DNA from: Sulfolobus sp. E5-1-F
GTDB taxonomy: Archaea > Thermoproteota > Thermoprotei_A > Sulfolobales > Sulfolobaceae
Length of the DNA stretch: 64,000 bases
NCBI RefSeq assembly: GCF_009601705.1
Contig: NZ_CP045687.1
Coordinates: 842,630-906,629, forward strand
Direction of reading: 5' to 3'
The notes beneath the pieces are model-generated. The model had not been told where the DNA came from. It ran no database searches and worked only from the letters and a program-made list of their open reading frames with translations. The translations under genes and the position numbers were made by a program. Of the stretch, positions 1 to 64,000 are shown piece by piece (position 1 is the first letter of the stretch; each line of letters begins with the position of its first letter).

Positions 1-939
1 CTTAATGGTTTATATATTCCTCAAGATACAGTTAAGATTATACTGAAAGCTCTACAAACTACTAATGTACTCCTAGTCGGCCCACCCGGTACTGGAAAAA
101 CCAGCTTAGCTATAAGGACTGTGAAGTCTTTAACTGGCAATAATGATAACTGTTATGAAGTAGCTACTGCCAATTCACTTTGGTTTAGAAGGAATTTGAT
201 AGGAGGAGAAAGTATAAGAGAGGGATCTGTAATGTGGAAGAGCGGGCTTTTCATTCAAGCGTACGTAAATGCTTCAAGAATAAAGGAGGGGAACTATTAC
301 GTCGTAATTGATGAATTGAATAGGGCTGACGTTGATAAGGCATTTGGAGAATTAATGACGATGTTTTCTACTCCATATCCTAGCGAATGGTCAATTCCCA
401 ATGCTCTAATAGAGGAAATTAAGAGTTATGGGGATAATATAGATAACGTAACTAAGAATTTCTTAGAAATATATGAGAAGTTAAAGAGAGAAAGTAGAGA
501 AAATGAACCATTGAAAAGAATACGAATTATTGCTACAATAAATTTAGTCGACGCTAGAAATCTGTTTTATGTTGGGGATGCACTGGCAAGAAGGTTCGTG
601 ATAATTCACTTTGATTATCCAAAAGGAACCGAAGATTTGGATGAATTTCTTAAAAATTACATTTCTTTTAGTGAGAGCTTTAAGGAAAGAGTTAAGGATC
701 TTGTAAAATATCTTAGAGATAATCTAAATGAAAAAGAAGATAAGGTAATAAAGTTCAATATCTCACCGGCTAGCCTAAAGACAGCGCTGGATATATATTC
801 CCGTCTTGATGACAACAATGCTGATATATATAAGTTCGTTGAAGTTTTAAGGTCTACAATAGGGACATTAAATCCAGATAATATAAATAAATTTAATAGA
901 TTAATAGAAAAATGGAAAAAAGAAAAAGGAGGACAATAA
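1..939 (+). CDS. AAA_5 / McrB-MoxR-like AAA+ ATPase, 5' truncated by window edge
   Basis: The reading frame is open from base 1, so the gene starts outside the window. The Walker A motif GPPGTGKT is encoded at about 82-105, upstream of the first in-frame ATG/GTG. Walker B reads VVIDELNRAD (about 301-330), and a sensor-like ATINLVDARNLF / ALARRF stretch follows with the arginine-finger region. The DELNRAD form is typical of the AAA_5 (dynein-related/McrB/MoxR) clade, which remodels proteins or powers nucleases. The partner gene (VWA protein or McrC-like nuclease) would lie upstream and is not visible. The C-terminal helical lid ends in a Lys-rich tail. Family is fairly sure; biological role unknown. 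Confidence 0.8.
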   Translation, partial: LNGLYIPQDTVKIILKALQTTNVLLVGPPGTGKTSLAIRTVKSLTGNNDNCYEVATANSLWFRRNLIGGESIREGSVMWKSGLFIQAYVNASRIKEGNYYVVIDELNRADVDKAFGELMTMFSTPYPSEWSIPNALIEEIKSYGDNIDNVTKNFLEIYEKLKRESRENEPLKRIRIIATINLVDARNLFYVGDALARRFVIIHFDYPKGTEDLDEFLKNYISFSESFKERVKDLVKYLRDNLNEKEDKVIKFNISPASLKTALDIYSRLDDNNADIYKFVEVLRSTIGTLNPDNINKFNRLIEKWKKEKGGQ

Positions 940-1867
940 AAAAGTTAATTCACTTATTGTTCTTCCTGTCATCTTCCTTTAACTCTTCTACTATCTCCCT
1001 CATTATCCTCTCTGAAGGAAATGACACCACTACTCCCTTTATCTTCTTTATTATCATGATAAAGAAAATATTCCAAATAAGAGGGAGGGTAAGGCTAAAG
1101 TATTTCTTAGGGAAAGGAAGTGTGCAAAATAACAGCCATAAAAGGTATTCGATATTTTCAATTTAACATAAAATTTTGATGTTGATGAGCACAAGATGTA
1201 ACAATTCTAAACCATTTGCCAAGGACTTTGTAATGCAACTAAAGCACTTACCTAATGTAATTCGGAAGAATCTAAACTAAGTTTGAAATGAGTGAAATTG
1301 TTATTCATATTTAGTTGCAAGAAAACAAACAAGTCAAATGTATAAGGACATGGACAAAGTTATACCTCTTAATCCTTTTCCTCATCTACACTGTACACAA
1401 TTAATTTCAAATTAATTAAATTGTTGACAACACTCCACTAATTCCTCGATAGTATTCTTTTATTGTTACTTTCCAATTTCATACATAATCATTAGTTTTC
1501 TATATAAATAAAATTTTTACATAATAGAGTGAGGACAACAGTTTCACTCATTTGAAGTTTAAATTCCCTCTTCAAACCTCTTTCATTAAATAGTAACTGT
1601 GTAACGAAAATCTTGATAAAGATTAAGAATTATTAGTTTAGATTTTCTCTTACTCCTATTAACGGCTAAATCATATGCTGAATTGAGAAATAAGTGAATG
1701 CTGTATACGACTTATACTAAATTAACAAAATTATTGTTCACAATAGAAGAGAAGGACGAAAAATTTTACGTGAATATGATTCAAATTGAATAATTCCAGA
1801 TTTTAGGGACTTTTCCCATCTCATAGTATATAATAATCTTTATAACTTAGTTATATGAATATATGTT
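940..1867. other. Gene-poor gap between the AAA ATPase and thiC
   Basis: About 930 bases without a convincing gene. A 35-codon minus-strand frame at 950-1057 contains SERIMREIVEELKED and might be the C-terminal relic of an antitoxin-like protein, but it has no supporting context. The plus-strand 84-codon frame at 912-1166 overlaps the ATPase end and has non-protein-like composition. The rest is AT-rich with many short stops. A TATA-like AT stretch lies near 1828-1850, in front of thiC. Confidence 0.4.
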
Positions 1868-3169
1868 ATGGCCATAATAGATGAGGCCAGAAGGGGTCAA
1901 ATCACAGATGAGATGAGGGAAATTAGTAAGCTTGAGGGAATTTCGGTAGAGAAGGTAAGAAATAGAATAAGTGAGGGTAAAATAATGTTAATTAGGAACG
2001 CTAAGTATCCTAGCAAAAAACTTGTTCCAATAGGTAAAGGATTAACTACTAATGTTAACATAAACATCGGGACTTCAAGTGAAGTTGTAGACTTAGAGAT
2101 GGAATTGGAGAAGGTGAAAGTCGCAAACAAGTGGGGTGATACCTTAATGGATCTATCAACAGGAGGAGATTTAGATGCTATAAGGAGGGAGATAATAAAG
2201 ACATCAGATTTACCAGTAGGTACAGTACCAGTGTATCAAGTATTCATAGAGTCATTTAAGAAGAAATCCGGTGGTGCTTATTTTACTGAAGACGAATTAT
2301 TAAACACCGTAGAAAAGCACTTAAAGGATGGAGTTGCATTTATGACAATTCACGCTGGGATAACTAAGGAATTAGCTATTAGGGCATTAAAGAGCAACAG
2401 GATAATTCCAATAGTATCAAGGGGAGGGGATATGATAGCTGGTTGGATGATACACAATAATTCTGAAAATCCGTATAGGAAACACTGGGATTACTTATTG
2501 GAAATGTTCAAGGAATATGATGCGGTAATTTCTTTGGGAGATGCACTAAGGCCTGGAGCAACTGGAGACGCTCATGATGAATTTCAGATTGGTGAACTCT
2601 TGGAAACCGCTAGGCTAGTGAAGAGTGCATTGCAAAAGGGTGTGCAAGTAATGGTTGAGGGTCCGGGACACGTACCGTTAAACGAAATAGCTTGGGACGT
2701 TAAGTTAATGAAGAAGTTAACTGGTGGTGTGCCATATTACGTTTTAGGTCCTTTACCGATAGATGTTGGTGCACCTTATGATCACATAGCTTCTGCAATA
2801 GGTGCCGCAATATCATCAGCTGCTGGTGCAGATCTATTGTGTTATCTAACTCCAGCTGAACATTTGGGTTTACCAACTGTCAAACAAGTTGAGGAAGGGG
2901 CAATTGCTTACAGGATTGCAGCTCACGCTGGTGATGTAGTTAAGTTAGGGAGAAGGGCTAGGAAATGGGATGATGAAGTTAGCTATTATAGAGGGAAACT
3001 TGATTGGGACAATATGATTTCCAAGCTAATTGATCCTCAAAGAGCTTATCAAGTATACACTCAGTTTGGTACTCCGAAAGTAAGAGCGTGTACTATGTGT
3101 GGTGGGTATTGTCCAATGATGTGGGCAATGGATCAAGTGAGGAAGATTGGCTCTTCATCATCCCTATAA
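1868..3169 (+). CDS. thiC: Phosphomethylpyrimidine synthase ThiC
   Basis: Radical-SAM enzyme converting aminoimidazole ribotide to HMP phosphate in thiamine synthesis. The 433 residues match the usual archaeal/bacterial ThiC length. Family hallmarks are visible: [45 protein letters not shown], and the C-terminal cluster-binding [11 protein letters not shown], which fits the CxxCx4C iron-sulfur motif. The ATG at 1868 follows an AT-rich region (tataat, tataact) at a distance expected for a leaderless archaeal transcript. I see no TPP riboswitch signature in the short leader. The KARI-like gene follows 42 bases downstream on the same strand. Confidence 0.96.
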
Positions 3170-4818
<1,649 letters not shown>

Positions 4819-5292
4819 TTAATATTCTTCTTGAGAAGAGAGTATAAAAATATATAGTTGTGCGAATGAAATTTTAACCAGTCCATAAAGATATAACGTG
4901 AATCTTAATCAAAGGGGATAATTGTGGAATTTATATGATGACAAACGTAGTCTGTTGAACGATACTGAGAGGTTTGAAAGCTTTTCCTTCAAATTATGTA
5001 AGTGGGATATATAATAGGAGTAGTAAACGATTATAGGTAAATCGATGTATGACTATAATTACTATCGTTAGCACTATAGGTACAATGGTAACTCCATTTT
5101 AATATAACGCTCTTATTATTCACTTTTACCCTTAGCTCACTTAATATTGTAAAAATGGTTAATGAATCTTATCTTTATGATATCGTAAAAAAATCAAGTA
5201 AGAATAGATACGAGAACATGAACATCGACAAACTCTTCTCTATAGTTCCGAATATAGAACAAGTCAAGTGTATAGAACGTTGTGTAAAAAAC
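4819..5292. other. Intergenic, no gene seen
   Basis: About 470 AT-rich bases between the exonuclease-like gene and marR. A 59-codon plus-strand frame (5154-5333) runs into the antisense of marR and has no recognisable motifs, so I did not call it. Confidence 0.4.
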
Positions 5293-5727
5293 TTACTCTT
5301 TGGAACTTCCTATTTTAGAAAGTATTTTGCTTAGACCTTGTAGCAATTCTGAAACGTCTTCTATATCACTCAACATTTCATCTACCAAATCTCTAAGAAT
5401 CTCATTAGCTTTTAACAATACTTCCCTACCTTTAGGAGTTATCTTAACTATTACAATTCGTCTATCCTTGTTATCCCTAACTCTTCTAACTAACCCCCTT
5501 GCCTCAAGTTTATCAACTGCTGCAGTAATTGCTGATTGAGTCACAAAGTACCTATTCGCTAAGTAAACCATTGATCTAGGTTCCTCTGATGTCGCCTTAA
5601 GTATTGAGAAGTCAAGATAAGATAAGCTCATTAACTTCCCTAACCTATTGTTGAACTCCTTTATTGAGCCTCTATAGATTTTAGCTATAGTATTCATTAA
5701 TTGGAGTTTTTCATCTATTTTTTGCAT
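5293..5727 (-). CDS. MarR-family transcriptional regulator
   Basis: A 144-residue winged-helix protein. Recognition region: [19 protein letters not shown], then the wing [20 protein letters not shown], the standard MarR DxRR-x-x-x-x-x-T-x-x-G pattern. Dimerisation helices lie at both ends. It is downstream of and overlaps by 17 bases the MFS transporter gene on the same strand, a common arrangement for a ligand-responsive repressor controlling its own efflux pump. I infer autoregulation of the pair from the arrangement; no operator was identified. Confidence 0.9.
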
Positions 5728-7390
5728 TTACTACACCTCCATCTAGTTGTTCTGCAATAACTCTCCTTCCTCTTAGGGCTGAGGCAATAGCAGCAATAAA
5801 CGTTAAAACTGCACTAATGTAAAATGCTTCTCTTAAGGCTATCATAAATGATGGTGCGATAGCCTCTGGAAACCAATCATGTTGTTCCATTATTGCAACA
5901 GCTTGAGCGGGTACAGTTATCCCTGGAGGTAATGACGATATGATAGTCTTCACTGGATCATATCCTAAGAACGCTGCAAATAATGCCCCTGTTACTGGTA
6001 TCTTTTGCATCAATGGTGCTAACTGAGGAGCACCAGCTTGAGTTACCGCATTCGCTAATGCACTTGGCAAAGTTGAGGCTAAAGAGATGATGACTATGGT
6101 GAAGAATAACGCCATACTTAAGGTTTGACCAGTATTTTGTATTGTAGCTCTCATTCCCGATGCAGCTCCTCTATATTTAGGTGGTACAGAATTCATTATT
6201 GACGCAGTGTTGGGAGAGGCGAACATTCCATTCCCTAGTCCCATTAGGAATATTATGCCAGCAAACTCAGCGTAGTTGAAATTGTAAGGTAGTAACGTTA
6301 ATAGGAGAAATCCTATACCTACGATCACCATACCTAAAGTTGCCAAGAGCCTAGCACCATACTTATCTGAAAGCCAACCACTAATTGGCCCCATAGTTAC
6401 GAATCCTATCATTAGTGGTATAGTATATATACCAGCCCAGAATGGAGTTTCCTCATAGCTGTAACCATGTAATGGAAGCCATATTCCTTGTAAGAATATT
6501 ATTAACATGATCATTAACCCACCATAAGCTATTGACCTCAGAAAACTAGCTAAATTACCCGCTGCAAACATTCTAATCTTAAACAATTCCAATCTGAACA
6601 TGGGATACTTCACCTTAGTCTCCACGTTAATAAAAGCTCCTATTAATCCTAAACCAGCTATCATTGATCCAATTACGAATGGGTTTCCCCATCCTAGCTG
6701 AGAATCACCATATGGTAGTAATCCGTAAGTTATTGCAATAAGAATTAGAATCAAACCCAAACCAAAAGTTAAGTTACCAACCCAATCTATACCTTCACTT
6801 CTGCTTGGTGCTGAGATTTCCTTCAATTTAGCATAACTCCATATTGTACCCAATATACCAACTGGGACACTAACTAAGAATACGTATCTCCAATTTATTG
6901 TAGACAATATTCCCCCTAGTATTAACCCAACTAATGACCCAGCTAAAGCCGCAATCTGGTTTATTCCTAAAGCCTTACCTCTCTCGTTGTATGGAAATGC
7001 ATCAGTAATTATTGCTGCACTGTTAGCGAAGAGAAAAGCTCCACCTATTCCTTGTACAATTCTAAACACTATTAACTCTAATGCACCTAGACTACCAGAA
7101 TTTGGAGTTAAGAATAGAAGGATCGAGCCAATTGTGAATATTAAAAAACCTAAATTGTATAATCTAACCCTTCCGAAAATGTCAGATAGTCTACCAAATG
7201 ACACCAATAAGGTTGCGGTAACTACATTATACCCCATTAATATCCATAGTAAGTACTGAAATGAGGTAAATGGGTTAATGTTAATTCCTCTAAATATGGC
7301 AGGAAGTGAGATTAGTGTTATTGTGCCGTTTATTGAAGCCATTAGTACTCCAATTGTCGTATTGCTTAAGGCAATCCATTTGTATTGCAT
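5711..7390 (-). CDS. MFS drug:H+ antiporter, DHA2 (14-TMS, EmrB/QacA type)
   Basis: A 559-residue polytopic protein with about 14 hydrophobic segments. The motif-A-type loop reads [19 protein letters not shown] and the antiporter motif-C region is near [15 protein letters not shown]. Family members export hydrophobic drugs or solvents at the expense of the proton gradient across the cytoplasmic membrane. The MarR gene overlaps its 3' end, suggesting a co-transcribed, substrate-inducible efflux module. The start ATG at 7390 is preceded, on the minus strand, by an AT-rich stretch suitable for a leaderless promoter. Substrate unknown. Confidence 0.9.
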
Positions 7391-7460
7391 AATTAGAAGG
7401 TAAATGTTTAACTATTTAATCTTTTACTCCTCACTTTATAATAAATTAATTTTTAAACTC

Positions 7461-8267
7461 TTAACTTTTAGATAGTAAGACCTTCAGCACACTTTTACCA
7501 ATCTTATCCCCAGTGTACTTCCCCTCGAAATTATTCATCTCAACCCAAGTTCTCAAATCATTATATCCCCATCTTTTCAAAGCATCCCTAATCTGATCCT
7601 CATAATCCTTAACGTTTACCATTTCCTCCTCAACAAAAGTAGCAACCCATAAATCCAACAGTCTCTCCAAATCCCTTAAGGGATCTGGGCTATCATCAAC
7701 CCTCAAATCCACGTACTTTCCTACTACTAATGGGTCAATTTCCTTCTCACTCCTTTCAACCGCTTTAACAACAATTATTGCAGCACTCTGCTTACCTCTT
7801 TTATCCCCACCCCTACTCTCACCAGCCTTTAGCGCTCTGAAAATTCTCTCATAAATCTTACCCTTACCTTCAGCCTCCTTTGCCATTGCCTCTAAAACCT
7901 CTTCCCCAGCTAATATATTACCTTGTACAGTGAAATTGTTTCCAACGATATGCCCAGCGTATGAGTAACATTCCCTTCCAGTAAAGGCCGAAGCGTTGCC
8001 CTTAGAGTCAACCACGCCAATTTGTCTCTTTTCCCTTAAAGGGTCCGACTCAGTTAGAATTCTTATAGTATCTGATGCGCTATAACCCTTTTCCAATAAA
8101 GACAGTCCATTTGTACCATATGTCAAATTAGCTAAAGCTTGCGTAGCAATTGCACCAACATTTGGTTTCAACCACGGTACAAATGCACCGACAGCTAAGA
8201 ATTTACTTGCAACACCTACACCCCAGGCTTTCTCATTAGGCTCATAAATAACTATTGAGAATGTCAT
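7461..8267 (-). CDS. DUF1028 family protein (Ntn-hydrolase-like fold)
   Basis: A 268-residue protein matching DUF1028 throughout: TFSIVIYEP at the N-terminus, GVGVASKFLAVGAFVPW, GAIATQALAN, GNILAGEEVLEAM, and DLRVDDSPDPLRDLERLL near the C-terminus. Residue 2 is threonine, and family members are thought to be self-processed N-terminal nucleophile enzymes, so Thr2 after Met removal is the likely nucleophile (inference). Biochemical substrate is not established for the family as I know it; amide or peptide hydrolysis is plausible. It stands alone between the MFS operon and a secreted protein gene. Confidence 0.85.
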   Translation of the reverse strand: MTFSIVIYEPNEKAWGVGVASKFLAVGAFVPWLKPNVGAIATQALANLTYGTNGLSLLEKGYSASDTIRILTESDPLREKRQIGVVDSKGNASAFTGRECYSYAGHIVGNNFTVQGNILAGEEVLEAMAKEAEGKGKIYERIFRALKAGESRGGDKRGKQSAAIIVVKAVERSEKEIDPLVVGKYVDLRVDDSPDPLRDLERLLDLWVATFVEEEMVNVKDYEDQIRDALKRWGYNDLRTWVEMNNFEGKYTGDKIGKSVLKVLLSKS

Positions 8268-8422
8268 ATCATGTATATCCTAAAACTTATATATAAGCAA
8301 TTTACCTTTACGTAATGCCATTCATCTTATTAAAGAGAAGAAGTGAGTGTTCTGATACATATTCAGTAAGTAATAGTAAAGTTACACTAATATAAAAACT
8401 TTAATATTAAAAAAGAAAAAAG

Positions 8423-9274
8423 TTATAATTCCTTCAATACCTCGCCTAAGCTTATTTCTTGATGAGATACTATAGCAATACCGTAATTCTCTTGTTTGTT
8501 TATCCCTATCATTACGAATAAACTCTTATTTTCATAAGTGGCATTTATTGAATAGACTACAACAGTACCGTTATTATAAACAACTTTCCCTGCAACGGTA
8601 AAGTTACCTATAGTTATATTAAAGTACTTCAAAAGTTTGGTCACATTACTGAAGTTACCAGTACTCTTCAATATTAGTTGGTTATTTGATGATAGTAATT
8701 GAAAACTACCATAAGATGAATTACCATAGGCTATCACATTGCTAGAGGGGTGTGGCGCGAATACCTTCTGTGAAGTGTAAAGATACTTTAGGAGAAAAAG
8801 TGTAACGTTAACACTTGAGTTGTCATTAACAACATAAAAGTAATATCCATCAAATCCGAACGCAGTAGTGTTTTTATAATCATAGAGTAGGCTGTTATAT
8901 TGGGCATATTTAAAGCCATGTTTAACTAACGTCTTGTTTATTATTGTAAAGGCGAACGAAGATAAGGGACTAGAAGCCTTAAAATAACCTATTGTGGCGT
9001 AAGTGTTATTGAACGTTATGAAGTTTACTGTACCGTTTCCGACTATTTGAGATGCTAGTGATAAAAATAGTGTTGAATTAGTGTTATTAATATAATACGA
9101 GACGAAATTGGTTACGGGTGAAATATTATATGTATGAATTTGGCCTAATGTGGTATATTGAAATGCATCAGTTTTAGGAGAATTCTGAGTAGTGTAATGT
9201 GAGTTAGCGAGAACTACGATAAACGCAGAAATCGCAACAATAATCGTTAAAATAATCGGTATCTTCCAATTCAT
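8423..9274 (-). CDS. Membrane-anchored extracytoplasmic protein, function unknown
   Basis: A 283-residue protein with one N-terminal hydrophobic helix (about residues 5-24, IPIILTIIVAISAFIVVLA) followed by a Ser/Thr/Asn/Tyr-rich domain full of N-x-S/T sequons, typical of Sulfolobales pseudoperiplasmic proteins that are N-glycosylated. No catalytic motif recognised. It is divergent from the ABC-2 exporter genes that start at 9367, so it could share a control region with them and be a solute-binding or accessory partner (inference only). Confidence 0.6.
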   Translation of the reverse strand: MNWKIPIILTIIVAISAFIVVLANSHYTTQNSPKTDAFQYTTLGQIHTYNISPVTNFVSYYINNTNSTLFLSLASQIVGNGTVNFITFNNTYATIGYFKASSPLSSFAFTIINKTLVKHGFKYAQYNSLLYDYKNTTAFGFDGYYFYVVNDNSSVNVTLFLLKYLYTSQKVFAPHPSSNVIAYGNSSYGSFQLLSSNNQLILKSTGNFSNVTKLLKYFNITIGNFTVAGKVVYNNGTVVVYSINATYENKSLFVMIGINKQENYGIAIVSHQEISLGEVLKEL

Positions 9275-9366
9275 ACACTATACTCTTTTAGTTGACAAAT
9301 AAACTTTTTGCAAACCCGATACAACATACGCTTTTAAACGAGGGTATATATTATTATTAAATAGCA

Positions 9367-10260
9367 ATGATCAGTGTAAGCAATGTAGTCAAAAAGTACG
9401 GCAGTAAGCCAGCGTTAAATGATGTTTCATTGGATGTTAAGAAGGGTGAATTTGTGTCACTAATTGGCCCTAACGGTGCGGGAAAAACAACACTTATACG
9501 AATCCTACTAACTTTGATGAAACCAGATAAGGGTGAAATTCGAATCCTAGGAGAGAATCCATTCCATAACAAGAGAATTTTTAGGGAGATTGGTTATGTC
9601 CAAGAAATACCCAACTACCCACCATTTCTAACTGGAAAACAAGTATTAGAACTTTCAGCTAAGATAAGGGGAGCTGATAAAAGTGATGTTAAGAGAGTTC
9701 TAGAATTTGTGGAAATGGAGAACTTTGCTAATAACCCTGTAATTAAATACAGTAAGGGTATGGTTCAAAGAATAGCAATCGCCGAAGCCTTACTTGGGAA
9801 TCCGTCTGTTCTGATAATGGACGAGCCAAATATGGGAGTTGACCCAATCTTTTCCTTAAAGACCAGGGAGATATTGAACAAACTTAAGAGGGAGAATAAC
9901 GTGTCAATTCTAATGACATCTCACGAATTAGAGGACGTTAAGAAGTTGTCTGATAGAATATTCATGATATATAAGGGGAGGATAGTTTTTACTGGTACCG
10001 TTGAGGACATGGTTAAGCGGTTCTTAGGTATACAAGTTGTAATAGAAACGGACGAAATTGAAAAAGCTGAGGGAGCTCTAAAGGGGATAGAATACGTTAA
10101 AGGGGTATTCAACGAGGCGAACAAATTGATAGTCAAACTAGAGGAGGATAAAAGGGAGGAATTGTTAAGAGATTTAGTTACAAGTGGTGTTAGAGTAAAA
10201 GGTTTCTATATTGACCTAAACTTAGAAGAGGCTTACATGAGGGCGTTAAGAAATGTTTGA
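9367..10260 (+). CDS. ABC transporter ATP-binding protein (ABC-2/DRA-like)
   Basis: A 297-residue nucleotide-binding subunit: Walker A GPNGAGKTT (about residues 36-44), Q-loop near GYVQEIPNYP, signature YSKGMVQR (LSGGQ variant), Walker B VLIMDEP, H-loop MTSHELED. The C-terminal ~80 residues are the extra domain seen in DRA-type exporter ATPases. The next gene begins 8 bases before its stop and encodes the membrane subunit, so they form one exporter. The substrate could be a lipid, peptide or drug and cannot be read from sequence. Confidence 0.93.
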   Translation: MISVSNVVKKYGSKPALNDVSLDVKKGEFVSLIGPNGAGKTTLIRILLTLMKPDKGEIRILGENPFHNKRIFREIGYVQEIPNYPPFLTGKQVLELSAKIRGADKSDVKRVLEFVEMENFANNPVIKYSKGMVQRIAIAEALLGNPSVLIMDEPNMGVDPIFSLKTREILNKLKRENNVSILMTSHELEDVKKLSDRIFMIYKGRIVFTGTVEDMVKRFLGIQVVIETDEIEKAEGALKGIEYVKGVFNEANKLIVKLEEDKREELLRDLVTSGVRVKGFYIDLNLEEAYMRALRNV

Positions 10261-11086
10261 GATTATGATTTATGAGTGGAGAAGGGCAATAGCTAGGAAA
10301 AAGGTTATAGTACTATCCGTAATAACGTTCATCTTTGAATTAGGAATTTACATAGCAATATACTTAGCACCTTCACCGTCATTGAAGACCTTAATAATCC
10401 CCCTCTCTCCCTATTTATGGGCTCTTGGAGTACTATTACCACAAGTCCTCCTAATACACTTCTTAGCAATATCAATAGCTTCCGGATCTATGGCTGAAGA
10501 ATATGAACAAGGTACAGTGGATTATTTCATATCAAAGCCAATAACGAGGTTGAGGTTTATTGTAGAGAAGTGGCTGGGTTCTTTCTCATTACTTTTAATC
10601 ATTTATCTATTCATGGTAGTGATCGCCTTAATACTTTCCTCACTTTTCTTTGGAGCGCAAAGTGATCTAATACTATTACCAGAGCTCTTCTTCTCTGTAT
10701 TATTTTCAACCCTAGTCTTCTTGAACATCGCCTTTGCAATAGGTGAGATATTAAGGAGGAGTAACCTATCCTTTACAATTAGTGGATTCATCCTAATAGC
10801 CTCAGTAATAATATCTAATGTGCTGATCTTCGTCTCTATATTAACGGGAAATAAGAGTTATGAGATGATTTCCGAGTACCTACCAACCTGGGGTGCAACA
10901 GAATTACCATTTATGCTTTTACAGAACACACCGTTTTCAACAATCGTGAGAGGATTGAACATATTTCCCTCAGTAAGTAATAACGTGAATTTGGCAATTT
11001 TATCAATAATTGTCTATTCCATAGTAGCGTTTATCCCTGCCTTAATAAACTTCCTAGAAAGAGATATACCAAAGAGGATAAGTTAG
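10253..11086 (+). CDS. ABC-2 type transporter permease
   Basis: A 277-residue protein with six hydrophobic segments. The cytoplasmic-edge motif EYEQGTVDYFISKPITRLRF corresponds to the E-x-G-T-x-x-x-x-x-x-P-I-x-R hallmark of ABC-2 permeases. It overlaps the ATPase gene by 8 bases, so translation is probably coupled. Together the two would form a homodimeric-type exporter. No substrate-specific feature is seen. Confidence 0.9.
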   Translation: MFEIMIYEWRRAIARKKVIVLSVITFIFELGIYIAIYLAPSPSLKTLIIPLSPYLWALGVLLPQVLLIHFLAISIASGSMAEEYEQGTVDYFISKPITRLRFIVEKWLGSFSLLLIIYLFMVVIALILSSLFFGAQSDLILLPELFFSVLFSTLVFLNIAFAIGEILRRSNLSFTISGFILIASVIISNVLIFVSILTGNKSYEMISEYLPTWGATELPFMLLQNTPFSTIVRGLNIFPSVSNNVNLAILSIIVYSIVAFIPALINFLERDIPKRIS

Positions 11087-11384
11087 TGAAGTTATAAAAT
11101 AGCGAGAAATTTTTTACGCTACACAATTAGAGGTACAAAAAAGCTGAAATTATATTGGGTAAATGGTACTTGAGGGATAATATCTAAATTTCTTAATAAT
11201 AAGATATAGTTACGGAAATGGGATAGTTAACAGATCCAGCTCATATTTTTTGTTTCTAAGAAGTCCAGGGTTTACCTTTGTGAAATTCGTGTTTAATCCT
11301 TTTTATATAATATAATATCTCTTCATCAGAATATGAAGACACTCTATATAAGTTTCATGCTTGCGATAACAATATTCATTACGT

Positions 11385-12533
11385 TCACCGACTCTTCTTA
11401 TTATTAATTATTTTATAATTCACTAAAAGGACTATGATGAAAAAGATACAAGCTGTAGTTAGAATGAGGAGATATAAAAAATTATTATTATTTGGCATAT
11501 ATTCTCCTTGTTTTTGCTCTATAATGCTTTGATTAAGGAACATCGCTATGCACTTTCCGTTTTCCTTTATATAAACGTTTTCAGATGTGGGAAGGAAAAA
11601 CGTTTTTCCCTTTATCCCATCGATTTCAGTATAATTGTTAAATTTCAACAATAATTGTTTTTTAGCAATAAAAGAGTGATTAAAGTAATAAAATGGGCTA
11701 ATAATTAGGTCTTCCTTAAAAGGTATGGAGTTAGTGAAGAACCTTCCATTTGCTAGCCATAAACTACCCTTCGGGAAAGTGAAAATAGTATTGTTAACAA
11801 TTATTACACTAAAATTGTATAACATCTGGTCACTAGCATTACCGTAAGTCACCCAAACTTCTCCATTGTAATAGTATGCGTAACCGTTTAAAGCACTCTC
11901 ACCAGTAATTGGATATCCACTATAGGCTATCGGTGGAACGTACCAACCATTATTGTATCTGTAAAACTCACTTATAGATACGTTAAAACCTTTTCCTAGG
12001 TAAGCCGTAGCACCATTCCCATATCCCACAACCACAGTCCCAGCGTCATAACCGGAGTAGACTATTCCCAAGTAATTTCCGTACAGAACCCAAGTTTTAT
12101 TCAAAGATACACTACCGTTAGAGATGTAAAATGTAATTAGAAGCTTGTCACTGGTGTTGAACCATACTGTTGTTAAATTAAAACTACGGCCAACTAGGTA
12201 GTAATAGGAAAAAATATGATATGTACCGTTATAGAAAATACTATTTATATACTCCACCTCATATCCTGCTTTAGTTAAAATTGAAGGAATGATTACATTT
12301 TGAACAAAAATGTTGCTACCATTTAAATTAAGACACAAGTTTTCCTGAACTGAAATAGTGGGAGACCCGGGTTGAAGTGATATGTTATAGAGAGTAACTA
12401 TGGCTTGTATTCCATTCATATTAACGTATCCAAATTCATATCCATAATCATATCCAGCGTAGACAGTAGGAACTAAAATCATTGATAGAAATAGAAGAAT
12501 AACAACTATCCCTTTCATAAATATTCCTAACAT
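11385..12533 (-). CDS. Secreted, C-terminally anchored glycoprotein, function unknown
   Basis: A 382-residue protein with an N-terminal signal segment (GIVVILLFLSMILVPTVYA, about residues 8-26) and a C-terminal membrane helix (FLYLLILTTACIFFIIVLLV), followed by a short Lys/Asn-rich cytoplasmic tail. Between them is a Tyr/Asn/Gly-rich extracellular region with many N-x-S/T sequons. It resembles large Sulfolobales cell-surface proteins, and a loose similarity to thermopsin-like proteins is possible, but the thermopsin PMGIADYG signature is absent. The true start may be Met6 (12518). The 298 bases before 11385 hold no gene. Confidence 0.6.
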   Translation of the reverse strand: MLGIFMKGIVVILLFLSMILVPTVYAGYDYGYEFGYVNMNGIQAIVTLYNISLQPGSPTISVQENLCLNLNGSNIFVQNVIIPSILTKAGYEVEYINSIFYNGTYHIFSYYYLVGRSFNLTTVWFNTSDKLLITFYISNGSVSLNKTWVLYGNYLGIVYSGYDAGTVVVGYGNGATAYLGKGFNVSISEFYRYNNGWYVPPIAYSGYPITGESALNGYAYYYNGEVWVTYGNASDQMLYNFSVIIVNNTIFTFPKGSLWLANGRFFTNSIPFKEDLIISPFYYFNHSFIAKKQLLLKFNNYTEIDGIKGKTFFLPTSENVYIKENGKCIAMFLNQSIIEQKQGEYMPNNNNFLYLLILTTACIFFIIVLLVNYKIINNKKSR

Positions 12534-12909
12534 GTAGTGAATTAAATAGTTTAGGTTTTCAATTAGATGCAGGTTAACAATTAGCGTATAGCGTTTACGA
12601 CTTATGTGAAATCAATAGAGTTTATACTTTAACGAATTAGGTAATTTTTCTATAATTACTCAGTCTGTTAGATAAAAATTTTATGTAAGAAGATTACGAA
12701 TATATACTCTGATGTATTATCACTCACTAGATCTGGTCATATGTACAACATCTATATCTCACAAAAGAGTCAAAAGCGAGTTAAATGAGATAATTAAAAA
12801 AGCTTACCTCAATATCCTTTATATTCAAGAATAAGTTCCTTAATCTAGTCTTCAATAATTTTCATGAATTTATGAGGTTTCTCTTACGACAGACTTTGTG
12901 GATATTGTT
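12534..12909. other. Intergenic, no gene seen
   Basis: About 375 AT-rich bases between the secreted-protein gene and the small terminal-inverted-repeat element that follows. No open frame or structure could be supported. Confidence 0.4.
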
Positions 12910-13154
12910 TAAGGGAGTGTTCTCATACAACCATCTTATTCGTGAACTATTAGTAAAATTATATCTATCAGATTATCCCTAAAATATATTGTATTCCTTC
13001 AAGTAGGTATCGTTTAGTAGCGTTACCTCAGAGACCATCCTTAGCGTTCTAATTCTAACATATAGGTTAAGACGATTAATTGTGAAAATTTTTAGTCTGA
13101 TATAATTTTACTGTAATATATCAAACAAAATGACTGTGTGAGAACACTCCCTTA
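12910..13154. mobile_element. MITE-like element, 245 bp, terminal inverted repeats
   Basis: The left end reads TAAGGGAGTGTTCTCA and the right end is its exact reverse complement over these 16 bases; pairing then becomes imperfect. The interior has no open frame. The left interior (gaactattagtaaaattata) and right interior (aagacgattaattgtgaaaa) are shared with related relics at 47202-47548 and 55447-55700, so this is an internally deleted, non-autonomous derivative of one insertion-sequence family. Confidence 0.8.
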
Positions 13155-13260
13155 TAAAATCCTATTGGAGGAAATTGTTACATACTACCATAACCATAGC
13201 TAACTTAAATCGAATAACGTAATTTTTCACGTTTTAAAATTTTTAAAAAGATTATTAACG

Positions 13261-14562
13261 TTAAGACAAGTACCATCTTCTCAGTTCCTCTAAATCTACT
13301 AGTTTAACGTTGCCTTCTAATTTCTCCTTCTTCGAAAAGTTCTTAGCGAAAACTACGTATTTATCTACTTCAATCCTTAACCTTCTAGTCTTATCCTCCA
13401 ATTCGGCTAACACTTTATCTGGATTAACTCCGTCACTCCACTTACACTCTCCGGCTATTATCTCATCTCCTATTGCTAAAATATCAATTTCCACGTCCTT
13501 ATACCATTGCCTACCTATCTTTCTAATGGAATATTTGTCCTTAATATATTCTCTGGCAACCTTTTCAAATACGATACCGAGATACTCATTATATTTTTTA
13601 TCATCTAATTCATACTTCCCTTCCTCAATTAAACTCAGATTAGGATAAACGAATCTGAACCAAAAATTAGTAAAATTATCAACTATTACGTAAACCCCCT
13701 TTTTAACGTTAGTTTCCATTACAGGGATTTCCCTGGATATTAACTCTATCCTCTCAATCTTCTTCAAGTAAGAACTTACATCTCCCCCAATTTTCACGAA
13801 GTCCTTTATCTCTCCCAAAGTGTTTTTTCCTAAAGCTATTGCGTACAGTATCTCTTTATACGTAGAGATATCCCTAAATTCATATCGCAGAAGGAAGTCA
13901 ACCTCATCCCTTATGAAGGAGTCAACCCTTTTCAGTTCATCGTTAATCCACTTAATGAAAGGTGGCTTAACCTTATTTAGATATAGGGGTACTCCTCCGG
14001 CAAAACCATAAATTTTTATAGCCTCGTCAATGTCAAATCCGTAATTTTTTAACGACTTAAATTTAAGCTCTTTTATTTTCATTGATCCAGTTCTCCTTCC
14101 ATATAATGGGCTCTTATAAGTCAAAACATCTTCCATTACTGAAATTGAAGATCCTATAAGGATCAGCTTTGTTCTAGTATTCGAAAGAACAGTATCAACA
14201 ATCCTCTGTAACGTTGATAGCATTGTCTTATCCTCCTCAATCATGTAAGGGAACTCATCTATGATTATTATTTTATCCTTTAGAAAATTGAACAGAGCCT
14301 CCCAATCCTCTTTTACATAATCGATCTCGGGAAATTTCAGCTTACAAACTTCCTTAAATTTAGGCAAATTGTTTCGCTCAGTCGCTAGATAGTAAACAGA
14401 GTTCTTCTCCATCCCCTCTATTGCCCTTAAAGCTATACTCGTTTTTCCTATTCTTCTCCTCCCGTATATTATTATTAATTCGAAGTTTGGTGAGGAAATC
14501 CTCTTCTTTAAGCTTTCAAGTTCTTCTTCCCTATCCACAAATATCATATTCACAAATATCAT
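13261..14562 (-). CDS. Archaeal MNS-type ATPase with DUF234 / PD-(D/E)XK-like C-terminus
   Basis: A 433-residue protein. N-terminal half: FVDREEELESLKKR, Walker A IIIYGRRRIGKTS, Walker B KIIIIDEFPYMIEED, and sensor LILIGSSISVMEDV, as in the archaeal ATPase family. After a winged-helix-like region (LGEIKDFVKIGGDVSSYLKKIERI), the C-terminal DUF234 segment has DVEIDILAIGDEIIAGECKW, a PD-(D/E)XK nuclease-like D-x(n)-E-x-K core. Such proteins are abundant in thermophilic archaea and often linked to mobile DNA. The likely start is the second Met (14547), because a 15-base tandem duplication created an upstream copy of the MIFV start. Confidence 0.85.
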   Translation of the reverse strand: MIFVNMIFVDREEELESLKKRISSPNFELIIIYGRRRIGKTSIALRAIEGMEKNSVYYLATERNNLPKFKEVCKLKFPEIDYVKEDWEALFNFLKDKIIIIDEFPYMIEEDKTMLSTLQRIVDTVLSNTRTKLILIGSSISVMEDVLTYKSPLYGRRTGSMKIKELKFKSLKNYGFDIDEAIKIYGFAGGVPLYLNKVKPPFIKWINDELKRVDSFIRDEVDFLLRYEFRDISTYKEILYAIALGKNTLGEIKDFVKIGGDVSSYLKKIERIELISREIPVMETNVKKGVYVIVDNFTNFWFRFVYPNLSLIEEGKYELDDKKYNEYLGIVFEKVAREYIKDKYSIRKIGRQWYKDVEIDILAIGDEIIAGECKWSDGVNPDKVLAELEDKTRRLRIEVDKYVVFAKNFSKKEKLEGNVKLVDLEELRRWYLS

Positions 14563-14767
14563 ATTTTAGAATATGATTTTAAGCCTTACCTGCATGCTGA
14601 TAGTTAGTTACCTTTGGTGAACTTTTACAAAGTTGTCCTTGGAAAGAGGTGTAAAATTTATAAATATATAATGAAATCTACTCCCTTTTACTTAAACATT
14701 TCCGTAAAATACTGTTAATTTAGCAGTAAAGTGTTTATGTAGATATCGTTTTGAAAGCTTAAAATGT

Positions 14768-16117
14768 TTGTATTACATATCTTTAAATGTGAAAATAAGA
14801 AAGCTCACAAAGGATAGTAACTACAATGAATTTCTGATGGATCCAATTTACTCAAGGCTAATAGAAAACATTGAAAAACTTAAGGACAGAATATTTCATT
14901 TAAGCAAGATCGTGAACTTACAAGCTTATATGGAGGGTTTCACTTTTTACACTTCGTCAAATTACAGAAGCACACCGATTGATGTTATACCTAGAATAGT
15001 TACATCAGTACTCTTCTTCAAAATTTCAAATTATTTAGTAGCTAGAAGCTATGTGCTTAATAAGTTCATAAAAGAAATATATCAAGAGGGATCAACTCCT
15101 ATTCCAGACTGGATAGTAAAAACAACTCCATACTTTAGGCCGGAAATGATGGGATTCTCACCACCTAAAGATATTTACATTCACGTTTACGGTGCTGACA
15201 TAGTTAGAATGAACGGCATACCATTTATTTTAGAGGACAATTTGAGAATTCCATCTGGAATATCATATTCGTATAAGGCCTTTGAATACATTGATAGGTT
15301 TCTACCAGAGTTAAAAGAAGGTTATGATAACAAGATAATTCAAATTAACGGGCTAAACTACCTTTACGACATTTTACGTTATGTAAGCAATAGTAAAGAC
15401 CCTGTCATAGCTATCTTAACTGACGGTAACTACAATTCAGCCTATTTCGAACACAAGTTTATTTCCGATAAATTAGGAATAATACAAGTTGAACCTAAGG
15501 ATATTTACATTAAGGATAAGGAAGTAGTAGTGAAAACTGTAGATGAGGGTGAAGTCCACGTTGATGTAATTTACAGAAGGATTGAGGATTTAGATTACCT
15601 AACGCCAGGTTTAATAAAAGCCTATTTGAGGGGTTGGGTAACGTTGGCTAATGCTCCGGGAACTGGGATAGCTGACGATAAGGCAACATTTGTATGGGTA
15701 CCTTATTTGGCTGAGAGATATGGTATTAAACTAAATTATGTTAGACAACCATTAACGTTCTGTTTATACGAAAAGGAAAATCTAAAGAAAGTTATTACCC
15801 AGCCTACAAGATATGTTATAAAGAAGAGAGAGGGTTATGGTGGTATCGGCTTGGCAATAGTTAAGGATGATAATATAAACGTTTTGAAAGAGATTTATAA
15901 GGAATATGAAAACTTTATAGCGCAAGAAGTTCTCGACTTCGATACGGTAGTTTCTGTGGTTAACGATTCGTTTTATGAAACTTACGCCGATATGAGAATC
16001 TTCACGTATTATGACAAAGTTGCCAGTGCAGTTTTAAGTAGAGTTGGAATAGTGGGAAGTAGGATAACTAATAACTCCTCTGGAGGAATGGTGAAACCTT
16101 TATGGATTATAGAGTAG
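14768..16117 (+). CDS. Circularly permuted ATP-grasp type 2 family protein
   Basis: A 449-residue protein matching the DUF404/DUF407 circularly permuted ATP-grasp family: FRPEMMGFSPPKDIYIHVYG, IPFILEDNLRIPSGISY, VIAILTDGNYNSAYFEH, ANAPGTGIADDKATFVWVP, RYVIKKREGYGGIGLAIVKDD. The family is predicted to make amide bonds, possibly peptide tags or small peptides. The frame opens with TTG at 14768; a GTG at 14789 is an equally good start. It overlaps the transglutaminase-like pseudogene by 16 bases and sits with an alpha-E protein, the usual three-gene module. Confidence 0.88.
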   Translation: MYYISLNVKIRKLTKDSNYNEFLMDPIYSRLIENIEKLKDRIFHLSKIVNLQAYMEGFTFYTSSNYRSTPIDVIPRIVTSVLFFKISNYLVARSYVLNKFIKEIYQEGSTPIPDWIVKTTPYFRPEMMGFSPPKDIYIHVYGADIVRMNGIPFILEDNLRIPSGISYSYKAFEYIDRFLPELKEGYDNKIIQINGLNYLYDILRYVSNSKDPVIAILTDGNYNSAYFEHKFISDKLGIIQVEPKDIYIKDKEVVVKTVDEGEVHVDVIYRRIEDLDYLTPGLIKAYLRGWVTLANAPGTGIADDKATFVWVPYLAERYGIKLNYVRQPLTFCLYEKENLKKVITQPTRYVIKKREGYGGIGLAIVKDDNINVLKEIYKEYENFIAQEVLDFDTVVSVVNDSFYETYADMRIFTYYDKVASAVLSRVGIVGSRITNNSSGGMVKPLWIIE

Positions 16118-16901
16118 AATATTCAAGCATTTACGAATATGAGGCAGACGTTATATCAAATGAAAACACATTGAAGATTGTTCCATATAATGGGGATAAT
16201 CAACTGCTAATATCCCATGAAGTTTACACTATACCTAATGGTTATAAAACGTCCTATATTGACATCTTCGGAAACCTCGTATATAAGGTAAAGGTTCAAG
16301 AGGTACATAAGAGATTGGAAATATACTCCAAAAGTGAAGTGAGGGTTGATAAAAAAGTGATAAAGCTTGACTACGAGTTCCCATATGACTACGGCTTTAA
16401 CGAATATCTCTTACCAACGAGATTAGTTGACCCAGAACCTTTCCAAAAAGTAGCTAAGGAATTGACAAAGGGTTTAAGGACACTTGGGGAAGTAGTAGAA
16501 ACGGTAATCAATTTCGTGAGGAAGAAGATCACGTATAAGCCCGGAGTTACGAACATTAACACTACAGCTTATGAGGCATTTAGTTTGGGTTATGGAGTTT
16601 GCCAAGATTATACTCATATCACATTGGGATTGCTTAGGGCTTTAGGCATTCCTGCCAGATATGTTATGGGAGTAGTTAATGATAACCCTAGGCTACTCAC
16701 GCATGGATTGAAGTATTAACTCCAGATGGTACTTAGCTAGACGTTGATCCGACAAGAGGTAGGTTTTACAATCTGGGTTATATAAAGTTCGCAGTTGGTA
16801 GGGACTTCAATGACGTCAGTCCAGTGGTAGGATTTTTCGTTAGTTCTGGAAGGGGTTGGCTTAAAGAAGTGAGGATAAGGGTGGAGAGAAATGCTTCCTA
16901 A
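16102..16901 (+). pseudogene. Transglutaminase-like protein, broken by frameshift and nonsense codon
   Basis: The first 205 codons (16102-16719) encode a beta-rich N-terminal domain and a transglutaminase core with catalytic Cys in GYGVCQDYTH. The frame then fails. Near 16690 one base appears lost, after which the other frame continues THAWIEVLTPDGT, a TAG at 16734-16736 where the family has Trp, then LDVDPTRGRFYN and on to a stop at 16899-16901. The catalytic His and Asp therefore lie beyond the lesion. Two independent lesions argue for real decay. It overlaps the ATP-grasp gene by 16 bases and the alpha-E gene by 11 bases. Confidence 0.85.
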
Positions 16902-17292
16902 GAGTATTGCGTATAAGATTTATTGGGCTGGAAGATATTTGGAGAGAATAGAAAGCATATGTAGGATGTCCTTACTAGCAATAAATAATGGACTAGGTAT
17001 AAACGCTGTTGCTAAGGAGATTGGGTTAAACGACGAGAATGAACTGATAAACTACATTAGGATGACATTTCAGTATTTTAGGGAAGACATCAGAAGTTTT
17101 GCTGATGAGAAGATTATAGTTCAAGTTAATGGTCTTGAATTCCTAATAGATTCTGATAAATCGGATCCAGAAAGTTACTTCAAGCATTTACTCAATGGAG
17201 TATATGGTATTGGAAGTAGCCTGGAGAATTTCTTCGTGGAAGTTAGAAGTGAGATAAGGATAAGATCACAGCAAGAAAATCAACCAGAATAA
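16891..17292 (+). CDS. Alpha-E (DUF403) domain protein, short form
   Basis: 133 residues beginning LPKSIAYKIYWAGRYLERIE, the characteristic start of the alpha-E helical domain (usual pattern NLYWLGRYLERAE). Typical alpha-E proteins are about 300 residues; this one stops early after a charged tail, so it is a short archaeal form or a truncation. The alpha-E domain is a genomic companion of circularly permuted ATP-grasp and transglutaminase proteins, exactly as here. Its start lies inside the end of the broken transglutaminase gene, showing an ancestral translational coupling. Confidence 0.75.
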   Translation: MLPKSIAYKIYWAGRYLERIESICRMSLLAINNGLGINAVAKEIGLNDENELINYIRMTFQYFREDIRSFADEKIIVQVNGLEFLIDSDKSDPESYFKHLLNGVYGIGSSLENFFVEVRSEIRIRSQQENQPE

Positions 17293-17312
17293 GATACACT
17301 TTAAAAAATATT

Positions 17313-19055
17313 TTAACTCTTATTTTCCTTAGATTCTCGCATGATTTTTCTTAAGTTTATCGTTTTATCGTAGTTCACTTTCCCGTTCTCAATTACTACC
17401 CCATAAACTTTTTGTGCTACATCTTGTGTAATATATTCATTTTTTACATCTTGTAAGACTAGTTCTGGATCCCTATCTAAAGGATCTCCCCAACCTCCTC
17501 CTCCGGCACTATGTAAACTTACCTTATCTCCGTACTCTAGTTTTACTGCTGCAACTTTTCTTACAACTCTAGGCTTCTCTCCTTTCTTGTAAATTACTGC
17601 GTAGTTTGGAGGACCATTAAATCCACCATTAATTCCCCATGGCGGGAATTTGGATCTTCCTATTGAGACCGTAAAATACGCTTCTTTAGATAATACTACG
17701 TAGTCCTTAATAATTCCCAGACCTCCTCTGTATTTTCCATGACCCGGACCATCTTCTGTGTTTAGACTTTCTCTTTCAACTAAAATAGGCATTTTTCTTT
17801 CATAGACCTCTGCAGAAGCTATATATGTTTCTCCATCACCGCTGGCCACTAGTGCGCTTTCTCCGTCTCTATCATTACATCCTCCCCAACCACCTGGTTG
17901 AGGTTCTACGATCGCAAACGGTTCACCCGTTTTCTCATCATATCCTCCTAAGATTGTAGCTAATATTGATAAGAAATGTCCTGCGGATAATTTGTCAGGT
18001 ACGTAAGGGGCGAGTGCTTTCCATACTAAGTCTGTTGCGTATGACATTGACTCCCAGTACGTTGACGTCGGGGCCGGTTTTCTGGGATTGAATATACTTC
18101 CCTCAGGTGCTATGACTTTTAGAGGTGAGAAGAACCCTGCATTAGGTAAGGCACGAGGATCTGTTATAGCCATATATGTTTCTCTAACTGCAGAAACAGT
18201 AGCTGGTAGAGGAGAATTTATAGGCCCATTGACTTGATTAGAGCTTCCGGTGAAGTCGACAACGAACTCTTCATCAGTTATGGTAACTCTTACCTTAACG
18301 TAAACGGGATTGTCGGAAATTCCGTCATCGTCAATATAGTCTTCCGCCTCAAATTTACCTTTCGGTAACTTCGCTAGTTTCAACTTACTTAATTTAGCCC
18401 CATCTTCTATGAGCTTGTCCATAGCCTCAATTACGTTCTCTAAACCATATTTCTCAATAAGTGCATTTATTCTCCTAGCTGCAATTTTCATAGAAGCCAT
18501 TTGTGCTTCCATGTCCCCTAATGTAGCATTAGGCATTCTGGAATTAGCAGATATTATATCAATTACGTCCCTATTGGGTTTTCCTCCAATGTATAATTTA
18601 ATGTTTGGTAGTTGAAGCCCCTCCTGGAATATTTCCGTGGCATCTGAACTCCAACTGCCGAAGTGCATCCCCCCAATTTCACTCCAATGCCCTTTATTTA
18701 CTATGAACCCGACTAATGTATCTTTAGCGAACATAGGCATAATTAATGCGACGTCATTGAGATGCGTACCACCCGAGTATGGGATATTAGTAGCTATAAC
18801 ATCACCTGGATTTATATCACTTTTCCATTTTTCTAATACTTCTCTTATAGTAAAGTCTAAAACCCCAGAGAATCCTGGTACTCCCGGTGCTTGTGCTACC
18901 AGACCTCTCCCCTTGGAGTCGGTTATTCCAACAGCGTAATCCAAAACCTCATAAATAACGGGACTTTTAGCGGTTCTTCCAAAGGCGTAGAACATCTCCT
19001 CAGACGCTACTACAAGACCATTCTTTATAATTTCCAAAGTGAATGGATCTACCAT
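17313..19055 (-). CDS. hyuB: Hydantoinase B / oxoprolinase-like subunit
   Basis: A 580-residue HyuB-family protein: DPFTLEIIKNGLVVASEEM, NDVALIMPMFA, EIGGMHFGSWSSDATEIFQE, DFTGSSNQVNGPINS, ETYMAITDP, GGWGGCNDRDGESAL and the C-terminal GGGGWGDPLDRDPE. HyuA/HyuB pairs hydrolyse cyclic amides such as N-methylhydantoin or 5-oxoproline with ATP; acetone carboxylase is a distant relative. It starts 2 bases after the end of the upstream HyuA gene on the same strand, so one operon. The exact substrate cannot be read from sequence. Confidence 0.92.
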   Translation of the reverse strand: MVDPFTLEIIKNGLVVASEEMFYAFGRTAKSPVIYEVLDYAVGITDSKGRGLVAQAPGVPGFSGVLDFTIREVLEKWKSDINPGDVIATNIPYSGGTHLNDVALIMPMFAKDTLVGFIVNKGHWSEIGGMHFGSWSSDATEIFQEGLQLPNIKLYIGGKPNRDVIDIISANSRMPNATLGDMEAQMASMKIAARRINALIEKYGLENVIEAMDKLIEDGAKLSKLKLAKLPKGKFEAEDYIDDDGISDNPVYVKVRVTITDEEFVVDFTGSSNQVNGPINSPLPATVSAVRETYMAITDPRALPNAGFFSPLKVIAPEGSIFNPRKPAPTSTYWESMSYATDLVWKALAPYVPDKLSAGHFLSILATILGGYDEKTGEPFAIVEPQPGGWGGCNDRDGESALVASGDGETYIASAEVYERKMPILVERESLNTEDGPGHGKYRGGLGIIKDYVVLSKEAYFTVSIGRSKFPPWGINGGFNGPPNYAVIYKKGEKPRVVRKVAAVKLEYGDKVSLHSAGGGGWGDPLDRDPELVLQDVKNEYITQDVAQKVYGVVIENGKVNYDKTINLRKIMRESKENKS

Positions 19056-19057
19056 TG

Positions 19058-21109
19058 TCAGTCCCTCTCAATAATTAGATTACCATAACTATCTAGCATT
19101 CCCGTCTGCCCTTCTAGTATTAATGATGTGGAAGTTGGGTCTTCTATGATTGCTGGACCTACTACTTGGTAATTAACTGGCAAATATTCTTTATTATACA
19201 CATCCCACTCCTCATATTTCCCTTCATAGAATACCTTTCTTTTTCCTATTAATGCCTTACTAATATCTGAATTATTCCTCACTATCTTCTTTAATGGAAT
19301 ATCCTTAGCCTTAACTACACCACTTACATGAAAGTTCACTATTTCGATTGGGCTATCTAAGGTAAATGCATATGCGATTTCATGGGCTTCGTGGAACCTT
19401 CTCTCTATCTCCTCCAATTCCTTACTTCCAATCTCCCCTGGCATTATACTGACTTTTACAGTATGTTCTTGACCGAAATATCTCATCTCAGCGTATCTTA
19501 GCATTATGATGTCTTCCTCTTTGAATCCCTCCGATACTAATATGGACCGTATTTTGTTCTCTAGTTCATTAAATTTTTCATTTATCAGATCTACACTTCT
19601 TTCCTTGTCAATCCTTAAAGGATAGGACAATACAAGGTCGTGTCTAATATCTGAAACAAGCATTCCCCATGCAGAGAATACTCCAGCGGGGAGAAATGGT
19701 ACTATTATCTTCTTTATGTCTAATTCTTCTGCAACAAATGGAGCGAACATTGGACCAGAGCCACCGTATGCTACTAAGGTAAACTCTCTTGGATCGTATC
19801 CTCTTTGAACCGATATTAACCTCACTGCATTTACTGCATTATCGTTAGCAATTTTAATTATGCCATAGGAGACCTCTTCAATAGACATGCCATAGTGTTT
19901 CGCAATACTTGAAATAGCCTCTTCAGCAAGTCTTTTGTTAACCTTTATTTTCCCGCCAAGTAGTTCTTCTTGATTTAGAAATCCACAGATTATATAAGCA
20001 TCTGTCACAGTGATGTCTTTACCTCCTTTCCCATAAGATACTGGCCCTGGGTAAGCCCCAGCCGCTCTAGGTCCTACTTTTAAATTGCTTGTTTCATCTA
20101 TCCAAGCAATACTCGTCCCGCCATTACCTATTTCAACTATGTCTAATGTTGGGACTTTCACTGGGTATCCCGGATTGTACTTATCTCTTCCGACATAGTA
20201 ATCAGTATTTATATTGGGTTCTAGATTTCTCACTAGACTAGCTTTAGTGGTAGTACTCCCACCATCCATCGCTATAATGTTTTTTTCTCCTAATGTGTCA
20301 CTTATTTTAATAGCACCGATAACTCCTGCTACCGGACCGGATTCTAAGGTATATATTGGAAATCTTTTAGCGTAGTCGAATGTAGCCATACCTCCATTGG
20401 AAAGCATAGCGAAATAATTTCCCTTAAAACCTCTATTTTTAAATTCATTTTCCAGTTTGCTTAAGTATTTGCTCATTTTTGGCATAACGTATGCGTTAAG
20501 TACAGCTGTACTAGTTCTCTCGTACTCTCTCCACTCTCTAGTGACCTCATGAGATAACGTTACCATAATATTAGGATCAACTCTCTTGATGATTTCTCCT
20601 ATCTTAAGTTCATGTATAGGGTTAACGTAAGAGTTGATAAAACTTATAGCAATGGCTTCTACGTTTTCATCTTTTAGTCTTTTAATCGCTTCGACAGCTT
20701 CGTTTTCGTTAAGAGGCATTAAAATATCGCCATTGCTCTTTATCCTCTCGGTGACCTCCAGTCTTAAATATCTCGGAACGAATGGAGTAGGTTTCTTATA
20801 TTTGAAATTGTACATATCTCTTCTATTAGCCCTTTGGATTTCTAGGATATCTCTAAAGCCCTTAGTTGTGATTAGACCTACCTTTGCTCCTTTCCTTTCT
20901 ACTATTGTGTTTATGGCTAGTGTCTGACCGTGAATTATGGTATTTACATAACCTAAATTTATCTTAACTTGGTCTACTGCCTCAAGAACGCCATTTGACG
21001 GGTCGTCGGGTGTTGTCTCTACCTTTGCCCAACTTATATCTCCGTTGTCTTCGTTGTAGACCACCACGTCAGTGAAAGCGCCTCCTATATCTATGCCCAC
21101 TCTTATCAT
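19058..21109 (-). CDS. hyuA: Hydantoinase A / oxoprolinase-like ATPase subunit
   Basis: A 683-residue HyuA-family protein. The N-terminal actin-like ATPase begins RVGIDIGGAFTDVVVY; further hallmarks are IIHGQTLAINTIVERKGAKVG, SHEVTREWREYERTSTAVLNAY, LESGPVAGVIGA, MDGGSTTTKASLV, and VAYGGSGPMFAPFVAEEL. This subunit supplies ATP-dependent ring activation for the HyuB partner encoded immediately downstream. It is divergent from the Lrp/AsnC regulator at 21307, with candidate operator half-sites in the shared 197-base gap. Confidence 0.93.
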   Translation of the reverse strand: MIRVGIDIGGAFTDVVVYNEDNGDISWAKVETTPDDPSNGVLEAVDQVKINLGYVNTIIHGQTLAINTIVERKGAKVGLITTKGFRDILEIQRANRRDMYNFKYKKPTPFVPRYLRLEVTERIKSNGDILMPLNENEAVEAIKRLKDENVEAIAISFINSYVNPIHELKIGEIIKRVDPNIMVTLSHEVTREWREYERTSTAVLNAYVMPKMSKYLSKLENEFKNRGFKGNYFAMLSNGGMATFDYAKRFPIYTLESGPVAGVIGAIKISDTLGEKNIIAMDGGSTTTKASLVRNLEPNINTDYYVGRDKYNPGYPVKVPTLDIVEIGNGGTSIAWIDETSNLKVGPRAAGAYPGPVSYGKGGKDITVTDAYIICGFLNQEELLGGKIKVNKRLAEEAISSIAKHYGMSIEEVSYGIIKIANDNAVNAVRLISVQRGYDPREFTLVAYGGSGPMFAPFVAEELDIKKIIVPFLPAGVFSAWGMLVSDIRHDLVLSYPLRIDKERSVDLINEKFNELENKIRSILVSEGFKEEDIIMLRYAEMRYFGQEHTVKVSIMPGEIGSKELEEIERRFHEAHEIAYAFTLDSPIEIVNFHVSGVVKAKDIPLKKIVRNNSDISKALIGKRKVFYEGKYEEWDVYNKEYLPVNYQVVGPAIIEDPTSTSLILEGQTGMLDSYGNLIIERD

Positions 21110-21142
21110 TGATTAAGTTGTATTGATTTAAAGATATTAAGC

Positions 21143-21154
21143 AGTCTAATAGTC
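21143..21154. promoter_or_regulatory. Imperfect AGTCTAATAGtC site upstream of hyuA
   Basis: AGTCTAATAGTC differs by a missing A from the perfect palindrome AGTCTAATAGACT found at 21806-21818. It lies 34 bases before the hyuA start in the divergent hyuA/lrp gap; related TAGACTA and GACTAGTC strings occur at about 21180 and 21247. A candidate binding site for the neighbouring Lrp/AsnC protein (inference). Confidence 0.4.
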
Positions 21155-21306
21155 CTTTATGTCAGCAGAATGTTTTAAATAGACTAAACAACGTATGATA
21201 ATATCCTTTCTTACTGTCGTAATATGCTTGTTGTTAGACAATGATGGACTAGTCAAAAGAAAATTATAAATAACAGTTATTTTTATAGATTTTATTAAGT
21301 TGAGAA

Positions 21307-21786
21307 ATGTCATGGGAAGAGGTATTTCGAAACTATCTTGATGATAAAGATATAAGGATTTTGAAACTTTTAAATCAGGACGCGAATATCTCTGACGCTA
21401 AGCTGGGTAAATTAGTTGGACTTTCAAAGACTGCTGTGAGATTAAGAAGAGTAAAACTGCAAAATTCTGGGATTTTAAGAATAGTTGGTGTGGTAGTTTT
21501 GCAAAACTTAGGTATACCGTATGCGGACCTCTTAGTAAAGTTGAAGAATGATATAGTACTAAGGGAGCAATTTATAAACAAACTTATAGCAAATGATCTA
21601 GTATATGAGGTAACTGAATATATGGGAGATTGGGATTTACTCATAAGATTATTTCATAACAATATTGCTAAGTTAAAGGAAGAGTCATTAAAAATTATTA
21701 GTGATAGAGCTGTTCAAGATTACAGAATTAATTATGTAGTAAAAACTTATAAGGCGTGGGGAAAATCGATTCTTTCTAGTATATAA
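21307..21786 (+). CDS. Lrp/AsnC-family transcriptional regulator
   Basis: 159 residues: N-terminal HTH (LDDKDIRILKLLNQDANISDAKLGKLVGLSKTAVRLRRVKLQ, with recognition helix near SKTAVRLRRV) followed by a RAM-like ligand-binding domain (VYEVTEYMGDWDLLIRLF). It is encoded between and divergent from the hyuA/hyuB operon, and upstream of the permease-DUF917 operon, so it is placed to control both. A TATA-like tttttataga sits about 30 bases before the ATG at 21307, consistent with a leaderless transcript. Confidence 0.92.
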   Translation: MSWEEVFRNYLDDKDIRILKLLNQDANISDAKLGKLVGLSKTAVRLRRVKLQNSGILRIVGVVVLQNLGIPYADLLVKLKNDIVLREQFINKLIANDLVYEVTEYMGDWDLLIRLFHNNIAKLKEESLKIISDRAVQDYRINYVVKTYKAWGKSILSSI

Positions 21787-21805
21787 ACCTTACTTAAAAA
21801 CTCAC

Positions 21806-21818
21806 AGTCTAATAGACT
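21806..21818. promoter_or_regulatory. Perfect 13-bp palindrome AGTCTAATAGACT, candidate Lrp operator
   Basis: Arms AGTCTA and TAGACT around a central A, located between the end of the Lrp/AsnC gene and the NCS1 permease start at 21956. A near copy lies upstream of hyuA (21143-21154). Thirteen-to-fifteen-base palindromes are the usual operator size for Lrp/AsnC proteins. Binding is inferred. Confidence 0.5.
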
Positions 21819-21955
21819 ACAATAATCTAGTTTTTTGGAATAGAGATAATGGAATAGTTGACTAGATAATAGCGTTAATAATAGTTATTTTCTTAAAAAA
21901 CTATTTCTTCTAAACTATCATAATGCTTTTATCTCATTTTTAAACATTAGAAAAT

Positions 21956-23317
21956 ATGACCGGAAAGGAGGAAATTAGCTCAAAATACGACGATTATTCA
22001 TTGAAGGAAGTCCCTAAAGATTCCAGATATGGTTTCTTTAACGTTTTTCTAGTATTTTCATCTGTATATGGTGCAATAGCTGTAATATGGGCTGGAGGAG
22101 CACTAGGTTATGGTCTCACATTTTCTCAGGCTATGATTGCAGTGCTGTCGGGGACAGTAGTATTAGGCATCTTAGGTTCATTAACTGCAGCAGTGGGAGC
22201 TTATAGTGGTCTTTCCACATACGTTATGTGGAGACATCCTTTAGGAAGATGGGGAGGTAAAATTGCTGGATTGTTACTGATAACTATAACTACGGGAATA
22301 GGATGGTATGCAGTAGAAACATGGCTATTTGGTATAGTAATGAGTGAGATATTCCCAAATAATCCATTCTTTTCTGTTGGAGTAGCCGCAATTTGGGGAG
22401 GAATTTTGATGACAATAATGACATATGTAGGCTATAGGATGCTGTCTTTCCTAAGTTACTTTACAATTCCGTTTCATATATGGCTGATAGCAATAGGAAT
22501 AGCAATAGTATTAGCACTTAAAGGGGGATTCCACACAGTTATGACAGCTGTTCCTACAAGCCATATGAGCTTGCTTGACGGTATATCTGCTACTATAGGA
22601 TTATATAGTGCTGGGACTATAATTTCTCCCGATATCTCCAGATTTGCCAAATCAGCGAAGGATGCTGGATATGCGTGGTTTGCCCACATAATTTTCCTAT
22701 ATCCATTCTTAATATTGGGAGGAGTTGCAATAGTGTTAGCGACTGGTTCCTATTTAATAACTAACGCGATGCTGGAATTAGGTATGGGAGTTGGCGTTTT
22801 ACTAATTATAGTTTTCGGTCAGTTCATAATAAACACTGATAATCTATATAGTGGTTCCTTATCTTTAGTTAACCTAATTCCAATGAGACGTGAAATCGCC
22901 TCTATAATCAATGGTGTCATAGGTACTGCCATTGCTGCATATGTCGGATTCTCTGCGGGTTCATCCATAACTCCCTTCGAGAACTTTATCTCTTTACTAG
23001 GAGACTTTTTACCAGCAATGGGAGGAATTGTACTAGCTGACTTCTACATTGTGAAGAAATACGTTAATAAAATCCAAGATCCTCATAAACGATATCAATT
23101 CGTACCAAATAATAAATATTACAATATAAATATTGCAGGAATATTAGCTCTAGCATTAGGCTCAATAATAGGTTACTTTGTAAATGCAGGTATACCAGCC
23201 ATAAACTCCTTAGTTACTGGCTTCCTATCCTATATAATAATATACTACATTATCAAAGCAATGGGTAAGAGTCCAGAAATATTGCCGTTTAACTATGAAG
23301 GGGGGATATTAAGATGA
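21956..23317 (+). CDS. NCS1-family nucleobase/hydantoin:cation symporter (CodB-like)
   Basis: A 453-residue protein with about 12 hydrophobic helices. NCS1 features: early GYGLTFSQAMIAVLSGTVVLG, MWRHPLGRWGGKIAG, ISPDISRFAKSAKDAGYAW, and NTDNLYSGSLSLVNLIP. Members import cytosine, allantoin, uracil or hydantoins with Na+ or H+. Its place beside hydantoinase-like genes suggests uptake of a cyclic amide or nucleobase derivative. The downstream small membrane-protein gene overlaps by 4 bases. Substrate specificity is inferred. Confidence 0.9.
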   Translation: MTGKEEISSKYDDYSLKEVPKDSRYGFFNVFLVFSSVYGAIAVIWAGGALGYGLTFSQAMIAVLSGTVVLGILGSLTAAVGAYSGLSTYVMWRHPLGRWGGKIAGLLLITITTGIGWYAVETWLFGIVMSEIFPNNPFFSVGVAAIWGGILMTIMTYVGYRMLSFLSYFTIPFHIWLIAIGIAIVLALKGGFHTVMTAVPTSHMSLLDGISATIGLYSAGTIISPDISRFAKSAKDAGYAWFAHIIFLYPFLILGGVAIVLATGSYLITNAMLELGMGVGVLLIIVFGQFIINTDNLYSGSLSLVNLIPMRREIASIINGVIGTAIAAYVGFSAGSSITPFENFISLLGDFLPAMGGIVLADFYIVKKYVNKIQDPHKRYQFVPNNKYYNINIAGILALALGSIIGYFVNAGIPAINSLVTGFLSYIIIYYIIKAMGKSPEILPFNYEGGILR

Positions 23318-23700
23318 AATTGTCTGATAACTATAGAATATTTACTATATCTAACGTTATAGTGGGGTTAATCTTCAGTACACTATATTTCATTACAAGT
23401 GGGTTTATACAATACTATAACTTAGTCTATGGTATCCTTACGTTAGGAATAGCTATATGGGGAATTGGGAGATATTATTTCAAACAGATAGAAGATGATA
23501 GAATAAGAGCAGGAGTTCAAACAGCGTGGCTAATAGTCTCTTTCGCTCTAGGTTACATATCAATAATTTACGCCCCTGTTCTGTTCACCAGGTTAGAAAT
23601 AATAGTGATTGAGTCCGTTCTGTCAATAATACAAATTTTGTGGGGTTCTGCACTATTAGCAATTTCATATAGGAAAGGATACTCAGTAATAAAGGTGTAA
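23314..23700 (+). CDS. Small four-helix membrane protein, function unknown
   Basis: 128 residues, four hydrophobic segments, a short polar loop QIEDDRIRAGVQTAW between helices 2 and 3. No family recognised. Its ATG overlaps the permease stop (ATGA) and the DUF917 gene starts 4 bases after its end, so it is in the same operon and may be an accessory of the transporter. Confidence 0.65.
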   Translation: MKLSDNYRIFTISNVIVGLIFSTLYFITSGFIQYYNLVYGILTLGIAIWGIGRYYFKQIEDDRIRAGVQTAWLIVSFALGYISIIYAPVLFTRLEIIVIESVLSIIQILWGSALLAISYRKGYSVIKV

Positions 23701-23704
23701 CTAC

Positions 23705-24787
23705 ATGGAGACTTATTTCATCGAAGAGAGAGATTTACAAAACCTAATAACTGGAGCGTCATTTTTAGGCACTGGAGGTGGAGGAGATCCGTATATAGGA
23801 GGACTTATGTTAAAAAGGGAACTAGAAATTGTGAAGAAGATAGAAGTAATAACTGGAATGAAGTACTCAAATAATAAATCATTTATTTTAGGTAGTGCAA
23901 TGATGGGGGCTCCTATAGTTATGATAGAAAAAATACCCAACAGCTCTGAAGCTAAAAAGGCCCTTGAAGTTTATTCTAAATTTACCGATAATGAAGTAGA
24001 ATACATTACGCCACTGGAAATGGGCGGAGTCAACTCCACGATCCCATTAATAACATCAGCTAAGACCGGTATTCCAGTAATTGATGGAGATGGTATGGGA
24101 AGGGCGTTTCCAGAACTGCAAATGACTACCTTTTACTTTTATGGTGTTCAACCTTCTCCAATCGTCATATTCGATGAAAGAGGTAATGTAAGTATAGTAC
24201 AAGGTATAGACGGTTATTGGTCTGAGAAAATAGCAAGAATCATCACTGTAAGATACGGTGGAAGTGCATATATTGCACTGTACGGTACTTCATTACCAAC
24301 TTACTTAAATACTGCCGTACTAGGTACACTGAGTTTAGCCTTAGAAATAGGCAAGCTATTAAATCAAATGCGTCTCGATGATGTGTTAGACCTTTTAAAG
24401 GCAATAATAATGTTCAAGGGTAAGGTGGTAGATGTACAAAGAAGAGTAGAGAAGGGATTCTCCAAAGGAAATGTAATTATAGAGGGTATAGAAAACTACA
24501 GAGAGAAAAATATGAAAATTGACTTTCAGAATGAATTCTTAGTAGCAAGGATTAATAATAATATAGTAACTACTGTGCCAGATCTCATAACAGTTCTGGA
24601 TCTATTCACATTAAAACCAATTACGACGGACAGAATAAAGTATGGTCAAAAAGTCATGGTTATCGGTATACCTTCTAGTGAGAAACTCAGAACTAAAGAA
24701 GCATTAAGATATGTAGGACCTAGAGCCTTTGGATATGATGTGGATTTCATACCGCTCGAGGAAAGGTGGAATAAGGTTGAGAATTAG
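23705..24787 (+). CDS. DUF917 family protein (first copy)
   Basis: 360 residues with the DUF917 hallmarks ASFLGTGGGGDPYIGGLM near the N-terminus, EMGGVNSTIPLITSAKTGIPVIDGDGMGRAFPELQMTTF in the middle, and FSKGNVIIEGIENY in the C-terminal half. DUF917 proteins are regularly encoded next to hydantoinase-like ATPase genes, which is the case immediately downstream. Their reaction is not known to me; a role in ring-opened amide processing is inferred. It overlaps the next gene by 11 bases if the TTG at 24777 is the start there. Confidence 0.85.
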   Translation: METYFIEERDLQNLITGASFLGTGGGGDPYIGGLMLKRELEIVKKIEVITGMKYSNNKSFILGSAMMGAPIVMIEKIPNSSEAKKALEVYSKFTDNEVEYITPLEMGGVNSTIPLITSAKTGIPVIDGDGMGRAFPELQMTTFYFYGVQPSPIVIFDERGNVSIVQGIDGYWSEKIARIITVRYGGSAYIALYGTSLPTYLNTAVLGTLSLALEIGKLLNQMRLDDVLDLLKAIIMFKGKVVDVQRRVEKGFSKGNVIIEGIENYREKNMKIDFQNEFLVARINNNIVTTVPDLITVLDLFTLKPITTDRIKYGQKVMVIGIPSSEKLRTKEALRYVGPRAFGYDVDFIPLEERWNKVEN

Positions 24788-26318
24788 AATAGGTATTGAT
24801 ATTGGTAGTACTCATACAGATGCAGTAGCATTAGAAGGTAAAGAGCTAATAGTAGCTGATAAAGTAATGACCACACCAGACCTAACTACTGGACTTTTAA
24901 ATGCCATAAGTAGGGTAATGGAAAGACTTGGAGAAAGAAAGAACGAAGTAGATACGCTAATGATAGGGACTACCCACGGTCTGAACGCCTTACACCAAGG
25001 TAAAGGCTTAAATAGAGTAGCTATCATTAGAATTGGCTTACCTGCAGGAGAGGGAGTTCCTCCAGTATTTGATTGGCCACAGCAACTATCAAACTTTGTC
25101 ACTCATAGATATATGGTAAGAGGAGGTCATGAGTATACCGGAGAAGAAATAGTAGAGATGGACGAGGACAAAATAAAGAAAATCGCTGAAGACATAAACG
25201 GTAAAGTGGATGCTATAGCTATCAGTTCAATATTTTCAATTGTAAATTCGTCACATGAGATTAAAGCAAGGGAGATTTTAAGAGAGAAAGGAATTAACGT
25301 ACCCATAGTGCTTTCTCACGAAATTGGTGGAATAGGACTGTTAGAGAGGGAGAACTCAGCGATCTTAAATGCGTTAATACTTAAAATCTTCGATAACCTA
25401 ATAACCAAAATCAAACAGTTACTTTCTTCTTTAGGCATAGAAGATGTAAGACTATTCTTCGCACAGAATGATGGAACTGTGGCCTCTGAAGATTTCATCA
25501 AAGGCTATCCGATATTCACTGTAGCGGGACCAGTTTCAAATAGTATTAGAGGAGCGCATTTACTGACTGGGATAAAAGATGCAATAGTAATGGACGTAGG
25601 AGGAACTACAACAAACGTAGGTGTTCTCCATGAGGGATATCCTAGAGAATCCTCATCTGTAGTAGAAATAGCTAAAATAAGGACTAATTTCAGAATGCCC
25701 GATATTTACACGATGGCATTGGGAGGAGGCACCATAGTTAATGAAGAGAAAATAGGACCAGAGAGTGTAGGTTACGCACTAATAAATAAGGGAATAGCAT
25801 GGGGAGGTGATACTTTAACTGCAACAGATGTCGCTATGGTAGTGAAAGGAATAACAATAGATGGTACAAATCCGAAGCTGATAAATAACAAATTCCCTAG
25901 GGAGTACTTATTTAGGGTTTACACCAAAATGGTGGAAATGTGGGAAGACGCCATAGACTTAATGAAAACTTCAAAAGATGATGTAACGGTGATTGTTGTG
26001 GGCGGGGGAAGTGTAATGGTTCCGGAGAAGTTGAGAGGTGCGAGGGAAGTTATAAGGCCACAAAATGCCCAATACGCTAATGCCATAGGTGCGACATTAA
26101 CCAAAGTTGGTGCAACAATAGAAAGGACGTTCTCCTATGATCAAATAACTAGGGAAACTGCAATAAAGAGCCTAATTGATGAGGCTAAAAGTCTAGCTAT
26201 TAGAGCTGGGGCCTTAAGTACGACAATAGAAGTTAGAGAAATAGAAGAAATACAAATACCTTATCTGCCCGGAAATTCTGTAAAAGTAAAAGTTAAGGTA
26301 GTTGGTGAATTTTCTTAA
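24777..26318 (+). CDS. Hydantoinase A-like ATPase, short form associated with DUF917
   Basis: About 514 residues from a TTG at 24777, preceded by a GGTGG ribosome-binding-like stretch; an upstream frame opening at 24729 would overlap DUF917 by 59 bases. It begins with the actin-like RIRIGIDIGSTHTDAVALEG, then GTTHGLNALHQGKGLNR, SHEIGGIGLLERENSAILNA, VAGPVSNSIRGA, MDVGGTTTNVGVLHEG, and VIVVGGGSVMVPEKLRGA. It lacks the longer C-terminal part of the 683-residue HyuA. It is the last gene of the permease operon and converges on the second DUF917 gene, overlapping by 26 bases. Confidence 0.88.
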   Translation: MRIRIGIDIGSTHTDAVALEGKELIVADKVMTTPDLTTGLLNAISRVMERLGERKNEVDTLMIGTTHGLNALHQGKGLNRVAIIRIGLPAGEGVPPVFDWPQQLSNFVTHRYMVRGGHEYTGEEIVEMDEDKIKKIAEDINGKVDAIAISSIFSIVNSSHEIKAREILREKGINVPIVLSHEIGGIGLLERENSAILNALILKIFDNLITKIKQLLSSLGIEDVRLFFAQNDGTVASEDFIKGYPIFTVAGPVSNSIRGAHLLTGIKDAIVMDVGGTTTNVGVLHEGYPRESSSVVEIAKIRTNFRMPDIYTMALGGGTIVNEEKIGPESVGYALINKGIAWGGDTLTATDVAMVVKGITIDGTNPKLINNKFPREYLFRVYTKMVEMWEDAIDLMKTSKDDVTVIVVGGGSVMVPEKLRGAREVIRPQNAQYANAIGATLTKVGATIERTFSYDQITRETAIKSLIDEAKSLAIRAGALSTTIEVREIEEIQIPYLPGNSVKVKVKVVGEFS

Positions 26319-27339
26319 CTTCTTTTAATACCATTTCCTTAATCTTATCGTATCCTCCAACTTCCTTCCACTTATTACTTACAGGGATTTCTAATACTCT
26401 CACCTTTACTCCGTATCTAAGGGAGTCAGAAGTCACTACGTTATTATTATAATCTATTAAATTGATAATTTCTGGTGATATTGACAGAATTTTTCCTTCT
26501 TTAAGGAAGCTTAAATACTCATTTTTAAATACGACTTCAGCACTTTCACCTCTATATTCTTCAAGGCCGTCAATTTTAGCTATACCAATTGCAAATCCTC
26601 CTAAGTTAAATCTCTTTACATCAACTATTTTACCTTCGAAAATTATCTTACCCCTCGCTAAATTAATCATTTCATCCAATCCTTGTTCTATTAACGTTTT
26701 ACCTAACTCAAAAGCTAGACTTACTGTACCCAAGATAGCTCCATTAATGTACTCCCTTCCAGAGGCTGGGTAAAGCGAGATATAACCTCTTCCACCAAAT
26801 CCCACAGTTATACTCCTTGCAATACTCTCAGCCCGGAAATTATCAACAGTCTCTATAATAACGCAATTTTCACGCTCGTCACAAATACTCAGAGGTGTTG
26901 CCTTATATCCTGCAAAATGCATAGTGGTCATATATAATTCAGGAAAAGCCCTACCCTCATAATCCCCATCTACTAATGGTTTCTTGCTCATTAACGATGC
27001 CATAAATGGGACAACTGAGTTTATACCACCTATTTCAATAGAAGTTATTTTAGTGACTTCTTTTCTCAAGAATTTAGTTAAGGTCATAAGAGATCTATAA
27101 TATTCATTGCCTGCGGGGATCTTCTCTATGCCGATCAATGGCGATCCCATACCGCCTACTCCTATTATGAAATCTTTATCCTCATCAACTTCGTCAGTAT
27201 ATTCAACATAGTCAACATTCATCTGAAGCATTTTTGCTTTAACAATTTTATATCCTAAAAACGGATTTCCACCACCACCAGAACCTAATATCGAACTTCC
27301 TATTGCAAGATTGTATAGATCATTTACAGAAATTCTCAT
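26293..27339 (-). CDS. DUF917 family protein (second copy)
   Basis: 348 residues paralogous to the protein encoded at 23705: SSILGSGGGGNPFLGYKIVK, SIEIGGINSVVPFMASLMSK, VDGDYEGRAFPELYMTT, and GGFAIGIAKIDGLEEY line up segment by segment. It is on the opposite strand and overlaps the HyuA-like gene tail to tail by 26 bases, so expression is separate from the plus-strand operon. Two divergent DUF917 copies could form a hetero-oligomer or serve different substrates; this is inference. Confidence 0.85.
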   Translation of the reverse strand: MRISVNDLYNLAIGSSILGSGGGGNPFLGYKIVKAKMLQMNVDYVEYTDEVDEDKDFIIGVGGMGSPLIGIEKIPAGNEYYRSLMTLTKFLRKEVTKITSIEIGGINSVVPFMASLMSKKPLVDGDYEGRAFPELYMTTMHFAGYKATPLSICDERENCVIIETVDNFRAESIARSITVGFGGRGYISLYPASGREYINGAILGTVSLAFELGKTLIEQGLDEMINLARGKIIFEGKIVDVKRFNLGGFAIGIAKIDGLEEYRGESAEVVFKNEYLSFLKEGKILSISPEIINLIDYNNNVVTSDSLRYGVKVRVLEIPVSNKWKEVGGYDKIKEMVLKEVKKIHQLP

Positions 27340-27710
27340 GTTTTCTTATAAAGCCCTCTAGTAATATAAAGTTTAAAGTTTGATTCAACGACGTTCAACA
27401 ATGATCAAAGACTTTGGGTGAATATCGGAAAGGACAACTTTTTAGTAAGAAGTAACGCAACAAACTTGTTAAATAATATTTATATAAAAACAATTCTTAC
27501 ACTATTTAGATCTCTCTATGATATTTATGTTATATATCTTGTTGGTGAAACTCTTAAATCGATTGTCCCATTTCTGATTAATTATAAATTTGGTCTTTAA
27601 CTTTTTGATCCTCTTTTTTATATAATACTCTAAAAAATGAGATTTGAATAAAAAACTTAATAAATGTATAAGCGTTCATAATTTATTGAAAATATGGTTA
27701 AAAATGAGAT
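27340..27710. other. Gene-free gap
   Basis: AT-rich, with a 60-codon plus-strand frame at 27418-27600 that shows no motif and unconvincing composition. Nothing supportable. Confidence 0.4.
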
Positions 27711-27947
27711 TCAAGCTTTAGCTTGTTCCCCTCTAAGGTCTACATCTTTAGTCTCTCTCAACGTTAGAACCCCAACAACTGCTACAATCCCATAAGCGAT
27801 TATTAGCATAACTAAATATGGCCAGCCGAATTTAGCCCCATGAAGAGCAGATACGATATAACTAGCTAAGATTGGTGCTAAACCTCCTCCATAGACCTGA
27901 GATATTTGATATGCAAGATTATAATCAGAAACCCTATATGTGCGATC
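27711..27947 (-). pseudogene. C-terminal fragment of an MFS transporter
   Basis: The minus strand reads a coherent ~75-residue C-terminal MFS end: NLAYQISQVYGGGLAPILAS, a helix GWPYLVMLIIAYGIVAVVG, then LTLRETKDVDLRGEQAKA and a stop at 27711-27713. LRETKD is the standard cytoplasmic boundary after the last MFS helix. Upstream (above about 27947) the frame is interrupted by stops, and the first ten helices are missing. It is a relic of a metabolite transporter. Confidence 0.75.
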
Positions 27948-28638
27948 TTCTTTCTTTCAAGAGCTTAGATAATAGCACCCCTATTCATAATGGCACCCTA
28001 TAGCAATTCACACATATAGTTTTCAGATTAGTTTCTTAATGAGAGATAGATATGAAGAATACAATATTATTAAGCACCACTAAATCTCATAATTTACTTT
28101 TGAAATATTTTTAGAAACATGGTTCTAAAATTTTGGATCTTTCCGGGGGAAATATCAATAAGCCACTACCGATATAATAGACTGTACATCATTATCATTC
28201 TAATAAACGTAAATAGCTAGGTCTTTACCTCGATATATACTATCTGACTTCCTAAAAGACTAGTCCTTCTACCAACAACTTGTAACAGCCAAGGATAAAT
28301 TATCAATTCATAATATCTTCAGATAGGATAGTATTCTTGTGCAGTTTTAATAATCTTAGTGGTAAAAATGTCCACTCTTTTTGCATATGAATTTTTACTA
28401 TGTTTATTGTAGAGTATGAAACAGCATGTTAACGAGTAAGGAATTATTATGATAATAGTTCATTGACTTATTGTAACTTATCGAAAAATATACATAGGTT
28501 TAACGTAATCGATGTCCTAAAATATTAAATAATTTTAAGTATAATAGTTATCATGTGTCGTTATTTAACTTATCACTCGTGACTTTTGAAATAGATCATG
28601 AAGATTGCTGGAGTAAGGTCACGTCAGATTAACCTGTG
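27948..28638. other. Non-coding decayed region
   Basis: About 690 AT-rich bases between two gene relics. I find no intact frame, tRNA-like or repeat structure. It lies in a decayed stretch that probably once carried sugar-acid catabolic genes. Confidence 0.35.
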
Positions 28639-29127
28639 TTAATAAAAATCATTTTTGCAAAGCCAAGTCCTAGTTTTCCCTCCTAACAACTCGTAAACTG
28701 GAACGCCAAGTAACATAACATAAGCATCATACATCAAGAGGTTAACAACACTTATCGCATGCATAGCTATTCCACTCCTACCAATTGGCAACGTATATCT
28801 ATATAGCAAATCCCATGCCATGCTTATCCTAGAGATTGGTAAACCCTTTATCAGATTAACTAAATTAGACATTACAAAATTACAAACCAACTCAGAGGTT
28901 TCAAGAATGGAATAAGTAGAGTTGTCGTCTAGATCCATTCTTATAAAACAAATCTTATCCATGAACGCTGATTGAAATGGTGATGAAGATCCAAGATATT
29001 CTTTATAGTAATCAGTTGGCTTAACGTAAGGAAAATTCTGCTTTGAAATACTCTCCGTAGTAACTACATATATCTTATCAATTTTTACCGTCATGCTATA
29101 ACACTTCTCTAGGCACCTTTTTATCAA
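28639..29127 (-). pseudogene. N-terminal fragment of an enolase-superfamily (sugar-acid dehydratase-like) enzyme
   Basis: 162 codons that match the N-terminal capping domain and barrel start of mandelate racemase/muconate lactonising enzymes: ISMAWDLLYRYTLPIGRSGI, AMHAISVVNLLMYDAYVMLL, GVPVYELLGGKTR. The barrel with its metal ligands and catalytic Lys/His should follow, but the frame ends within a few codons (TWLCKNDFY). Intact family members are about 380-400 residues. The pattern most resembles archaeal arabinonate/gluconate dehydratases (inference). Confidence 0.75.
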
Positions 29128-29258
29128 TTAGTCCTAACTTGTGCGGATAAGAATGTAAGTCTCATAGAGTGTATATCTAACTAACTTTTGTTGTGATGAA
29201 TACCAATCCTAACATGTTTGGAATCACCTTTTATTCAGTTACATGGAAAAATATAAGT

Positions 29259-30293
29259 ATGGTTAAATCAAAAGCAGCCCTTCTGAAGAAGTTCTCAGAA
29301 CCATTATCAGTAGAATACGTTGATATTCCAGAACCTAAAGGTGAAGAAGTGCTAATAAGGATAGGAGGAGCTGGAGTTTGCAGAACTGATCTGAGAATAT
29401 GGAAAGGAGTGGAAGCAAAACAAGGTTTTGGATTGCCAATAATACTAGGTCATGAAAACGCTGGGACAGTAATTGAAGTAGGGGAATTGGCAAAGGTAAA
29501 GAAGGGAGATAACGTAGTGGTTTACGCAGCTTGGGGAGATATGACTTGTAGATATTGCAAAGAAGGGAAGTTTAACATTTGCAAAAATCAAGTAATTCCT
29601 GGGCAAACTACAAATGGTGGTTTCTCTGAGTACATGTTAGTTAAAAGCTATAGATGGTTAGTAAAACTAAATAGCCTAAGCCCAGTTGATGCTGCACCAT
29701 TGGCAGATGCTGGAACAACGTCAATGGGAGCTATAAGGCAAGCCTTGCCATTCATTAACAAATTCGCAGAACCAGTTGTTATAGTTAACGGTATTGGAGG
29801 GTTAGCAGTTTACACTATACAAATACTAAAGGCTCTATTGAAGAATACAATTATAATCGGAATTTCTAGGAGTAAGAAGCATAGGGATTTAGCATTGGAG
29901 TTAGGTGCAGATTACGCGGTTGAAATGAAAGAGGCAGAGAGTTTAATAAACAGACTAACTGATGGACTAGGTGCTAGTGTGGCAATAGATCTAGTGGGAA
30001 CTGAGGAAACTACTTATAATTTAGGTAGATTGTTAGCACAAGAGGGTGCAATAGTACTAGTGGGAATGGAGGGGAAGAGAGTAAGTCTAGAAGCGTTTGA
30101 TACTGCAGTGTGGAATAAGAAGCTTCTGGGTTCGAATTACGGTTCACTAAACGATTTAGAAGATGTAGTAAGGCTTAGTGAGAGTGGGAAAATTAAGCCA
30201 TACGTTGTCAATGTACCTTTAGATGAGATTAACAAAGCTTTTAAGGATTTAGATGAGGGAAGAGTAGAGGGAAGACAAGTAATAATACCGTGA
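29259..30293 (+). CDS. Zinc-dependent medium-chain alcohol dehydrogenase
   Basis: About 344 residues from the ATG at 29259, chosen because family homology begins at KSKAALLKKFSEPLSVEYVD and an aaaatata box lies just upstream; an upstream ATG at 29193 would add an unlikely 22-residue leader. Catalytic zinc site: GVCRTDLRIWKG and GHENAG. Structural zinc lobe: DMTCRYCKEGKFNIC, with Asp replacing the first Cys, similar to the Glu seen in characterised Sulfolobus ADH. NAD(P) site: GIGGLAVYTIQ. Likely oxidises alcohols or reduces aldehydes; substrate not determinable. Confidence 0.9.
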   Translation: MVKSKAALLKKFSEPLSVEYVDIPEPKGEEVLIRIGGAGVCRTDLRIWKGVEAKQGFGLPIILGHENAGTVIEVGELAKVKKGDNVVVYAAWGDMTCRYCKEGKFNICKNQVIPGQTTNGGFSEYMLVKSYRWLVKLNSLSPVDAAPLADAGTTSMGAIRQALPFINKFAEPVVIVNGIGGLAVYTIQILKALLKNTIIIGISRSKKHRDLALELGADYAVEMKEAESLINRLTDGLGASVAIDLVGTEETTYNLGRLLAQEGAIVLVGMEGKRVSLEAFDTAVWNKKLLGSNYGSLNDLEDVVRLSESGKIKPYVVNVPLDEINKAFKDLDEGRVEGRQVIIP

Positions 30294-30357
30294 TTCAAGT
30301 TATAGTCTTAATATAAAATTAACAAAAAATGACAATCCAGTAAAAGCACGGGATAAT

Positions 30358-31536
30358 TTAAGTTATGGCTTTAATCGTAACTTTTACCTCATTTGGCGAA
30401 ACTATCCTAAACCACGTTGTCGGTTTCTCAATAACGTTAACTCCAGTCTTTAACTTTACAGTTTCACTGACCTCATCGTTAATATCAGCCTTTAAGTGTA
30501 ACTCAGCTTCACCATTAAGCGATAATACTAGCCTATTTGCATAAGGAGCATAGTACCATTTACTCTCCCTTCCCTTGAATTTTCCCCTTAACTCGCCATA
30601 ACTTTTAGGATTGAATATGGACTCGTTTACGTACTCTACCCAAATCTCGTGAGTATATCCCTCTCTTCCCGTGTCCATCCTAGTAGTGTAGGTGTCTCTA
30701 AATGATGTGAAGAATAATTTAGGCCTTCCATCGGGTTCAGTGGTGTAATGTGGATGCCCAACTTGAACAAATGAGTCGTCTAAGCCCAGAAGGGGCATTA
30801 TTGAACCTTGAAGCATCCCAACTTTGTTAATATCCTCTGTGACATAAAGTTCGTCTAGGCTAGGTCCAATAAACGATTGTAACATCCATTTGGAAGCAGT
30901 ATTTATCTCAACGAATATTTGAAACCTAGGGATTAGTGTGAAATCTAATACGTCATTGCTTCTAGCCCATATTCCAATTTCTCCTAAATCCTCAACTGTT
31001 ACCTTATCTAAGTCGTCAATATTTTTAACTAGAAATAGTTTAATACCAGAGGAATCATCATTCGGACTTACTCCAAACGCGTCGTGTAAATTCCTATAAG
31101 CACCCGTTGGTCTTATTGGAAATCCTGAATCCTTCTTTAAATCCTTAATTAATAACTTATATCCCTTCAATCTCCATTCAGGGTCAAAAATAAATAAATA
31201 AACGTCATTACCGTGTGTTGACGTTACGTAAAATTCATCCCTAGCTTCATTATAGAAACCCCTTACAGCATTATTACTATAATTAACTTGACTTGGAAAG
31301 TCATAGGGCAGAATCTTTTTAATAGTAGTGTAATCAACATTTAAACTTCTATCAATTTGCACTACGAATCCCTCTCTCTTTAACCCAACAAGGTCATTCC
31401 ACCCAGTAAACAAGAGCCAATGCTTATCCCTTTTTACATCATAGATAATATAAGGCGTGCCAACTCCTCCTCTAACTTCGCTTATTGGTGATTTTTGAGG
31501 AAGAATTACGGGCTTGATCGTAGATCGCTCTCTCAT
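30358..31536 (-). CDS. Beta-propeller-like (glycosidase-fold) protein, function unknown
   Basis: 392 residues, no signal peptide, rich in repeated aromatic beta-strand blades: GTPYIIYDVKRDKHWLLFTG, NNAVRGFYNEARDEFYVTST, GRPKLFFTSFRDTYTTR, and a final beta domain with HLKADINDEVSETVKL. The blade pattern recalls five-bladed GH43/GH32/GH130 superfamily proteins, but I see no certain catalytic triad. The neighbouring sugar-acid enzyme relic and dehydrogenase would fit carbohydrate metabolism. The assignment is fold-level at best. Confidence 0.45.
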   Translation of the reverse strand: MRERSTIKPVILPQKSPISEVRGGVGTPYIIYDVKRDKHWLLFTGWNDLVGLKREGFVVQIDRSLNVDYTTIKKILPYDFPSQVNYSNNAVRGFYNEARDEFYVTSTHGNDVYLFIFDPEWRLKGYKLLIKDLKKDSGFPIRPTGAYRNLHDAFGVSPNDDSSGIKLFLVKNIDDLDKVTVEDLGEIGIWARSNDVLDFTLIPRFQIFVEINTASKWMLQSFIGPSLDELYVTEDINKVGMLQGSIMPLLGLDDSFVQVGHPHYTTEPDGRPKLFFTSFRDTYTTRMDTGREGYTHEIWVEYVNESIFNPKSYGELRGKFKGRESKWYYAPYANRLVLSLNGEAELHLKADINDEVSETVKLKTGVNVIEKPTTWFRIVSPNEVKVTIKAIT

Positions 31537-32112
31537 AAAAAATATTGTGCTATTGTAGTTTATAAATAAAACTGCACACTGATATGGATTTACTTTTGTA
31601 TATCAATAATTTGAACAATTTCGCTCAACGAGTAAAAGGTGTTTAGATTTACGTAGTATTTATATACAGATTGAATTGTAGTAGGGAATTTTTGGATTTC
31701 TATAGGTTTCCCGATACCGATCTCAAACCTTAAGACTTCAATGAAGTCTGAGAAGAACTAACGATTACCTTAATAATCTGGTGAAAATTGGTAGTAAGTG
31801 AGATTGTGTTTTAGAGAATTACTATAAGATATCCCTTAGTCTTAAATGCTGAAAGCAAATCATAAATGAAGGAAATAGTGGAAGAGAGCTAAACTAAGGG
31901 ATTTTTCTAGATTAGATGTTGGCCAAGTACTTTGGTAATAAGCTTTATATTATTCTCGTGATGTTGAATTAATGTTATAACAATAAGAAGCGTATATAGG
32001 ATTTCGAAATTAGAATTTGTGAACTTAATAAAGGCTAAATATTATTAAGAGAATGAGTAAGAGAGAAGGTTAGTTTAATGGAAAACCGAGATGAGTTTTT
32101 AGGTTCTAGAGA
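31537..32112. other. Intergenic region
   Basis: About 575 bases. The only structure I can point to is the short hairpin at 31733-31749 (annotated separately). No open frame of note. Confidence 0.4.
31733..31749. repeat. Perfect 8-bp-arm palindrome in intergenic DNA
   Basis: AGACTTCA-A-TGAAGTCT, a perfect inverted repeat with one central base; flanking CTCA and TGAG could extend the stem after an asymmetric loop. Too far from either gene to be an obvious operator; a terminator-like or small-RNA hairpin is possible. Confidence 0.4.
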
Positions 32113-32169
32113 GTGAACTATAAAAAAGAAGGAGAAAAGATATTACTTCCAACTCCTATACTCTATATA

Positions 32170-33354
32170 ATGGAATGGAAAGTAAGGATTAAGGAGGTAA
32201 TCGAGAAGATCGCTGAGGCAAAGAGGAAAATGCCAGAAGTTAGAGTAAATAATGAAGGAAACCCTGAACATGAAATTGAGGAGAAAATAATGAGAATAGA
32301 ACTACTCAGTGAAAAAGTGAAGCCCGAAGTTTATCCCTTAGATTACTTCAAATATGATAGTAATAAGAGGATAGCTTCTCTGGATTCCTCATCCAGGTAT
32401 TTAAGGGACCACTCAGTCAACACTTGTCTTGTGGGTTTGTCCATTTACAGTAATAAAAGGGGGTTTATTGATGGTCCCTACACGATAAATACTCCCTACA
32501 TGGGGATAAGTAGTTATGAGGATATCTTAAAGCAAATTAACGTTAATGACAATAACATTAGGACAAAGAACGTTATAGATTACTATTACGTGAATGAGGG
32601 GAGAAATGAGTATAAAATAGATGATATAGCGGACGAGATTAGGATAGAGGCTGAAAATATAGGTTTAAAGGAGGTAATTAACGATCACGATATAATAATA
32701 GTCGACGGTCCTATTTATCCAACACCTCTAGAGTTTACGGAGGAATTGGAAGTAACGACTGAGGCAAGGAGGAAGCACAAGATCGCATATGCAAAACTGG
32801 TAAACGAGAGGATGAAAATTTTAAATGATAAAGTTATTGGTGTAGTGAAGAGATTGGAGAACTCCAAGAAGCTCGTAAATGAGAAGAATATTGCTGAATT
32901 GTTGGGAATAGAAAATAGTAACCTTAGGGATACTACAGTATTGGAATTAATAGATGAAAAATTATGTAGAAGGAACAATTACCCATATATTTGCACAATA
33001 GGTCCCTTTAAGTTGGAATACGCAATACAAGTTGAGGACGAGAATGGGGGGAAAGTTTTTGAAAAGATTTTGCCAAAATACGCATATTACGTTATCATGA
33101 GGAGACCATACTTTCCACCTACCTTTTTAAGGATAGAAAGTATTAGTGAAAAGCTTGACTTATCCCCAGTTCTTTCAAGAATAACTGAGAATAACCTATT
33201 ACCAACTTACATTGAAATGGTAGATAAAAGGAGTAAGAGAATATCAGCTTCTCTCTTCATTTACGCATACGAAATTGCGTCAAATAACCTAAACGTAATT
33301 CACGATGACAAAATGAGCTATGCAAATGTTATTCAGCAATTCCTACAAAGTTAG
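32170..33354 (+). CDS. NurA-domain nuclease
   Basis: About 394 residues from ATG 32170 (a GTG at 32113 would add 19 residues). NurA hallmarks: [12 protein letters not shown], with the first catalytic Asp, and [13 protein letters not shown], with the second, followed by [15 protein letters not shown] and the C-terminal [20 protein letters not shown]. NurA is a 5'-3' nuclease that works with the HerA hexameric translocase in end resection. A HerA-like gene sits convergently, overlapping this one by 12 bases. There is no Mre11/Rad50 here, so this is a paralogous pair. Confidence 0.85.
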
Positions 33355-35148
33355 AAGGGTCTTTATTGGTACCTCACTGAAGTTGATGGAATATATTATA
33401 CCTAATCCGGGAGTAGCGTGCTTTAGGAAATCCTCATACTCCTCTAAACCTATTCTTCTCAACACGTGAGTTTCATTCCTCATCACAATTTTAGTATTAG
33501 ACAATTGTAAAACTAGTGGATTCAAATCCTCTGGAACGTGGGTAGCTAATATAACACCCATATTCCTAACTCTACCCAACCTCATTACCTTATTTATCAA
33601 TCCTTCAACTATGTCCTTTGAAACGTTCTCAGAGTCAGTCTGTGGGAAATACTCGTGGGCTTCATCCATAATTATTAATGATAGTTTAGTATTTTGATGT
33701 TTCTTATACGATTCGTCTTTCCAAGCGAAGAAGTCCTCCAACACCTTATACGCAATAGTTGTAACGGCTTCGATCGAAGCTGATCTCTCCATAACCCAGC
33801 TTAAGTCGACCACTATATCATCATAGGGTATCTTATCCGGTCTGAAATCAACTGTGCCTGGGACTGTGAATATTCCATAGCTATCATAAGCCTTTAATGT
33901 CCTAACTATAACGTCTTGTGTTGAATAAGCTAACTCAAGTTCCTTCATTACATTACGTAACATCTTACCCATGTGGAAAGTCAACGTCTTACTCTTAGGA
34001 TCATAACTTATATCATCCTTGTTTATATTTGAATTAATATTAATGTTGTTTAAAGTAACGCTAACATTACCTATAAGCTTCCCCGGTGTTAAATTATCCC
34101 TTAACATGGATGCGATTTCGTAATCTGTTAATCCCCTATTAATCTTATCCTTGAGAGAGTACCTTATCTTATCCAACAACTCGTCAATAATAGCTTCCCA
34201 ATACATGGAAGCTCTAGCAGTAAAGTAAGGGGTTATCTTATTGAAGTTCCTCAAATTATCATAAAAGTTTATGGAATAGGGAACAACGAAAACGTCGTGA
34301 TTGCTACACCTAACGTAAGCTCCATGATTGTTTAATACGTTAACAGTGTTAGGATCACAGCCATACCAGTTGGCGAAATCCTCAACGTAGTCCTTAATTG
34401 AAACTTTACTGTTGGGCTCCTCAACAACTGGCATTAAGACGGCGAAGTCTTTTCTACCCTTTAGGAAATTAACGAAGTCCCCTTGCCTATCGAAGATCAA
34501 AGTACTCTTATCAATGTCATTACTGGAAATTACAGTCTTAAGTAAAGTGGTCTTACCAGATCCAGTTGTACCTAAAACTAGGGTGTGATGCCTTAAGGTG
34601 TATTCGTCCAGTCTAACCTCAGCCTCTATCTCCTCACCACCTGAAAATATCTTAGCAATAACTATACCTTTTTCTGGTATCCTCAATATCCTCTCGATCA
34701 AATTAGGGTTTGGTATGAACACTGGACTTTGAGGGTCAATAGGTGAAACAGCTGGCCTGATCTTATCTCCTTCCATTTCTGCGATCGGTCTTAACTCTAC
34801 ATAAGTTGTCGTGATAATAGTAGAAGGGTCTTTAGGATAAGTTAATTCCCTAATTCCCAATCTAGCTAAGGCGTCAGCTCTACTAATGGAGTAAACTTGC
34901 CCAAGCATTATTATTGGTTTTATGATACTTCTTATTGCTAGATACTGACCTCTCTTTATATCGCTGTTCTGGTAATTGTCAAAAAGTATATCAACTCCTA
35001 CGAATTCGTTCTCGTCAATTGTAATTGTCTCATATCTAGTCACCCTTCCGATTATTGTTCCGTATTTACTCGCCTCATTCTCAGCCTCATTAAGCTTTTT
35101 CCTTAATTCATCAATGACGTTTTCTAAATTTCGATTTTCCAATGACAT
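33343..35148 (-). CDS. HerA-like hexameric DNA translocase (paralogue)
   Basis: A 601-residue protein. N-terminal HAS-barrel-like region ([20 protein letters not shown]), Walker [14 protein letters not shown] (about residues 190-202), Walker [35 protein letters not shown] and a C-terminal [20 protein letters not shown], all typical of HerA/FtsK-like ATPases. A coiled-coil-prone leader (residues 5-28) precedes the barrel. HerA pumps DNA into or along the NurA dimer. It is encoded tail to tail with the NurA-type gene instead of in the usual co-directional Mre11-Rad50 operon. Confidence 0.9.
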
Positions 35149-35351
35149 AAATATAAGGTAGAAGAATACAAATTAAAATTTTACTTGAATTGAAAACGTT
35201 TTACCTTAAGCTTCTAGTCATGGTTATATCAAGATATGAGCTGTGGTTTATGAGAATATTTGAAAATCTCATAATAGTCCTTTTATACTTAAAGAAGTCT
35301 AAAGCTTTACCTCAACGTAATACTTTAGGACGTGGATATCAAAATTTAACA

Positions 35352-36569
35352 CTAGGAAGAAGACTTATTAGCAATATTCAATATTAACCTTCCTAATACT
35401 TTTATCGAATCTAACAAGTCCTTAACGTAAACGAACTCATCACTAGCGTGAGCCACTTCGATTCTACCTGGACCGTAATTAATACTTTTAATACCCTCAC
35501 TTATAGTGAACCTAATGTCAAATGTCCCTGCAGATAGAACAGTAATAGCATCAACTCCCCTAATCTCCTTTATACCCTTTTTCAGAGCCTCTGTTAATTC
35601 CTTGTCCTCGCTTACTACAGTATCGACAGCGTAGAACTCATCGTAGTTAAACCTGACACCAGTTTCATCGCTCACCTCCCTTAATATGCGTAATATGCTC
35701 TCCCTAACTTCATCTATTCTCTCTTCCGGTATCAATCTCCTAACTATACTGAATTCACAGTAATCCGCTACAGTGTTAACCCAAGTACCACACTTAACAG
35801 TACCAACCAATATTGAAGGTTTCTTACCAGCCTCTGGCATAATGCTGTACTTCGAGGTAATGTTGGGTATAGAAGCGTAAAGTCTTTCAATCATAATTGC
35901 CACAGCCTTGACTGCGTCAATTCCCAATTGAGGAAAACCTCCGTGACTTTTCTTCCCATATACCTTAACAATGGCCCATATTGCACCTCTATGACCATTA
36001 CAAATGTTATCCGGTCCAGTAGGTTCCGTGAATATTACGTAATCAGCGTTATTCTTGTAGATTTCCCTCAAACAATACGTACCAGCGTTCTTATTTCCCA
36101 CTGTCTCCTCATCAGGTACAAAAGTTTGGATAATTTTCACGTTAGAGGGTAGTAGTTTAGCCCTCTTTAACATTTCAACTGCGTAAATTTGGGCAACTAT
36201 TCCAGACTTCATGTCAGAAGCTCCCCTACCGAAAACTTTTCCATCTCTTTCTACTCCCTCATAAGGGTTAACACTCCAACCTTCACCTGCTGGAACTACG
36301 TCATAATGTCCATTAAATGCAATCCTTACGTTACCGTTACCCAAATAACCCACTAGATTTGGTCTATTACCGCTTCCAAACTTGACATACTCTTTATCCC
36401 CCTCAATTATTTCCGTCTTATACCCAAACTGTTCTAACTTATCCCTCAATACGTTAACTATCTTATCGTAATTTAATCCAGGGGGATTTTCAGTTGGGAT
36501 CCTTATTAACTGTTTTAAGAACTCCACAATCTCGTCCTTAGATTCTTCAACAACTTCATCTAATTTCAT
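35352..36569 (-). CDS. M20-family metallopeptidase (ArgE/DapE/ACY1-like)
   Basis: 405 residues with the M20 zinc-site motifs: AFNGHYDVVPAGEGW (first His and catalytic Asp), GRGASDMKSGIVAQ (bridging Asp), FVPDEETVGNKNAG (Glu general base and ligand), FTEPTGPD, and near the end GPGRIEVAHASDEFV with the final His. A dimerisation domain includes HRGAIWAIVKVYGKKSHGG. Members deacylate N-acyl amino acids or cleave dipeptides. It is divergent from an MFS / P1-aminopeptidase / SDR operon, which fits peptide or acyl-amino-acid use. Confidence 0.92.
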   Translation of the reverse strand: MKLDEVVEESKDEIVEFLKQLIRIPTENPPGLNYDKIVNVLRDKLEQFGYKTEIIEGDKEYVKFGSGNRPNLVGYLGNGNVRIAFNGHYDVVPAGEGWSVNPYEGVERDGKVFGRGASDMKSGIVAQIYAVEMLKRAKLLPSNVKIIQTFVPDEETVGNKNAGTYCLREIYKNNADYVIFTEPTGPDNICNGHRGAIWAIVKVYGKKSHGGFPQLGIDAVKAVAIMIERLYASIPNITSKYSIMPEAGKKPSILVGTVKCGTWVNTVADYCEFSIVRRLIPEERIDEVRESILRILREVSDETGVRFNYDEFYAVDTVVSEDKELTEALKKGIKEIRGVDAITVLSAGTFDIRFTISEGIKSINYGPGRIEVAHASDEFVYVKDLLDSIKVLGRLILNIANKSSS

Positions 36570-36794
36570 ATATTTATATAAAAAAGAAAGGGATATTTAA
36601 ATTATGCCAAGTATATTCCCTAGTGAAATGATAAGGAATAAAAAAGAGAGAAATCCCATTCTCGAGTCTTAAAAACACCCACTTGTACATTTCCCAAGCG
36701 TTCATGTGCGTGATCAACCATTTACTGCTTTTTGAAAGTATTCTATATATTAAAAGGAGAAAATTTAAATATAAGTTAATTATTAAAATTATTA

Positions 36795-38087
36795 ATGGTT
36801 TATGGCTTGAATAAGCAACAATGGTTAGCAATATTCTCTACTTGGCTAGGATGGTTAATGGACGGATACACTAGCATAGCATATGCATTAGTTGGAGTCA
36901 CAATATCGAAAATATTCTTCCCAACGACAATTGGAATCTTAGGTCTTATAGCCACCTTTGGAGGATTTGCAGTAGGTGCATTAGCAAGGCCAATAGGGTC
37001 TCTAGTGTTTGGGAACTATATAGGGGACAAAATGGGTAGAAGAAACATGTTAGTCATAACAATCTTAGGATTTTCATTGTTAGCCTCTTCAAAGTCACTC
37101 TTACCATCATATAATACTGTAGGCATTTTAGCACCAATACTCCTATACATAGTGTTGTTCGTCGAAGGTATGTTTGCAGGTGCAGAATATGGAGGTGGGA
37201 CAACACTAGCCTTAGAATCTGTTCCAGCAGAGAGGAGAGCGTTCATAGGTTCATTCGTGCAAAGCGGTTTCGGAACCGGATATTTCATCATTTCTCTAGT
37301 CTACTCTCTACTATACAACATTTACGGAAATAGCGGTTTCCAAGCAATAGGTTGGAGAGTACTCTTTGCTACTTGTATTATTCCAGGATTAATAACATTA
37401 ATTATTAGAAGAATAACTGATGAAAGTCCAGTATTTAAGGAAATGGAGAGTAAAAGAGAAGTAGTAAAAATACCGATTAGAGACTTGTTCGCTTCATCAT
37501 ACAGATCAGTGCTTATTGGATTAATGATAACGAGTGGATTATTATATATCAATACTGCCACTTTCTCCTTCTATCCCTCAGTTCTAACGCTCCAAAATAT
37601 TCCGGGAAGTTTAGTGGGTCTGAGCGTTGCCATAATCAATCTAATATCACTATTCGGTGTATGGATAGGTGGATTTATAGCGGATAGGATTAAAAAGGGA
37701 AGGAAATTCCCAATGTTACTCTACTCAATAGTCTTCGTAGTCTTAATATATCCAATAATATATCTAGGACTCTCGAAAAGCTTCTTTTTGGTAACAGCGG
37801 TTTTCAGTATACAAGCGTTCTTAGAGGCAATGATATTCTCAACTCTACCCGCATTCCTCGCAGAACAATTCAGTAAAAAATATAGGGCAACTGGAGTGGG
37901 CTTTACGTATAATGGTGGAGCAATAGCTGGAGGGTTTGCAATATCAGCAATATTTGCATTGTCGACATCCCTAGGATTACTTTATGCATGGTTCTTCAAC
38001 ATGATCATAGCTGGAATGGTAATGATAATTGGAATAATCCTCGCGAAAGAGACTTATACTGGAAAACATGATCCTATCATGGAGTGA
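36795..38087 (+). CDS. MFS transporter, metabolite:H+ symporter-like
   Basis: A 430-residue 12-helix protein. The early helix WLGWLMDGYTSIAYALVGV has the Gly-Trp-x-x-Asp-Gly/Tyr pattern of the sugar-porter/MHS branch; the motif-A-type loop follows GNYIGDKMGRRNMLV and recurs in FIADRIKKGRKFPM. MHS-type members take up organic acids, proline/betaine or sialic acids. It heads a tight operon with a P1 peptidase (4-base ATGA overlap) and an SDR gene. I infer uptake of a small amide or peptide. The divergent intergenic gap is 225 bases. Confidence 0.88.
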   Translation: MVYGLNKQQWLAIFSTWLGWLMDGYTSIAYALVGVTISKIFFPTTIGILGLIATFGGFAVGALARPIGSLVFGNYIGDKMGRRNMLVITILGFSLLASSKSLLPSYNTVGILAPILLYIVLFVEGMFAGAEYGGGTTLALESVPAERRAFIGSFVQSGFGTGYFIISLVYSLLYNIYGNSGFQAIGWRVLFATCIIPGLITLIIRRITDESPVFKEMESKREVVKIPIRDLFASSYRSVLIGLMITSGLLYINTATFSFYPSVLTLQNIPGSLVGLSVAIINLISLFGVWIGGFIADRIKKGRKFPMLLYSIVFVVLIYPIIYLGLSKSFFLVTAVFSIQAFLEAMIFSTLPAFLAEQFSKKYRATGVGFTYNGGAIAGGFAISAIFALSTSLGLLYAWFFNMIIAGMVMIIGIILAKETYTGKHDPIME

Positions 38088-38953
38088 GGTGTCTAATTGA
38101 AATGAGGATTGGAATAGAGGGTATTAAGGTTGGAGGGTACACAGATGAAAACGCTAAGTCTGGAGTTACAGTAATATTGGTTGAAAACCAGAACAACACT
38201 GCAGGGATTTCACAGAGAGGAGGATCACCAGCTACAATAGGGACTGACTTATTAAGACCTAAACATAGAGGAAATCAATCGGTTAACGCTATAGTGCTAA
38301 CGGGAAGGAGCGTCTTTGGGCTTAGAGTAGTAGATGCAATAATTACTAAGTTGTTTGAATTGAAAATAGGATATAAAATAGGAGAGAACTTGAGGATACC
38401 AATTGTAGCATCAGCATCAATATTCGACTTTTACGACAATACAATATTACCAACTCCAGAATGGGGATATAAGGCTATGGAAAACCTATCAGAAGATATA
38501 CCCATAGGAAGATATTGGGCAGGGAGAGGTGCTACAGTAGGGAAATTGAAAGAGTTAAAGTATGCTAAACCATCTGGTCAAGGTTATTACGAAATACAAA
38601 AAGGTAATCTGAGAGTGGGAGTGATTTCCGTAGTAAACAGTGTAGGCAACGTATATGATGAAAGTGGAAGACTGATCGCTGGAGAGGAGAGTGAGGAATT
38701 TAGTGTCAACAACGTAATGGGAACTACACTAGGAGTCTTAATAACTAACGCTAAGCTAACGAATTCAGATGCTTGCAGAGTTGCGAGCAGTGTAGAAAAC
38801 GGTTTTGCTTCTGTTATAAGACCTTACAACTTATCCTTAGATGGAGATACTGTGTTCACGATTGCTACAAACCAAGTAGAAGTTTCAGTGGATAAAGTAA
38901 TCTTTTTAGCCTACGAAGTAGCTAGAAAATCTGTGCTTTCAATATTTAGGTGA
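38084..38953 (+). CDS. P1 (S58) family aminopeptidase/esterase, DmpA-like
   Basis: 289 residues. Family hallmarks: GVTVILVEN, GSPATIGTDLLRP, VNAIVLTGRSVFGL, GRYWAGRGATVGK, and VMGTTLGVLITNAKLT, where self-cleavage before a Thr/Ser creates the N-terminal nucleophile; here the Thr of GTT is the candidate. Then ASSVENGFASVIRPYNLSLD and GDTVFTIATN. DmpA-like enzymes cleave N-terminal amino acids, beta-peptides or amides. The start overlaps the MFS stop as ATGA; a Met 18 bases later (38102) is an alternative. The SDR gene again overlaps by 4 bases. Confidence 0.9.
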   Translation: MRCLIEMRIGIEGIKVGGYTDENAKSGVTVILVENQNNTAGISQRGGSPATIGTDLLRPKHRGNQSVNAIVLTGRSVFGLRVVDAIITKLFELKIGYKIGENLRIPIVASASIFDFYDNTILPTPEWGYKAMENLSEDIPIGRYWAGRGATVGKLKELKYAKPSGQGYYEIQKGNLRVGVISVVNSVGNVYDESGRLIAGEESEEFSVNNVMGTTLGVLITNAKLTNSDACRVASSVENGFASVIRPYNLSLDGDTVFTIATNQVEVSVDKVIFLAYEVARKSVLSIFR

Positions 38954-39717
38954 TGAAAATGAGTTCAGAACTGTTTTCAGTAAAAGGAAAAGGTGCAGTT
39001 GTAATTGGAGCTGGTAGTGGAATAGGAAAGGCAATAGCGGAACTATTCACCAATTTAGGAGGTAAGGTTGTGGCAAGTGATGTGAAAGGATTAGAGGAAT
39101 TAAATAAGATAGCCTATACCTTTAAGGCAGATGTAACTAACGTTAATGAGGTAAGGGAACTTGTTAAGTTTAGTCTGGAAAAGTTAGGTGAAATAAACGC
39201 TCTATACATCACTCCATCAATTAACGTTAGAAAAAGGATAGAAAACTACACCTATGAAGAGTTCGATAAGGTTGTAAACTTAAACTTGAAGGGAACATTT
39301 ATAGCATTAAAGGAATTCCTTCCAGCAATGAAGAAGAGTGGAGGTAGTGTTGTTCTATTCTCTTCAATAAGAGGTAAAGTCGTGGAGCCTGGCCAATCGG
39401 TGTATGCAGCAACTAAGGCTGCAATAGAGCAGTTAGCTAAAACTGCTGCAGCAGAATATGGGAAATACGGTATAAGGGTCAATGTGATTGCTCCAGGGAT
39501 TGTGGACACCCCATTTACACAGCAGATAAAGAACAATCCAGAGTGGTACAAAGCTTATACTGAGAAGACAATACTAAAGAGATGGGCTACGCCAATGGAG
39601 ATTGCTAGTGTAGCAGTATTCTTAGCCATGCCAGCCTCATCTTACATAACTGGTACTGTAATCTACGTAGATGGAGGATGGACTGCGATAGACGGGAGAT
39701 ATGAGCCAAATGTGTGA
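38950..39717 (+). CDS. Short-chain dehydrogenase/reductase (SDR)
   Basis: 255 residues, classical SDR: cofactor motif GAGSGIGKAI, KADVTNVNE, catalytic Ser in VVLFSSIRGK, catalytic YAATK, then IRVNVIAPGIVDTPF and the C-terminal GTVIYVDGGW. The usual NNAG motif reads ITPSIN, a deviation. Third gene of the MFS/P1-peptidase operon with a 4-base overlap, so it probably oxidises or reduces the product freed by the peptidase. The likely start is the first or fourth Met. Confidence 0.9.
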   Translation: MMKMSSELFSVKGKGAVVIGAGSGIGKAIAELFTNLGGKVVASDVKGLEELNKIAYTFKADVTNVNEVRELVKFSLEKLGEINALYITPSINVRKRIENYTYEEFDKVVNLNLKGTFIALKEFLPAMKKSGGSVVLFSSIRGKVVEPGQSVYAATKAAIEQLAKTAAAEYGKYGIRVNVIAPGIVDTPFTQQIKNNPEWYKAYTEKTILKRWATPMEIASVAVFLAMPASSYITGTVIYVDGGWTAIDGRYEPNV

Positions 39718-39826
39718 TTTTTATACTATATATTATTATAACTTTTTGTTTATTTAAGAGATTTGTAGAAATCATCAATAAACTTCAGTAGACAACATTA
39801 TTATCTTAAGTATGAAAAAATTGACT

Positions 39827-40660
39827 TTAAATAAATATACTCATAACTCCACTCATTATTGCCAGAATACCTAATACACTGACAAGCACTATTACCCTTT
39901 TTGTCCTAGCAAACCTTAACAGAGCGTTTATAAACAATAAACTAATAACTGTAGCTACTATCATTGATAAGCCTAAACCAGCCATGTTAATTGAATGAAG
40001 AGCAATGGTAACTTCATTTTTGCTAAATAGGACTGTAACTCCAATAGCTCCAAGCGCAGCTGGAATCGGCGCTATGAATGAAAGCCTAAATGCGTCCTCT
40101 GGTTTTACTCCTAACAATATCAAGGCTGATGTTGTCATTCCAGACCTACTAACTCCGGGAAGAGCTGCTAGTCCTTGAGCTAAACCAACAATTATGAAGT
40201 CTCTTATCGTTAGCTCTTTGATGTTTTTTCTTGGTGTATGTTTTCTCCTAGAAAAGTAAATTACCAAACCGTCAATTAAGAGAACAATTCCTAAAAGGAT
40301 CATTGGTATTCCAATTATCGCAGAGGTCACTAATTTTTCTATAAACAGATATACACGCACTCCGACCAATCCAGTGATTACTGTAACCACTACAAGGTAT
40401 TTTAGAAGAATGAGCGCTTCTTTATCATCTCTTTTGAATATCACTCTAATTACTCTCCATATCTCTTTTCTAAAATACATTATCGCAGCAAATATAGTAC
40501 CAATTTCCATGAATAATCCAAAAGCGTATGCTTCACTAAAGGAAAGTCCTAGAAGGAAAGAGGATACCAGAAGTATCTGCGTTTTGCTACTTATTGGTAA
40601 CCATTCGCTTATTCCTTGAACTATGCCAAGTAATACAGCAACAAGGATGTAGTCCAACAT
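39827..40660 (-). CDS. uppP: Undecaprenyl/dolichyl-diphosphate phosphatase UppP (BacA)
   Basis: 277 residues, about eight membrane helices. Diagnostic motifs: GIVQGISEWLPISSKTQ, near the N-terminus, with the catalytic Glu and Ser, and LPGVSRSGMTTSALI with the catalytic Arg. In bacteria it recycles the undecaprenyl carrier; in archaea the polyprenol is dolichol-like and used for N-glycosylation, fitting the many sequon-rich surface proteins in this window. Confidence 0.93.
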   Translation of the reverse strand: MLDYILVAVLLGIVQGISEWLPISSKTQILLVSSFLLGLSFSEAYAFGLFMEIGTIFAAIMYFRKEIWRVIRVIFKRDDKEALILLKYLVVVTVITGLVGVRVYLFIEKLVTSAIIGIPMILLGIVLLIDGLVIYFSRRKHTPRKNIKELTIRDFIIVGLAQGLAALPGVSRSGMTTSALILLGVKPEDAFRLSFIAPIPAALGAIGVTVLFSKNEVTIALHSINMAGLGLSMIVATVISLLFINALLRFARTKRVIVLVSVLGILAIMSGVMSIFI

Positions 40661-40821
40661 TTCAGTAGATTAAATATTGTTTTAGAATTTAAGTATAATG
40701 TATGTAGAGAATATAGGGAAATTTAGATGTATGTAAAATATATAGGCACATAAGCTTTACTTAACAATTTTCTCAACATGATCAGTGAGGTAGCTAGATA
40801 GGAGTTTTCTGAAAATGAAGT
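40661..40821. other. Upstream region of uppP
   Basis: Short AT-rich stretch before the noncoding repeat; no gene. Confidence 0.35.
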
Positions 40822-40962
40822 ATAGTATATAACGTTTAATTTTTTCCAATGTAGGATTTAAGGTATATTTATACTATACACGCTTTAACTTTCACAATTA
40901 TTTAAATCTACTTGAAGAGAATCTACGTTAGTGTTTAAGCAACTTGAGGTAAATTTACGTAA
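40822..40962 (+). repeat. ~140-bp noncoding repeat, copy 1
   Basis: Shares with copies at 42247-42393 (inverted) and 45477-45610 the ordered blocks tataacgtttaattttt, atttatactatacacg, tatttaaatc, gagaatcta, agtgtttaa and gaggtaaattta. No open frame. A MITE-like or structured-RNA family; see findings. Confidence 0.6.
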
Positions 40963-41143
40963 GTTACTACTAGTAGAGTAGTAATGACAATATCACGCTT
41001 TTTATATGCTCCTTCCTATTTACCACTTTCAATAAGTCCATAAATTTAACAGAATGATAGGTAATAAAATAAGTATATTATACTCGTAACTCTACTTTAC
41101 TACACAATTCTCTTCATAAGCAAAGGGTGAGCTTTCTATAACT

Positions 41144-41770
41144 TTATAAGGTAAGATTTTCTTTTTTACCTTTCAATATAAACTCTATTGACAACTTAAT
41201 TCCCCTTTTCATTGTATCTAAACTCATGGATGGTATTGGTCTCTGTAATTTTGCAGCATATGATTCATGTAAAGGAACGTGGATGAAACCACCTAAGCTA
41301 TTGTACTTTCTCGCTTCCCTAATTATGATGTACATTGCGTTGTTACATAGATAGCTACCAGCACTTAAGCTCAATTCAGCTGGTATTCCATTTTGATTCA
41401 AATAATCAACTAAATCCTCCACTGGCAAATTAGTGAAGATACCATCTTGTCCTAATGGATCTATCCTCTCTCCCCTATACTTCTTTCCTGCATTATCACC
41501 TTCTCTTGAGTATCTGTAATTTATGGCTATCTTCTCTGGCGTTATCTTTGCTCTACCCGGAGCTAAGCCTATCCCTAATGTTAAGATTGGTCTAATCTCC
41601 CTAATTTTCGTAACTATAATATCCTCTATCTTATCATACTCCACTGGTAATATTACACCTTTAACCTCTTCGTTTAGTATCACATTTCCATTTAAGGTTT
41701 CAACAATTAATTGAGATGGATTTTCCATGTAATCTAGAAATGGTTCAAAACCAAATAGGAGGACTGTCAT
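41144..41770 (-). CDS. pcp: Pyroglutamyl-peptidase I
   Basis: 208 residues of peptidase family C15. N-terminal [17 protein letters not shown], catalytic Glu in [16 protein letters not shown], catalytic Cys in [14 protein letters not shown], catalytic His in [11 protein letters not shown]. It removes N-terminal pyroglutamate from peptides in the cytoplasm. Normal length. Its leader on the minus strand is AT-rich. It marks the left edge of the accessory island. The oxoprolinase-like genes 20 kb away handle a related chemical group, but no operon link exists. Confidence 0.95.
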
Positions 41771-41965
41771 ATTATCTTTTTAACGCTCAGAGTATTTATT
41801 AACTTTGTTTTTGCCCTTTCCTTTCAATTCTCGTAGTAATTAAAGAGAGTTTAGAAATGTCAAGTTAAACTTGAAAAATGTCGAGTATTTTCCTTTCAAT
41901 TCCTTCTAGGATTTATAAGCCAGTTTTGCGATGAAAAAAGAGCTAAAGTGCCAAAGAAGTGCTCT

Positions 41966-42175
41966 TCATCTCTTATTTCTACTCTCCCTAATTGCGTTGA
42001 CCCATTCCTCGATAGATACACCATTCATTAATTCTATTATCTTCTTCACCTTTTCTACTATCTCTTCGTTTTCGCTCATAGCTTTCTTCAAAACTTTTCT
42101 ACCCCCCTTATATCTATTCCTAAATCTTTAAGTTTTCTCCTTAAGCTCTTTTCTTACCCTTATGCAATTATGCAT
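41966..42175 (-). pseudogene. VapB-type antitoxin relic
   Basis: Minus strand: ATG at 42175 gives NCIRVRKELKEK, then a frameshift to LKDLGIDIRGVEK, a second frameshift, then LKKAMSENEEIVEKVKKIIE and SIEEWVNAIRESRNKR with a stop at 41966-41968. The IRVRKELKEKxKxLGIDI pattern is typical of archaeal VapB ribbon-helix-helix/AbrB-like antitoxins. Two frameshifts inactivate it and no VapC PIN toxin is adjacent. Confidence 0.65.
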
Positions 42176-42246
42176 GCGCAACTGGGTATATTTATCTCTC
42201 CCTCTCTTACCGTGTATAGATTCTACTCATATACTGTATAATCAAA

Positions 42247-42393
42247 CGCATAAATTTACCTCAAATCCCTTAAGCCTTAAATACTGACATAGATTCTCCT
42301 CAAAAAGATTTAAATAATCGTAAATATATCAAACGTATATAACATAAATACGCCTTAAATCTCGTGTCGTAAAAATTAAACGTTATATATCAT
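42247..42393 (-). repeat. ~140-bp noncoding repeat, copy 2 (inverted)
   Basis: Read on the minus strand it gives gatatataacgtttaattt, atttatgttatatacg, tatttaaatc, gaggagaatcta, tatttaagg and gaggtaaattta, the same block order as copies 1 and 3. It lies directly downstream of the TnpB fragment on the same strand. Confidence 0.6.
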
Positions 42394-42409
42394 ACGTCAT
42401 TTTTAGGAA

Positions 42410-42750
42410 ACTACTACTTTGAGTTCTTTACGACAACGCCATTTGAGGTTGCAACTAGTTTCTCGACATCGATACCTACTCTCCTACCGTTACTTCGTAG
42501 GTGTTTCTTTTCTACTTCCGTTTGAAATACAGCATACCAACTGGTTGCGTTTTTTACTATTATTACTCCCTTCGCTTTCCCCTCTAGTGGTCTGTGGAAG
42601 AGGACCTTTATTGATCTTATTGAAAGGATCAGTTTGTCTCCTTCGATCTTGAACCCAGATTGATTGTAGTTTATGACTTTGAGAGTCTTCTTATACCTTA
42701 GCTTCCCTACTTCGAAAAATTGTCCCTCACATACACATAATCATAGAAAG
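42410..42750 (-). pseudogene. TnpB (IS200/IS605, IS1341-type) fragment, central part
   Basis: Minus strand, about 110 codons: KLRYKKTLKVINYNQSGF, GDKLILSIRSIKVLFHRPLE, GVIIVKNATSWYAVF, GRRVGIDVEKLVATSNGVVV, then a stop. This is the beta-rich wedge region and the RuvC-I strand (VGID) of TnpB. The N-terminal start, RuvC-II, zinc finger and RuvC-III parts are absent. TnpB is the RNA-guided nuclease ancestral to Cas12. Confidence 0.85.
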
Positions 42751-42786
42751 CTTAATAATAGTTCACATTTATATTTTATTGAAACT

Positions 42787-43929
42787 ATGTACAAGAAAGT
42801 AAGGATAAAGAACTTTAAGAGCCTTTATGATGTTGAATTAGATATACGTAAGGTTAACGTAGTTGTTGGACCTAATGGTAGCGGAAAGTCCAATCTAGTT
42901 CAAGTATTTATGTTATTAAGAGAGATTATTAGACCCTCCTCTTATCCCCCATTACCTTTTCTCCCGTTTGGTGGTTACGATAAAGTTGTATATATGCATG
43001 ATACTTCCAAAGATGTTTCTATAGATATAGTAGGAGATGATTTTGAATACTCATTAACGTTTAATGGAAAAGAACACACAATTAACATCAAAAAAGAGTT
43101 TATAAGATATAAAGATTTTACTATTGAGAGAGAAGACGAACTCATAAAAGTGGATGGAAAAGAAATAAAAGAAAACAGAATTTCTCCGTATAATAGTGTT
43201 TTCTCTCTAGTTCAGAAAGTAGGTATGATTACGTTTAGTAATTTACCCGTTCAACTACCTCATGATATAATGGAATTTATGGCAAATTTCGGTTACGATA
43301 TTATCGTCCTAAGGGTTATACCAGAAATAGCAATTTCACAAGTTCCTAATTATTTTCCTCTGAGTCTAAGAGTGGATGGTTATGGTTTAGCTAAATTACT
43401 GTACTTAACAAGACTCAATATTTTTCCCTTCCCAACGATAAAACATGAAAGCGCTGAGAGCATTCCTATTGCCATAAAGAGATTTTTAGATGAGAACAAT
43501 ATGCGGTTTGACTTCCAGATAACTCAAGATGGTAGTATAATGTTAATCTTTAAGGAAAAAATAGGAGATAAAGAGATAACATTAGTACCTCAAGCTGTAC
43601 CCTCCGGTGTTGCAAAAATGCTTGTAATACTATCAGCAATTTATTTACTTAATCCAAAATTGTTAATTATAGATGAAGTTGAGAATCATCTTCATTTAAA
43701 GTTTATAGAAGAATTAACAGACCATTTTAAGTTTTCTAATCCTCAGTTTATTATAACTACGCACTCACCCCTGGTAATTGACTTATACGATCCATCTGAT
43801 ATAGTCTTACTTTCTAGGGAAGGATTTGATACTAAGGCAGAAAGGATAAAAAATAGCAAGGAGTTAACTGATAAATTAATTGACCTAGGGGTTTCACTGA
43901 GTGACTGGATCTTCGGGTTCCCAAAATAA
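42787..43929 (+). CDS. AAA/ABC-type ATPase, RloA/OLD-like
   Basis: 380 residues from ATG 42787, which follows a tttatatttt box; a longer frame from 42673 would run through IS debris. It begins MYKKVRIKNFKSLYDVELDI with Walker A VGPNGSGKSN (about residues 28-36), a variable central region, Walker B LLIIDEVENHLH (about 292-303) and the ITTHSPLVIDL H-loop, the SMC/RecF-type AAA_15/AAA_21 arrangement. The next gene overlaps by 29 bases and encodes a TOPRIM-like protein. The pair matches the logic of OLD- or RloAB-type conflict modules. Confidence 0.82.
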   Translation: MYKKVRIKNFKSLYDVELDIRKVNVVVGPNGSGKSNLVQVFMLLREIIRPSSYPPLPFLPFGGYDKVVYMHDTSKDVSIDIVGDDFEYSLTFNGKEHTINIKKEFIRYKDFTIEREDELIKVDGKEIKENRISPYNSVFSLVQKVGMITFSNLPVQLPHDIMEFMANFGYDIIVLRVIPEIAISQVPNYFPLSLRVDGYGLAKLLYLTRLNIFPFPTIKHESAESIPIAIKRFLDENNMRFDFQITQDGSIMLIFKEKIGDKEITLVPQAVPSGVAKMLVILSAIYLLNPKLLIIDEVENHLHLKFIEELTDHFKFSNPQFIITTHSPLVIDLYDPSDIVLLSREGFDTKAERIKNSKELTDKLIDLGVSLSDWIFGFPK

Positions 43930-44431
43930 AAGGGTCCATATAGTTTCTGAGGATACTTACGGTCCAAAGTTTGTAGAATATTTAATTGATGTTCTAAAGA
44001 GTAAAGGGTTGATACCTCATAACATAGTTCCTTGTAAATCACGTAGCACTAATGGAAAGGGTAATTTTAAGAACGTTGCTATATGGAGGAGAATAAAAGG
44101 TATAATAAGGAGTGGTATATGTGATAAGGCTATCATTTTGATAGATGGTGATGGGAAAGATATTAAAGAAGTTAAAGAGGAGTATAATCTAGATAAGTTA
44201 ACTAAAGAGTTAAGTGAAGACGTGAAGGAGAAGATATGTACAGTAATATTTGATCATGAAATTGAAGAGTGGATTTTACCTAACTCTAATGAACCATCAG
44301 AGGAATTAAAGAGAAAAGAGGATTATGATAAAAGTGATCTACCGAAATATGCTAATGAGATTGATATTGAATTATTAAAGCAGAAAAGTAGAAGTTTTAA
44401 TGATTTTCTCAACTGCATTAACGATCCGTAA
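43901..44431 (+). CDS. TOPRIM / RloB-DUF4276-like putative nuclease
   Basis: 176 residues. The N-terminal VHIVSEDTYGPKFVEYLIDV resembles the E-G-x-T-E start of RloB/DUF4276 proteins, DKAIILIDGDGKD carries a D-x-D as in TOPRIM folds, and VIFDHEIEEWILPN matches the family E-x-W-L. Cysteine-rich stretches occur near residues 46 and 73. It overlaps the ATPase gene by 29 bases in another frame, implying coupled translation. Possibly it provides the metal-dependent cleavage activity of the pair. Family assignment is by motif only. Confidence 0.65.
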   Translation: MTGSSGSQNKRVHIVSEDTYGPKFVEYLIDVLKSKGLIPHNIVPCKSRSTNGKGNFKNVAIWRRIKGIIRSGICDKAIILIDGDGKDIKEVKEEYNLDKLTKELSEDVKEKICTVIFDHEIEEWILPNSNEPSEELKRKEDYDKSDLPKYANEIDIELLKQKSRSFNDFLNCINDP

Positions 44432-44531
44432 CACATCCATTCCTCTGTATCTTGAGAATATCGTCTATACCAAATTGTTTTCAACTGATTCGGACACATC
44501 TTTAAGTATTTGTATAGGATACACTCTTATT

Positions 44532-44981
44532 GTGATTAACTTGAAAGGAAATAAAATCGATTACCTATTTCTCCTTTTTGGACTATTAGGATTAGGTGCA
44601 ATGATATACTCTTATCTGACCTTTGGCCTAGATGTGATAAATAGTAACAGTTGTACCATAAATTCTGTAATAAGTTGTATATCAGTCGAAACTTCTAGAT
44701 ACTCAACGTTTCTAGGTATAAAACTATATTATTACGGAATCGCTTACTTCTCCGCCATAATACTACTCTTTTTATTCGTTGTAATGGGAATAGGGACAAA
44801 TATATCTGGCTACTTAATTTTCCTTCTAAGTATCCTAGCCTCTATCATATCTATTTACTTAATATATACTGAAATATTCTTGTTAGGACACATATGCATA
44901 CTATGTACTTTAGCACATGTCTCCATTTTCAGTATCTTAGTCCTCTCAATAATTAGGTTCAAAGATTCACTTTTAGCCTAG
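44532..44981 (+). CDS. VKOR-family membrane thiol oxidoreductase (DsbB-like)
   Basis: About 150 residues from GTG 44532 (TTG 44541 is an alternative; an ATG at 44400 would add 44 residues that lack homology-like features and overlap the preceding gene). Four hydrophobic helices. VKOR features: NSCTINSVISCISVETSRYS, with paired Cys and a Ser, FLGIKLYYYGIAYF, and the active-site C-x-x-C in GHICILCTLAHVSI. The family makes disulfide bonds outside the membrane. It follows the TOPRIM-like gene by about 100 bases; co-transcription is possible. Confidence 0.75.
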   Translation: MINLKGNKIDYLFLLFGLLGLGAMIYSYLTFGLDVINSNSCTINSVISCISVETSRYSTFLGIKLYYYGIAYFSAIILLFLFVVMGIGTNISGYLIFLLSILASIISIYLIYTEIFLLGHICILCTLAHVSIFSILVLSIIRFKDSLLA

Positions 44982-44991
44982 TCCAAATAAG

Positions 44992-45490
44992 TGAACTATC
45001 CTACCCTTAAGGATAAGACACCTCAAGGTGAGGATTTCTCGCTTCTTCCAGGAAACTTGCTATGGACCCCTTCTGAGAAGGGAATGTATGGTAGAGGTTT
45101 CCTGTCCACAGACACTAAGGGCAGTCCCGACCCCGCACAAAGAATAATCACGATCTACAACCTAACCACACTTAGGACAAACAAATACTCGATCCTCAAG
45201 AGTAAGATCGTTCTTTACATAACCACAGCGAACACACTTCCTTGACGTATTCCTCGGGTTTACCTTCACCAACTTCCTACTAGCTCCTTTAGCCTTGTAG
45301 AAGAGGAAAAGGGAAAAGTTGGAATGTGTTTCCTAAGTCTCTCGACTTCTCTACTATTTGCTTATTTTCCAGATCTTCAACGTAAATCTCCTCGTATTGC
45401 TCCACAAGCCACGCGTTTACCTTAAGTGTAAATATAAGAGGAGTGAAGAACCATAGTAGTTTCATGAAAATAACGTGTAATATATACAAC
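44992..45490 (-). pseudogene. TnpB C-terminal relic with element right end
   Basis: Minus strand: LVEQYEEIYVEDLENKQIVE (RuvC-II), an internal deletion, YKAKGASRKLVKVNPRNTSR, zinc-finger KCVRCGYV...FVCPKCG, an in-frame stop, VVDRDYS (RuvC-III) and a degenerate tail RGP*QVS. The tail runs into a GC-richer segment (44992-45060) with complementary blocks cttaaggataag and cctcaaggtgagg, resembling the structured 3' end of IS200/IS605 elements that forms the TnpB guide-RNA scaffold. Confidence 0.8.
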
Positions 45491-45610
45491 GTTTAATTTT
45501 TCAAATAAGGTAAATTTATACTATATACGCTTCATCAATTTATGATTACTTAAATCCTCTTGAGGAGAATCTATCTTAGTGTTTAAGGTTTAACGTAAAT
45601 CTGCGTAAAG
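45477..45610 (+). repeat. ~140-bp noncoding repeat, copy 3
   Basis: Blocks gtaatatatacaacgtttaa, aatttatactatatacgc, tacttaaatc, gaggagaatcta and ttagtgtttaagg match copies 1 and 2 in order. It overlaps the upstream side of the TnpB C-terminal relic, but in the opposite relative orientation to copy 2, so it is not simply the end of that element. Confidence 0.6.
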
Positions 45611-45855
45611 TACTAATCTAGATAATCATATCGATACTAAAGTTACCTTTTATTAGTTGAGGTGATTTTCACAAGAAAGAAAACCATCTTCCGCTTTTAT
45701 TTCCCATTTCGGAAAAAATTATGCCTAGTTCTAGTTTAAACTGTACCAATTGTGTATTCTTGAAAATCCTTGAACTTTCGTGTATTCAAAAATTCTCTTC
45801 GAAAACTTTTTCGCGTCTTGCTAATTACCTCGTTACAATATCTATTTCAGAGTTC
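45611..45855. other. Intergenic, no gene seen
   Basis: AT-rich DNA between the repeat and the GHKL ATPase gene; a frame on the plus strand (45721-45942) is antisense to that gene's end and is not supported. Confidence 0.35.
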
Positions 45856-46986
45856 TTAATATTCCTCTTTAATCAAGACCTTTACACTTTTCAACTTCAT
45901 CTTAGCCAGTTCAACAGCGTAAGAACTTACGTTAGCAACTAAACTAGGCTTATTCTCTAAAGCCCTAAAATCATTACTAACGACTATCTCATCTGATCTC
46001 ATATTTTCAGATATTTTCTCTATCATGTATGATAGGACTTCTGGGAATTTTTCTAGAAATTTTTTGGTATCTTCTGTGAAGTTGCAAATATACTGAAATT
46101 GCCTAACCTCACACAGTTTCAGCATGTCCTCAGCTATCTCCCTCTTGTACTCCTCCCTTAAGATCGAACTTAAAAATTTTAACGTCTCGTCATTTACGTA
46201 AACGTTCAAGCCAAAAGGATCTGAGGAAACACAGCAAAGATTACCGGTAAATGGTATACCCCAGAAACCAACCAAAACTCCATTCTGATAAACCGGAACT
46301 CTACCCATTATCTTCAAAACGTTAGAGGAGGGCACGATCAACTTATCGAAAGGATAAGTAAAGCGTATATCTACCTTCTCAGCTCTCACGTAAACAATGG
46401 TCTTATTATCTGTTTTAACATTAGCCCTAAAAACGACAGGTAAAGCTTGGTTCTCGTCTATCCAATTAGGTATTGGTTGATGAAAGATCTCATTATCGTA
46501 TTTCACACCAAATGAGTATGCGTGGTTTCCAGTTAATATATAGATGGGAATCCTCTTATATAAGGCTAATATTATTGCGTGTTTTAAACCCATTCCATAT
46601 CTCCCAATACTACAACAATTCTCTAACGTTAATCTTTTCCTAGTTCTAGATCCAAATAGAAGTAGATCTCTCTCAGATATTGTCCCCTCATTCTCTATTT
46701 TATAGTATCCACCATCGTAGACGAAATTTAATTTCTTGTATGTATTAAGAGTTTCCTCTAGATCTTTGGCATTCTCTATCATAGCGTCAACAGCGTTTTC
46801 AAATATCTCCCTTAAAATGAAAACAACGGGATAACTTTCATATACTTGACTAGAACAAATCACACTAAATATGTTCCTAGAATATTGTAAAGTAACGAAA
46901 TCATAGCTCATGTATTCATTAAACGTTGCCTCAAAGGGATCAGTGATACTTATTGGTTCGCTCAAGGGGTTAAATTTTAAAGACAT
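45856..46986 (-). CDS. Stand-alone GHKL (Hsp90/MutL/TopoVIB-type) ATPase
   Basis: 376 residues. N-box: REIFENAVDAMIEN (about residues 59-72), with catalytic Glu, Mg-binding Asn and DA. G1-like turn: IENEG (97-101) in place of D-x-G. G2/ATP lid: GRYGMGLKHAIILAL (128-142). A second alpha/beta transducer-like domain follows (KTIVYVRAEKVDIRF onward), and the C-terminus is helical. No histidine-kinase, MutL or Hsp90-specific parts. Flanked by TnpB and IS relics inside the accessory island, which suggests a conflict or DNA-related function (inference). Confidence 0.8.
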   Translation of the reverse strand: MSLKFNPLSEPISITDPFEATFNEYMSYDFVTLQYSRNIFSVICSSQVYESYPVVFILREIFENAVDAMIENAKDLEETLNTYKKLNFVYDGGYYKIENEGTISERDLLLFGSRTRKRLTLENCCSIGRYGMGLKHAIILALYKRIPIYILTGNHAYSFGVKYDNEIFHQPIPNWIDENQALPVVFRANVKTDNKTIVYVRAEKVDIRFTYPFDKLIVPSSNVLKIMGRVPVYQNGVLVGFWGIPFTGNLCCVSSDPFGLNVYVNDETLKFLSSILREEYKREIAEDMLKLCEVRQFQYICNFTEDTKKFLEKFPEVLSYMIEKISENMRSDEIVVSNDFRALENKPSLVANVSSYAVELAKMKLKSVKVLIKEEY

Positions 46987-47201
46987 AGTTCAGACTCGCC
47001 TCCACATAGTACATATTACCTCTTTACCTTCAGAGTATATAATAACTTTAACGATATTTAAGCTATTGGGTTAAATTCTTACGTAAAACCTAACGAAGTT
47101 ATCCGTCAATTTTTATCCTACTTAAGGTAATTCAATTTTTAAAGTCAATTTGTGATCTTATTCCTCATTAACCCCCTTTCATATTATGGTGATACAACAA
47201 C

Positions 47202-47548
47202 TGAGAGCGTTCTGTGCAGTAATCTTATTTGATAAATAGTAAAATTATATCAGTATCCCTATATACTATATTACCCTCAAGTAGGTTTAGCTCAAGTTAT
47301 CTCCCTTGAAAATACATTACGTTCAACAAAGCCAAGCTATAATTCCCTATCTTCTAACCCCTATTAATCCTAGTATCCCTCGCAAGATCTACATCAAGAA
47401 TTATACCTCTTCCTTATTTCGTATAAACTTCCTCAAGCTGTATTGCAGTTCTTTGCCTCTAAGTCAAGACGACTAATTGTGAAAATTTCTATCATAATAT
47501 ATTTTTACAATGATATATCAAATAAGATTACTGCATGAGAATACTCCG
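47202..47548. mobile_element. Degenerate IS relic of the GGGAGTGTTCTC family
   Basis: The left end GAGAGCGTTCTGTGCAG and the right end (reverse complement GGAGTATTCTCATGCAG) are decayed inverted repeats. The interior shares aaattatatcagtatccct, ctcaagtaggt and caaggccaagct-like blocks with 55447-55700, and aagacgactaattgtgaaaa with the MITE at 12910-13154. No intact transposase. The surrounding 46987-47610 gap holds nothing else. Confidence 0.65.
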
Positions 47549-47610
47549 ATATTTTTAAACACCTTATAATTAAACGTAAAATATAAATATACAACTTCAA
47601 ATATAACTCA

Positions 47611-48510
47611 ATGATAGAAGTATTAAATGTTTCGAAGAAGTACGGGAACTTTTTGGCATTACAAGACGTTACGTTCACTATCAACAACGGGGAACTAGTA
47701 GGTTATGTAGGTTTAAATGGGGCTGGGAAGACAACAACAATAGAAATAATAGCCGGAGTTAGCTTCCCTTCATCAGGAGACGTAATTATTGACGGCCACA
47801 GCATAACTAAAGAGAAGAAGGAAGCGTCAAAAAGAGTAAGCTGGGTACCTGAATTACCAATATTCGAACAGGACGCAAAAGCACTAGATTACTTCATTTA
47901 CCTCGCAGGATACTACGGAATAGAAAAAGAAGAAGCGAAAAAGAAAGCGGAAGAATTATTCTCATCCTTTGGTTTACTAGGAAGAGAAAAAGATAAACTA
48001 AAAAACTACTCCCAAGGAATGAAAAAGAGGTTCGTATTAGCAGTATCTTTACTTTCAGATCCTAACAACTTCATATTCGATGAAGTATTAAACGGTCTTG
48101 ATCCCCAAGGAATAATGTTCTTCAGAGACCTAGCTATAAAGTTGAAAAGGGAGAAAAAGGCAATTTTGTTCTCCTCCCACATTCTTTCAGAAGTAGAGAG
48201 TATAGCAGATAGAGTAATTTTCATTCATAAAGGTAAAATAATAAGGCAAATGGCAATGGACGAAATAAGGAAGTTCTTTAGTTCTAATACCTTTAGGGTT
48301 ACTTTAGGAAGAGTTGACAATAACGTAATTAAGATAGCTGAAAAGTACGGTAATCCTACACTTCAAGGTAACACGATCGTTATAGAAAACTTTAACGGAA
48401 ATATCACTGGACTTTCCTCAGATCTGTCTGAGTATAACATAATTGAAATGAGTAGACTTGAGGGCAATTTGGAGGAAGTGTTCTTCAAGTTAATAGGTGA
48501 TCAAAAATGA
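47611..48510 (+). CDS. ABC transporter ATP-binding protein
   Basis: 299 residues: Walker A GLNGAGKTT (about residues 36-44), Q-loop VPELP, signature YSQGMKKRF, Walker B NFIFDEVLNGLDPQ with the catalytic Glu, H-loop SSHILSE, and a ~80-residue C-terminal exporter-type extension. The start ATG at 47611 follows an AT-rich box (aaatataaatataca). The permease gene overlaps by 4 bases. It differs from the pair at 9367-11086, so the window has two ABC-2 exporters. Confidence 0.92.
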   Translation: MIEVLNVSKKYGNFLALQDVTFTINNGELVGYVGLNGAGKTTTIEIIAGVSFPSSGDVIIDGHSITKEKKEASKRVSWVPELPIFEQDAKALDYFIYLAGYYGIEKEEAKKKAEELFSSFGLLGREKDKLKNYSQGMKKRFVLAVSLLSDPNNFIFDEVLNGLDPQGIMFFRDLAIKLKREKKAILFSSHILSEVESIADRVIFIHKGKIIRQMAMDEIRKFFSSNTFRVTLGRVDNNVIKIAEKYGNPTLQGNTIVIENFNGNITGLSSDLSEYNIIEMSRLEGNLEEVFFKLIGDQK

Positions 48511-49940
48511 ATCCCGTATTTTATGACTTTAAGCGGAGTTTCCTTCGATTATCAGTAATAATTTTTATTATTATATTTGCTACTTTAGGAATATCAGCCT
48601 CTTATGAAACTTATGTGTCAACTGTAGCTCCTAATCCTTATTTTTATCATGATCTGAATGTGATAGGAGTGAGTATTACAAAGGGAGACGAAAATAATAT
48701 TATTGGTTATGTATTTAATAATCAAGGAAATCCTATAAGTAATGCAGAAATAAACGTAAATAATTCCATTTATAGGACTAATTCCTCAGGCTATTTTAGT
48801 ATTAATGTAAGTTCTAATTTCTCAAAACCTATTATTATATCCTATAATAATCAAAAAATCTCATTTGAACAATCTTCAGTGTTCGGGAATGGTACCAAAT
48901 ACTTATCTACAGTATTATTCACATTATCTACCCCTGTAACACACAAGCTATTCAGTTTAAATAATGATAATTCGGTGATTTCGACTTCTAATTCAAATAG
49001 TATGGCATCTTTAGGATTGGTAATAGTTAAAGATACGTTAATTTTGGTTACAAATAATCCTAATAATCAGCAAGTTTATATACAATTCCGAAGCTTGACT
49101 TCAAATACTTCTACAAATGGAGAATACATAGGAAATGTAACCAACTACTTTAATTTTTATCACATCCAATCCCCTAGTTCGGAGAAATTACTAATAGTTA
49201 CAATAATCTCTAATAAGTCTTTACAATCTACATTTTCCTCACTATATTATCCTCATGGAGATGCCATTACATCACTAGTAAATAATATAGATGATGTAAT
49301 GGGCATATTTGCTATTGTTTTCCCGATTATAATGCTATATTTAGCATATGTTCTCTTTTCTAAGCCAAGAGATACTGGTGCACTAAAGTTCATACTCGCA
49401 AGACCTATCACAAGAAGGGAATTATATATTAATAGATATTTAGGAGGTGTAATAACAGCTGTATTATCTTCATTTCTACTTAGTTTTCTATCATACATTA
49501 CTCTTTCAGTTTTACTATTATCTTCAGGAGTCTCATTGCCGATAAATATTCCACTGTTAACTTTCGCTTATGTTACTGCAGAATTGATAGCCTTCTTCTC
49601 ATTAGTATATATGTTACCATCTTTCATAAAATCTGGAGGAACAATGCTGGGAATATCTATATTTCTTTTCTTATTCTTTGAAGTAGGAATAAACATTATA
49701 GCTGAAGTAATGGCTCTTACAACTCACAATATCAGTGGAATAACTAATATATTATGGGAGATTTATTACTTTAGTCCTTTAGGAGTACAAAGTTACGGAA
49801 GTTATTATTTAGAACGCCAGTACGGATTAACATCAACAATAAGCACTGTTCATTTACCTTTAGTAATATTGTCTACAATATTATGGATTATAGTTCCATT
49901 TATAGTTGGCTTAATAAAATTCAACAAGATAAACATTTGA
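48507..49940 (+). CDS. ABC-2 permease with an extracellular carboxypeptidase-regulatory-like domain
   Basis: 477 residues. After the first helix (about 12-32), an outer ~190-residue region contains IIGYVFNNQGNPISNAEINV...RTNSSGYFSINV, the pattern of the CarboxypepD_reg/Ig-like fold. The remaining helices from about residue 250 hold the ABC-2 motif PRDTGALKFILARPITRREL. Outside, numerous N-x-S/T sequons suggest glycosylation. The large loop between helix 1 and 2 is the usual site for extracellular domains in type-V/ABC-2 exporters that handle peptides or surface polymers. Substrate unknown. Confidence 0.85.
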   Translation: MNPVFYDFKRSFLRLSVIIFIIIFATLGISASYETYVSTVAPNPYFYHDLNVIGVSITKGDENNIIGYVFNNQGNPISNAEINVNNSIYRTNSSGYFSINVSSNFSKPIIISYNNQKISFEQSSVFGNGTKYLSTVLFTLSTPVTHKLFSLNNDNSVISTSNSNSMASLGLVIVKDTLILVTNNPNNQQVYIQFRSLTSNTSTNGEYIGNVTNYFNFYHIQSPSSEKLLIVTIISNKSLQSTFSSLYYPHGDAITSLVNNIDDVMGIFAIVFPIIMLYLAYVLFSKPRDTGALKFILARPITRRELYINRYLGGVITAVLSSFLLSFLSYITLSVLLLSSGVSLPINIPLLTFAYVTAELIAFFSLVYMLPSFIKSGGTMLGISIFLFLFFEVGINIIAEVMALTTHNISGITNILWEIYYFSPLGVQSYGSYYLERQYGLTSTISTVHLPLVILSTILWIIVPFIVGLIKFNKINI

Positions 49941-49967
49941 TTTTTAACTGAAAGTTTGTGGGTGTTC

Positions 49968-50002
49968 TAGGGGAGTGTTCTCATGCAGTCATCTTATTCG
50001 AG
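49968..50002. mobile_element. 35-bp IS-end remnant left of the STAND/SLOG cassette
   Basis: TAGGGGAGTGTTCTCATGCA and the next 15 bases are identical to 55447-55481 (direct orientation). This is the terminal part of the same element family as at 12910 and 47202, cut off exactly where the 42-bp inverted repeat begins. Confidence 0.8.
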
Positions 50003-50043
50003 TTTTTGAAGTATTTCAAATTCACATCATTTTCAGTAAACTA
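50002..50043 (+). repeat. 42-bp perfect inverted repeat, left copy
   Basis: The 42 bases are the exact reverse complement of 55287-55328. The sequence starts gtttttgaagtatttcaaat and ends cagtaaacta. Lies 39 bases beyond the stop of the SLOG gene. Confidence 0.95.
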
Positions 50044-50081
50044 GTATTAGAAAAAGTATTACAATTATAAAAATAACCTTC

Positions 50082-51764
50082 TCATGCAAAGCTTGCGGAC
50101 ATTTCATCGGATGTGTACAGACGTATTAAAAACCAGTTGGCGTTCTCCCTCATTGCCTCCTTTGCAAGTTCAACGACTATTTCGGAGTTTTTATCTGGAT
50201 CTCGGTTGTCCCATCGATTCATTGCCTTATTAAATACTTCTGCCATATCTTTATATTCTTCGCCGATCTGCTCAATTTTGAACCTTTCAAAGTAATTTTC
50301 CAAGGCGCCAATAAAGAATGTTAAAATATATGTCCCTATCAAGATGCCAAATGTAATTAGCTTGCTTATGGACATTACGTTCAGAACGTTCAACAAGACC
50401 ACCAGCGAGATGCCGACAATAATCAAGAATTCAACAACCCTTTTCAGCTTATTTACTTCTTTCTCATACTTATTCACCGTACTTGAGTAATACTCGAGCT
50501 GCCCTCCAATCCAATACTTCTTTACCGCCTCAAAATCGGGCCTTGGCTGCGGATCAAATACGTTTACAGACTTCAGCGTTTCCCTAACCCACCTAATGTA
50601 TTTCTTGTACCTCCTTGGATAGAGATCGTGAATGTCCTCATGCTTCCCGGCAAGCCTCAAAAAGAACAAAACCCTAAGCCCCTCAGCCAAAGCCCTATAC
50701 TGTATATATTTCAGACGAAATGATTTCGAAAGTTTCAAATACCTAAAAATAATCAATGAAACTATGTAAAGCACAGAATACGACAGCAAAGCCCAAAAAG
50801 CATCTGATAATTCATAAAACAAAAGCAGAGTTAACAACAAAAACCCCAAAATAAATATCTGAGAAATCTGAGTTAACCTCCACCTATCCCTATACCTAAT
50901 TGAAATCGCATCAGACTCTCCAAATATAAATGAAACAAAATTCTCCTTCCTAAGAATTTCCTCACGCTTTCTCGAATCCTCCTCAAAAACTAAACTATCC
51001 CTAGATCTCTTAACCTCCTCCTCACTCAACTTCTTAACCTCCCTATTAAATTCGTCAATTTTCTTAAACGTTTCATTCTTATCTAAACACAACTCCTTTC
51101 CACCCTGACCAATCTCCGGACACAACCATTCAACCGTGGGATTAAAGTTCAACTCCGGATACTTCTTCCTCCTAGTACGAATATGCACGACAACTCCCTT
51201 ATCAGGCTCATCCAAAGGACCTATATACGGTGTATACTCATTAGGCAAACCCTCCAGTTTAAACTTAACTATTTCAGATGTCCCACCCTTTAAACCCGTA
51301 ACCTTACCATCCCAAAGAGCTATCAACACTTGACAATGTTTAACTATATACACACCAACTTCCTCATACCTTTGATCCCTTTCCGGCCCATACTGTTTTA
51401 TTGCATCTATTTTACTAGGATCTATTGGCAAAGTGAAATAGCCTAACGCTTGTTTCTTAAGCCTCTCATATTCCTCTAACGAATCCTTGAAGTCATCCTT
51501 GTACAGATCCTCCCGCATTGGCAATACAACAACATACTTCACACCCTCCTCCAAAGCAGCCTCAGCAGCAATCCTATCAGCACCCTCAGCCAAAGGAGTT
51601 AAGAGAAGCAAAGGAGTATCAGGAAACTTACTCCTCAACTCCCTAAAAACCCCTTTGATCAACTCCTTCAACCTATCCCTATCTTCATCAGGTATATCCC
51701 TATGCCCAGTTATCCCAACTACAAGATGTATATACTTCCTTTCAGCATCTACGTCTTTACTCAT
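50082..51764 (-). CDS. SLOG-domain protein with four membrane helices (SLATT-like), putative effector
   Basis: 560 residues. SLOG domain: VVGITGHRD (15-23), LTPLAEGADRIAAEAAL (55-71), VVLPMREDLY, QVLIALWDGKVTGLKGGTSEIV (145-166). Then a charged linker, two helices (301-318, 322-342), the juxtamembrane QYRALAEGLRVLFFLRLAG (355-373), and two more helices (443-462, 467-486), followed by a soluble tail. SLOG folds bind nucleotides or NAD derivatives, and SLATT-type helices are predicted pores, so membrane disruption on ligand sensing is the inferred action. ATG overlaps the STAND gene stop (ATGA), indicating coupled expression. The protein has no signal peptide. Confidence 0.8.
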   Translation of the reverse strand: MSKDVDAERKYIHLVVGITGHRDIPDEDRDRLKELIKGVFRELRSKFPDTPLLLLTPLAEGADRIAAEAALEEGVKYVVVLPMREDLYKDDFKDSLEEYERLKKQALGYFTLPIDPSKIDAIKQYGPERDQRYEEVGVYIVKHCQVLIALWDGKVTGLKGGTSEIVKFKLEGLPNEYTPYIGPLDEPDKGVVVHIRTRRKKYPELNFNPTVEWLCPEIGQGGKELCLDKNETFKKIDEFNREVKKLSEEEVKRSRDSLVFEEDSRKREEILRKENFVSFIFGESDAISIRYRDRWRLTQISQIFILGFLLLTLLLFYELSDAFWALLSYSVLYIVSLIIFRYLKLSKSFRLKYIQYRALAEGLRVLFFLRLAGKHEDIHDLYPRRYKKYIRWVRETLKSVNVFDPQPRPDFEAVKKYWIGGQLEYYSSTVNKYEKEVNKLKRVVEFLIIVGISLVVLLNVLNVMSISKLITFGILIGTYILTFFIGALENYFERFKIEQIGEEYKDMAEVFNKAMNRWDNRDPDKNSEIVVELAKEAMRENANWFLIRLYTSDEMSASFA

Positions 51765-54700
51765 CCTCTCTCCCCTCTCCTAGCCATCTCAACACATTGC
51801 GATGCGAGATTAGCGTAGTAATTCAAATTAAACCTCCTAAATATATCCAATGCCTCACTACACGCCTTAATAGCTCCATCATAATCACCCTTCTCTAAAT
51901 AAATATAACCAATGGCAATCAAAGTGGTCGCAAATTCTGGGCGATTTCTACCATATACCTTCTCCCTAATACTTAAAGCCTCATTATAGTACTCTAAAGC
52001 CTTATCGTAATCACCCTTCTCTTTATAAACAAGACCAATGTTATGTAACGTACCTGCAACATCTGGGTGATTCCTACCATATACCTTCTCCCTAATACTT
52101 AAAGCCTCATTATAGTACTCTAAAGCCTTATCGTAATCACCCTTATTTACATAGACATTCCCAATGTTATTCAATGTGTCCGCAACTTTTGGATGATCCC
52201 TACCATATACCTTCTCCCTAATACTTAAAGCCTCATTATAGTACTCTAAAGCCTTATCAAACTCACCCTTCTCTTTATAAACAAGACCAATGTTATGTAA
52301 CGTACCTGCAACATCTGGGTGATTCCTACCATATACCTTCTCCCTAATACTTAAAGCCTCATTATAGTATTTTAAAGCCTTATCAAGCTCACCCTTCTCT
52401 TCATAAATAGCTCCAATGTTATGTAACGTACCTGCAACATCTGGGTGATCCCTACCATATACCTTCTCCTTAATACTTAAAGCCTCATTATAGTATTTTA
52501 AAGCCTTATCAAGCTCACCCTTCTCTTCATAGACATTCCCAATGTTATTCAACGATACCGCAACATTCGGATGATCCCTACCATATACCTTATCATAAAT
52601 ATTCAAAGCCTCATTATAGTACTCTAAAGCCTTATCGTAATCACCCTTATTTACATAGACATTCCCAATGTTATTCAACGATACCGCAACATTCGGATGA
52701 TCCCTACCATATACCTTATCATAAATATTCAAAGCCTCATTATAGTACTCTAAAGCCTTATCAAACTCACCCTTCTCTTTATAAACAAGACCAATGTTAT
52801 GTAACGTACCTGCAACATCTGGGTGATTCCTACCATATACCTTCTCCCTAATACTTAAAGCCTCATTATAGTATTTTAAAGCCTTATCAAGCTCACCCTT
52901 CTCTTCATAAATAGCTCCAATGTTATGTAACGTACCTGCAACATCTGGGTGATCCCTACCATATACCTTCTCCTTAATACTTAAAGCCTCATTATAGTAC
53001 TCTAAAGCCTTATCAAGCTCACCCTTCTCTTCATAAATAGCTCCAATGTTATTCAATGTGTCCGCAACATTCGGATGATCCCTACCATAGAACTTCTCAT
53101 AAATACTCAAAGCCTCATTATAGAAATTCAGTGCTTCATCAAAACAACCCAACGAACCCATTAAAATTCCAAGGTCATTTAAAATATCAGCCCTCTCCTT
53201 GTTATCTTGAACGCCCGTAACTTTATCACTAAACATCATATTCTCACAATCCTTCCCAAAACCAAACGTTACATAATTAACCAACTCGTAAAACCTGTTG
53301 TTAGGGTACTCTCTTAAGAAGAGCTTAAGCACGTTAACGTTTGAGAGGTATTTCCTAATCTCATCCCTATCACCAACCATGTAAAGCTGGTAAGGTGCCT
53401 CATATATCTGCCTCTCATCAACCTCTTGCTTCGAAAAGTAATTGTAAATTTTACGCCTATACTCAACTTCCTCACCCTTATCCTTGAACAACTTCTTCAC
53501 CATATCCCTCAAAGACTCATGCATGAAATCAAGCAAATCATTCTTATTAGCCAAATTATAATCAAGATAATTCCTCATAACCGAAAGATATGCGGGAAGT
53601 ATATCCGACGAAATCCCAACAACCTCATTTTCACTCAACCCACTCCTAGAAACAGCAATCAACTTCAAAAACTCTAAAACCGACTTATCATTCCCAAAAT
53701 ACATGTACATCACACGCCTAAGCTCCCCAACCATAACACCATAAAGATCCTCCAAACTTCTCACAAGATACTTCCCTATCATCCTATCCATAAATTCATT
53801 CTGAGACTCCTTCTCCTCCTTCATTTCGTAAATCCCTAAAAGCATATTAAGGAGCGTCCTCAAGTACAATGGATTCCCAGCCATCTCCTCCTTAACTATC
53901 CTCTTAATTTGATCCTCCGTCAATTCCTTCCCCGCAGCCTTTAACACCCTCCTTATTATCTCCTCCCTCTGCTCAATCCCCAGACTACTCAGCACGTACT
54001 TTCTGAAGCCCAAGTTCACCAGATAATTAAACTGCTCAGTGTTATCCCTACACGACGCAAGAACCTTCACCTCATTTAGATAACTAACGAAAAGTAACTC
54101 CCGAGCCTCCGGCAGTTGGTCAAGACCATCTATTATTATGAGCGCATCTTCCTTATTAGGAAGAAGGCTCAACCACCTTGATAACATCGCGTAAATTTTA
54201 TCCTCCTCATTTGGAATTTCCTCATCGATCTTAATACCATTGGACTCTAACCTCTTCTTTAGTTCTTGGAGTAAGTGAAGCGCGATGTCCTTTGACGTCT
54301 CTCTTCCTCCCGCCCCTATGTAGTGTTCAAAAACAAAGGCGTTAGGTTTCTCGCCTCTGTATATTTCGCTCAAGCGGGCTAGCGTAGCGCTCTTCCCGAT
54401 CCCAACTTCACCAGTAACCACAACCCTTCTTTCTTTTTCCAACTTTTCCAATATTTCTTTCAAGGTCTTCTTATCCTCAACGTAATTATTCAATAGCTCC
54501 ATCTTGTATTGTGAGTGTATTAAGTTGATCTGGTCAAGCTGCGAGATCGACTGTTCAGGGTAGTTCTCGTCGAGCATTTTAATGAAATCTTCTACGATTT
54601 GTTCTCCCAACTCTACAGGGTTCTCAAACTCCTTATCTCTCCAGTGCCAAGGTGAATCCTTCACCCTGATTTTACTCTTTAAATCCTGAAGCTTTCTCAA

Positions 54701-55162
54701 ATTTTCTGAGTCATCTTGTTTTTCAGTAGATGCTTTATCAGATTTGAAATAGAAGTAGGAGTATTTTGCCATTTCGGGCTTGAGGAAGACCGCATAGTCT
54801 ATTTCCATGTGGGTAATGCTGTACCCTTCTTGAGTCCATTTGTCCTTCAACGTCTTATCTACTTTAAGTTTGTCCACTTGTTCCTTAGAAGGTACCGTGC
54901 CGTACCTGTTGCCCAGTATTCCTATAAAGTGGGGTCTTGCCTCATCTATCTCTGCGAGGCACCTCTCAATGATCTTGGCTAGGTCGTTTTCTGTAATACC
55001 CCATCTCAAGTCTATTATGGTTACATATACTCCTCTGCTTCTCGCTATACTTCTTAGCTTGGGGTAAACTACGTTTACTAGGTAATCGCGCTCTTTATTC
55101 ATATCCCTAAAAGTTGAGGAGACGAAAATCCTTACAACGTTTTTCTTTTGCTTCCCGCTCAT
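51761..55162 (-). CDS. DUF4062-NACHT/STAND NTPase with kinesin-light-chain-type TPRs
   Basis: 1133 residues. Residues 8-~130: DUF4062 (RIFVSSTFRDMNKERDYLV, DLRWGITEND, EIDEARPHFIGILGNRYGT), the domain at the head of NPHP3/TEP1-like proteins. NACHT-type NTPase: Walker A VVVTGEVGIGKSATLARL (247-264), Walker B ALIIIDGLDQLPEA (340-353), then winged-helix regions. Residues 659-1078: ten 42-residue TPRs (LHNIGLVYKEKGEFDKALEY type), plus a partial eleventh. STAND proteins oligomerise on binding a trigger, here probably through the TPRs. A TATA-like tttaaata lies about 25 bases before the ATG. First gene of the cassette. Confidence 0.88.
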   Translation of the reverse strand: MSGKQKKNVVRIFVSSTFRDMNKERDYLVNVVYPKLRSIARSRGVYVTIIDLRWGITENDLAKIIERCLAEIDEARPHFIGILGNRYGTVPSKEQVDKLKVDKTLKDKWTQEGYSITHMEIDYAVFLKPEMAKYSYFYFKSDKASTEKQDDSENLRKLQDLKSKIRVKDSPWHWRDKEFENPVELGEQIVEDFIKMLDENYPEQSISQLDQINLIHSQYKMELLNNYVEDKKTLKEILEKLEKERRVVVTGEVGIGKSATLARLSEIYRGEKPNAFVFEHYIGAGGRETSKDIALHLLQELKKRLESNGIKIDEEIPNEEDKIYAMLSRWLSLLPNKEDALIIIDGLDQLPEARELLFVSYLNEVKVLASCRDNTEQFNYLVNLGFRKYVLSSLGIEQREEIIRRVLKAAGKELTEDQIKRIVKEEMAGNPLYLRTLLNMLLGIYEMKEEKESQNEFMDRMIGKYLVRSLEDLYGVMVGELRRVMYMYFGNDKSVLEFLKLIAVSRSGLSENEVVGISSDILPAYLSVMRNYLDYNLANKNDLLDFMHESLRDMVKKLFKDKGEEVEYRRKIYNYFSKQEVDERQIYEAPYQLYMVGDRDEIRKYLSNVNVLKLFLREYPNNRFYELVNYVTFGFGKDCENMMFSDKVTGVQDNKERADILNDLGILMGSLGCFDEALNFYNEALSIYEKFYGRDHPNVADTLNNIGAIYEEKGELDKALEYYNEALSIKEKVYGRDHPDVAGTLHNIGAIYEEKGELDKALKYYNEALSIREKVYGRNHPDVAGTLHNIGLVYKEKGEFDKALEYYNEALNIYDKVYGRDHPNVAVSLNNIGNVYVNKGDYDKALEYYNEALNIYDKVYGRDHPNVAVSLNNIGNVYEEKGELDKALKYYNEALSIKEKVYGRDHPDVAGTLHNIGAIYEEKGELDKALKYYNEALSIREKVYGRNHPDVAGTLHNIGLVYKEKGEFDKALEYYNEALSIREKVYGRDHPKVADTLNNIGNVYVNKGDYDKALEYYNEALSIREKVYGRNHPDVAGTLHNIGLVYKEKGDYDKALEYYNEALSIREKVYGRNRPEFATTLIAIGYIYLEKGDYDGAIKACSEALDIFRRFNLNYYANLASQCVEMARRGERG
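52227..52999. repeat. Tandem block duplication within the TPR region
   Basis: The segments 52227-52495 and 52731-52999 are identical over 269 bases and sit exactly 504 bases apart (four 126-bp TPR units). At protein level units 2-5 and 6-9 form matching blocks, showing a recent duplication of a four-unit array. Confidence 0.85.
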
Positions 55163-55286
55163 AAATTATTATAATTAGGTGTATATTTAAACATATATGT
55201 TCCTTAATTATACTACAATGTTACCTTCATGTTGAATACACCATTATCAACAGTTTCCAATAGATCATGAAATCTATCTCACTTAG

Positions 55287-55328
55287 TAGTTTACTGAAAA
55301 TGATGTGAATTTGAAATACTTCAAAAAC
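55287..55328 (-). repeat. 42-bp perfect inverted repeat, right copy
   Basis: Exact reverse complement of 50002-50043. Located 125 bases upstream of the STAND gene start, so the two copies bracket the whole cassette (5.3 kb). Confidence 0.95.
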
Positions 55329-55358
55329 TTTTTATGATGATAATACCAAAATTAGATA

Positions 55359-55490
55359 ATGAAAATAACGAGTCTCTTCAATAGGGGATTTGTAAGGGTA
55401 AGGAAGTACCTAGGGCAGTTCAGTAATAAACATTTCGATCGAATTTTAGGGGAGTGTTCTCATGCAGTCATCTTATTCGAGAACTATTAG
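55359..55490 (+). pseudogene. Short frame interrupted by the IS end
   Basis: ATG at 55359 opens MKITSLFNRGFVRVRKYLGQ...NKHFDRIL, which then runs into the IS end at 55447 and stops. It looks like the first 30 codons of a gene disrupted by the insertion; no family recognised. Confidence 0.3.
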
Positions 55491-55700
55491 TAAAATTATA
55501 TCAAGTTTTCTCTAATATATTGTACTGTCCTCAAGTAGGTCTCGTTCAAGGGAGTTATCTCTCTTGAGAACACGTGAGGATACATAATGTTCCACAAGGC
55601 CAAGCTGCAATCTACCATCCTCTGACTCCTATTAACCTTAGTATCCCTAGCTAACCTAGCAAGACCTACACCAAGAATTATGACTCTCCACAATGTAAGT
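55447..55700. mobile_element. IS relic with transposase C-terminal fragment
   Basis: Begins with the 35-bp terminus shared with 49968-50002. On the minus strand a 65-codon frame (55496-55693) reads LARLARDTKVNRSQRMVDCS...ETYLRTVQYIRENLI, which I take as a transposase C-terminal piece, though I could not assign its IS family. The other element end is not found; it is truncated near 55700. Confidence 0.65.
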
Positions 55701-55748
55701 TTACTTCTTACTATACGATTGTCAAGAACTTGATAAACACAGTAGTGA

Positions 55749-55970
55749 TCAGTATAGTTTAACCCACTTCTCGGTAATAGAGAAAACTGAAGGTCTTATG
55801 ATCCCTATCCTAAACTCAAAGAACGGTATTCTATCTGGCAAACCCATAGATCCTCTTCCCATGCCTAAATAAGTCCAGAACTCGTCAAACACTCTAAATT
55901 TAACAGTAAACTCTTGAGTTTGACCCTTCAAGATTGACAACTCAAAAGCTTTTGACTCAAACCTCTTCAC
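55749..55970 (-). CDS. Small hypothetical protein
   Basis: 73 residues, acidic/aromatic: QTQEFTVKFRVFDEFWTYLG, GLPDRIPFFEFRIGI. Beta-strand-rich, no known motif. It may be the end or core of a larger truncated gene since it borders IS debris. Weak but plausible coding frame. Confidence 0.35.
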   Translation of the reverse strand: MKRFESKAFELSILKGQTQEFTVKFRVFDEFWTYLGMGRGSMGLPDRIPFFEFRIGIIRPSVFSITEKWVKLY

Positions 55971-56041
55971 TAGGCTATATATTGTAGTTATAATAGGTTG
56001 TTAAGGATCAGACTTATTATTCCGTTTTCGTAAAATACTAC

Positions 56042-56371
56042 ATGATGCCATTGCAAGAGAGAATAAAGGAGGCGATAATGACGTATTTGCAAAGCAACTT
56101 ATATTACCCAGACGAGTACAGACATAAGTTGAACTGGTTTATAAGGTTCGGCAAGTGGATTATCACTAATTACACTATTTACAACAGTAAGGGCAAAAAG
56201 GTACGCGAAGTTTACGCTTATTTTAAGCTAAACAGAAGGGGTGTGTTAACCCTTTTAGGTGAGTATTGGATTAACGATCAGGATGGAACGTGGATAGGAG
56301 AGGAATTAGTAAACAGAAAGATTAGTAAGGATTGCATAAAGATTGTAAACAATAAGTACCTTTGTGACTAA
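56042..56371 (+). CDS. Hypothetical protein, lineage-specific
   Basis: 109 residues starting MMPLQERIKEAIMTYLQSNL, Tyr/Trp-rich, with GKWIITNYTIYNSKGKKVRE and ISKDCIKIVNNKYLCD at the end; two cysteines. Even codon use and a TATA-like stretch upstream (tatattgtagttataata) support expression. I do not recognise a family. It sits between the cassette debris and a 730-base gap before the PolB2 operon. Confidence 0.55.
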   Translation: MMPLQERIKEAIMTYLQSNLYYPDEYRHKLNWFIRFGKWIITNYTIYNSKGKKVREVYAYFKLNRRGVLTLLGEYWINDQDGTWIGEELVNRKISKDCIKIVNNKYLCD

Positions 56372-57050
56372 TCTCTTTTTAATATCGTTAATTTACCTTA
56401 AATTTTAGACCTTATACATTCGCCATAATGTAATCGATCTTCATGAAAAGGAGCATTAACCTTAATAATTTGTTATAACTTGCTTCAAATATCGATATAA
56501 TAGGAGGAGATATACGTTTAACACTATTTCACTAGCACTTCTAGCGTATAAAGGTATAAAGTGTAATTATATAAATAAGCAGAATCGAATAATCTTTATT
56601 TATTTATTTTGGGTTCTTTTAGTGTTCCAACTCACTTCCTCCGCTTAAAATGCTAATCTTTAACGTTGATTATTTCATGAAAGCTGTTATTTCCTTTTTG
56701 TTACTGTACACTTTAGCAAAAATGAAAGATCCTTATCATTAAGATTTATTGTTTAATTAACTATTACATCTTTTTTTGCACCTAAATTGATCATTCTAAC
56801 CTAGAGTAATCTCCTATAATATCAACTTCAAAGCCAACAATGAGAAGTCTGCATAAAGAAAACGCGCAACTTGGATTATTAGTAGTTTTATCGTCGTAAC
56901 AGTAGAATTGAGTCGTTCAAAAATATTTTGACAAATTCCTTTTGCAAGTAGACTCTCCCACCTTGCCGAAACTTTTTCTTCTGTAATTAAAAGATAATAC
57001 CATCTTTAATGTATTATCTTCCTAATATATTACTACAAAAGTTAAAACCT
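56372..57050. other. Intergenic, nothing recognised
   Basis: About 680 AT-rich bases without a usable frame or repeat that I can support. The control region of the PolB2 operon follows. Confidence 0.4.
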
Positions 57051-57083
57051 ACACTTTCAGTGTTCTCTCTAAAGACTTAATTT
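57051..57083 (+). promoter_or_regulatory. Candidate damage-response promoter of the PolB2 operon
   Basis: ACACTTTCAGTGT (57051-57063) is a palindrome with centre TTC containing ACTTTC, which fits the ANTTTC hexamer reported for UV/Orc1-2-controlled Sulfolobales promoters. A TATA-like acttaattt lies near 57075-57083, about 22-30 bases before the ATG at 57105. The link to the damage response is inferred from motif and gene content. Confidence 0.5.
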
Positions 57084-57104
57084 GCTAAGGGAGAGATATA
57101 ACAC

Positions 57105-57371
57105 ATGGGAAGAACACAACCATCATACACCATGGCAGTAAACAGAGAATTAGAAAAACTGGAAAGAATAATTTCACGATTGAACTCACCCACCCTATCC
57201 CTTTTACTCGAAAAGGTTAAAGAAAAAGTAAGATATGCTCAAAGTGCATCATACGATGAACTCGTTGACCCCTATAACCTAGTTTACTTCACACTTATTT
57301 GGGCTTTAGCGGAGGAGTGTGAGAAATGGAGGAATACGTGCTTGACGCTTACCCGATCAAAGGAGGAGTGA
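57105..57371 (+). CDS. Small helical protein of the PolB2 operon
   Basis: 88 residues, all-helical prediction, with EKLERIISRLNSPTLSLLLEKVKEKVRY followed by YNLVYFTLIWALAEECEKW. No catalytic motif. In Sulfolobales such a small protein precedes polB2 and belongs to the same damage-inducible operon. The stop lies 46 bases inside the PolB2 frame, so translation is likely coupled. Role inferred from context: a subunit or adaptor of the translesion complex. Confidence 0.75.
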   Translation: MGRTQPSYTMAVNRELEKLERIISRLNSPTLSLLLEKVKEKVRYAQSASYDELVDPYNLVYFTLIWALAEECEKWRNTCLTLTRSKEE

Positions 57372-58984
57372 AACTATTCCTAAACAATTTCAAGGAGAAA
57401 ACTATCAGAACAACGTTTCCAGTTTACGCTATAACAGACAACCCCGATATAGTACTACAGCATCCGGAAGTGAAGTATTATGAGGAAGAGAAATGGAAAA
57501 CGTTAAATGGGAAAGAGGTTAAAGTTTACCGCTTTGAAGTTGAATCCTTTGACGCTTATTATTACATGAGGAAGAGGCTAAACGTAGTTAACGAAACGCC
57601 AACAGTATTATCACAAACCCTATATCGCTTAGGGATAAGACCCTTTAGGAGATTACACTCTTATGATGACGAATTCCCAAAGTTAACTATTGCCAGAGTT
57701 GTGCCCTTAGATTGGTATGGTGAGTCGTCAAAGGGGAAAGTTTTTGAAGTCAAAATAAATGATGAGGTTAAGAGATTTTACGAAAAGCCTGAAATTGAGG
57801 CTGATGTAGTCGAATGCCTAGGAGAGGCGTGTAATTACGTAAAGTCGAACGTTAAGATTAGAATTGAGAAGAAGAGATCTCCAGTTTCAGCTAAGGGGTT
57901 AATAGAGTGGTCCCTTATCTCGCTTACCCCAATTCACGAAATAGCCTATGCCACTATTGGTAAAGTGTTAACGACAAATGAAGCTTGGGTTGCGTTTAAG
58001 AGAAGAATAATCATACCTAAGGTTGTTCCAAGAGTTGAGAAATTGAGGAGATTGGAGGATATAATGATGGCGGATAAGGGTGGATTGATACTCTTCCCAC
58101 AGCTTGGATGTTACAATAACGTTTATCAGGTTGACTTCTCTTCAATGTATCCCTCCTTGATCGTTAAGTACAACATTTCAGCTGAAACCGTTGACAGTTG
58201 TAATGATATAACGACTGAGTTACATTCAATTTGCTTAAGGGAAAAGGGAATTATACCAGAGGCGTTAGAGTGGTTGATAAAGAGAAAATCAGAGTTGAAG
58301 AAAATTGATGAGGAGAGAGCTGAGGCAATAAAGTGGATTTTAGTTGCCTCGTTTGGGTATCTAGGTTATAGGAATTCCTTGTTTGGGAAGATCGAGGCTT
58401 ACGAAATGGTTACCTATTTCGCCAGGAAGACGTTAAGGAGAACAATGGAGATTGCTGAAGAAATGGGATTGAAGGTTTTACACGGTATAATAGATTCACT
58501 AGTCGTTAAGGGTGATAACGTTGATAAATTCGTTGAGAGAGTTGAGGAGGAAACTGGGCTAAGACTGGATTATAAACGTTATAATTGGATTATCTTCACT
58601 ACTACCAGAAATGATACTCCCTATCCTACAAGGTATATTGGAAACATGAATGGTGAAATGATCGCTAAGGGTTTAATAAGGGAGAACATGCCAAATATCG
58701 TTAAGTCGTTTTTGGAAGACGTGTTAAGGGAATTTTCATCAGCTGGGACTTGTTCCGATATAAAGAAGGTTAGGATTAGGGATTTGTTTGAACAGTATAG
58801 AAAGAGGGCTATAAATGGTGAGCCAATAGATTACGTTATATGGATTAAGGGTATTCCTTACGTGAGGGGAGTTAAGGGTTTCTACGATGCTAGACTAGGT
58901 TATATGGGAAGGGATGTAGATTACTACGTTAATTACTTGAAGAGGGTTTACAAAGATTTGGAGGAGGTGATCTCTAGATGCTAA
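57326..58984 (+). CDS. dpo2: PolB2-type family B DNA polymerase (Dpo2), no exonuclease domain
   Basis: 552 residues, shorter than replicative PolB (about 800) and without the DEDD proofreading domain. Motif A: YQVDFSSMYPSLIVKYN (Asp270 intact). Motif B: KWILVASFGYLGYRN (residues 336-350) instead of K-x6-N-S-x-Y-G. Motif C: HGIIDSLVVKG, one Asp (Asp390) where active PolB has D-T-D. Start: ATG at 57326 behind ggaggagtg. Sulfolobales Dpo2 is known for low activity and a role in DNA damage tolerance. It overlaps the next gene by 7 bases. Confidence 0.88.
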   Translation: MEEYVLDAYPIKGGVKLFLNNFKEKTIRTTFPVYAITDNPDIVLQHPEVKYYEEEKWKTLNGKEVKVYRFEVESFDAYYYMRKRLNVVNETPTVLSQTLYRLGIRPFRRLHSYDDEFPKLTIARVVPLDWYGESSKGKVFEVKINDEVKRFYEKPEIEADVVECLGEACNYVKSNVKIRIEKKRSPVSAKGLIEWSLISLTPIHEIAYATIGKVLTTNEAWVAFKRRIIIPKVVPRVEKLRRLEDIMMADKGGLILFPQLGCYNNVYQVDFSSMYPSLIVKYNISAETVDSCNDITTELHSICLREKGIIPEALEWLIKRKSELKKIDEERAEAIKWILVASFGYLGYRNSLFGKIEAYEMVTYFARKTLRRTMEIAEEMGLKVLHGIIDSLVVKGDNVDKFVERVEEETGLRLDYKRYNWIIFTTTRNDTPYPTRYIGNMNGEMIAKGLIRENMPNIVKSFLEDVLREFSSAGTCSDIKKVRIRDLFEQYRKRAINGEPIDYVIWIKGIPYVRGVKGFYDARLGYMGRDVDYYVNYLKRVYKDLEEVISRC

Positions 58985-59553
58985 TTACTGGTTTTCCCTT
59001 TTTAGATGAGATAATAAAGAGAGATGAAATAGTTGAGTTCTTCTCAACTGATAGTGATTTGTTGAGAATTTTCTATCATAGGGTTATAGCTATTTCAGCT
59101 CCAGTTTACGTTGTAGTAGTTTCCGAAAGAGGCGGATTAGATCCCTATTTAATTGAGCGTTTTCAAAACGTTTTCGACAATCACGCTGAAGTTTATATAA
59201 GGAGGGCTTTCAAGGCAGAGGATGTGCCAATTACCATTGATTCAATGGGAGATAATGACTTAATAGTCATTGATCCTTATCACCACAGAAAGAATTACAC
59301 TAAAATTGTATCGTCATTGAGAAAGGTTAAGGGTAGGAAGTTCTTGTTCAGTTTTATGGATAGGGAAAGAGAGGGGTCAATTTTCGGCTCTCACACTTCT
59401 CATGCAATGATCAAGTTGATTAAAAGCACTAGGGGTTTTAAGTTTGTAATAGTGAAAAGCGTTACCAGTAAAGAGATTGAAATTCCCAATTACTTGTTGG
59501 ACTTATACGGCAAAGTAAGCGATGATGGCGGTTTATTGAAATATATGATCTAA
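58978..59553 (+). CDS. RecA/RadA-fold protein without P-loop, PolB2 partner (ImuA-like)
   Basis: 191 residues. The start ITGFPFLDEIIKRDEIVEFF matches the RadA core start, but the P-loop position reads FSTDSDLLRIF, with no GxxxxGKT. Walker B-like strand NDLIVIDPYHHRKN is kept, then an ASCE-like end IVKSVTSKEIEIPNYLL. So it has a RecA fold unlikely to bind ATP. It overlaps PolB2 by 7 bases. By analogy to bacterial ImuA with ImuB/DnaE2, it may target the polymerase to damaged DNA or to RadA (inference). Confidence 0.7.
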   Translation: MLITGFPFLDEIIKRDEIVEFFSTDSDLLRIFYHRVIAISAPVYVVVVSERGGLDPYLIERFQNVFDNHAEVYIRRAFKAEDVPITIDSMGDNDLIVIDPYHHRKNYTKIVSSLRKVKGRKFLFSFMDREREGSIFGSHTSHAMIKLIKSTRGFKFVIVKSVTSKEIEIPNYLLDLYGKVSDDGGLLKYMI

Positions 59554-59851
59554 CTCGATTTTTCTCTTCTAGTCTATGTATCTCTTGTAATTGCTTTTGA
59601 AAAAATTAGATTTATTTTATTATATATCTCTCACACACGACTAAAGTACGTTGAATAATCTCACTACTACTTTGCTAGATTATAAACTCTATACTACTAA
59701 CGGTAGTGAAAAACTGATTAACGCTTAATCAATAAATATAGACAGAGAGAGAACATATAATAAATAATAATCTAATTCCTCTCCTCTTTCTCTTTATTAT
59801 TGTAATAAGCCAGTTAAAACAGTAGAACAGCCTCCGCTATTCCAACCTTTT

Positions 59852-61123
59852 TTATAATAAACCTCTAGCTTTCATAGCACTTACTACCCTATCCACTGCT
59901 AAAGCCATTGCTCCACTTCTCAAATCTTGATCACTGAACTTCCTCTTATGAAAATCATATAACGCATTAAAGGCATTTGTCATCCTATCAATAATAATTT
60001 TCTTAGCCTCTTCGTCACTAATTATCCCACCAGACTTATTATTAGCCCACTCCACATAACTTCCAACAACTCCTCCAGCGTTAGCTAAAATATCTGGTAT
60101 TACAACTATACCTCTCTGCCTCATTATCTCATCAGCGTCTGCAGTTAAAGGTCCATTTGCACCTTCAACAATTAGCTTAGCCTTAACCTTTGGAGCGTTA
60201 AACTTATTTATAACGTTTTCAACTGCTGCGGGAATTAATATATCACAATCACTAGTCAACAATTCCTCATTCGTAACCTTTTTCCCCTCTGGGTAATTCA
60301 CAACACTTCCAGTTTTCTGAACAATTTCCAACGCCTTATTAATATCTATTCCTCTCTCGTTAATTACCCCTCCCCCTATATCGCTAATTCCTACTATTTT
60401 AGCTCCCATTTCACTCAAGAATTTAGCGGTGAAAGAACCCACATTCCCAAACCCTTGAATTATAACCCTCGCTCCTTCAATCCCTCCTATGAACTTACTT
60501 GCAGCCTCTTTAGTGACTGTTGCAACACCTAACCCAGTACTGTATAATCTAACGCCTATCCCTCCTAGCTCAGCGGGCTTTCCAGTAAACACTGCGAAAT
60601 CAACTTCACCAGTTATCTTTATATACTCGTCTAAGAACCAAGCCATTATTTGCGGATTAGTGTTAATGTCTGGTGCTGGAATATCTACATCGCTACCCAA
60701 ATAGTTATGAAGTAATTGAACATACTTCCTTGAAAGGTCCTCCAATTCCTTTAAGGTCAACTTTTTAGGGTCAACTCTAATTCCGCCTTTTCCTCCCCCA
60801 TAGGGTAATAATAGCAATGAGTTCTTCCACGTCATGATCATGGATAACGCTATCACCTCATCTTGCGTAACATTGGGACTATACCTAACTCCTCCCTTAT
60901 ATGGACCTAAGGCAGAATTATGCTGACTCCTCCAACCCAGAAACGTTTTCAATTTCCCATCAGAGCCCCTAATCTGTATCTTAACTTGAATAACCCTTTC
61001 CGGTTGAGAAAGGACTTCTAAAGTCTCACCATCTAAACCTAATAGCTCTCCAACTTTATACAACTTCTTAACTTGTTGCACGAACAAATTTGAGGTAAGG
61101 AGTTCCTCCATAACTTTACCCAT
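59852..61123 (-). CDS. gdhA: Glutamate dehydrogenase (NAD(P)-dependent)
   Basis: 423 residues. Substrate site: [42 protein letters not shown] with the catalytic Lys, [22 protein letters not shown](P) Rossmann: [18 protein letters not shown]-terminal [15 protein letters not shown] and [12 protein letters not shown]. It interconverts glutamate and 2-oxoglutarate plus ammonia; the enzyme is abundant in Sulfolobus. Met5 (61111) is an alternative start that fits other family members. The gap 59554-59851 to the PolB2 operon contains no gene; the two genes are convergent. Confidence 0.97.
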
Positions 61124-61552
61124 TTACTTTAAGAATAAAAAATTATTCCAGCTTAATTTCAAAAATTTTTAAAACACTATTTTTTAATATAGAAAGATAT
61201 ATTGGAGTTGAAGGTCTTCTGAAAGTAAAGGTTTTTGCAAAACTTCTACTTTCACAATAGGTAAAGAAAATTATTAATAAGCACTTACCATGATTTGTGC
61301 ATCAGCAAAGATTAGTTTTTCATTAATAGCCTAACATAGGGAACTACTCAGTATTCACCTTAAAGCTGAATACCTTAAGCGAGAAAACTCTCCTAGATCA
61401 TATTTACTAAAATATGGTATAGATATTTTAAAAATGGATTAAACGTCACTCATTTTATCATTCAAATCTCTCCTCTACTTTTTCTGACCCTAAGCATTAC
61501 GTTAAACTCAATTAAACACAAATTAATAGTCTTATTCTCCATTATATAATTC
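61124..61552. other. Divergent intergenic region between gdhA and msrA
   Basis: About 430 AT-rich bases. An inverted pair GAAAGTA (about 61221) and TACTTTC (about 61248) could be a hairpin or two regulator half-sites. No gene is seen. Confidence 0.35.
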
Positions 61553-62080
61553 ATGGAAATTGCAACTTTAGGAGGAGGCTGTTTCTGGTGTACAGAAGCA
61601 GTGTTCAAGAGAGTTAAGGGAGTAGTTAGCGTCAAACCAGGTTACTCTGGTGGCCACGTTCCTAATCCCACTTATGAAGATGTATGTACTGATACAACTG
61701 GTCACGCTGAGGTAGTTCAAATAACCTTTGATCCATCAATAATTTCCTATAAAGAGTTACTTGAGATATTCTTCGAAATTCACGACCCCACAACTCCTAA
61801 CAGACAAGGAAACGATATAGGGACACAATATAGGTCCATAATACTCTATCACAATGAAGAACAGAGGAGAATAGCTGAGGAAATGATAAAGGAAGTGGAG
61901 AAGAGAATAGGTAAGAAAGTCGTAACTGAATTAAAGCCCTTTGAAGTGTTTTATGAGGCTGAAGATTACCACCACGATTACTATGATAAACACAATTACA
62001 ATCCGTATTGCAGGTTTGTAATAAGTCCAAAAATAAAGAAGTTCATGAAACTCTTCCCTGAGAAAGTGAAAATTGAGTAA
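61553..62080 (+). CDS. msrA: Peptide-methionine (S)-S-oxide reductase MsrA
   Basis: 175 residues. The active-site [18 protein letters not shown] holds the nucleophilic Cys of [67 protein letters not shown] and [11 protein letters not shown] are all standard. It repairs oxidised methionine using thioredoxin-type reductants. Single-domain form, no MsrB fusion. Start ATG at 61553 follows a tattctccattatataattc box. A stand-alone gene divergent from gdhA. Confidence 0.97.
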
Positions 62081-62317
62081 AAGACGTGATATACCATTGA
62101 GAAAATGAAGGCATTAAATAAAGAGCAAGAAAGAAGTTACACCTTTTAAAATTAAACACACTGATCTAAACAACATTTTTTAATAATAAAATAAAAATAA
62201 TCTTCTACTTCATTCTACTTCCTTATTGATAGATTGAAAGATATATAAAATTATTTCATTACTTTACGTTTAATTGGAAACGAAATTTTTATATAGAGTT
62301 AACTCCCTATTTAATAC

Positions 62318-64000
62318 ATGGAAGTAAACATTAGATTACTCCTTCTAGTCCTTACAATATTGAGTATTATACCAGTAAGTATGATATTCAGTCCACACAC
62401 AAACCTCAATGTACAATCACTTTCACAATCTCACTCTTTAAATAGAGTTTACTTTCCTCCTTCTGCTCACAATATTTCCCCATTAAAAATAGGGGATCAG
62501 ATAAACCCTTATGCCTATTATAGTAGTGAACCAGCACCAATGGGAATTGCCGACTATGGTTTATCACCGAATGGTCCATTCATAAGAAATACCACTTCAT
62601 GGTGGGGAATAGTGGAAATAAATGGCTTGAGTGCAATAAGTAATGGCAGCAGCTGGGTTAGTTTCCAGCTTAATGTTGTGTTAAACTATCAGTATAATGG
62701 TAATACTTATGCATTATGGGTTCAAGATGTTGCAGTATATAATACTGAAAGTGGTGAAACATATATTTTAGATAATATTTGGAATTTTACTTCTCCAAAA
62801 GCAAACGTCAACGGTTTAGAGGGAAATGGAGGGATTTATTATGATAGCAATAGTGGGCTTTTATATTACGCATATGAGGCGCCTAATCCTACTACATTGA
62901 CACTTCCAGCAACAATTCAACTCTTTGTGAGTGTATCTACTAATACAAATGGTCAGCCCGTAATTTACTTCTGGTATAATGATGGAAATGGTTGGGTTAA
63001 CTACGATGTTGTAACAGTGACAAACGTTTTCGATGCTAGCAACGTTTACTTTTTAGTGGATGGTTATACTACGACCGGAAATGGTCTTCTCTATGACGCT
63101 GAATTAGTTATGGGAGGGCCTGGTGGTGGATTATGTGCTAATGTTTTTTACTCTGATGTCTTCTTCTTCCTATATTACTGGAATGGACATAATTATCAAG
63201 AGGTTAGAAATGCCTATAACTTCGGCTCAGATACTGCTGAAACTGTAAATAACGTAAATGTGGGGGAATATTATTATCCGCTATACGGAATACTCACTTC
63301 TGGATTAACGAGCGGAAGGGGATCGCTATCTCAAATCTGGAATCAAGATAATACTGTACAACTAACTATATACGCGAATACTTATGATGGATACGTTTAC
63401 GTCTACAATGAAAGTTATCCCTATTCGACTGCAACACAGTATGAGAATAGCATTCCTTTAAGTGAAATGTCCTTTGCTGGTGGCCAAGTAACATTAACGC
63501 TTTATCCCATGAATTACGCAATCCTAGTTTACAACCAAAATGGACAATTAGTAGGGGAAGCTAACATAAATACTTATTCTGGTGAAAACGCTGTCACTTC
63601 AACTACGCAATTTTCAGTTTCAGTTAGCAATACAATACTTAAGGTAGCAGTTCATTCAACATCTACAATAAATATTAACATCAACGCTTACGGCACAGTT
63701 ACAGTTAACGTCATTGGCCCTCAGAGCGGATTATCTTACTCCTTATCGCAAACTCAATTTTACGTAGATGGAAGTGGAACTACTACGCTAACAATAAATG
63801 GTATCAATACTGGAACCTATACGCTAATTGTTAACGTTACGTTATTCCCGGGATATTACATAATTCAGACAATTACGGTAAACGTTATAGTGATTACTGT
63901 GCCATTTACCTTAACATATACTGTAAATGGGCAATCATTACCGCAATCACCAGAAGTCACATTCAACTTCCCTAACGGTACTGTGATGACTATTCCGTTT
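62318..64000 (+). CDS. Thermopsin-family (A5) secreted acid peptidase, 3' truncated by window end
   Basis: Open frame from ATG 62318 to the window end (at least 561 codons). Signal segment [20 protein letters not shown], then the thermopsin domain: [56 protein letters not shown], and [20 protein letters not shown]. After the catalytic region there are beta-sandwich repeats ([28 protein letters not shown]) and sequons. Family members are acid-stable peptidases of the cell surface or medium in Sulfolobales. Preceded by a taattggaaac/tttttatatagag promoter-like region. Confidence 0.88.

What the first reader, a model, noticed from the sequence alone, without database searches (positions are those of the whole stretch)
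50002..55328. Two-gene DUF4062-NACHT-TPR plus SLOG-membrane cassette: candidate undescribed archaeal conflict system
Seen: a 1133-residue protein with DUF4062, P-loop NTPase (GEVGIGKSAT, IIIDGLDQL) and ten 42-residue TPRs, overlapping ATGA with a 560-residue protein that joins a SLOG domain (GITGHRD, AEGADRIA, ALWDG...GGTSE) to four membrane helices with the QYRALAEGLR motif. Known: STAND NTPases act as pathogen sensors, and SLOG folds bind nucleotide/NAD-type ligands in predicted nucleotide-activated effector systems. Inferred: TPRs sense a viral or cellular trigger, the NTPase oligomerises, DUF4062 (TIR/SLOG-like) makes or binds a nucleotide signal, and the SLOG-membrane protein opens a pore and kills the cell. 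I know of no described system with this exact pair.
Basis: partly seen in the sequence, partly recalled or inferred. Interest (0 to 1): 0.92.

Follow-up and report, generated by a model that had tools for sequence, protein, structure and literature searches.

The report
NLR-like enzyme plus SLOG membrane protein
An archaeon carries a two-gene cassette, framed by mobile-element repeats, that pairs a sensor resembling animal and plant immune receptors, tipped with an NAD-cutting type of domain, with a membrane protein built to sense a nucleotide signal, and similar pairs recur in distant bacteria, so it is probably an infection-triggered self-shutdown system.

Summary
On the minus strand, window 51761-55162 encodes a 1133-aa DUF4062-NACHT/STAND-TPR protein that overlaps (ATGA) a 560-aa SLOG protein with four membrane helices in two SLATT-like units (50082-51764). 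A 2026 preprint reports DUF4062 as a TIR-like NADase used in antiphage defence; its conserved Glu aligns to E120 here. The SLOG model matches YpsA best (Z 16) and, weakly, SLOG domains of ThsA and of ADP-ribose-gated TRPM2. The SLOG gene was whole in none of 30 other genomes of its family; the cassette lies between inverted MITE-like repeats and IS ends. Of 80 kept SLOG relatives, 79 are bacterial. Of 73 with membrane helices, 31 have a TIR or DUF4062-type gene within two genes, and the rate falls with distance; Pfam-supported DUF4062 genes lie within about 1 kb at five of 80 loci. The pair is not obligate: none of 11 stretches fetched around other DUF4062 genes (several cut by contig ends) held SLOG-SLATT. 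Best reading: a Thoeris-like relay in which an NLR-type NADase makes an ADP-ribose-type signal that opens a SLOG-gated membrane effector. The parts are known kinds; the pairing was not found in the papers searched. New variant of a known kind.

The parts
51761..55162 (-). 1133-aa DUF4062-NACHT/STAND-TPR protein (sensor plus predicted NADase)
   Evidence: ORF; Pfam; PDB sequence match to TEP1 TIR-like domain 11gz E 2.9e-17; STAND fold Z 14.7 to plant resistosome and 14.2 to Avs3
54758..55135 (-). DUF4062 (TIR-like) domain, about aa 10-135; codon of the invariant Glu120 at 54803-54805
   Evidence: E120 invariant in 6 of 6 and 3 of 3
53798..54550 (-). NACHT/STAND NTPase region, about aa 205-455 (Walker A 251-260, Walker B 342-350)
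51920..53179 (-). ten 42-aa (126-nt) NPHP3-type TPR units; units 3 and 7 identical over 126 nt
50082..51764 (-). 560-aa SLOG - two tandem SLATT-like 2TM units membrane protein
   Evidence: ORF; Pfam; NCBIfam SLATT_1 5.1e-5, below cut-off; AlphaFold pLDDT 91.3, pTM 0.90; YpsA Z 16.0 over 12-210
55184..55191 (-). archaeal TATA-box-like TTTAAATA, starting 29 nt before the start of the large gene
   Evidence: pattern only
51765..51780 (-). purine-rich Shine-Dalgarno-like stretch GGAGAGGGGAGAGAGG before the SLOG gene (inside the end of the large gene)
   Evidence: pattern only
50001..50046 (+). left arm of the 46-nt inverted repeat, one end of a MITE-like repeat
55284..55413 (+). about 130-nt MITE-like repeat with at least ten near-full copies (89-90% identical) elsewhere in the genome; its first 46 nt are the right arm of the inverted repeat
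49965..50002 (+). solo IS end (direct repeat with 55444-55481)
55450..55990 (+). truncated insertion sequence, repeated in the genome

Best explanation
A two-gene, horizontally acquired abortive-infection (conflict) module that works like Thoeris with an NLR-type front end. In the resting cell the TPR array keeps the NACHT/STAND ATPase inactive. A viral or other trigger bound by the TPRs lets the ATPase oligomerise and brings the N-terminal DUF4062 domains together. These then cleave NAD+ at the active-site Glu120 and release ADP-ribose or a related product. The product binds the YpsA-like SLOG domain of the partner, which opens or clusters its two SLATT-like 2TM units and breaks the membrane barrier, so that the cell stops or dies before virus release. 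Shown here: the domains, motifs, fold match of the SLOG domain, operon-like overlap, lineage-specific presence, and recurrent neighbourhood of SLOG-SLATT with TIR or DUF4062 genes. Inferred: acquisition route, trigger, NADase activity of this protein, identity of the ligand, pore formation, cell death.
For: Gene overlap ATGA. DUF4062 matches the solved TEP1 TIR-like domain (E 2.9e-17), and Glu120 is invariant in 6 of 6 and 3 of 3 aligned proteins. PMC13174449 reports DUF4062 as a TIR-like NADase with a catalytic Glu in KpSwz and TEP1 (read). STAND fold matches resistosomes, Apaf-1, Avs3 and Avs4. The SLOG model matches YpsA Z 16.0, TRPM2 with ADP-ribose Z 8.4, ThsA 7.4 and ThsA with a cyclic ADPR analogue 7.2. 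Of 73 SLOG loci with two or more predicted TM segments, 31 have a TIR or DUF4062-type gene within two genes. Per-gene rates over all 80 loci are 27/153 at +-1, 9/136 at +-2, 6/126 at +-3 and 8/458 at 4 or more; Fisher +-1 against 4 or more p = 3e-11. Pfam scan of 112 near neighbours: TIR_2 in 20, DUF4062 in 5, one of these five added by hand. DUF4062-STAND-TPR + SLOG-SLATT at L151, L088 and L122. DUF4062 partners are scattered on the SLOG-SLATT tree (5 changes for 7 rows), which suggests repeated recruitment.
Against: DUF4062-STAND proteins are often seen without SLOG-SLATT: no SLOG-SLATT profile hit in any of 11 stretches fetched around other DUF4062 genes, though several are fragments or cut by contig ends. 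42 of 73 SLOG-SLATT loci showed no TIR or DUF4062-type gene within two genes, some of them cut by contig ends. For DUF4062 alone the distance effect is small: 5/153 against 3/458, p = 0.027. In the preprint only TEP1 of four human DUF4062-NACHT proteins cut NAD+; NPHP3, the closest architecture, did not, and only hydrolysis to ADP-ribose, no other ADPR derivative, was seen for TEP1. The ThsA and TRPM2 fold scores (7-8) are at a level that common arrangements reach (note). SLATT scores of this protein are below curated cut-offs. The profiles used for the neighbour counts were seeded partly from the same loci.
Confidence: 0.5

Rival explanations
1. The large protein alone is the defence system, an NLR-type Swarozyc/TEP1-like NADase that kills by NAD+ depletion. 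The SLOG-SLATT gene is a second, loosely coupled effector or an unrelated passenger.
For: DUF4062-STAND proteins without a visible SLOG-SLATT neighbour are common. KpSwz is reported to act by NAD+ depletion; no partner gene is mentioned in the text read (PMC13174449).
Against: The two genes overlap by 4 bp here. SLOG-SLATT neighbours TIR-family genes far more at +-1 than farther away. Similar pairs occur under titles of several bacterial phyla.
Confidence: 0.22
2. The DUF4062 domain here is catalytically dead, as reported for purified NPHP3, NWD1 and NWD2, and acts as an adaptor that binds the structurally related SLOG domain directly. Oligomerisation of the NLR clusters the membrane protein without a diffusible signal.
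For: Only TEP1 of four human DUF4062-NACHT proteins was active (PMC13174449). TIR and SLOG folds are held to be related (PMC9503650).
Against: Glu120 and the surrounding motif are intact and invariant. Partners appear exchangeable between TIR and DUF4062 types, easier to explain by a shared diffusible product than by a shared binding surface.
Confidence: 0.15
3. Same logic, but the signal is not ADP-ribose: a cyclic ADPR isomer, a base-exchange product or another nucleotide, or the SLOG domain itself processes a nucleotide.
For: Thoeris TIRs make cyclic ADPR isomers, ADPR or a base-exchange product (PMC11204291). SLOG domains include enzymes and sensors (PMC9503650).
Against: Purified TEP1 TIR-like domain made no additional ADPR derivatives (PMC13174449).
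Confidence: 0.3
4. The cassette is not antiviral: a mobile cargo, competition or stress module kept by the flanking repeats, or decaying.
For: It lies between inverted MITE-like arms and IS ends and its SLOG gene is missing from relatives. Nothing was tested in vivo.
Against: Both reading frames are intact with conserved motif residues, a TATA-like box and an SD-like stretch. Component families occur in conflict systems.
Confidence: 0.12

Closest known systems
Swarozyc and the DUF4062 NADase family including TEP1 (PMC13174449; parts 1-3 of 6, legends and passages)
   Same: N-terminal DUF4062 domain with conserved Glu; for TEP1 and NPHP3 also the DUF4062-NACHT order, and NPHP3-type TPRs by Pfam name
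   Different: Swarozyc (KpSwz) is DUF4062 plus a winged-helix AUX domain, with no NACHT or TPR and no membrane partner described; SLATT and SLOG do not occur in the preprint's main text (supplement not seen)
Thoeris (ThsB TIR + ThsA SIR2-SLOG or TM-macro; PMC11204291, abstract and passages)
   Same: NAD-derived signal read by a SLOG domain, or by a membrane-anchored ADPR-binding effector
   Different: No Pfam TIR match in the enzyme domain, no SIR2, no macro domain; sensor is an NLR; effector is SLOG fused to two SLATT-like units
SLATT and TIR/SLATT conflict systems predicted by Aravind and colleagues (PMC7159879 and PMC9503650, passages)
   Same: SLATT 2TM as nucleotide-signal-responsive pore effector, TIR neighbours
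   Different: The pairing with a DUF4062-NACHT-TPR gene was not in the passages seen; here SLOG and two SLATT-like units are in one protein
Avs and other STAND defence NTPases
   Same: STAND ATPase with N-terminal effector and C-terminal TPR region; fold match to Avs3 and Avs4
   Different: No Avs profile match of the window protein at E up to 1; DUF4062 effector and a separate membrane partner
TRPM2 channel (PMC13143021, passages)
   Same: SLOG-type MHR1/2 domain fused to a membrane channel, reported to be opened by ADP-ribose
   Different: Different membrane part (TRP pore against SLATT); resemblance here is by fold of the SLOG domain only (Z 8.4)

Membership tests
DUF4062 TIR-like NADase family | DUF4062 domain by curated profile | tested here: met
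   Pfam PF13271 49.7 bits, cut-off 24.7, 54.2 bits for the first 187 aa; TEP1 11gz E 2.9e-17
DUF4062 TIR-like NADase family | conserved catalytic Glu | tested here: met
   E120 invariant in alignments A2 and A5 and aligned with the second Glu of SVTEME in TEP1; that this is E1008 of TEP1 is inferred, not mapped
DUF4062 TIR-like NADase family | NAD+ hydrolysis | not testable with these tools
   needs enzyme assay
Swarozyc | DUF4062 with portal-binding winged-helix AUX domain | tested here: not met
   the part after DUF4062 is NACHT plus ten TPRs; the KpSwz sequence itself was not compared
STAND/NACHT NTPases | Walker A, Walker B and STAND fold | tested here: met
   motifs; G254, G256, K257, S258 and D345 invariant in 6 of 6; Z up to 14.7 to resistosomes, 13.3 to a STAND-TPR protein
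Avs | Avs profile match and terminase/portal recognition | tested here: inconclusive
   no Avs profile at E up to 1 for P0002; ligand not testable
SLOG (YpsA-like clade) | SLOG fold with GxxGH, GAD and GGT motifs | tested here: met
   Z 16.0 to YpsA; motif columns invariant or at least 90% in 38 aligned proteins
SLATT | 2TM SLATT domain by curated cut-off | tested here: inconclusive
   DUF4231 2.3e-4, SLATT_1 1.5e-3 (Pfam) and 5.1e-5 (NCBIfam), below cut-offs; of 38 family members DUF4231 matched in 16, SLATT_1 in 10, SLATT_3 in 6 at E up to 0.01
Thoeris | ThsB with canonical TIR domain | tested here: not met
   first 187 aa scanned alone: DUF4062, no TIR profile at E up to 1; not every neighbouring ORF was scanned for TIR
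Thoeris | ThsA with SIR2-SLOG or TM-macro | tested here: not met
   SLOG fused to membrane helices; no SIR2 or macro family at E up to 1
Thoeris | NAD-derived signal from one protein activates the other | not testable with these tools
   works-like claim only

The most novel reading that the evidence does not exclude
A previously undescribed class of two-gene prokaryotic immune pathway: an NLR (DUF4062-NACHT-TPR) makes ADP-ribose or a relative, which gates a SLOG-SLATT membrane channel, a microbial counterpart of ADP-ribose-gated TRPM2. The SLOG-SLATT channel would be a shared effector that recruits exchangeable TIR or DUF4062 sensors across many bacterial phyla and was captured by a Sulfolobales-type archaeon on a repeat-flanked cassette.
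Probability: 0.38. Interest if true: 0.85.

Novelty: new variant of a known kind. Interest (0 to 1): 0.66.

Why it matters
If right, it joins three lines usually studied apart: NLR-type sensors, DUF4062/TEP1 NADases, and SLOG-gated membrane proteins. It predicts that NAD breakdown by an NLR is read by a channel, as in the TRPM2 pathway of animals. It gives a small archaeal pair, probably heat-stable, for reconstitution, a direct test of what DUF4062-NACHT-TPR proteins (the architecture of human NPHP3) do, and a test of whether SLATT proteins form pores, which the papers seen here give as a prediction.

Tried and rejected
Close relatives: single-protein scans of genome contigs (P0001) and viral contigs (P0001, P0003) found none. 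The alignment scan with A3 in viral contigs gave none and A2 gave one partial hit, L075, not followed. Plasmid and phage tblastn with P0001 at the default limit gave none; a laxer limit gave 11 weak plasmid records.

Rejected: archaeal-specific system (79 of 80 kept relatives bacterial; no genome but its own of 398 in the phylum sample had P0003; P0001 had partial hits in two others, L002 and L003, a SLOG stretch and a stretch with two stops). Rejected: obligate pair. Rejected: TIR fusion in L123; the local TIR profile matched the SLOG gene of L123, but that gene had been a seed and Pfam shows only SLOG there. L087 and L138 are DUF4062-type by the local profile (L087 was a seed), but below the Pfam cut-off (8.2e-5 and 1.6e-3), and L154 has no Pfam DUF4062 match, so they are left out of the five Pfam-supported cases; all three count in the 31 of 73. 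DUF4062-partnered SLOG proteins do not clearly cluster on the tree (58 of 500 shuffles as low; quick tree, several long branches, odd composition of P0001 flagged). The model of P0003 has pLDDT 67.8; no TIR chain stood out for its DUF4062 region in lists filled by STAND and AAA matches, so the DUF4062 fold claim rests on sequence. ThsA and TRPM2 Z scores are weak. Sigma-70 promoter and terminator scans were at shuffle level and not apt for an archaeon. A search for the name Swarozyc found nothing although the preprint is held, perhaps a matter of an accented letter.

Rows dropped: only the best 80 of 272 relatives were kept by the tool. Seven loci with under two predicted TM segments were left out of the 73 (L076, L085, L130, L131, L135, L150, L152), but not out of the per-gene rates. 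Tree: 61 rows chosen by length, L123, L146 and L149 excluded. Structure alignment A4: 37 relatives chosen by hand from the 80. Neighbour Pfam scan: next genes within 500 bp and at least 150 aa, 111 by script plus one, L122:6476-9508, added by hand and counted among the DUF4062 matches. The first gene calls picked wrong-strand ORFs at some GC-rich loci and were redone; the output was cut.
Full report
Observation. The two genes are real and placed as stated. The large gene (51761-55162, minus) encodes DUF4062 (aa 11-124), a P-loop NTPase with Walker A 251-260 and Walker B 342-350, and ten 42-aa TPR units. The small gene (50082-51764, minus) starts inside the stop of the first (ATGA) and encodes a SLOG domain and four hydrophobic regions. 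A TATA-like TTTAAATA starts 29 nt before the large gene and a purine-rich SD-like stretch precedes the small one; both are pattern matches only.

Large protein. Pfam gives DUF4062 (4.2e-13) and TPR_NPHP3 (3.9e-106); the first 187 aa scanned alone give DUF4062 and no TIR profile at E up to 1. The only PDB sequence match to its first 667 residues (E up to 10) is the TIR-like domain of human TEP1, 11gz (2.9e-17). The model of this part is middling (pLDDT 67.8), but residues 213-509 match plant resistosomes (Z 14.7), Dark, Apaf-1, Avs3 (14.2) and a STAND-TPR protein (13.3). Glu120 is invariant in six and in three aligned proteins. A May 2026 preprint (PMC13174449: parts 1-3 of 6, which hold the text up to the reference list, figure legends and term passages) reports DUF4062 as a TIR-like NADase with a conserved catalytic Glu, an antiphage system (Swarozyc) in bacteria and NADase activity in TEP1, but no activity of purified NPHP3, NWD1 or NWD2. 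TPR units 3 and 7 are identical over 126 nt, and units 2-4 resemble 6-8 (94.4, 100 and 90.5% for the pairs): the sensor array has been reshaped by block duplication or conversion (inference).

Small protein. With 37 relatives as alignment the model is good (pLDDT 91.3, pTM 0.90). Residues 12-210 match YpsA with Z 16.0, then DprA, ShosA, molybdenum-cofactor carrier and LOG proteins; TRPM2 with ADP-ribose 8.4, ThsA 7.4, ThsA with a cyclic ADPR analogue 7.2. The Foldseek E-values themselves are weak (best 1.5e-3, DprA). The TRPM2 and ThsA scores are at the level of common arrangements, but these are SLOG domains reported to sense ADP-ribose-type ligands (PMC11204291 passages; PMC13143021 passages). 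The helical half has two 2TM units (helices 275-320/323-343 and 411-463/468-495), matched weakly by DUF4231 and SLATT_1 in this protein and by DUF4231 (16), SLATT_1 (10) or SLATT_3 (6) among 38 family members at E up to 0.01. Columns R357, E361, Q422 and W544 are invariant in the 38.

Where it occurs. P0001 was found whole only in that genome among 398 of the phylum sample (two others had partial hits) and among 31 of the family, seven of them in the genus. P0003 was found in 1 of 398, its own genome. In 19 kb fetched from a relative (G911), window parts at 32.1-36.6, 41.1-41.8 (inverted), 44.5-45.0 and most of 56.0-59.6 kb have matches, while 44961-55987 has none, so the cassette sits in a variable stretch. 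It is bounded by a 46-nt inverted repeat. The right arm belongs to a MITE-like repeat of about 130 nt with at least ten near-full copies at 89-90% identity; just outside are IS ends in direct orientation, the right one part of a truncated IS of about 540 bp. That these repeats moved the cassette is inference.

Recurrence. A scan of 84,980 species genomes with an alignment of three SLOG-SLATT proteins found 272 relatives, of which the tool kept the best 80. I called genes and searched them with local DUF4062 and TIR profiles. Of 73 loci whose SLOG gene has two or more predicted TM segments, 31 have a TIR or DUF4062-type gene within two genes; 42 do not. Over all 80 loci the per-gene rate falls from 27/153 (next gene) to 9/136, 6/126 and 8/458 (four or more genes away); Fisher p = 3e-11 for the extremes, mostly carried by TIR; for DUF4062 alone 5/153 against 3/458, p = 0.027. 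The profiles were seeded partly from these loci, so I repeated the test with Pfam on 112 near neighbours (E up to 1e-4): TIR_2 in 9 of 54 and 11 of 58, the most frequent family in both halves; DUF4062 in 2 of 54 and 3 of 58 (one of these added by hand); ThsB_TIR in 4 of 58. No Pfam control on distant genes was run. Plasmid examples agree: Caballeronia SLOG-SLATT near a TIR and a WD40 protein, and Novosphingobium SLOG-SLATT next to TIR-TPR and CHAT proteins.

The exact pairing. Pfam-supported DUF4062 genes lie within about 1 kb of SLOG genes at five of the 80 loci. L151: DUF4062-NACHT-TPR, 193 bp, same strand. L088: DUF4062-STAND-TPR, about 1 kb, same strand, two short ORFs between. L122: DUF4062-NB-ARC-TPR, divergent, about 450 bp. 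L079: a 370-aa DUF4062 gene, 144 bp. L152: DUF4062-WD40, 80 bp, beside a SLOG-only gene. L087 and L138 have DUF4062-like nSTAND1 proteins next door, below the Pfam cut-off (8.2e-5 and 1.6e-3). The record titles name Deltaproteobacteria (twice), Armatimonadetes, Planctomycetaceae and Nitrospirae. On a quick tree of 61 SLOG-SLATT proteins the seven DUF4062-partnered rows (P0001 included) need five changes: partners look exchanged, not inherited as one unit.

Against. From the other side, P0003 relatives were found in 4 of 198 and 4 of 297 genomes of two bacterial phyla, genomes already known from SLOG loci (G399; G398 and G404) included. Eleven stretches fetched around other DUF4062 genes, ten of them with a DUF4062 profile hit, showed no SLOG-SLATT hit; several are fragments or cut by contig ends. 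In the Armatimonadetes genome G399 one of four such genes was seen paired, and one of the other three runs off its contig. So the pair is recurrent but optional. DUF4062-STAND proteins may act alone or with other partners.

Mechanism. I commit to a Thoeris-like relay: TPR trigger, STAND oligomerisation, DUF4062 NAD+ cleavage, SLOG sensing, SLATT membrane opening (about 0.5). Steps shown: parts, motifs, folds and neighbourhoods. Steps inferred: all chemistry and biology. The main alternatives are an NADase acting alone, a dead DUF4062 acting as adaptor, or another nucleotide as signal.

Novelty. Known: DUF4062 NADases; STAND sensors; SLOG as sensor in Thoeris; SLATT as predicted nucleotide- or ADPr-derivative-regulated effector, also beside TIR genes (PMC9503650 and PMC7159879, passages). 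Not found in what I saw: a DUF4062-NACHT-TPR gene paired with a SLOG-SLATT gene. Searches behind this, by listing except for the papers named above and below: SLATT+SLOG, DUF4062, Thoeris+SLOG+transmembrane+TIR, SLATT domain, SMODS/SLATT/SLOG, Sulfolobales/defense systems/STAND/NACHT, DUF4231, TRPM+SLOG, SLATT+TIR+antiphage. Passages only were also seen of PMC12988326, PMC13092281 and PMC10799925. Supplements were not read; the preprint's supplement shows DUF4062 operons that I could not see. The library holds open-licence papers only, and the 2015 Burroughs paper on SLOG and SLATT was not read (cited in passages seen).

Noticed in passing
window 42673-44431 (+): AAA_21 ATPase (1.7e-23) followed with overlap by a DUF4276 protein (1.4e-7), an ATPase-effector pair of the kind found in abortive-infection systems; PADLOC profiles NsnB, AbiLi, AriA and HEC-01A among others match the ATPase.
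   Followed up: partly
window 13261-14562 (-): Archaeal ATPase_2-DUF234 protein that also matches candidate defence profile PDC-S27 (6.4e-37).
   Followed up: no
window 45856-46986 (-): 376-aa protein that looks by eye like a GHKL (Hsp90-type) ATPase (GRYGMGLKHA) but has no Pfam or PADLOC match at E 0.01; it lies in the stretch without a match in the DNA fetched from relative G911.
   Followed up: partly
window 49965-50046 and 55284-55990: Inverted MITE-like arms with IS ends just outside them frame the cassette, a composite-element-like arrangement.
   Followed up: partly
L069, L070, L071, L073: Stand-alone SLOG genes on Agrobacterium, Rhizobium and Novosphingobium plasmids sit in clusters with TIR genes, and on the first two with caspase-family (Agrobacterium also CHAT) genes.
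   Followed up: no
L079:14403-20446: A 1430-aa protein with a TIR-like N-terminal part (local profile, of which it was a seed) overlaps by four bases a DUF4062-STAND gene, seven kb from a SLOG-SLATT gene that is itself followed by a small DUF4062 gene.
   Followed up: partly
L141:7381-9933, L152:2100-4736: An 850-880-aa gene (VVSGDVTVDWF / VLVTGDLTMDWN near the start) precedes the SLOG gene at two loci; not identified.
   Followed up: no
L003: A stretch with two TAA stops in a same-family genome weakly matches the first SLATT-like unit (E 5.3e-4), possibly a remnant.
   Followed up: no

Follow-up and report, generated by a model that had tools for sequence, protein, structure and literature searches.

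The window, i.e., the whole stretch of 64,000 nucleotides that was analysed, lies within a 2.54 Mb single-contig genome, and at positions 57051-59553 it holds an operon in which, according to the sequence and ORF calls, an ANTTTC promoter element precedes the PPB2, PolB2, and iRadA frames, all on the forward strand. The elements recognised at this locus are:

57036-57048, + strand: probable BRE/TATA-like stretch (AAAAGTTAAAAC region), proposed from the sequence; a AAAAGTTTAAA-like stretch recurs there in close relatives
57053-57058, + strand: ANTTTC DNA-damage-response element, present as ACTTTC, 52 bases ahead of the PPB2 start codon
57065-57069, + strand: CTCTC block downstream of ANTTTC, conserved in 24/29 genomes
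57105-57371, + strand: PPB2, an arCOG07300-type small helical protein of 88 aa (ORF call)
57105-57116, + strand: N-terminal MGRT motif of PPB2 (sequence)
57326-58984, + strand: PolB2/Dpo2 DNA polymerase of 552 aa (PF00136, PRK05761, homologues)
58073-58078, + strand: D(K/R) motif of PolB2, D250-K251 (within ADKG, residues 249-252), Asp in 30/30 proteins
58133-58153, + strand: PolB2 motif A DFSSMYP (within VDFSSMYP) with the metal-binding D270, Asp in 30/30
58346-58366, + strand: PolB2 motif B ASFGYLG, with K336 ahead of it, FGYLG in 30/30
58481-58501, + strand: PolB2 motif C HGIIDSL, residues 386-392, with I/L/V in the first and Asp in the second position in 30/30
58978-59553, + strand: iRadA, a RadA-family protein of 191 aa without ATPase motifs or N-terminal domain (hhalign to the RadA core)
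59041-59067, + strand: lost P-loop site of iRadA, FSTDSDLLR opposite FGEFGSGKT of RadA (iRadA-RadA alignment)
59524-59547, + strand: degenerate, PCNA-binding-like C-terminus of iRadA, DGGLLKYM (C-terminal L-x-x-W/Y conservation)

The positions of the three ORFs and the 46-base overlap of the PPB2 and PolB2 frames, as given in the initial annotation, were borne out by the ORF calls; the PolB2 and iRadA frames share 7 bases. In comparison with three congeners, in which PolB2 is 91% and RadA 98-99% identical, the dN/dS values were 0.07-0.08 for PolB2, 0.03-0.05 for iRadA, and 0.04-0.09 for PPB2. All three frames are thus under strong purifying selection (0.03-0.09), and the locus is no product of chance. 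Judging from RadA sequence similarity, the genus is probably Saccharolobus. The 46-base overlap was measured directly in the present genome and in four congeners, and is implied by the coordinates in three genomes of a second genus (G114, G115, and G078). In other lineages PPB2 comprises 68-81 aa; wherever the start of polB2 could be located, the two frames overlap by 14-32 bases or are separated by a gap. A lineage-specific lengthening of PPB2 accounts for the 46-base overlap, which is not a system-wide trait.

Upstream of the operon, a 109-aa ORF without a Pfam match is located at 56042-56371 (+ strand). A 1133-aa protein is encoded at 51761-55162 (- strand), and displays a DUF4062 domain, a region of the P-loop NTPase type, and a TPR domain resembling that of nephrocystin-3 (TPR_NPHP3, E 3.9e-106); a 126-bp TPR unit is repeated in tandem approximately 9.4 times (87% match). 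The protein is of the STAND type, and may serve in defence or as a sensor.

Motifs and ancestry of the three proteins

PolB2 matches PF00136 (E 1.3e-12) and NCBIfam PRK05761 (E 2.3e-69), and 28 further genomes of the family encode PolB2 with 44-91% identity. In an order-wide alignment (30 proteins, 30 genomes), the Asp residues of motif A, of the D(K/R) motif, and of the second position in motif C were retained throughout, while the first Asp position of motif C was occupied by I, L, or V in all 30. The intact motif A, the ASFGYLG motif B, and HGIIDSL instead of D-T-D in motif C are present as initially annotated, with the refinement that only the first Asp of DTD has been swapped (for Ile), and that the second (D390) is retained. 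It is this second Asp that carries the metal according to structural work cited in PMC8764526. For the polymerase, initially designated as exonuclease-less, exonuclease-degenerate is the better term, as has been published (PMC11791011). A B-family palm with the motif A Asp, an HxxxD motif C, and a D(K/R) motif ahead of motif A together place the protein in PolB2, the archaeal B-family polymerase group 2. The altered motif C does not equal inactivity, and residue conservation points to an active site that is changed yet maintained. For the D(K/R) motif, contact with the PPB2 arm has been predicted from a published model (PMC11791011).

The iRadA protein is a remote relative of RadA, as HMMER searches with iRadA against PDB and Pfam returned zero matches, and no relative of solved structure was found by sequence. 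Its kinship with RadA is supported by a targeted profile comparison, beside published structure models. The iRadA profile (30 homologues) aligned collinearly with the RadA profile (29 proteins) at an hhalign E-value of 3.5e-5 and a score of 39.5, with iRadA residues 3-177 covering RadA 90-318, i.e., downstream of the N-terminal domain of RadA. As controls, 60 column-shuffled RadA profiles scored at most 19.9, about half of the real score, and PolB2 scored 14.1. At the P-loop position iRadA carries VEFFSTDSDLLR opposite TEFFGEFGSGKT of the RadA (324 aa) of the same cell, and GK[ST] was found at this position in 0/30 aligned iRadA homologues, by which the initial description of a RadA-like protein with FSTDSDLLR in the place of the P-loop (lost Walker A) was corroborated.

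At the C-terminus of iRadA, L-x-x-W/Y is found in nearly all family homologues; other Sulfolobaceae show an EEGLMKWL-like ending, and in several further families of the order the motif reads QxxLxxWL or QxxLxxYL. PCNA-binding (clamp) motifs in iRadA have already been published (PMC11791011), and the C-terminus in the present species fits these in weak form, suggesting that iRadA may bind PCNA. Predicted with AlphaFold from alignments of two sequences, the structures of iRadA and PolB2 reached mean pLDDT values of only 47 and 43, and were not taken as evidence. A Foldseek search with the low-confidence iRadA model retrieved RecA and RadA-helicase folds only at E-values near 0.02-0.04, interspersed with unrelated folds of the P-loop and Rossmann types, and was discounted. 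Because of the low confidence of these models, the account of the complex given below relies on published models.

PPB2 starts with MGRT in all 29 homologues of the family, three of which use GTG. Searches with the 88-aa protein found no Y-family match and no family match in Pfam or NCBIfam. A PPB2 trimer that touches both PolB2 and iRadA appears in a published AlphaFold-Multimer model only (PMC11791011). In one congener a second PPB2-like fragment (L161, G099:C1:246694-246786), 65% identical over residues 1-31, is located outside the operon.

Promoter element and joint retention in the family

ANTTTC is known as the DNA-damage-response element (DDRE) bound by Orc1-2 (PMC9738581; also PMC6934391), and its proposed presence upstream of the operon was confirmed in the form of ACTTTC. 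In 28/29 family genomes it occurs in the 100 bases ahead of PPB2, compared to a mean of 8.4 and a maximum of 16 in 300 rounds of dinucleotide shuffling, and this promoter element is the feature that connects the operon with the Orc1-2 DNA-damage regulon. When each genus was represented by no more than two genomes, it was found in 13/13 (shuffles 3.7). ANTTTC followed by a CTCTC-like block was encountered in 24/29 genomes (shuffles 0.85, maximum 4). As the motif expressions were composed after viewing the sequences, and as these come from related genomes, the counts describe conservation and do not constitute a blind test. The CTCTC block is likely near the transcription start, and the element would extend to ANTTTC-RNT-N3-CTCTC, a modest addition to the shorter, published hexamer. 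In a genome-wide search that allowed at most one mismatch, the extended motif gave 84 matches and its reverse 80; not being enriched over its reverse, the extended motif alone defines no regulon. Four other exact matches were found, and at the two that were examined (L163 and L165) no recognisable damage-response gene was present. ACTTTC lies inside ACACTTTCAGTGT (57051-57063); this palindrome was rejected as a functional unit, since the flanking arms vary in relatives and ANTTTC itself is kept.

PolB2, iRadA, and PPB2 are each present in 29 of the 31 genomes of the family, and all three genes are absent from the same two, G098 and G059, which are listed as 100% and 99% complete. As G098 is a congener and G059 belongs to a different genus of the same family, these likely represent two separate joint losses. 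PPB2 is adjacent to polB2 except in four genomes, all of genus g3 (G022, G106, G084, and G107), in which it lies far from polB2-iradA and is nevertheless retained, and in G090, G109, and G104 iRadA is encoded on the strand opposite PolB2. All seven separated units, polB2 in the former four genomes and iradA in the latter three, have ANTTTC within approximately 110 bases upstream, and in the split operons of genus g3 the element precedes both the PPB2 unit and the polB2-iradA unit. A lone ANTTTC is expected by chance in about one third of such stretches, and the seven cases are therefore suggestive, not conclusive. Like the extended element, the retention of ANTTTC on each unit of split operons is absent from the cited operon literature, and both are modest additions.

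A probable PolB2 mutasome and its relation to known systems

The system itself was already known. In 2014 the operon was described as PolB2, arCOG07300, and an inactivated RadA (PMC4104785), and in 2025 a heteropentameric PolB2 mutasome was predicted; the same paper uses the names PPB2 and iRadA, and reports IID as the altered motif of S. islandicus, the loss of the ATPase site, the MGRT arm, clamp motifs in iRadA, and the parallel to Pol V, along with high-confidence PolB2-iRadA-PPB2 models and gene fusions, while PolB2 with RadA modelled poorly (PMC11791011). Targeted mutagenesis in S. islandicus depends on Dpo2, which is inducible by damage, and dpo2 induction is known from S. islandicus, S. 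solfataricus, and S. acidocaldarius (PMC7390963). UV induced a single polymerase gene in S. solfataricus, dpoII, which is annotated in that species as two frames, SSO8124 and SSO1459 (PMC2246294). The initial statement that Dpo2 is damage-inducible in Sulfolobales thus agrees with published data from relatives. In S. islandicus LAL14/1 loss of dpo2 did not cause 4-NQO sensitivity, unlike in REY15A (PMC8100216), and the in vivo role of Dpo2 is on that account partly disputed. In its core, the initial reading of a PolB2/Dpo2 operon for a damage-inducible, multi-protein translesion polymerase, one subunit of which is an ATPase-dead member of the RecA family, is supported and corresponds to the view already published (PMC11791011, PMC4104785, PMC7390963, PMC8764526); it is largely right and not new.

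The present operon very probably encodes such a PolB2 mutasome, damage-induced via ANTTTC and composed of the extender PolB2, PPB2, and a dead iRadA. Upon DNA damage, Orc1-2 would act via ANTTTC and the three genes would be transcribed together. PolB2, with its degenerate proofreading and with D270 and D390 held, would extend mismatched or lesion-paired primer ends, resulting in mutations. PPB2 probably forms a trimer of which the N-terminal MGRT arm would reach the PolB2-iRadA cleft, iRadA probably docks on a RadA-like oligomerisation motif of PolB2 in the way of a neighbouring RadA subunit, and the complex may be tethered to PCNA by the iRadA C-terminus. The anatomy of the genes, the conservation of their motifs and of the promoter element, the homology to RadA, and the all-or-none retention were observed directly in the genomes compared; induction, mutagenesis, and extender activity have been shown in S. 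islandicus (PMC7390963, PMC8764526), and the complex, its stoichiometry, docking, and PCNA contact are taken from published models only (PMC11791011). By analogy, we infer that the present operon behaves as in S. islandicus. A more far-reaching version, in which the longer element ANTTTC-RNT-N3-CTCTC operates, ANTTTC is selected on every piece of the operon so that the subunits must be co-induced for a working complex, and the iRadA C-terminus also delivers the complex to PCNA, can be proposed tentatively, as somewhat more doubtful than probable.

The original view of 2008/2014 held that a dead PolB2 and a dead RadA form a complex with a structural or regulatory role, either at stalled forks or when replication initiates (PMC4104785), in line with the disappearance of the first motif C Asp and the lack of ATPase motifs in iRadA. 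With both metal-binding Asp residues invariant in 30/30 proteins, Dpo2 of S. islandicus an active extender of mismatched and lesion-paired termini with an HxxxD motif, recombinant S. solfataricus Dpo2 likewise extending actively (PMC8764526), and targeted mutagenesis depending on dpo2 (PMC7390963), that complex is scarcely credible and already largely refuted by the published activity; PolB2 as a dead polymerase was rejected on the basis of motif conservation and this activity. Alternatively, iRadA could mainly modulate the true RadA filament by capping it or blocking recombination, with PolB2 as a separate, co-induced enzyme. A RadA core without the N-terminal domain could indeed cap filaments, and co-regulation alone proves no complex, but all-or-none retention with PolB2 and PPB2 across 31 genomes, as well as the high-confidence three-protein models, the gene fusions, and the poor PolB2-RadA model (PMC11791011), make this very unlikely.

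The nearest counterpart of the mutasome favoured here is the Dpo2 operon of S. islandicus, reported to be damage-induced, which has all three genes as well as the MGRT arm, the IID motif C, the D(K/R) motif, and the dead RadA core; residue numbers (DK 253-254 and IID 401-403 there, 250-251 and 388-390 in the present PolB2) reflect a difference of species, not of kind. With ImuA-ImuB-DnaE2 the system shares a dead RecA homologue, three genes located together, and damage-induced mutagenesis, and differs in that DnaE2 is a C-family and PolB2 a B-family polymerase, and that ImuB is an inactive Y-polymerase as opposed to the 88-aa helical PPB2. The parallel drawn in the initial annotation is consequently valid as an analogy of polymerase, dead RecA homologue, and accessory protein, and fails as membership, since the polymerase is of the B-family and no ImuB-like protein is encoded. 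Eukaryotic Pol zeta has subunits of its own (Rev7, Pol31, and Pol32), and motif C of its polymerase is intact. It resembles the present system as a B-family extender with an inactivated exonuclease in a multi-subunit complex (PMC11791011). For the RecA-like part the ImuA analogy is apt, as Walker A and B are missing from ImuA1 and ImuA2 as well (PMC12926913). The published comparisons are with Pol V and, for function, with Pol zeta (PMC11791011). Escherichia coli Pol V (UmuC-UmuD'2-RecA) likewise combines a damage-induced error-prone polymerase with a RecA-family protein and a small subunit with an N-terminal arm (PMC11791011); its polymerase is of the Y-family, unlike the B-family PolB2, the RecA homologue is ATPase-dead in the present system, and the small subunits are unrelated.

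The present copy adds an orthologue from another species as well as comparative support, i.e., the joint loss in two genomes and the element kept after splitting, which support the published model without proving it. In S. islandicus, targeted mutation induced by damage is reported to originate from PolB2/Dpo2, and no multi-subunit translesion polymerase of the B-family had been predicted in prokaryotes before the PolB2 complex.
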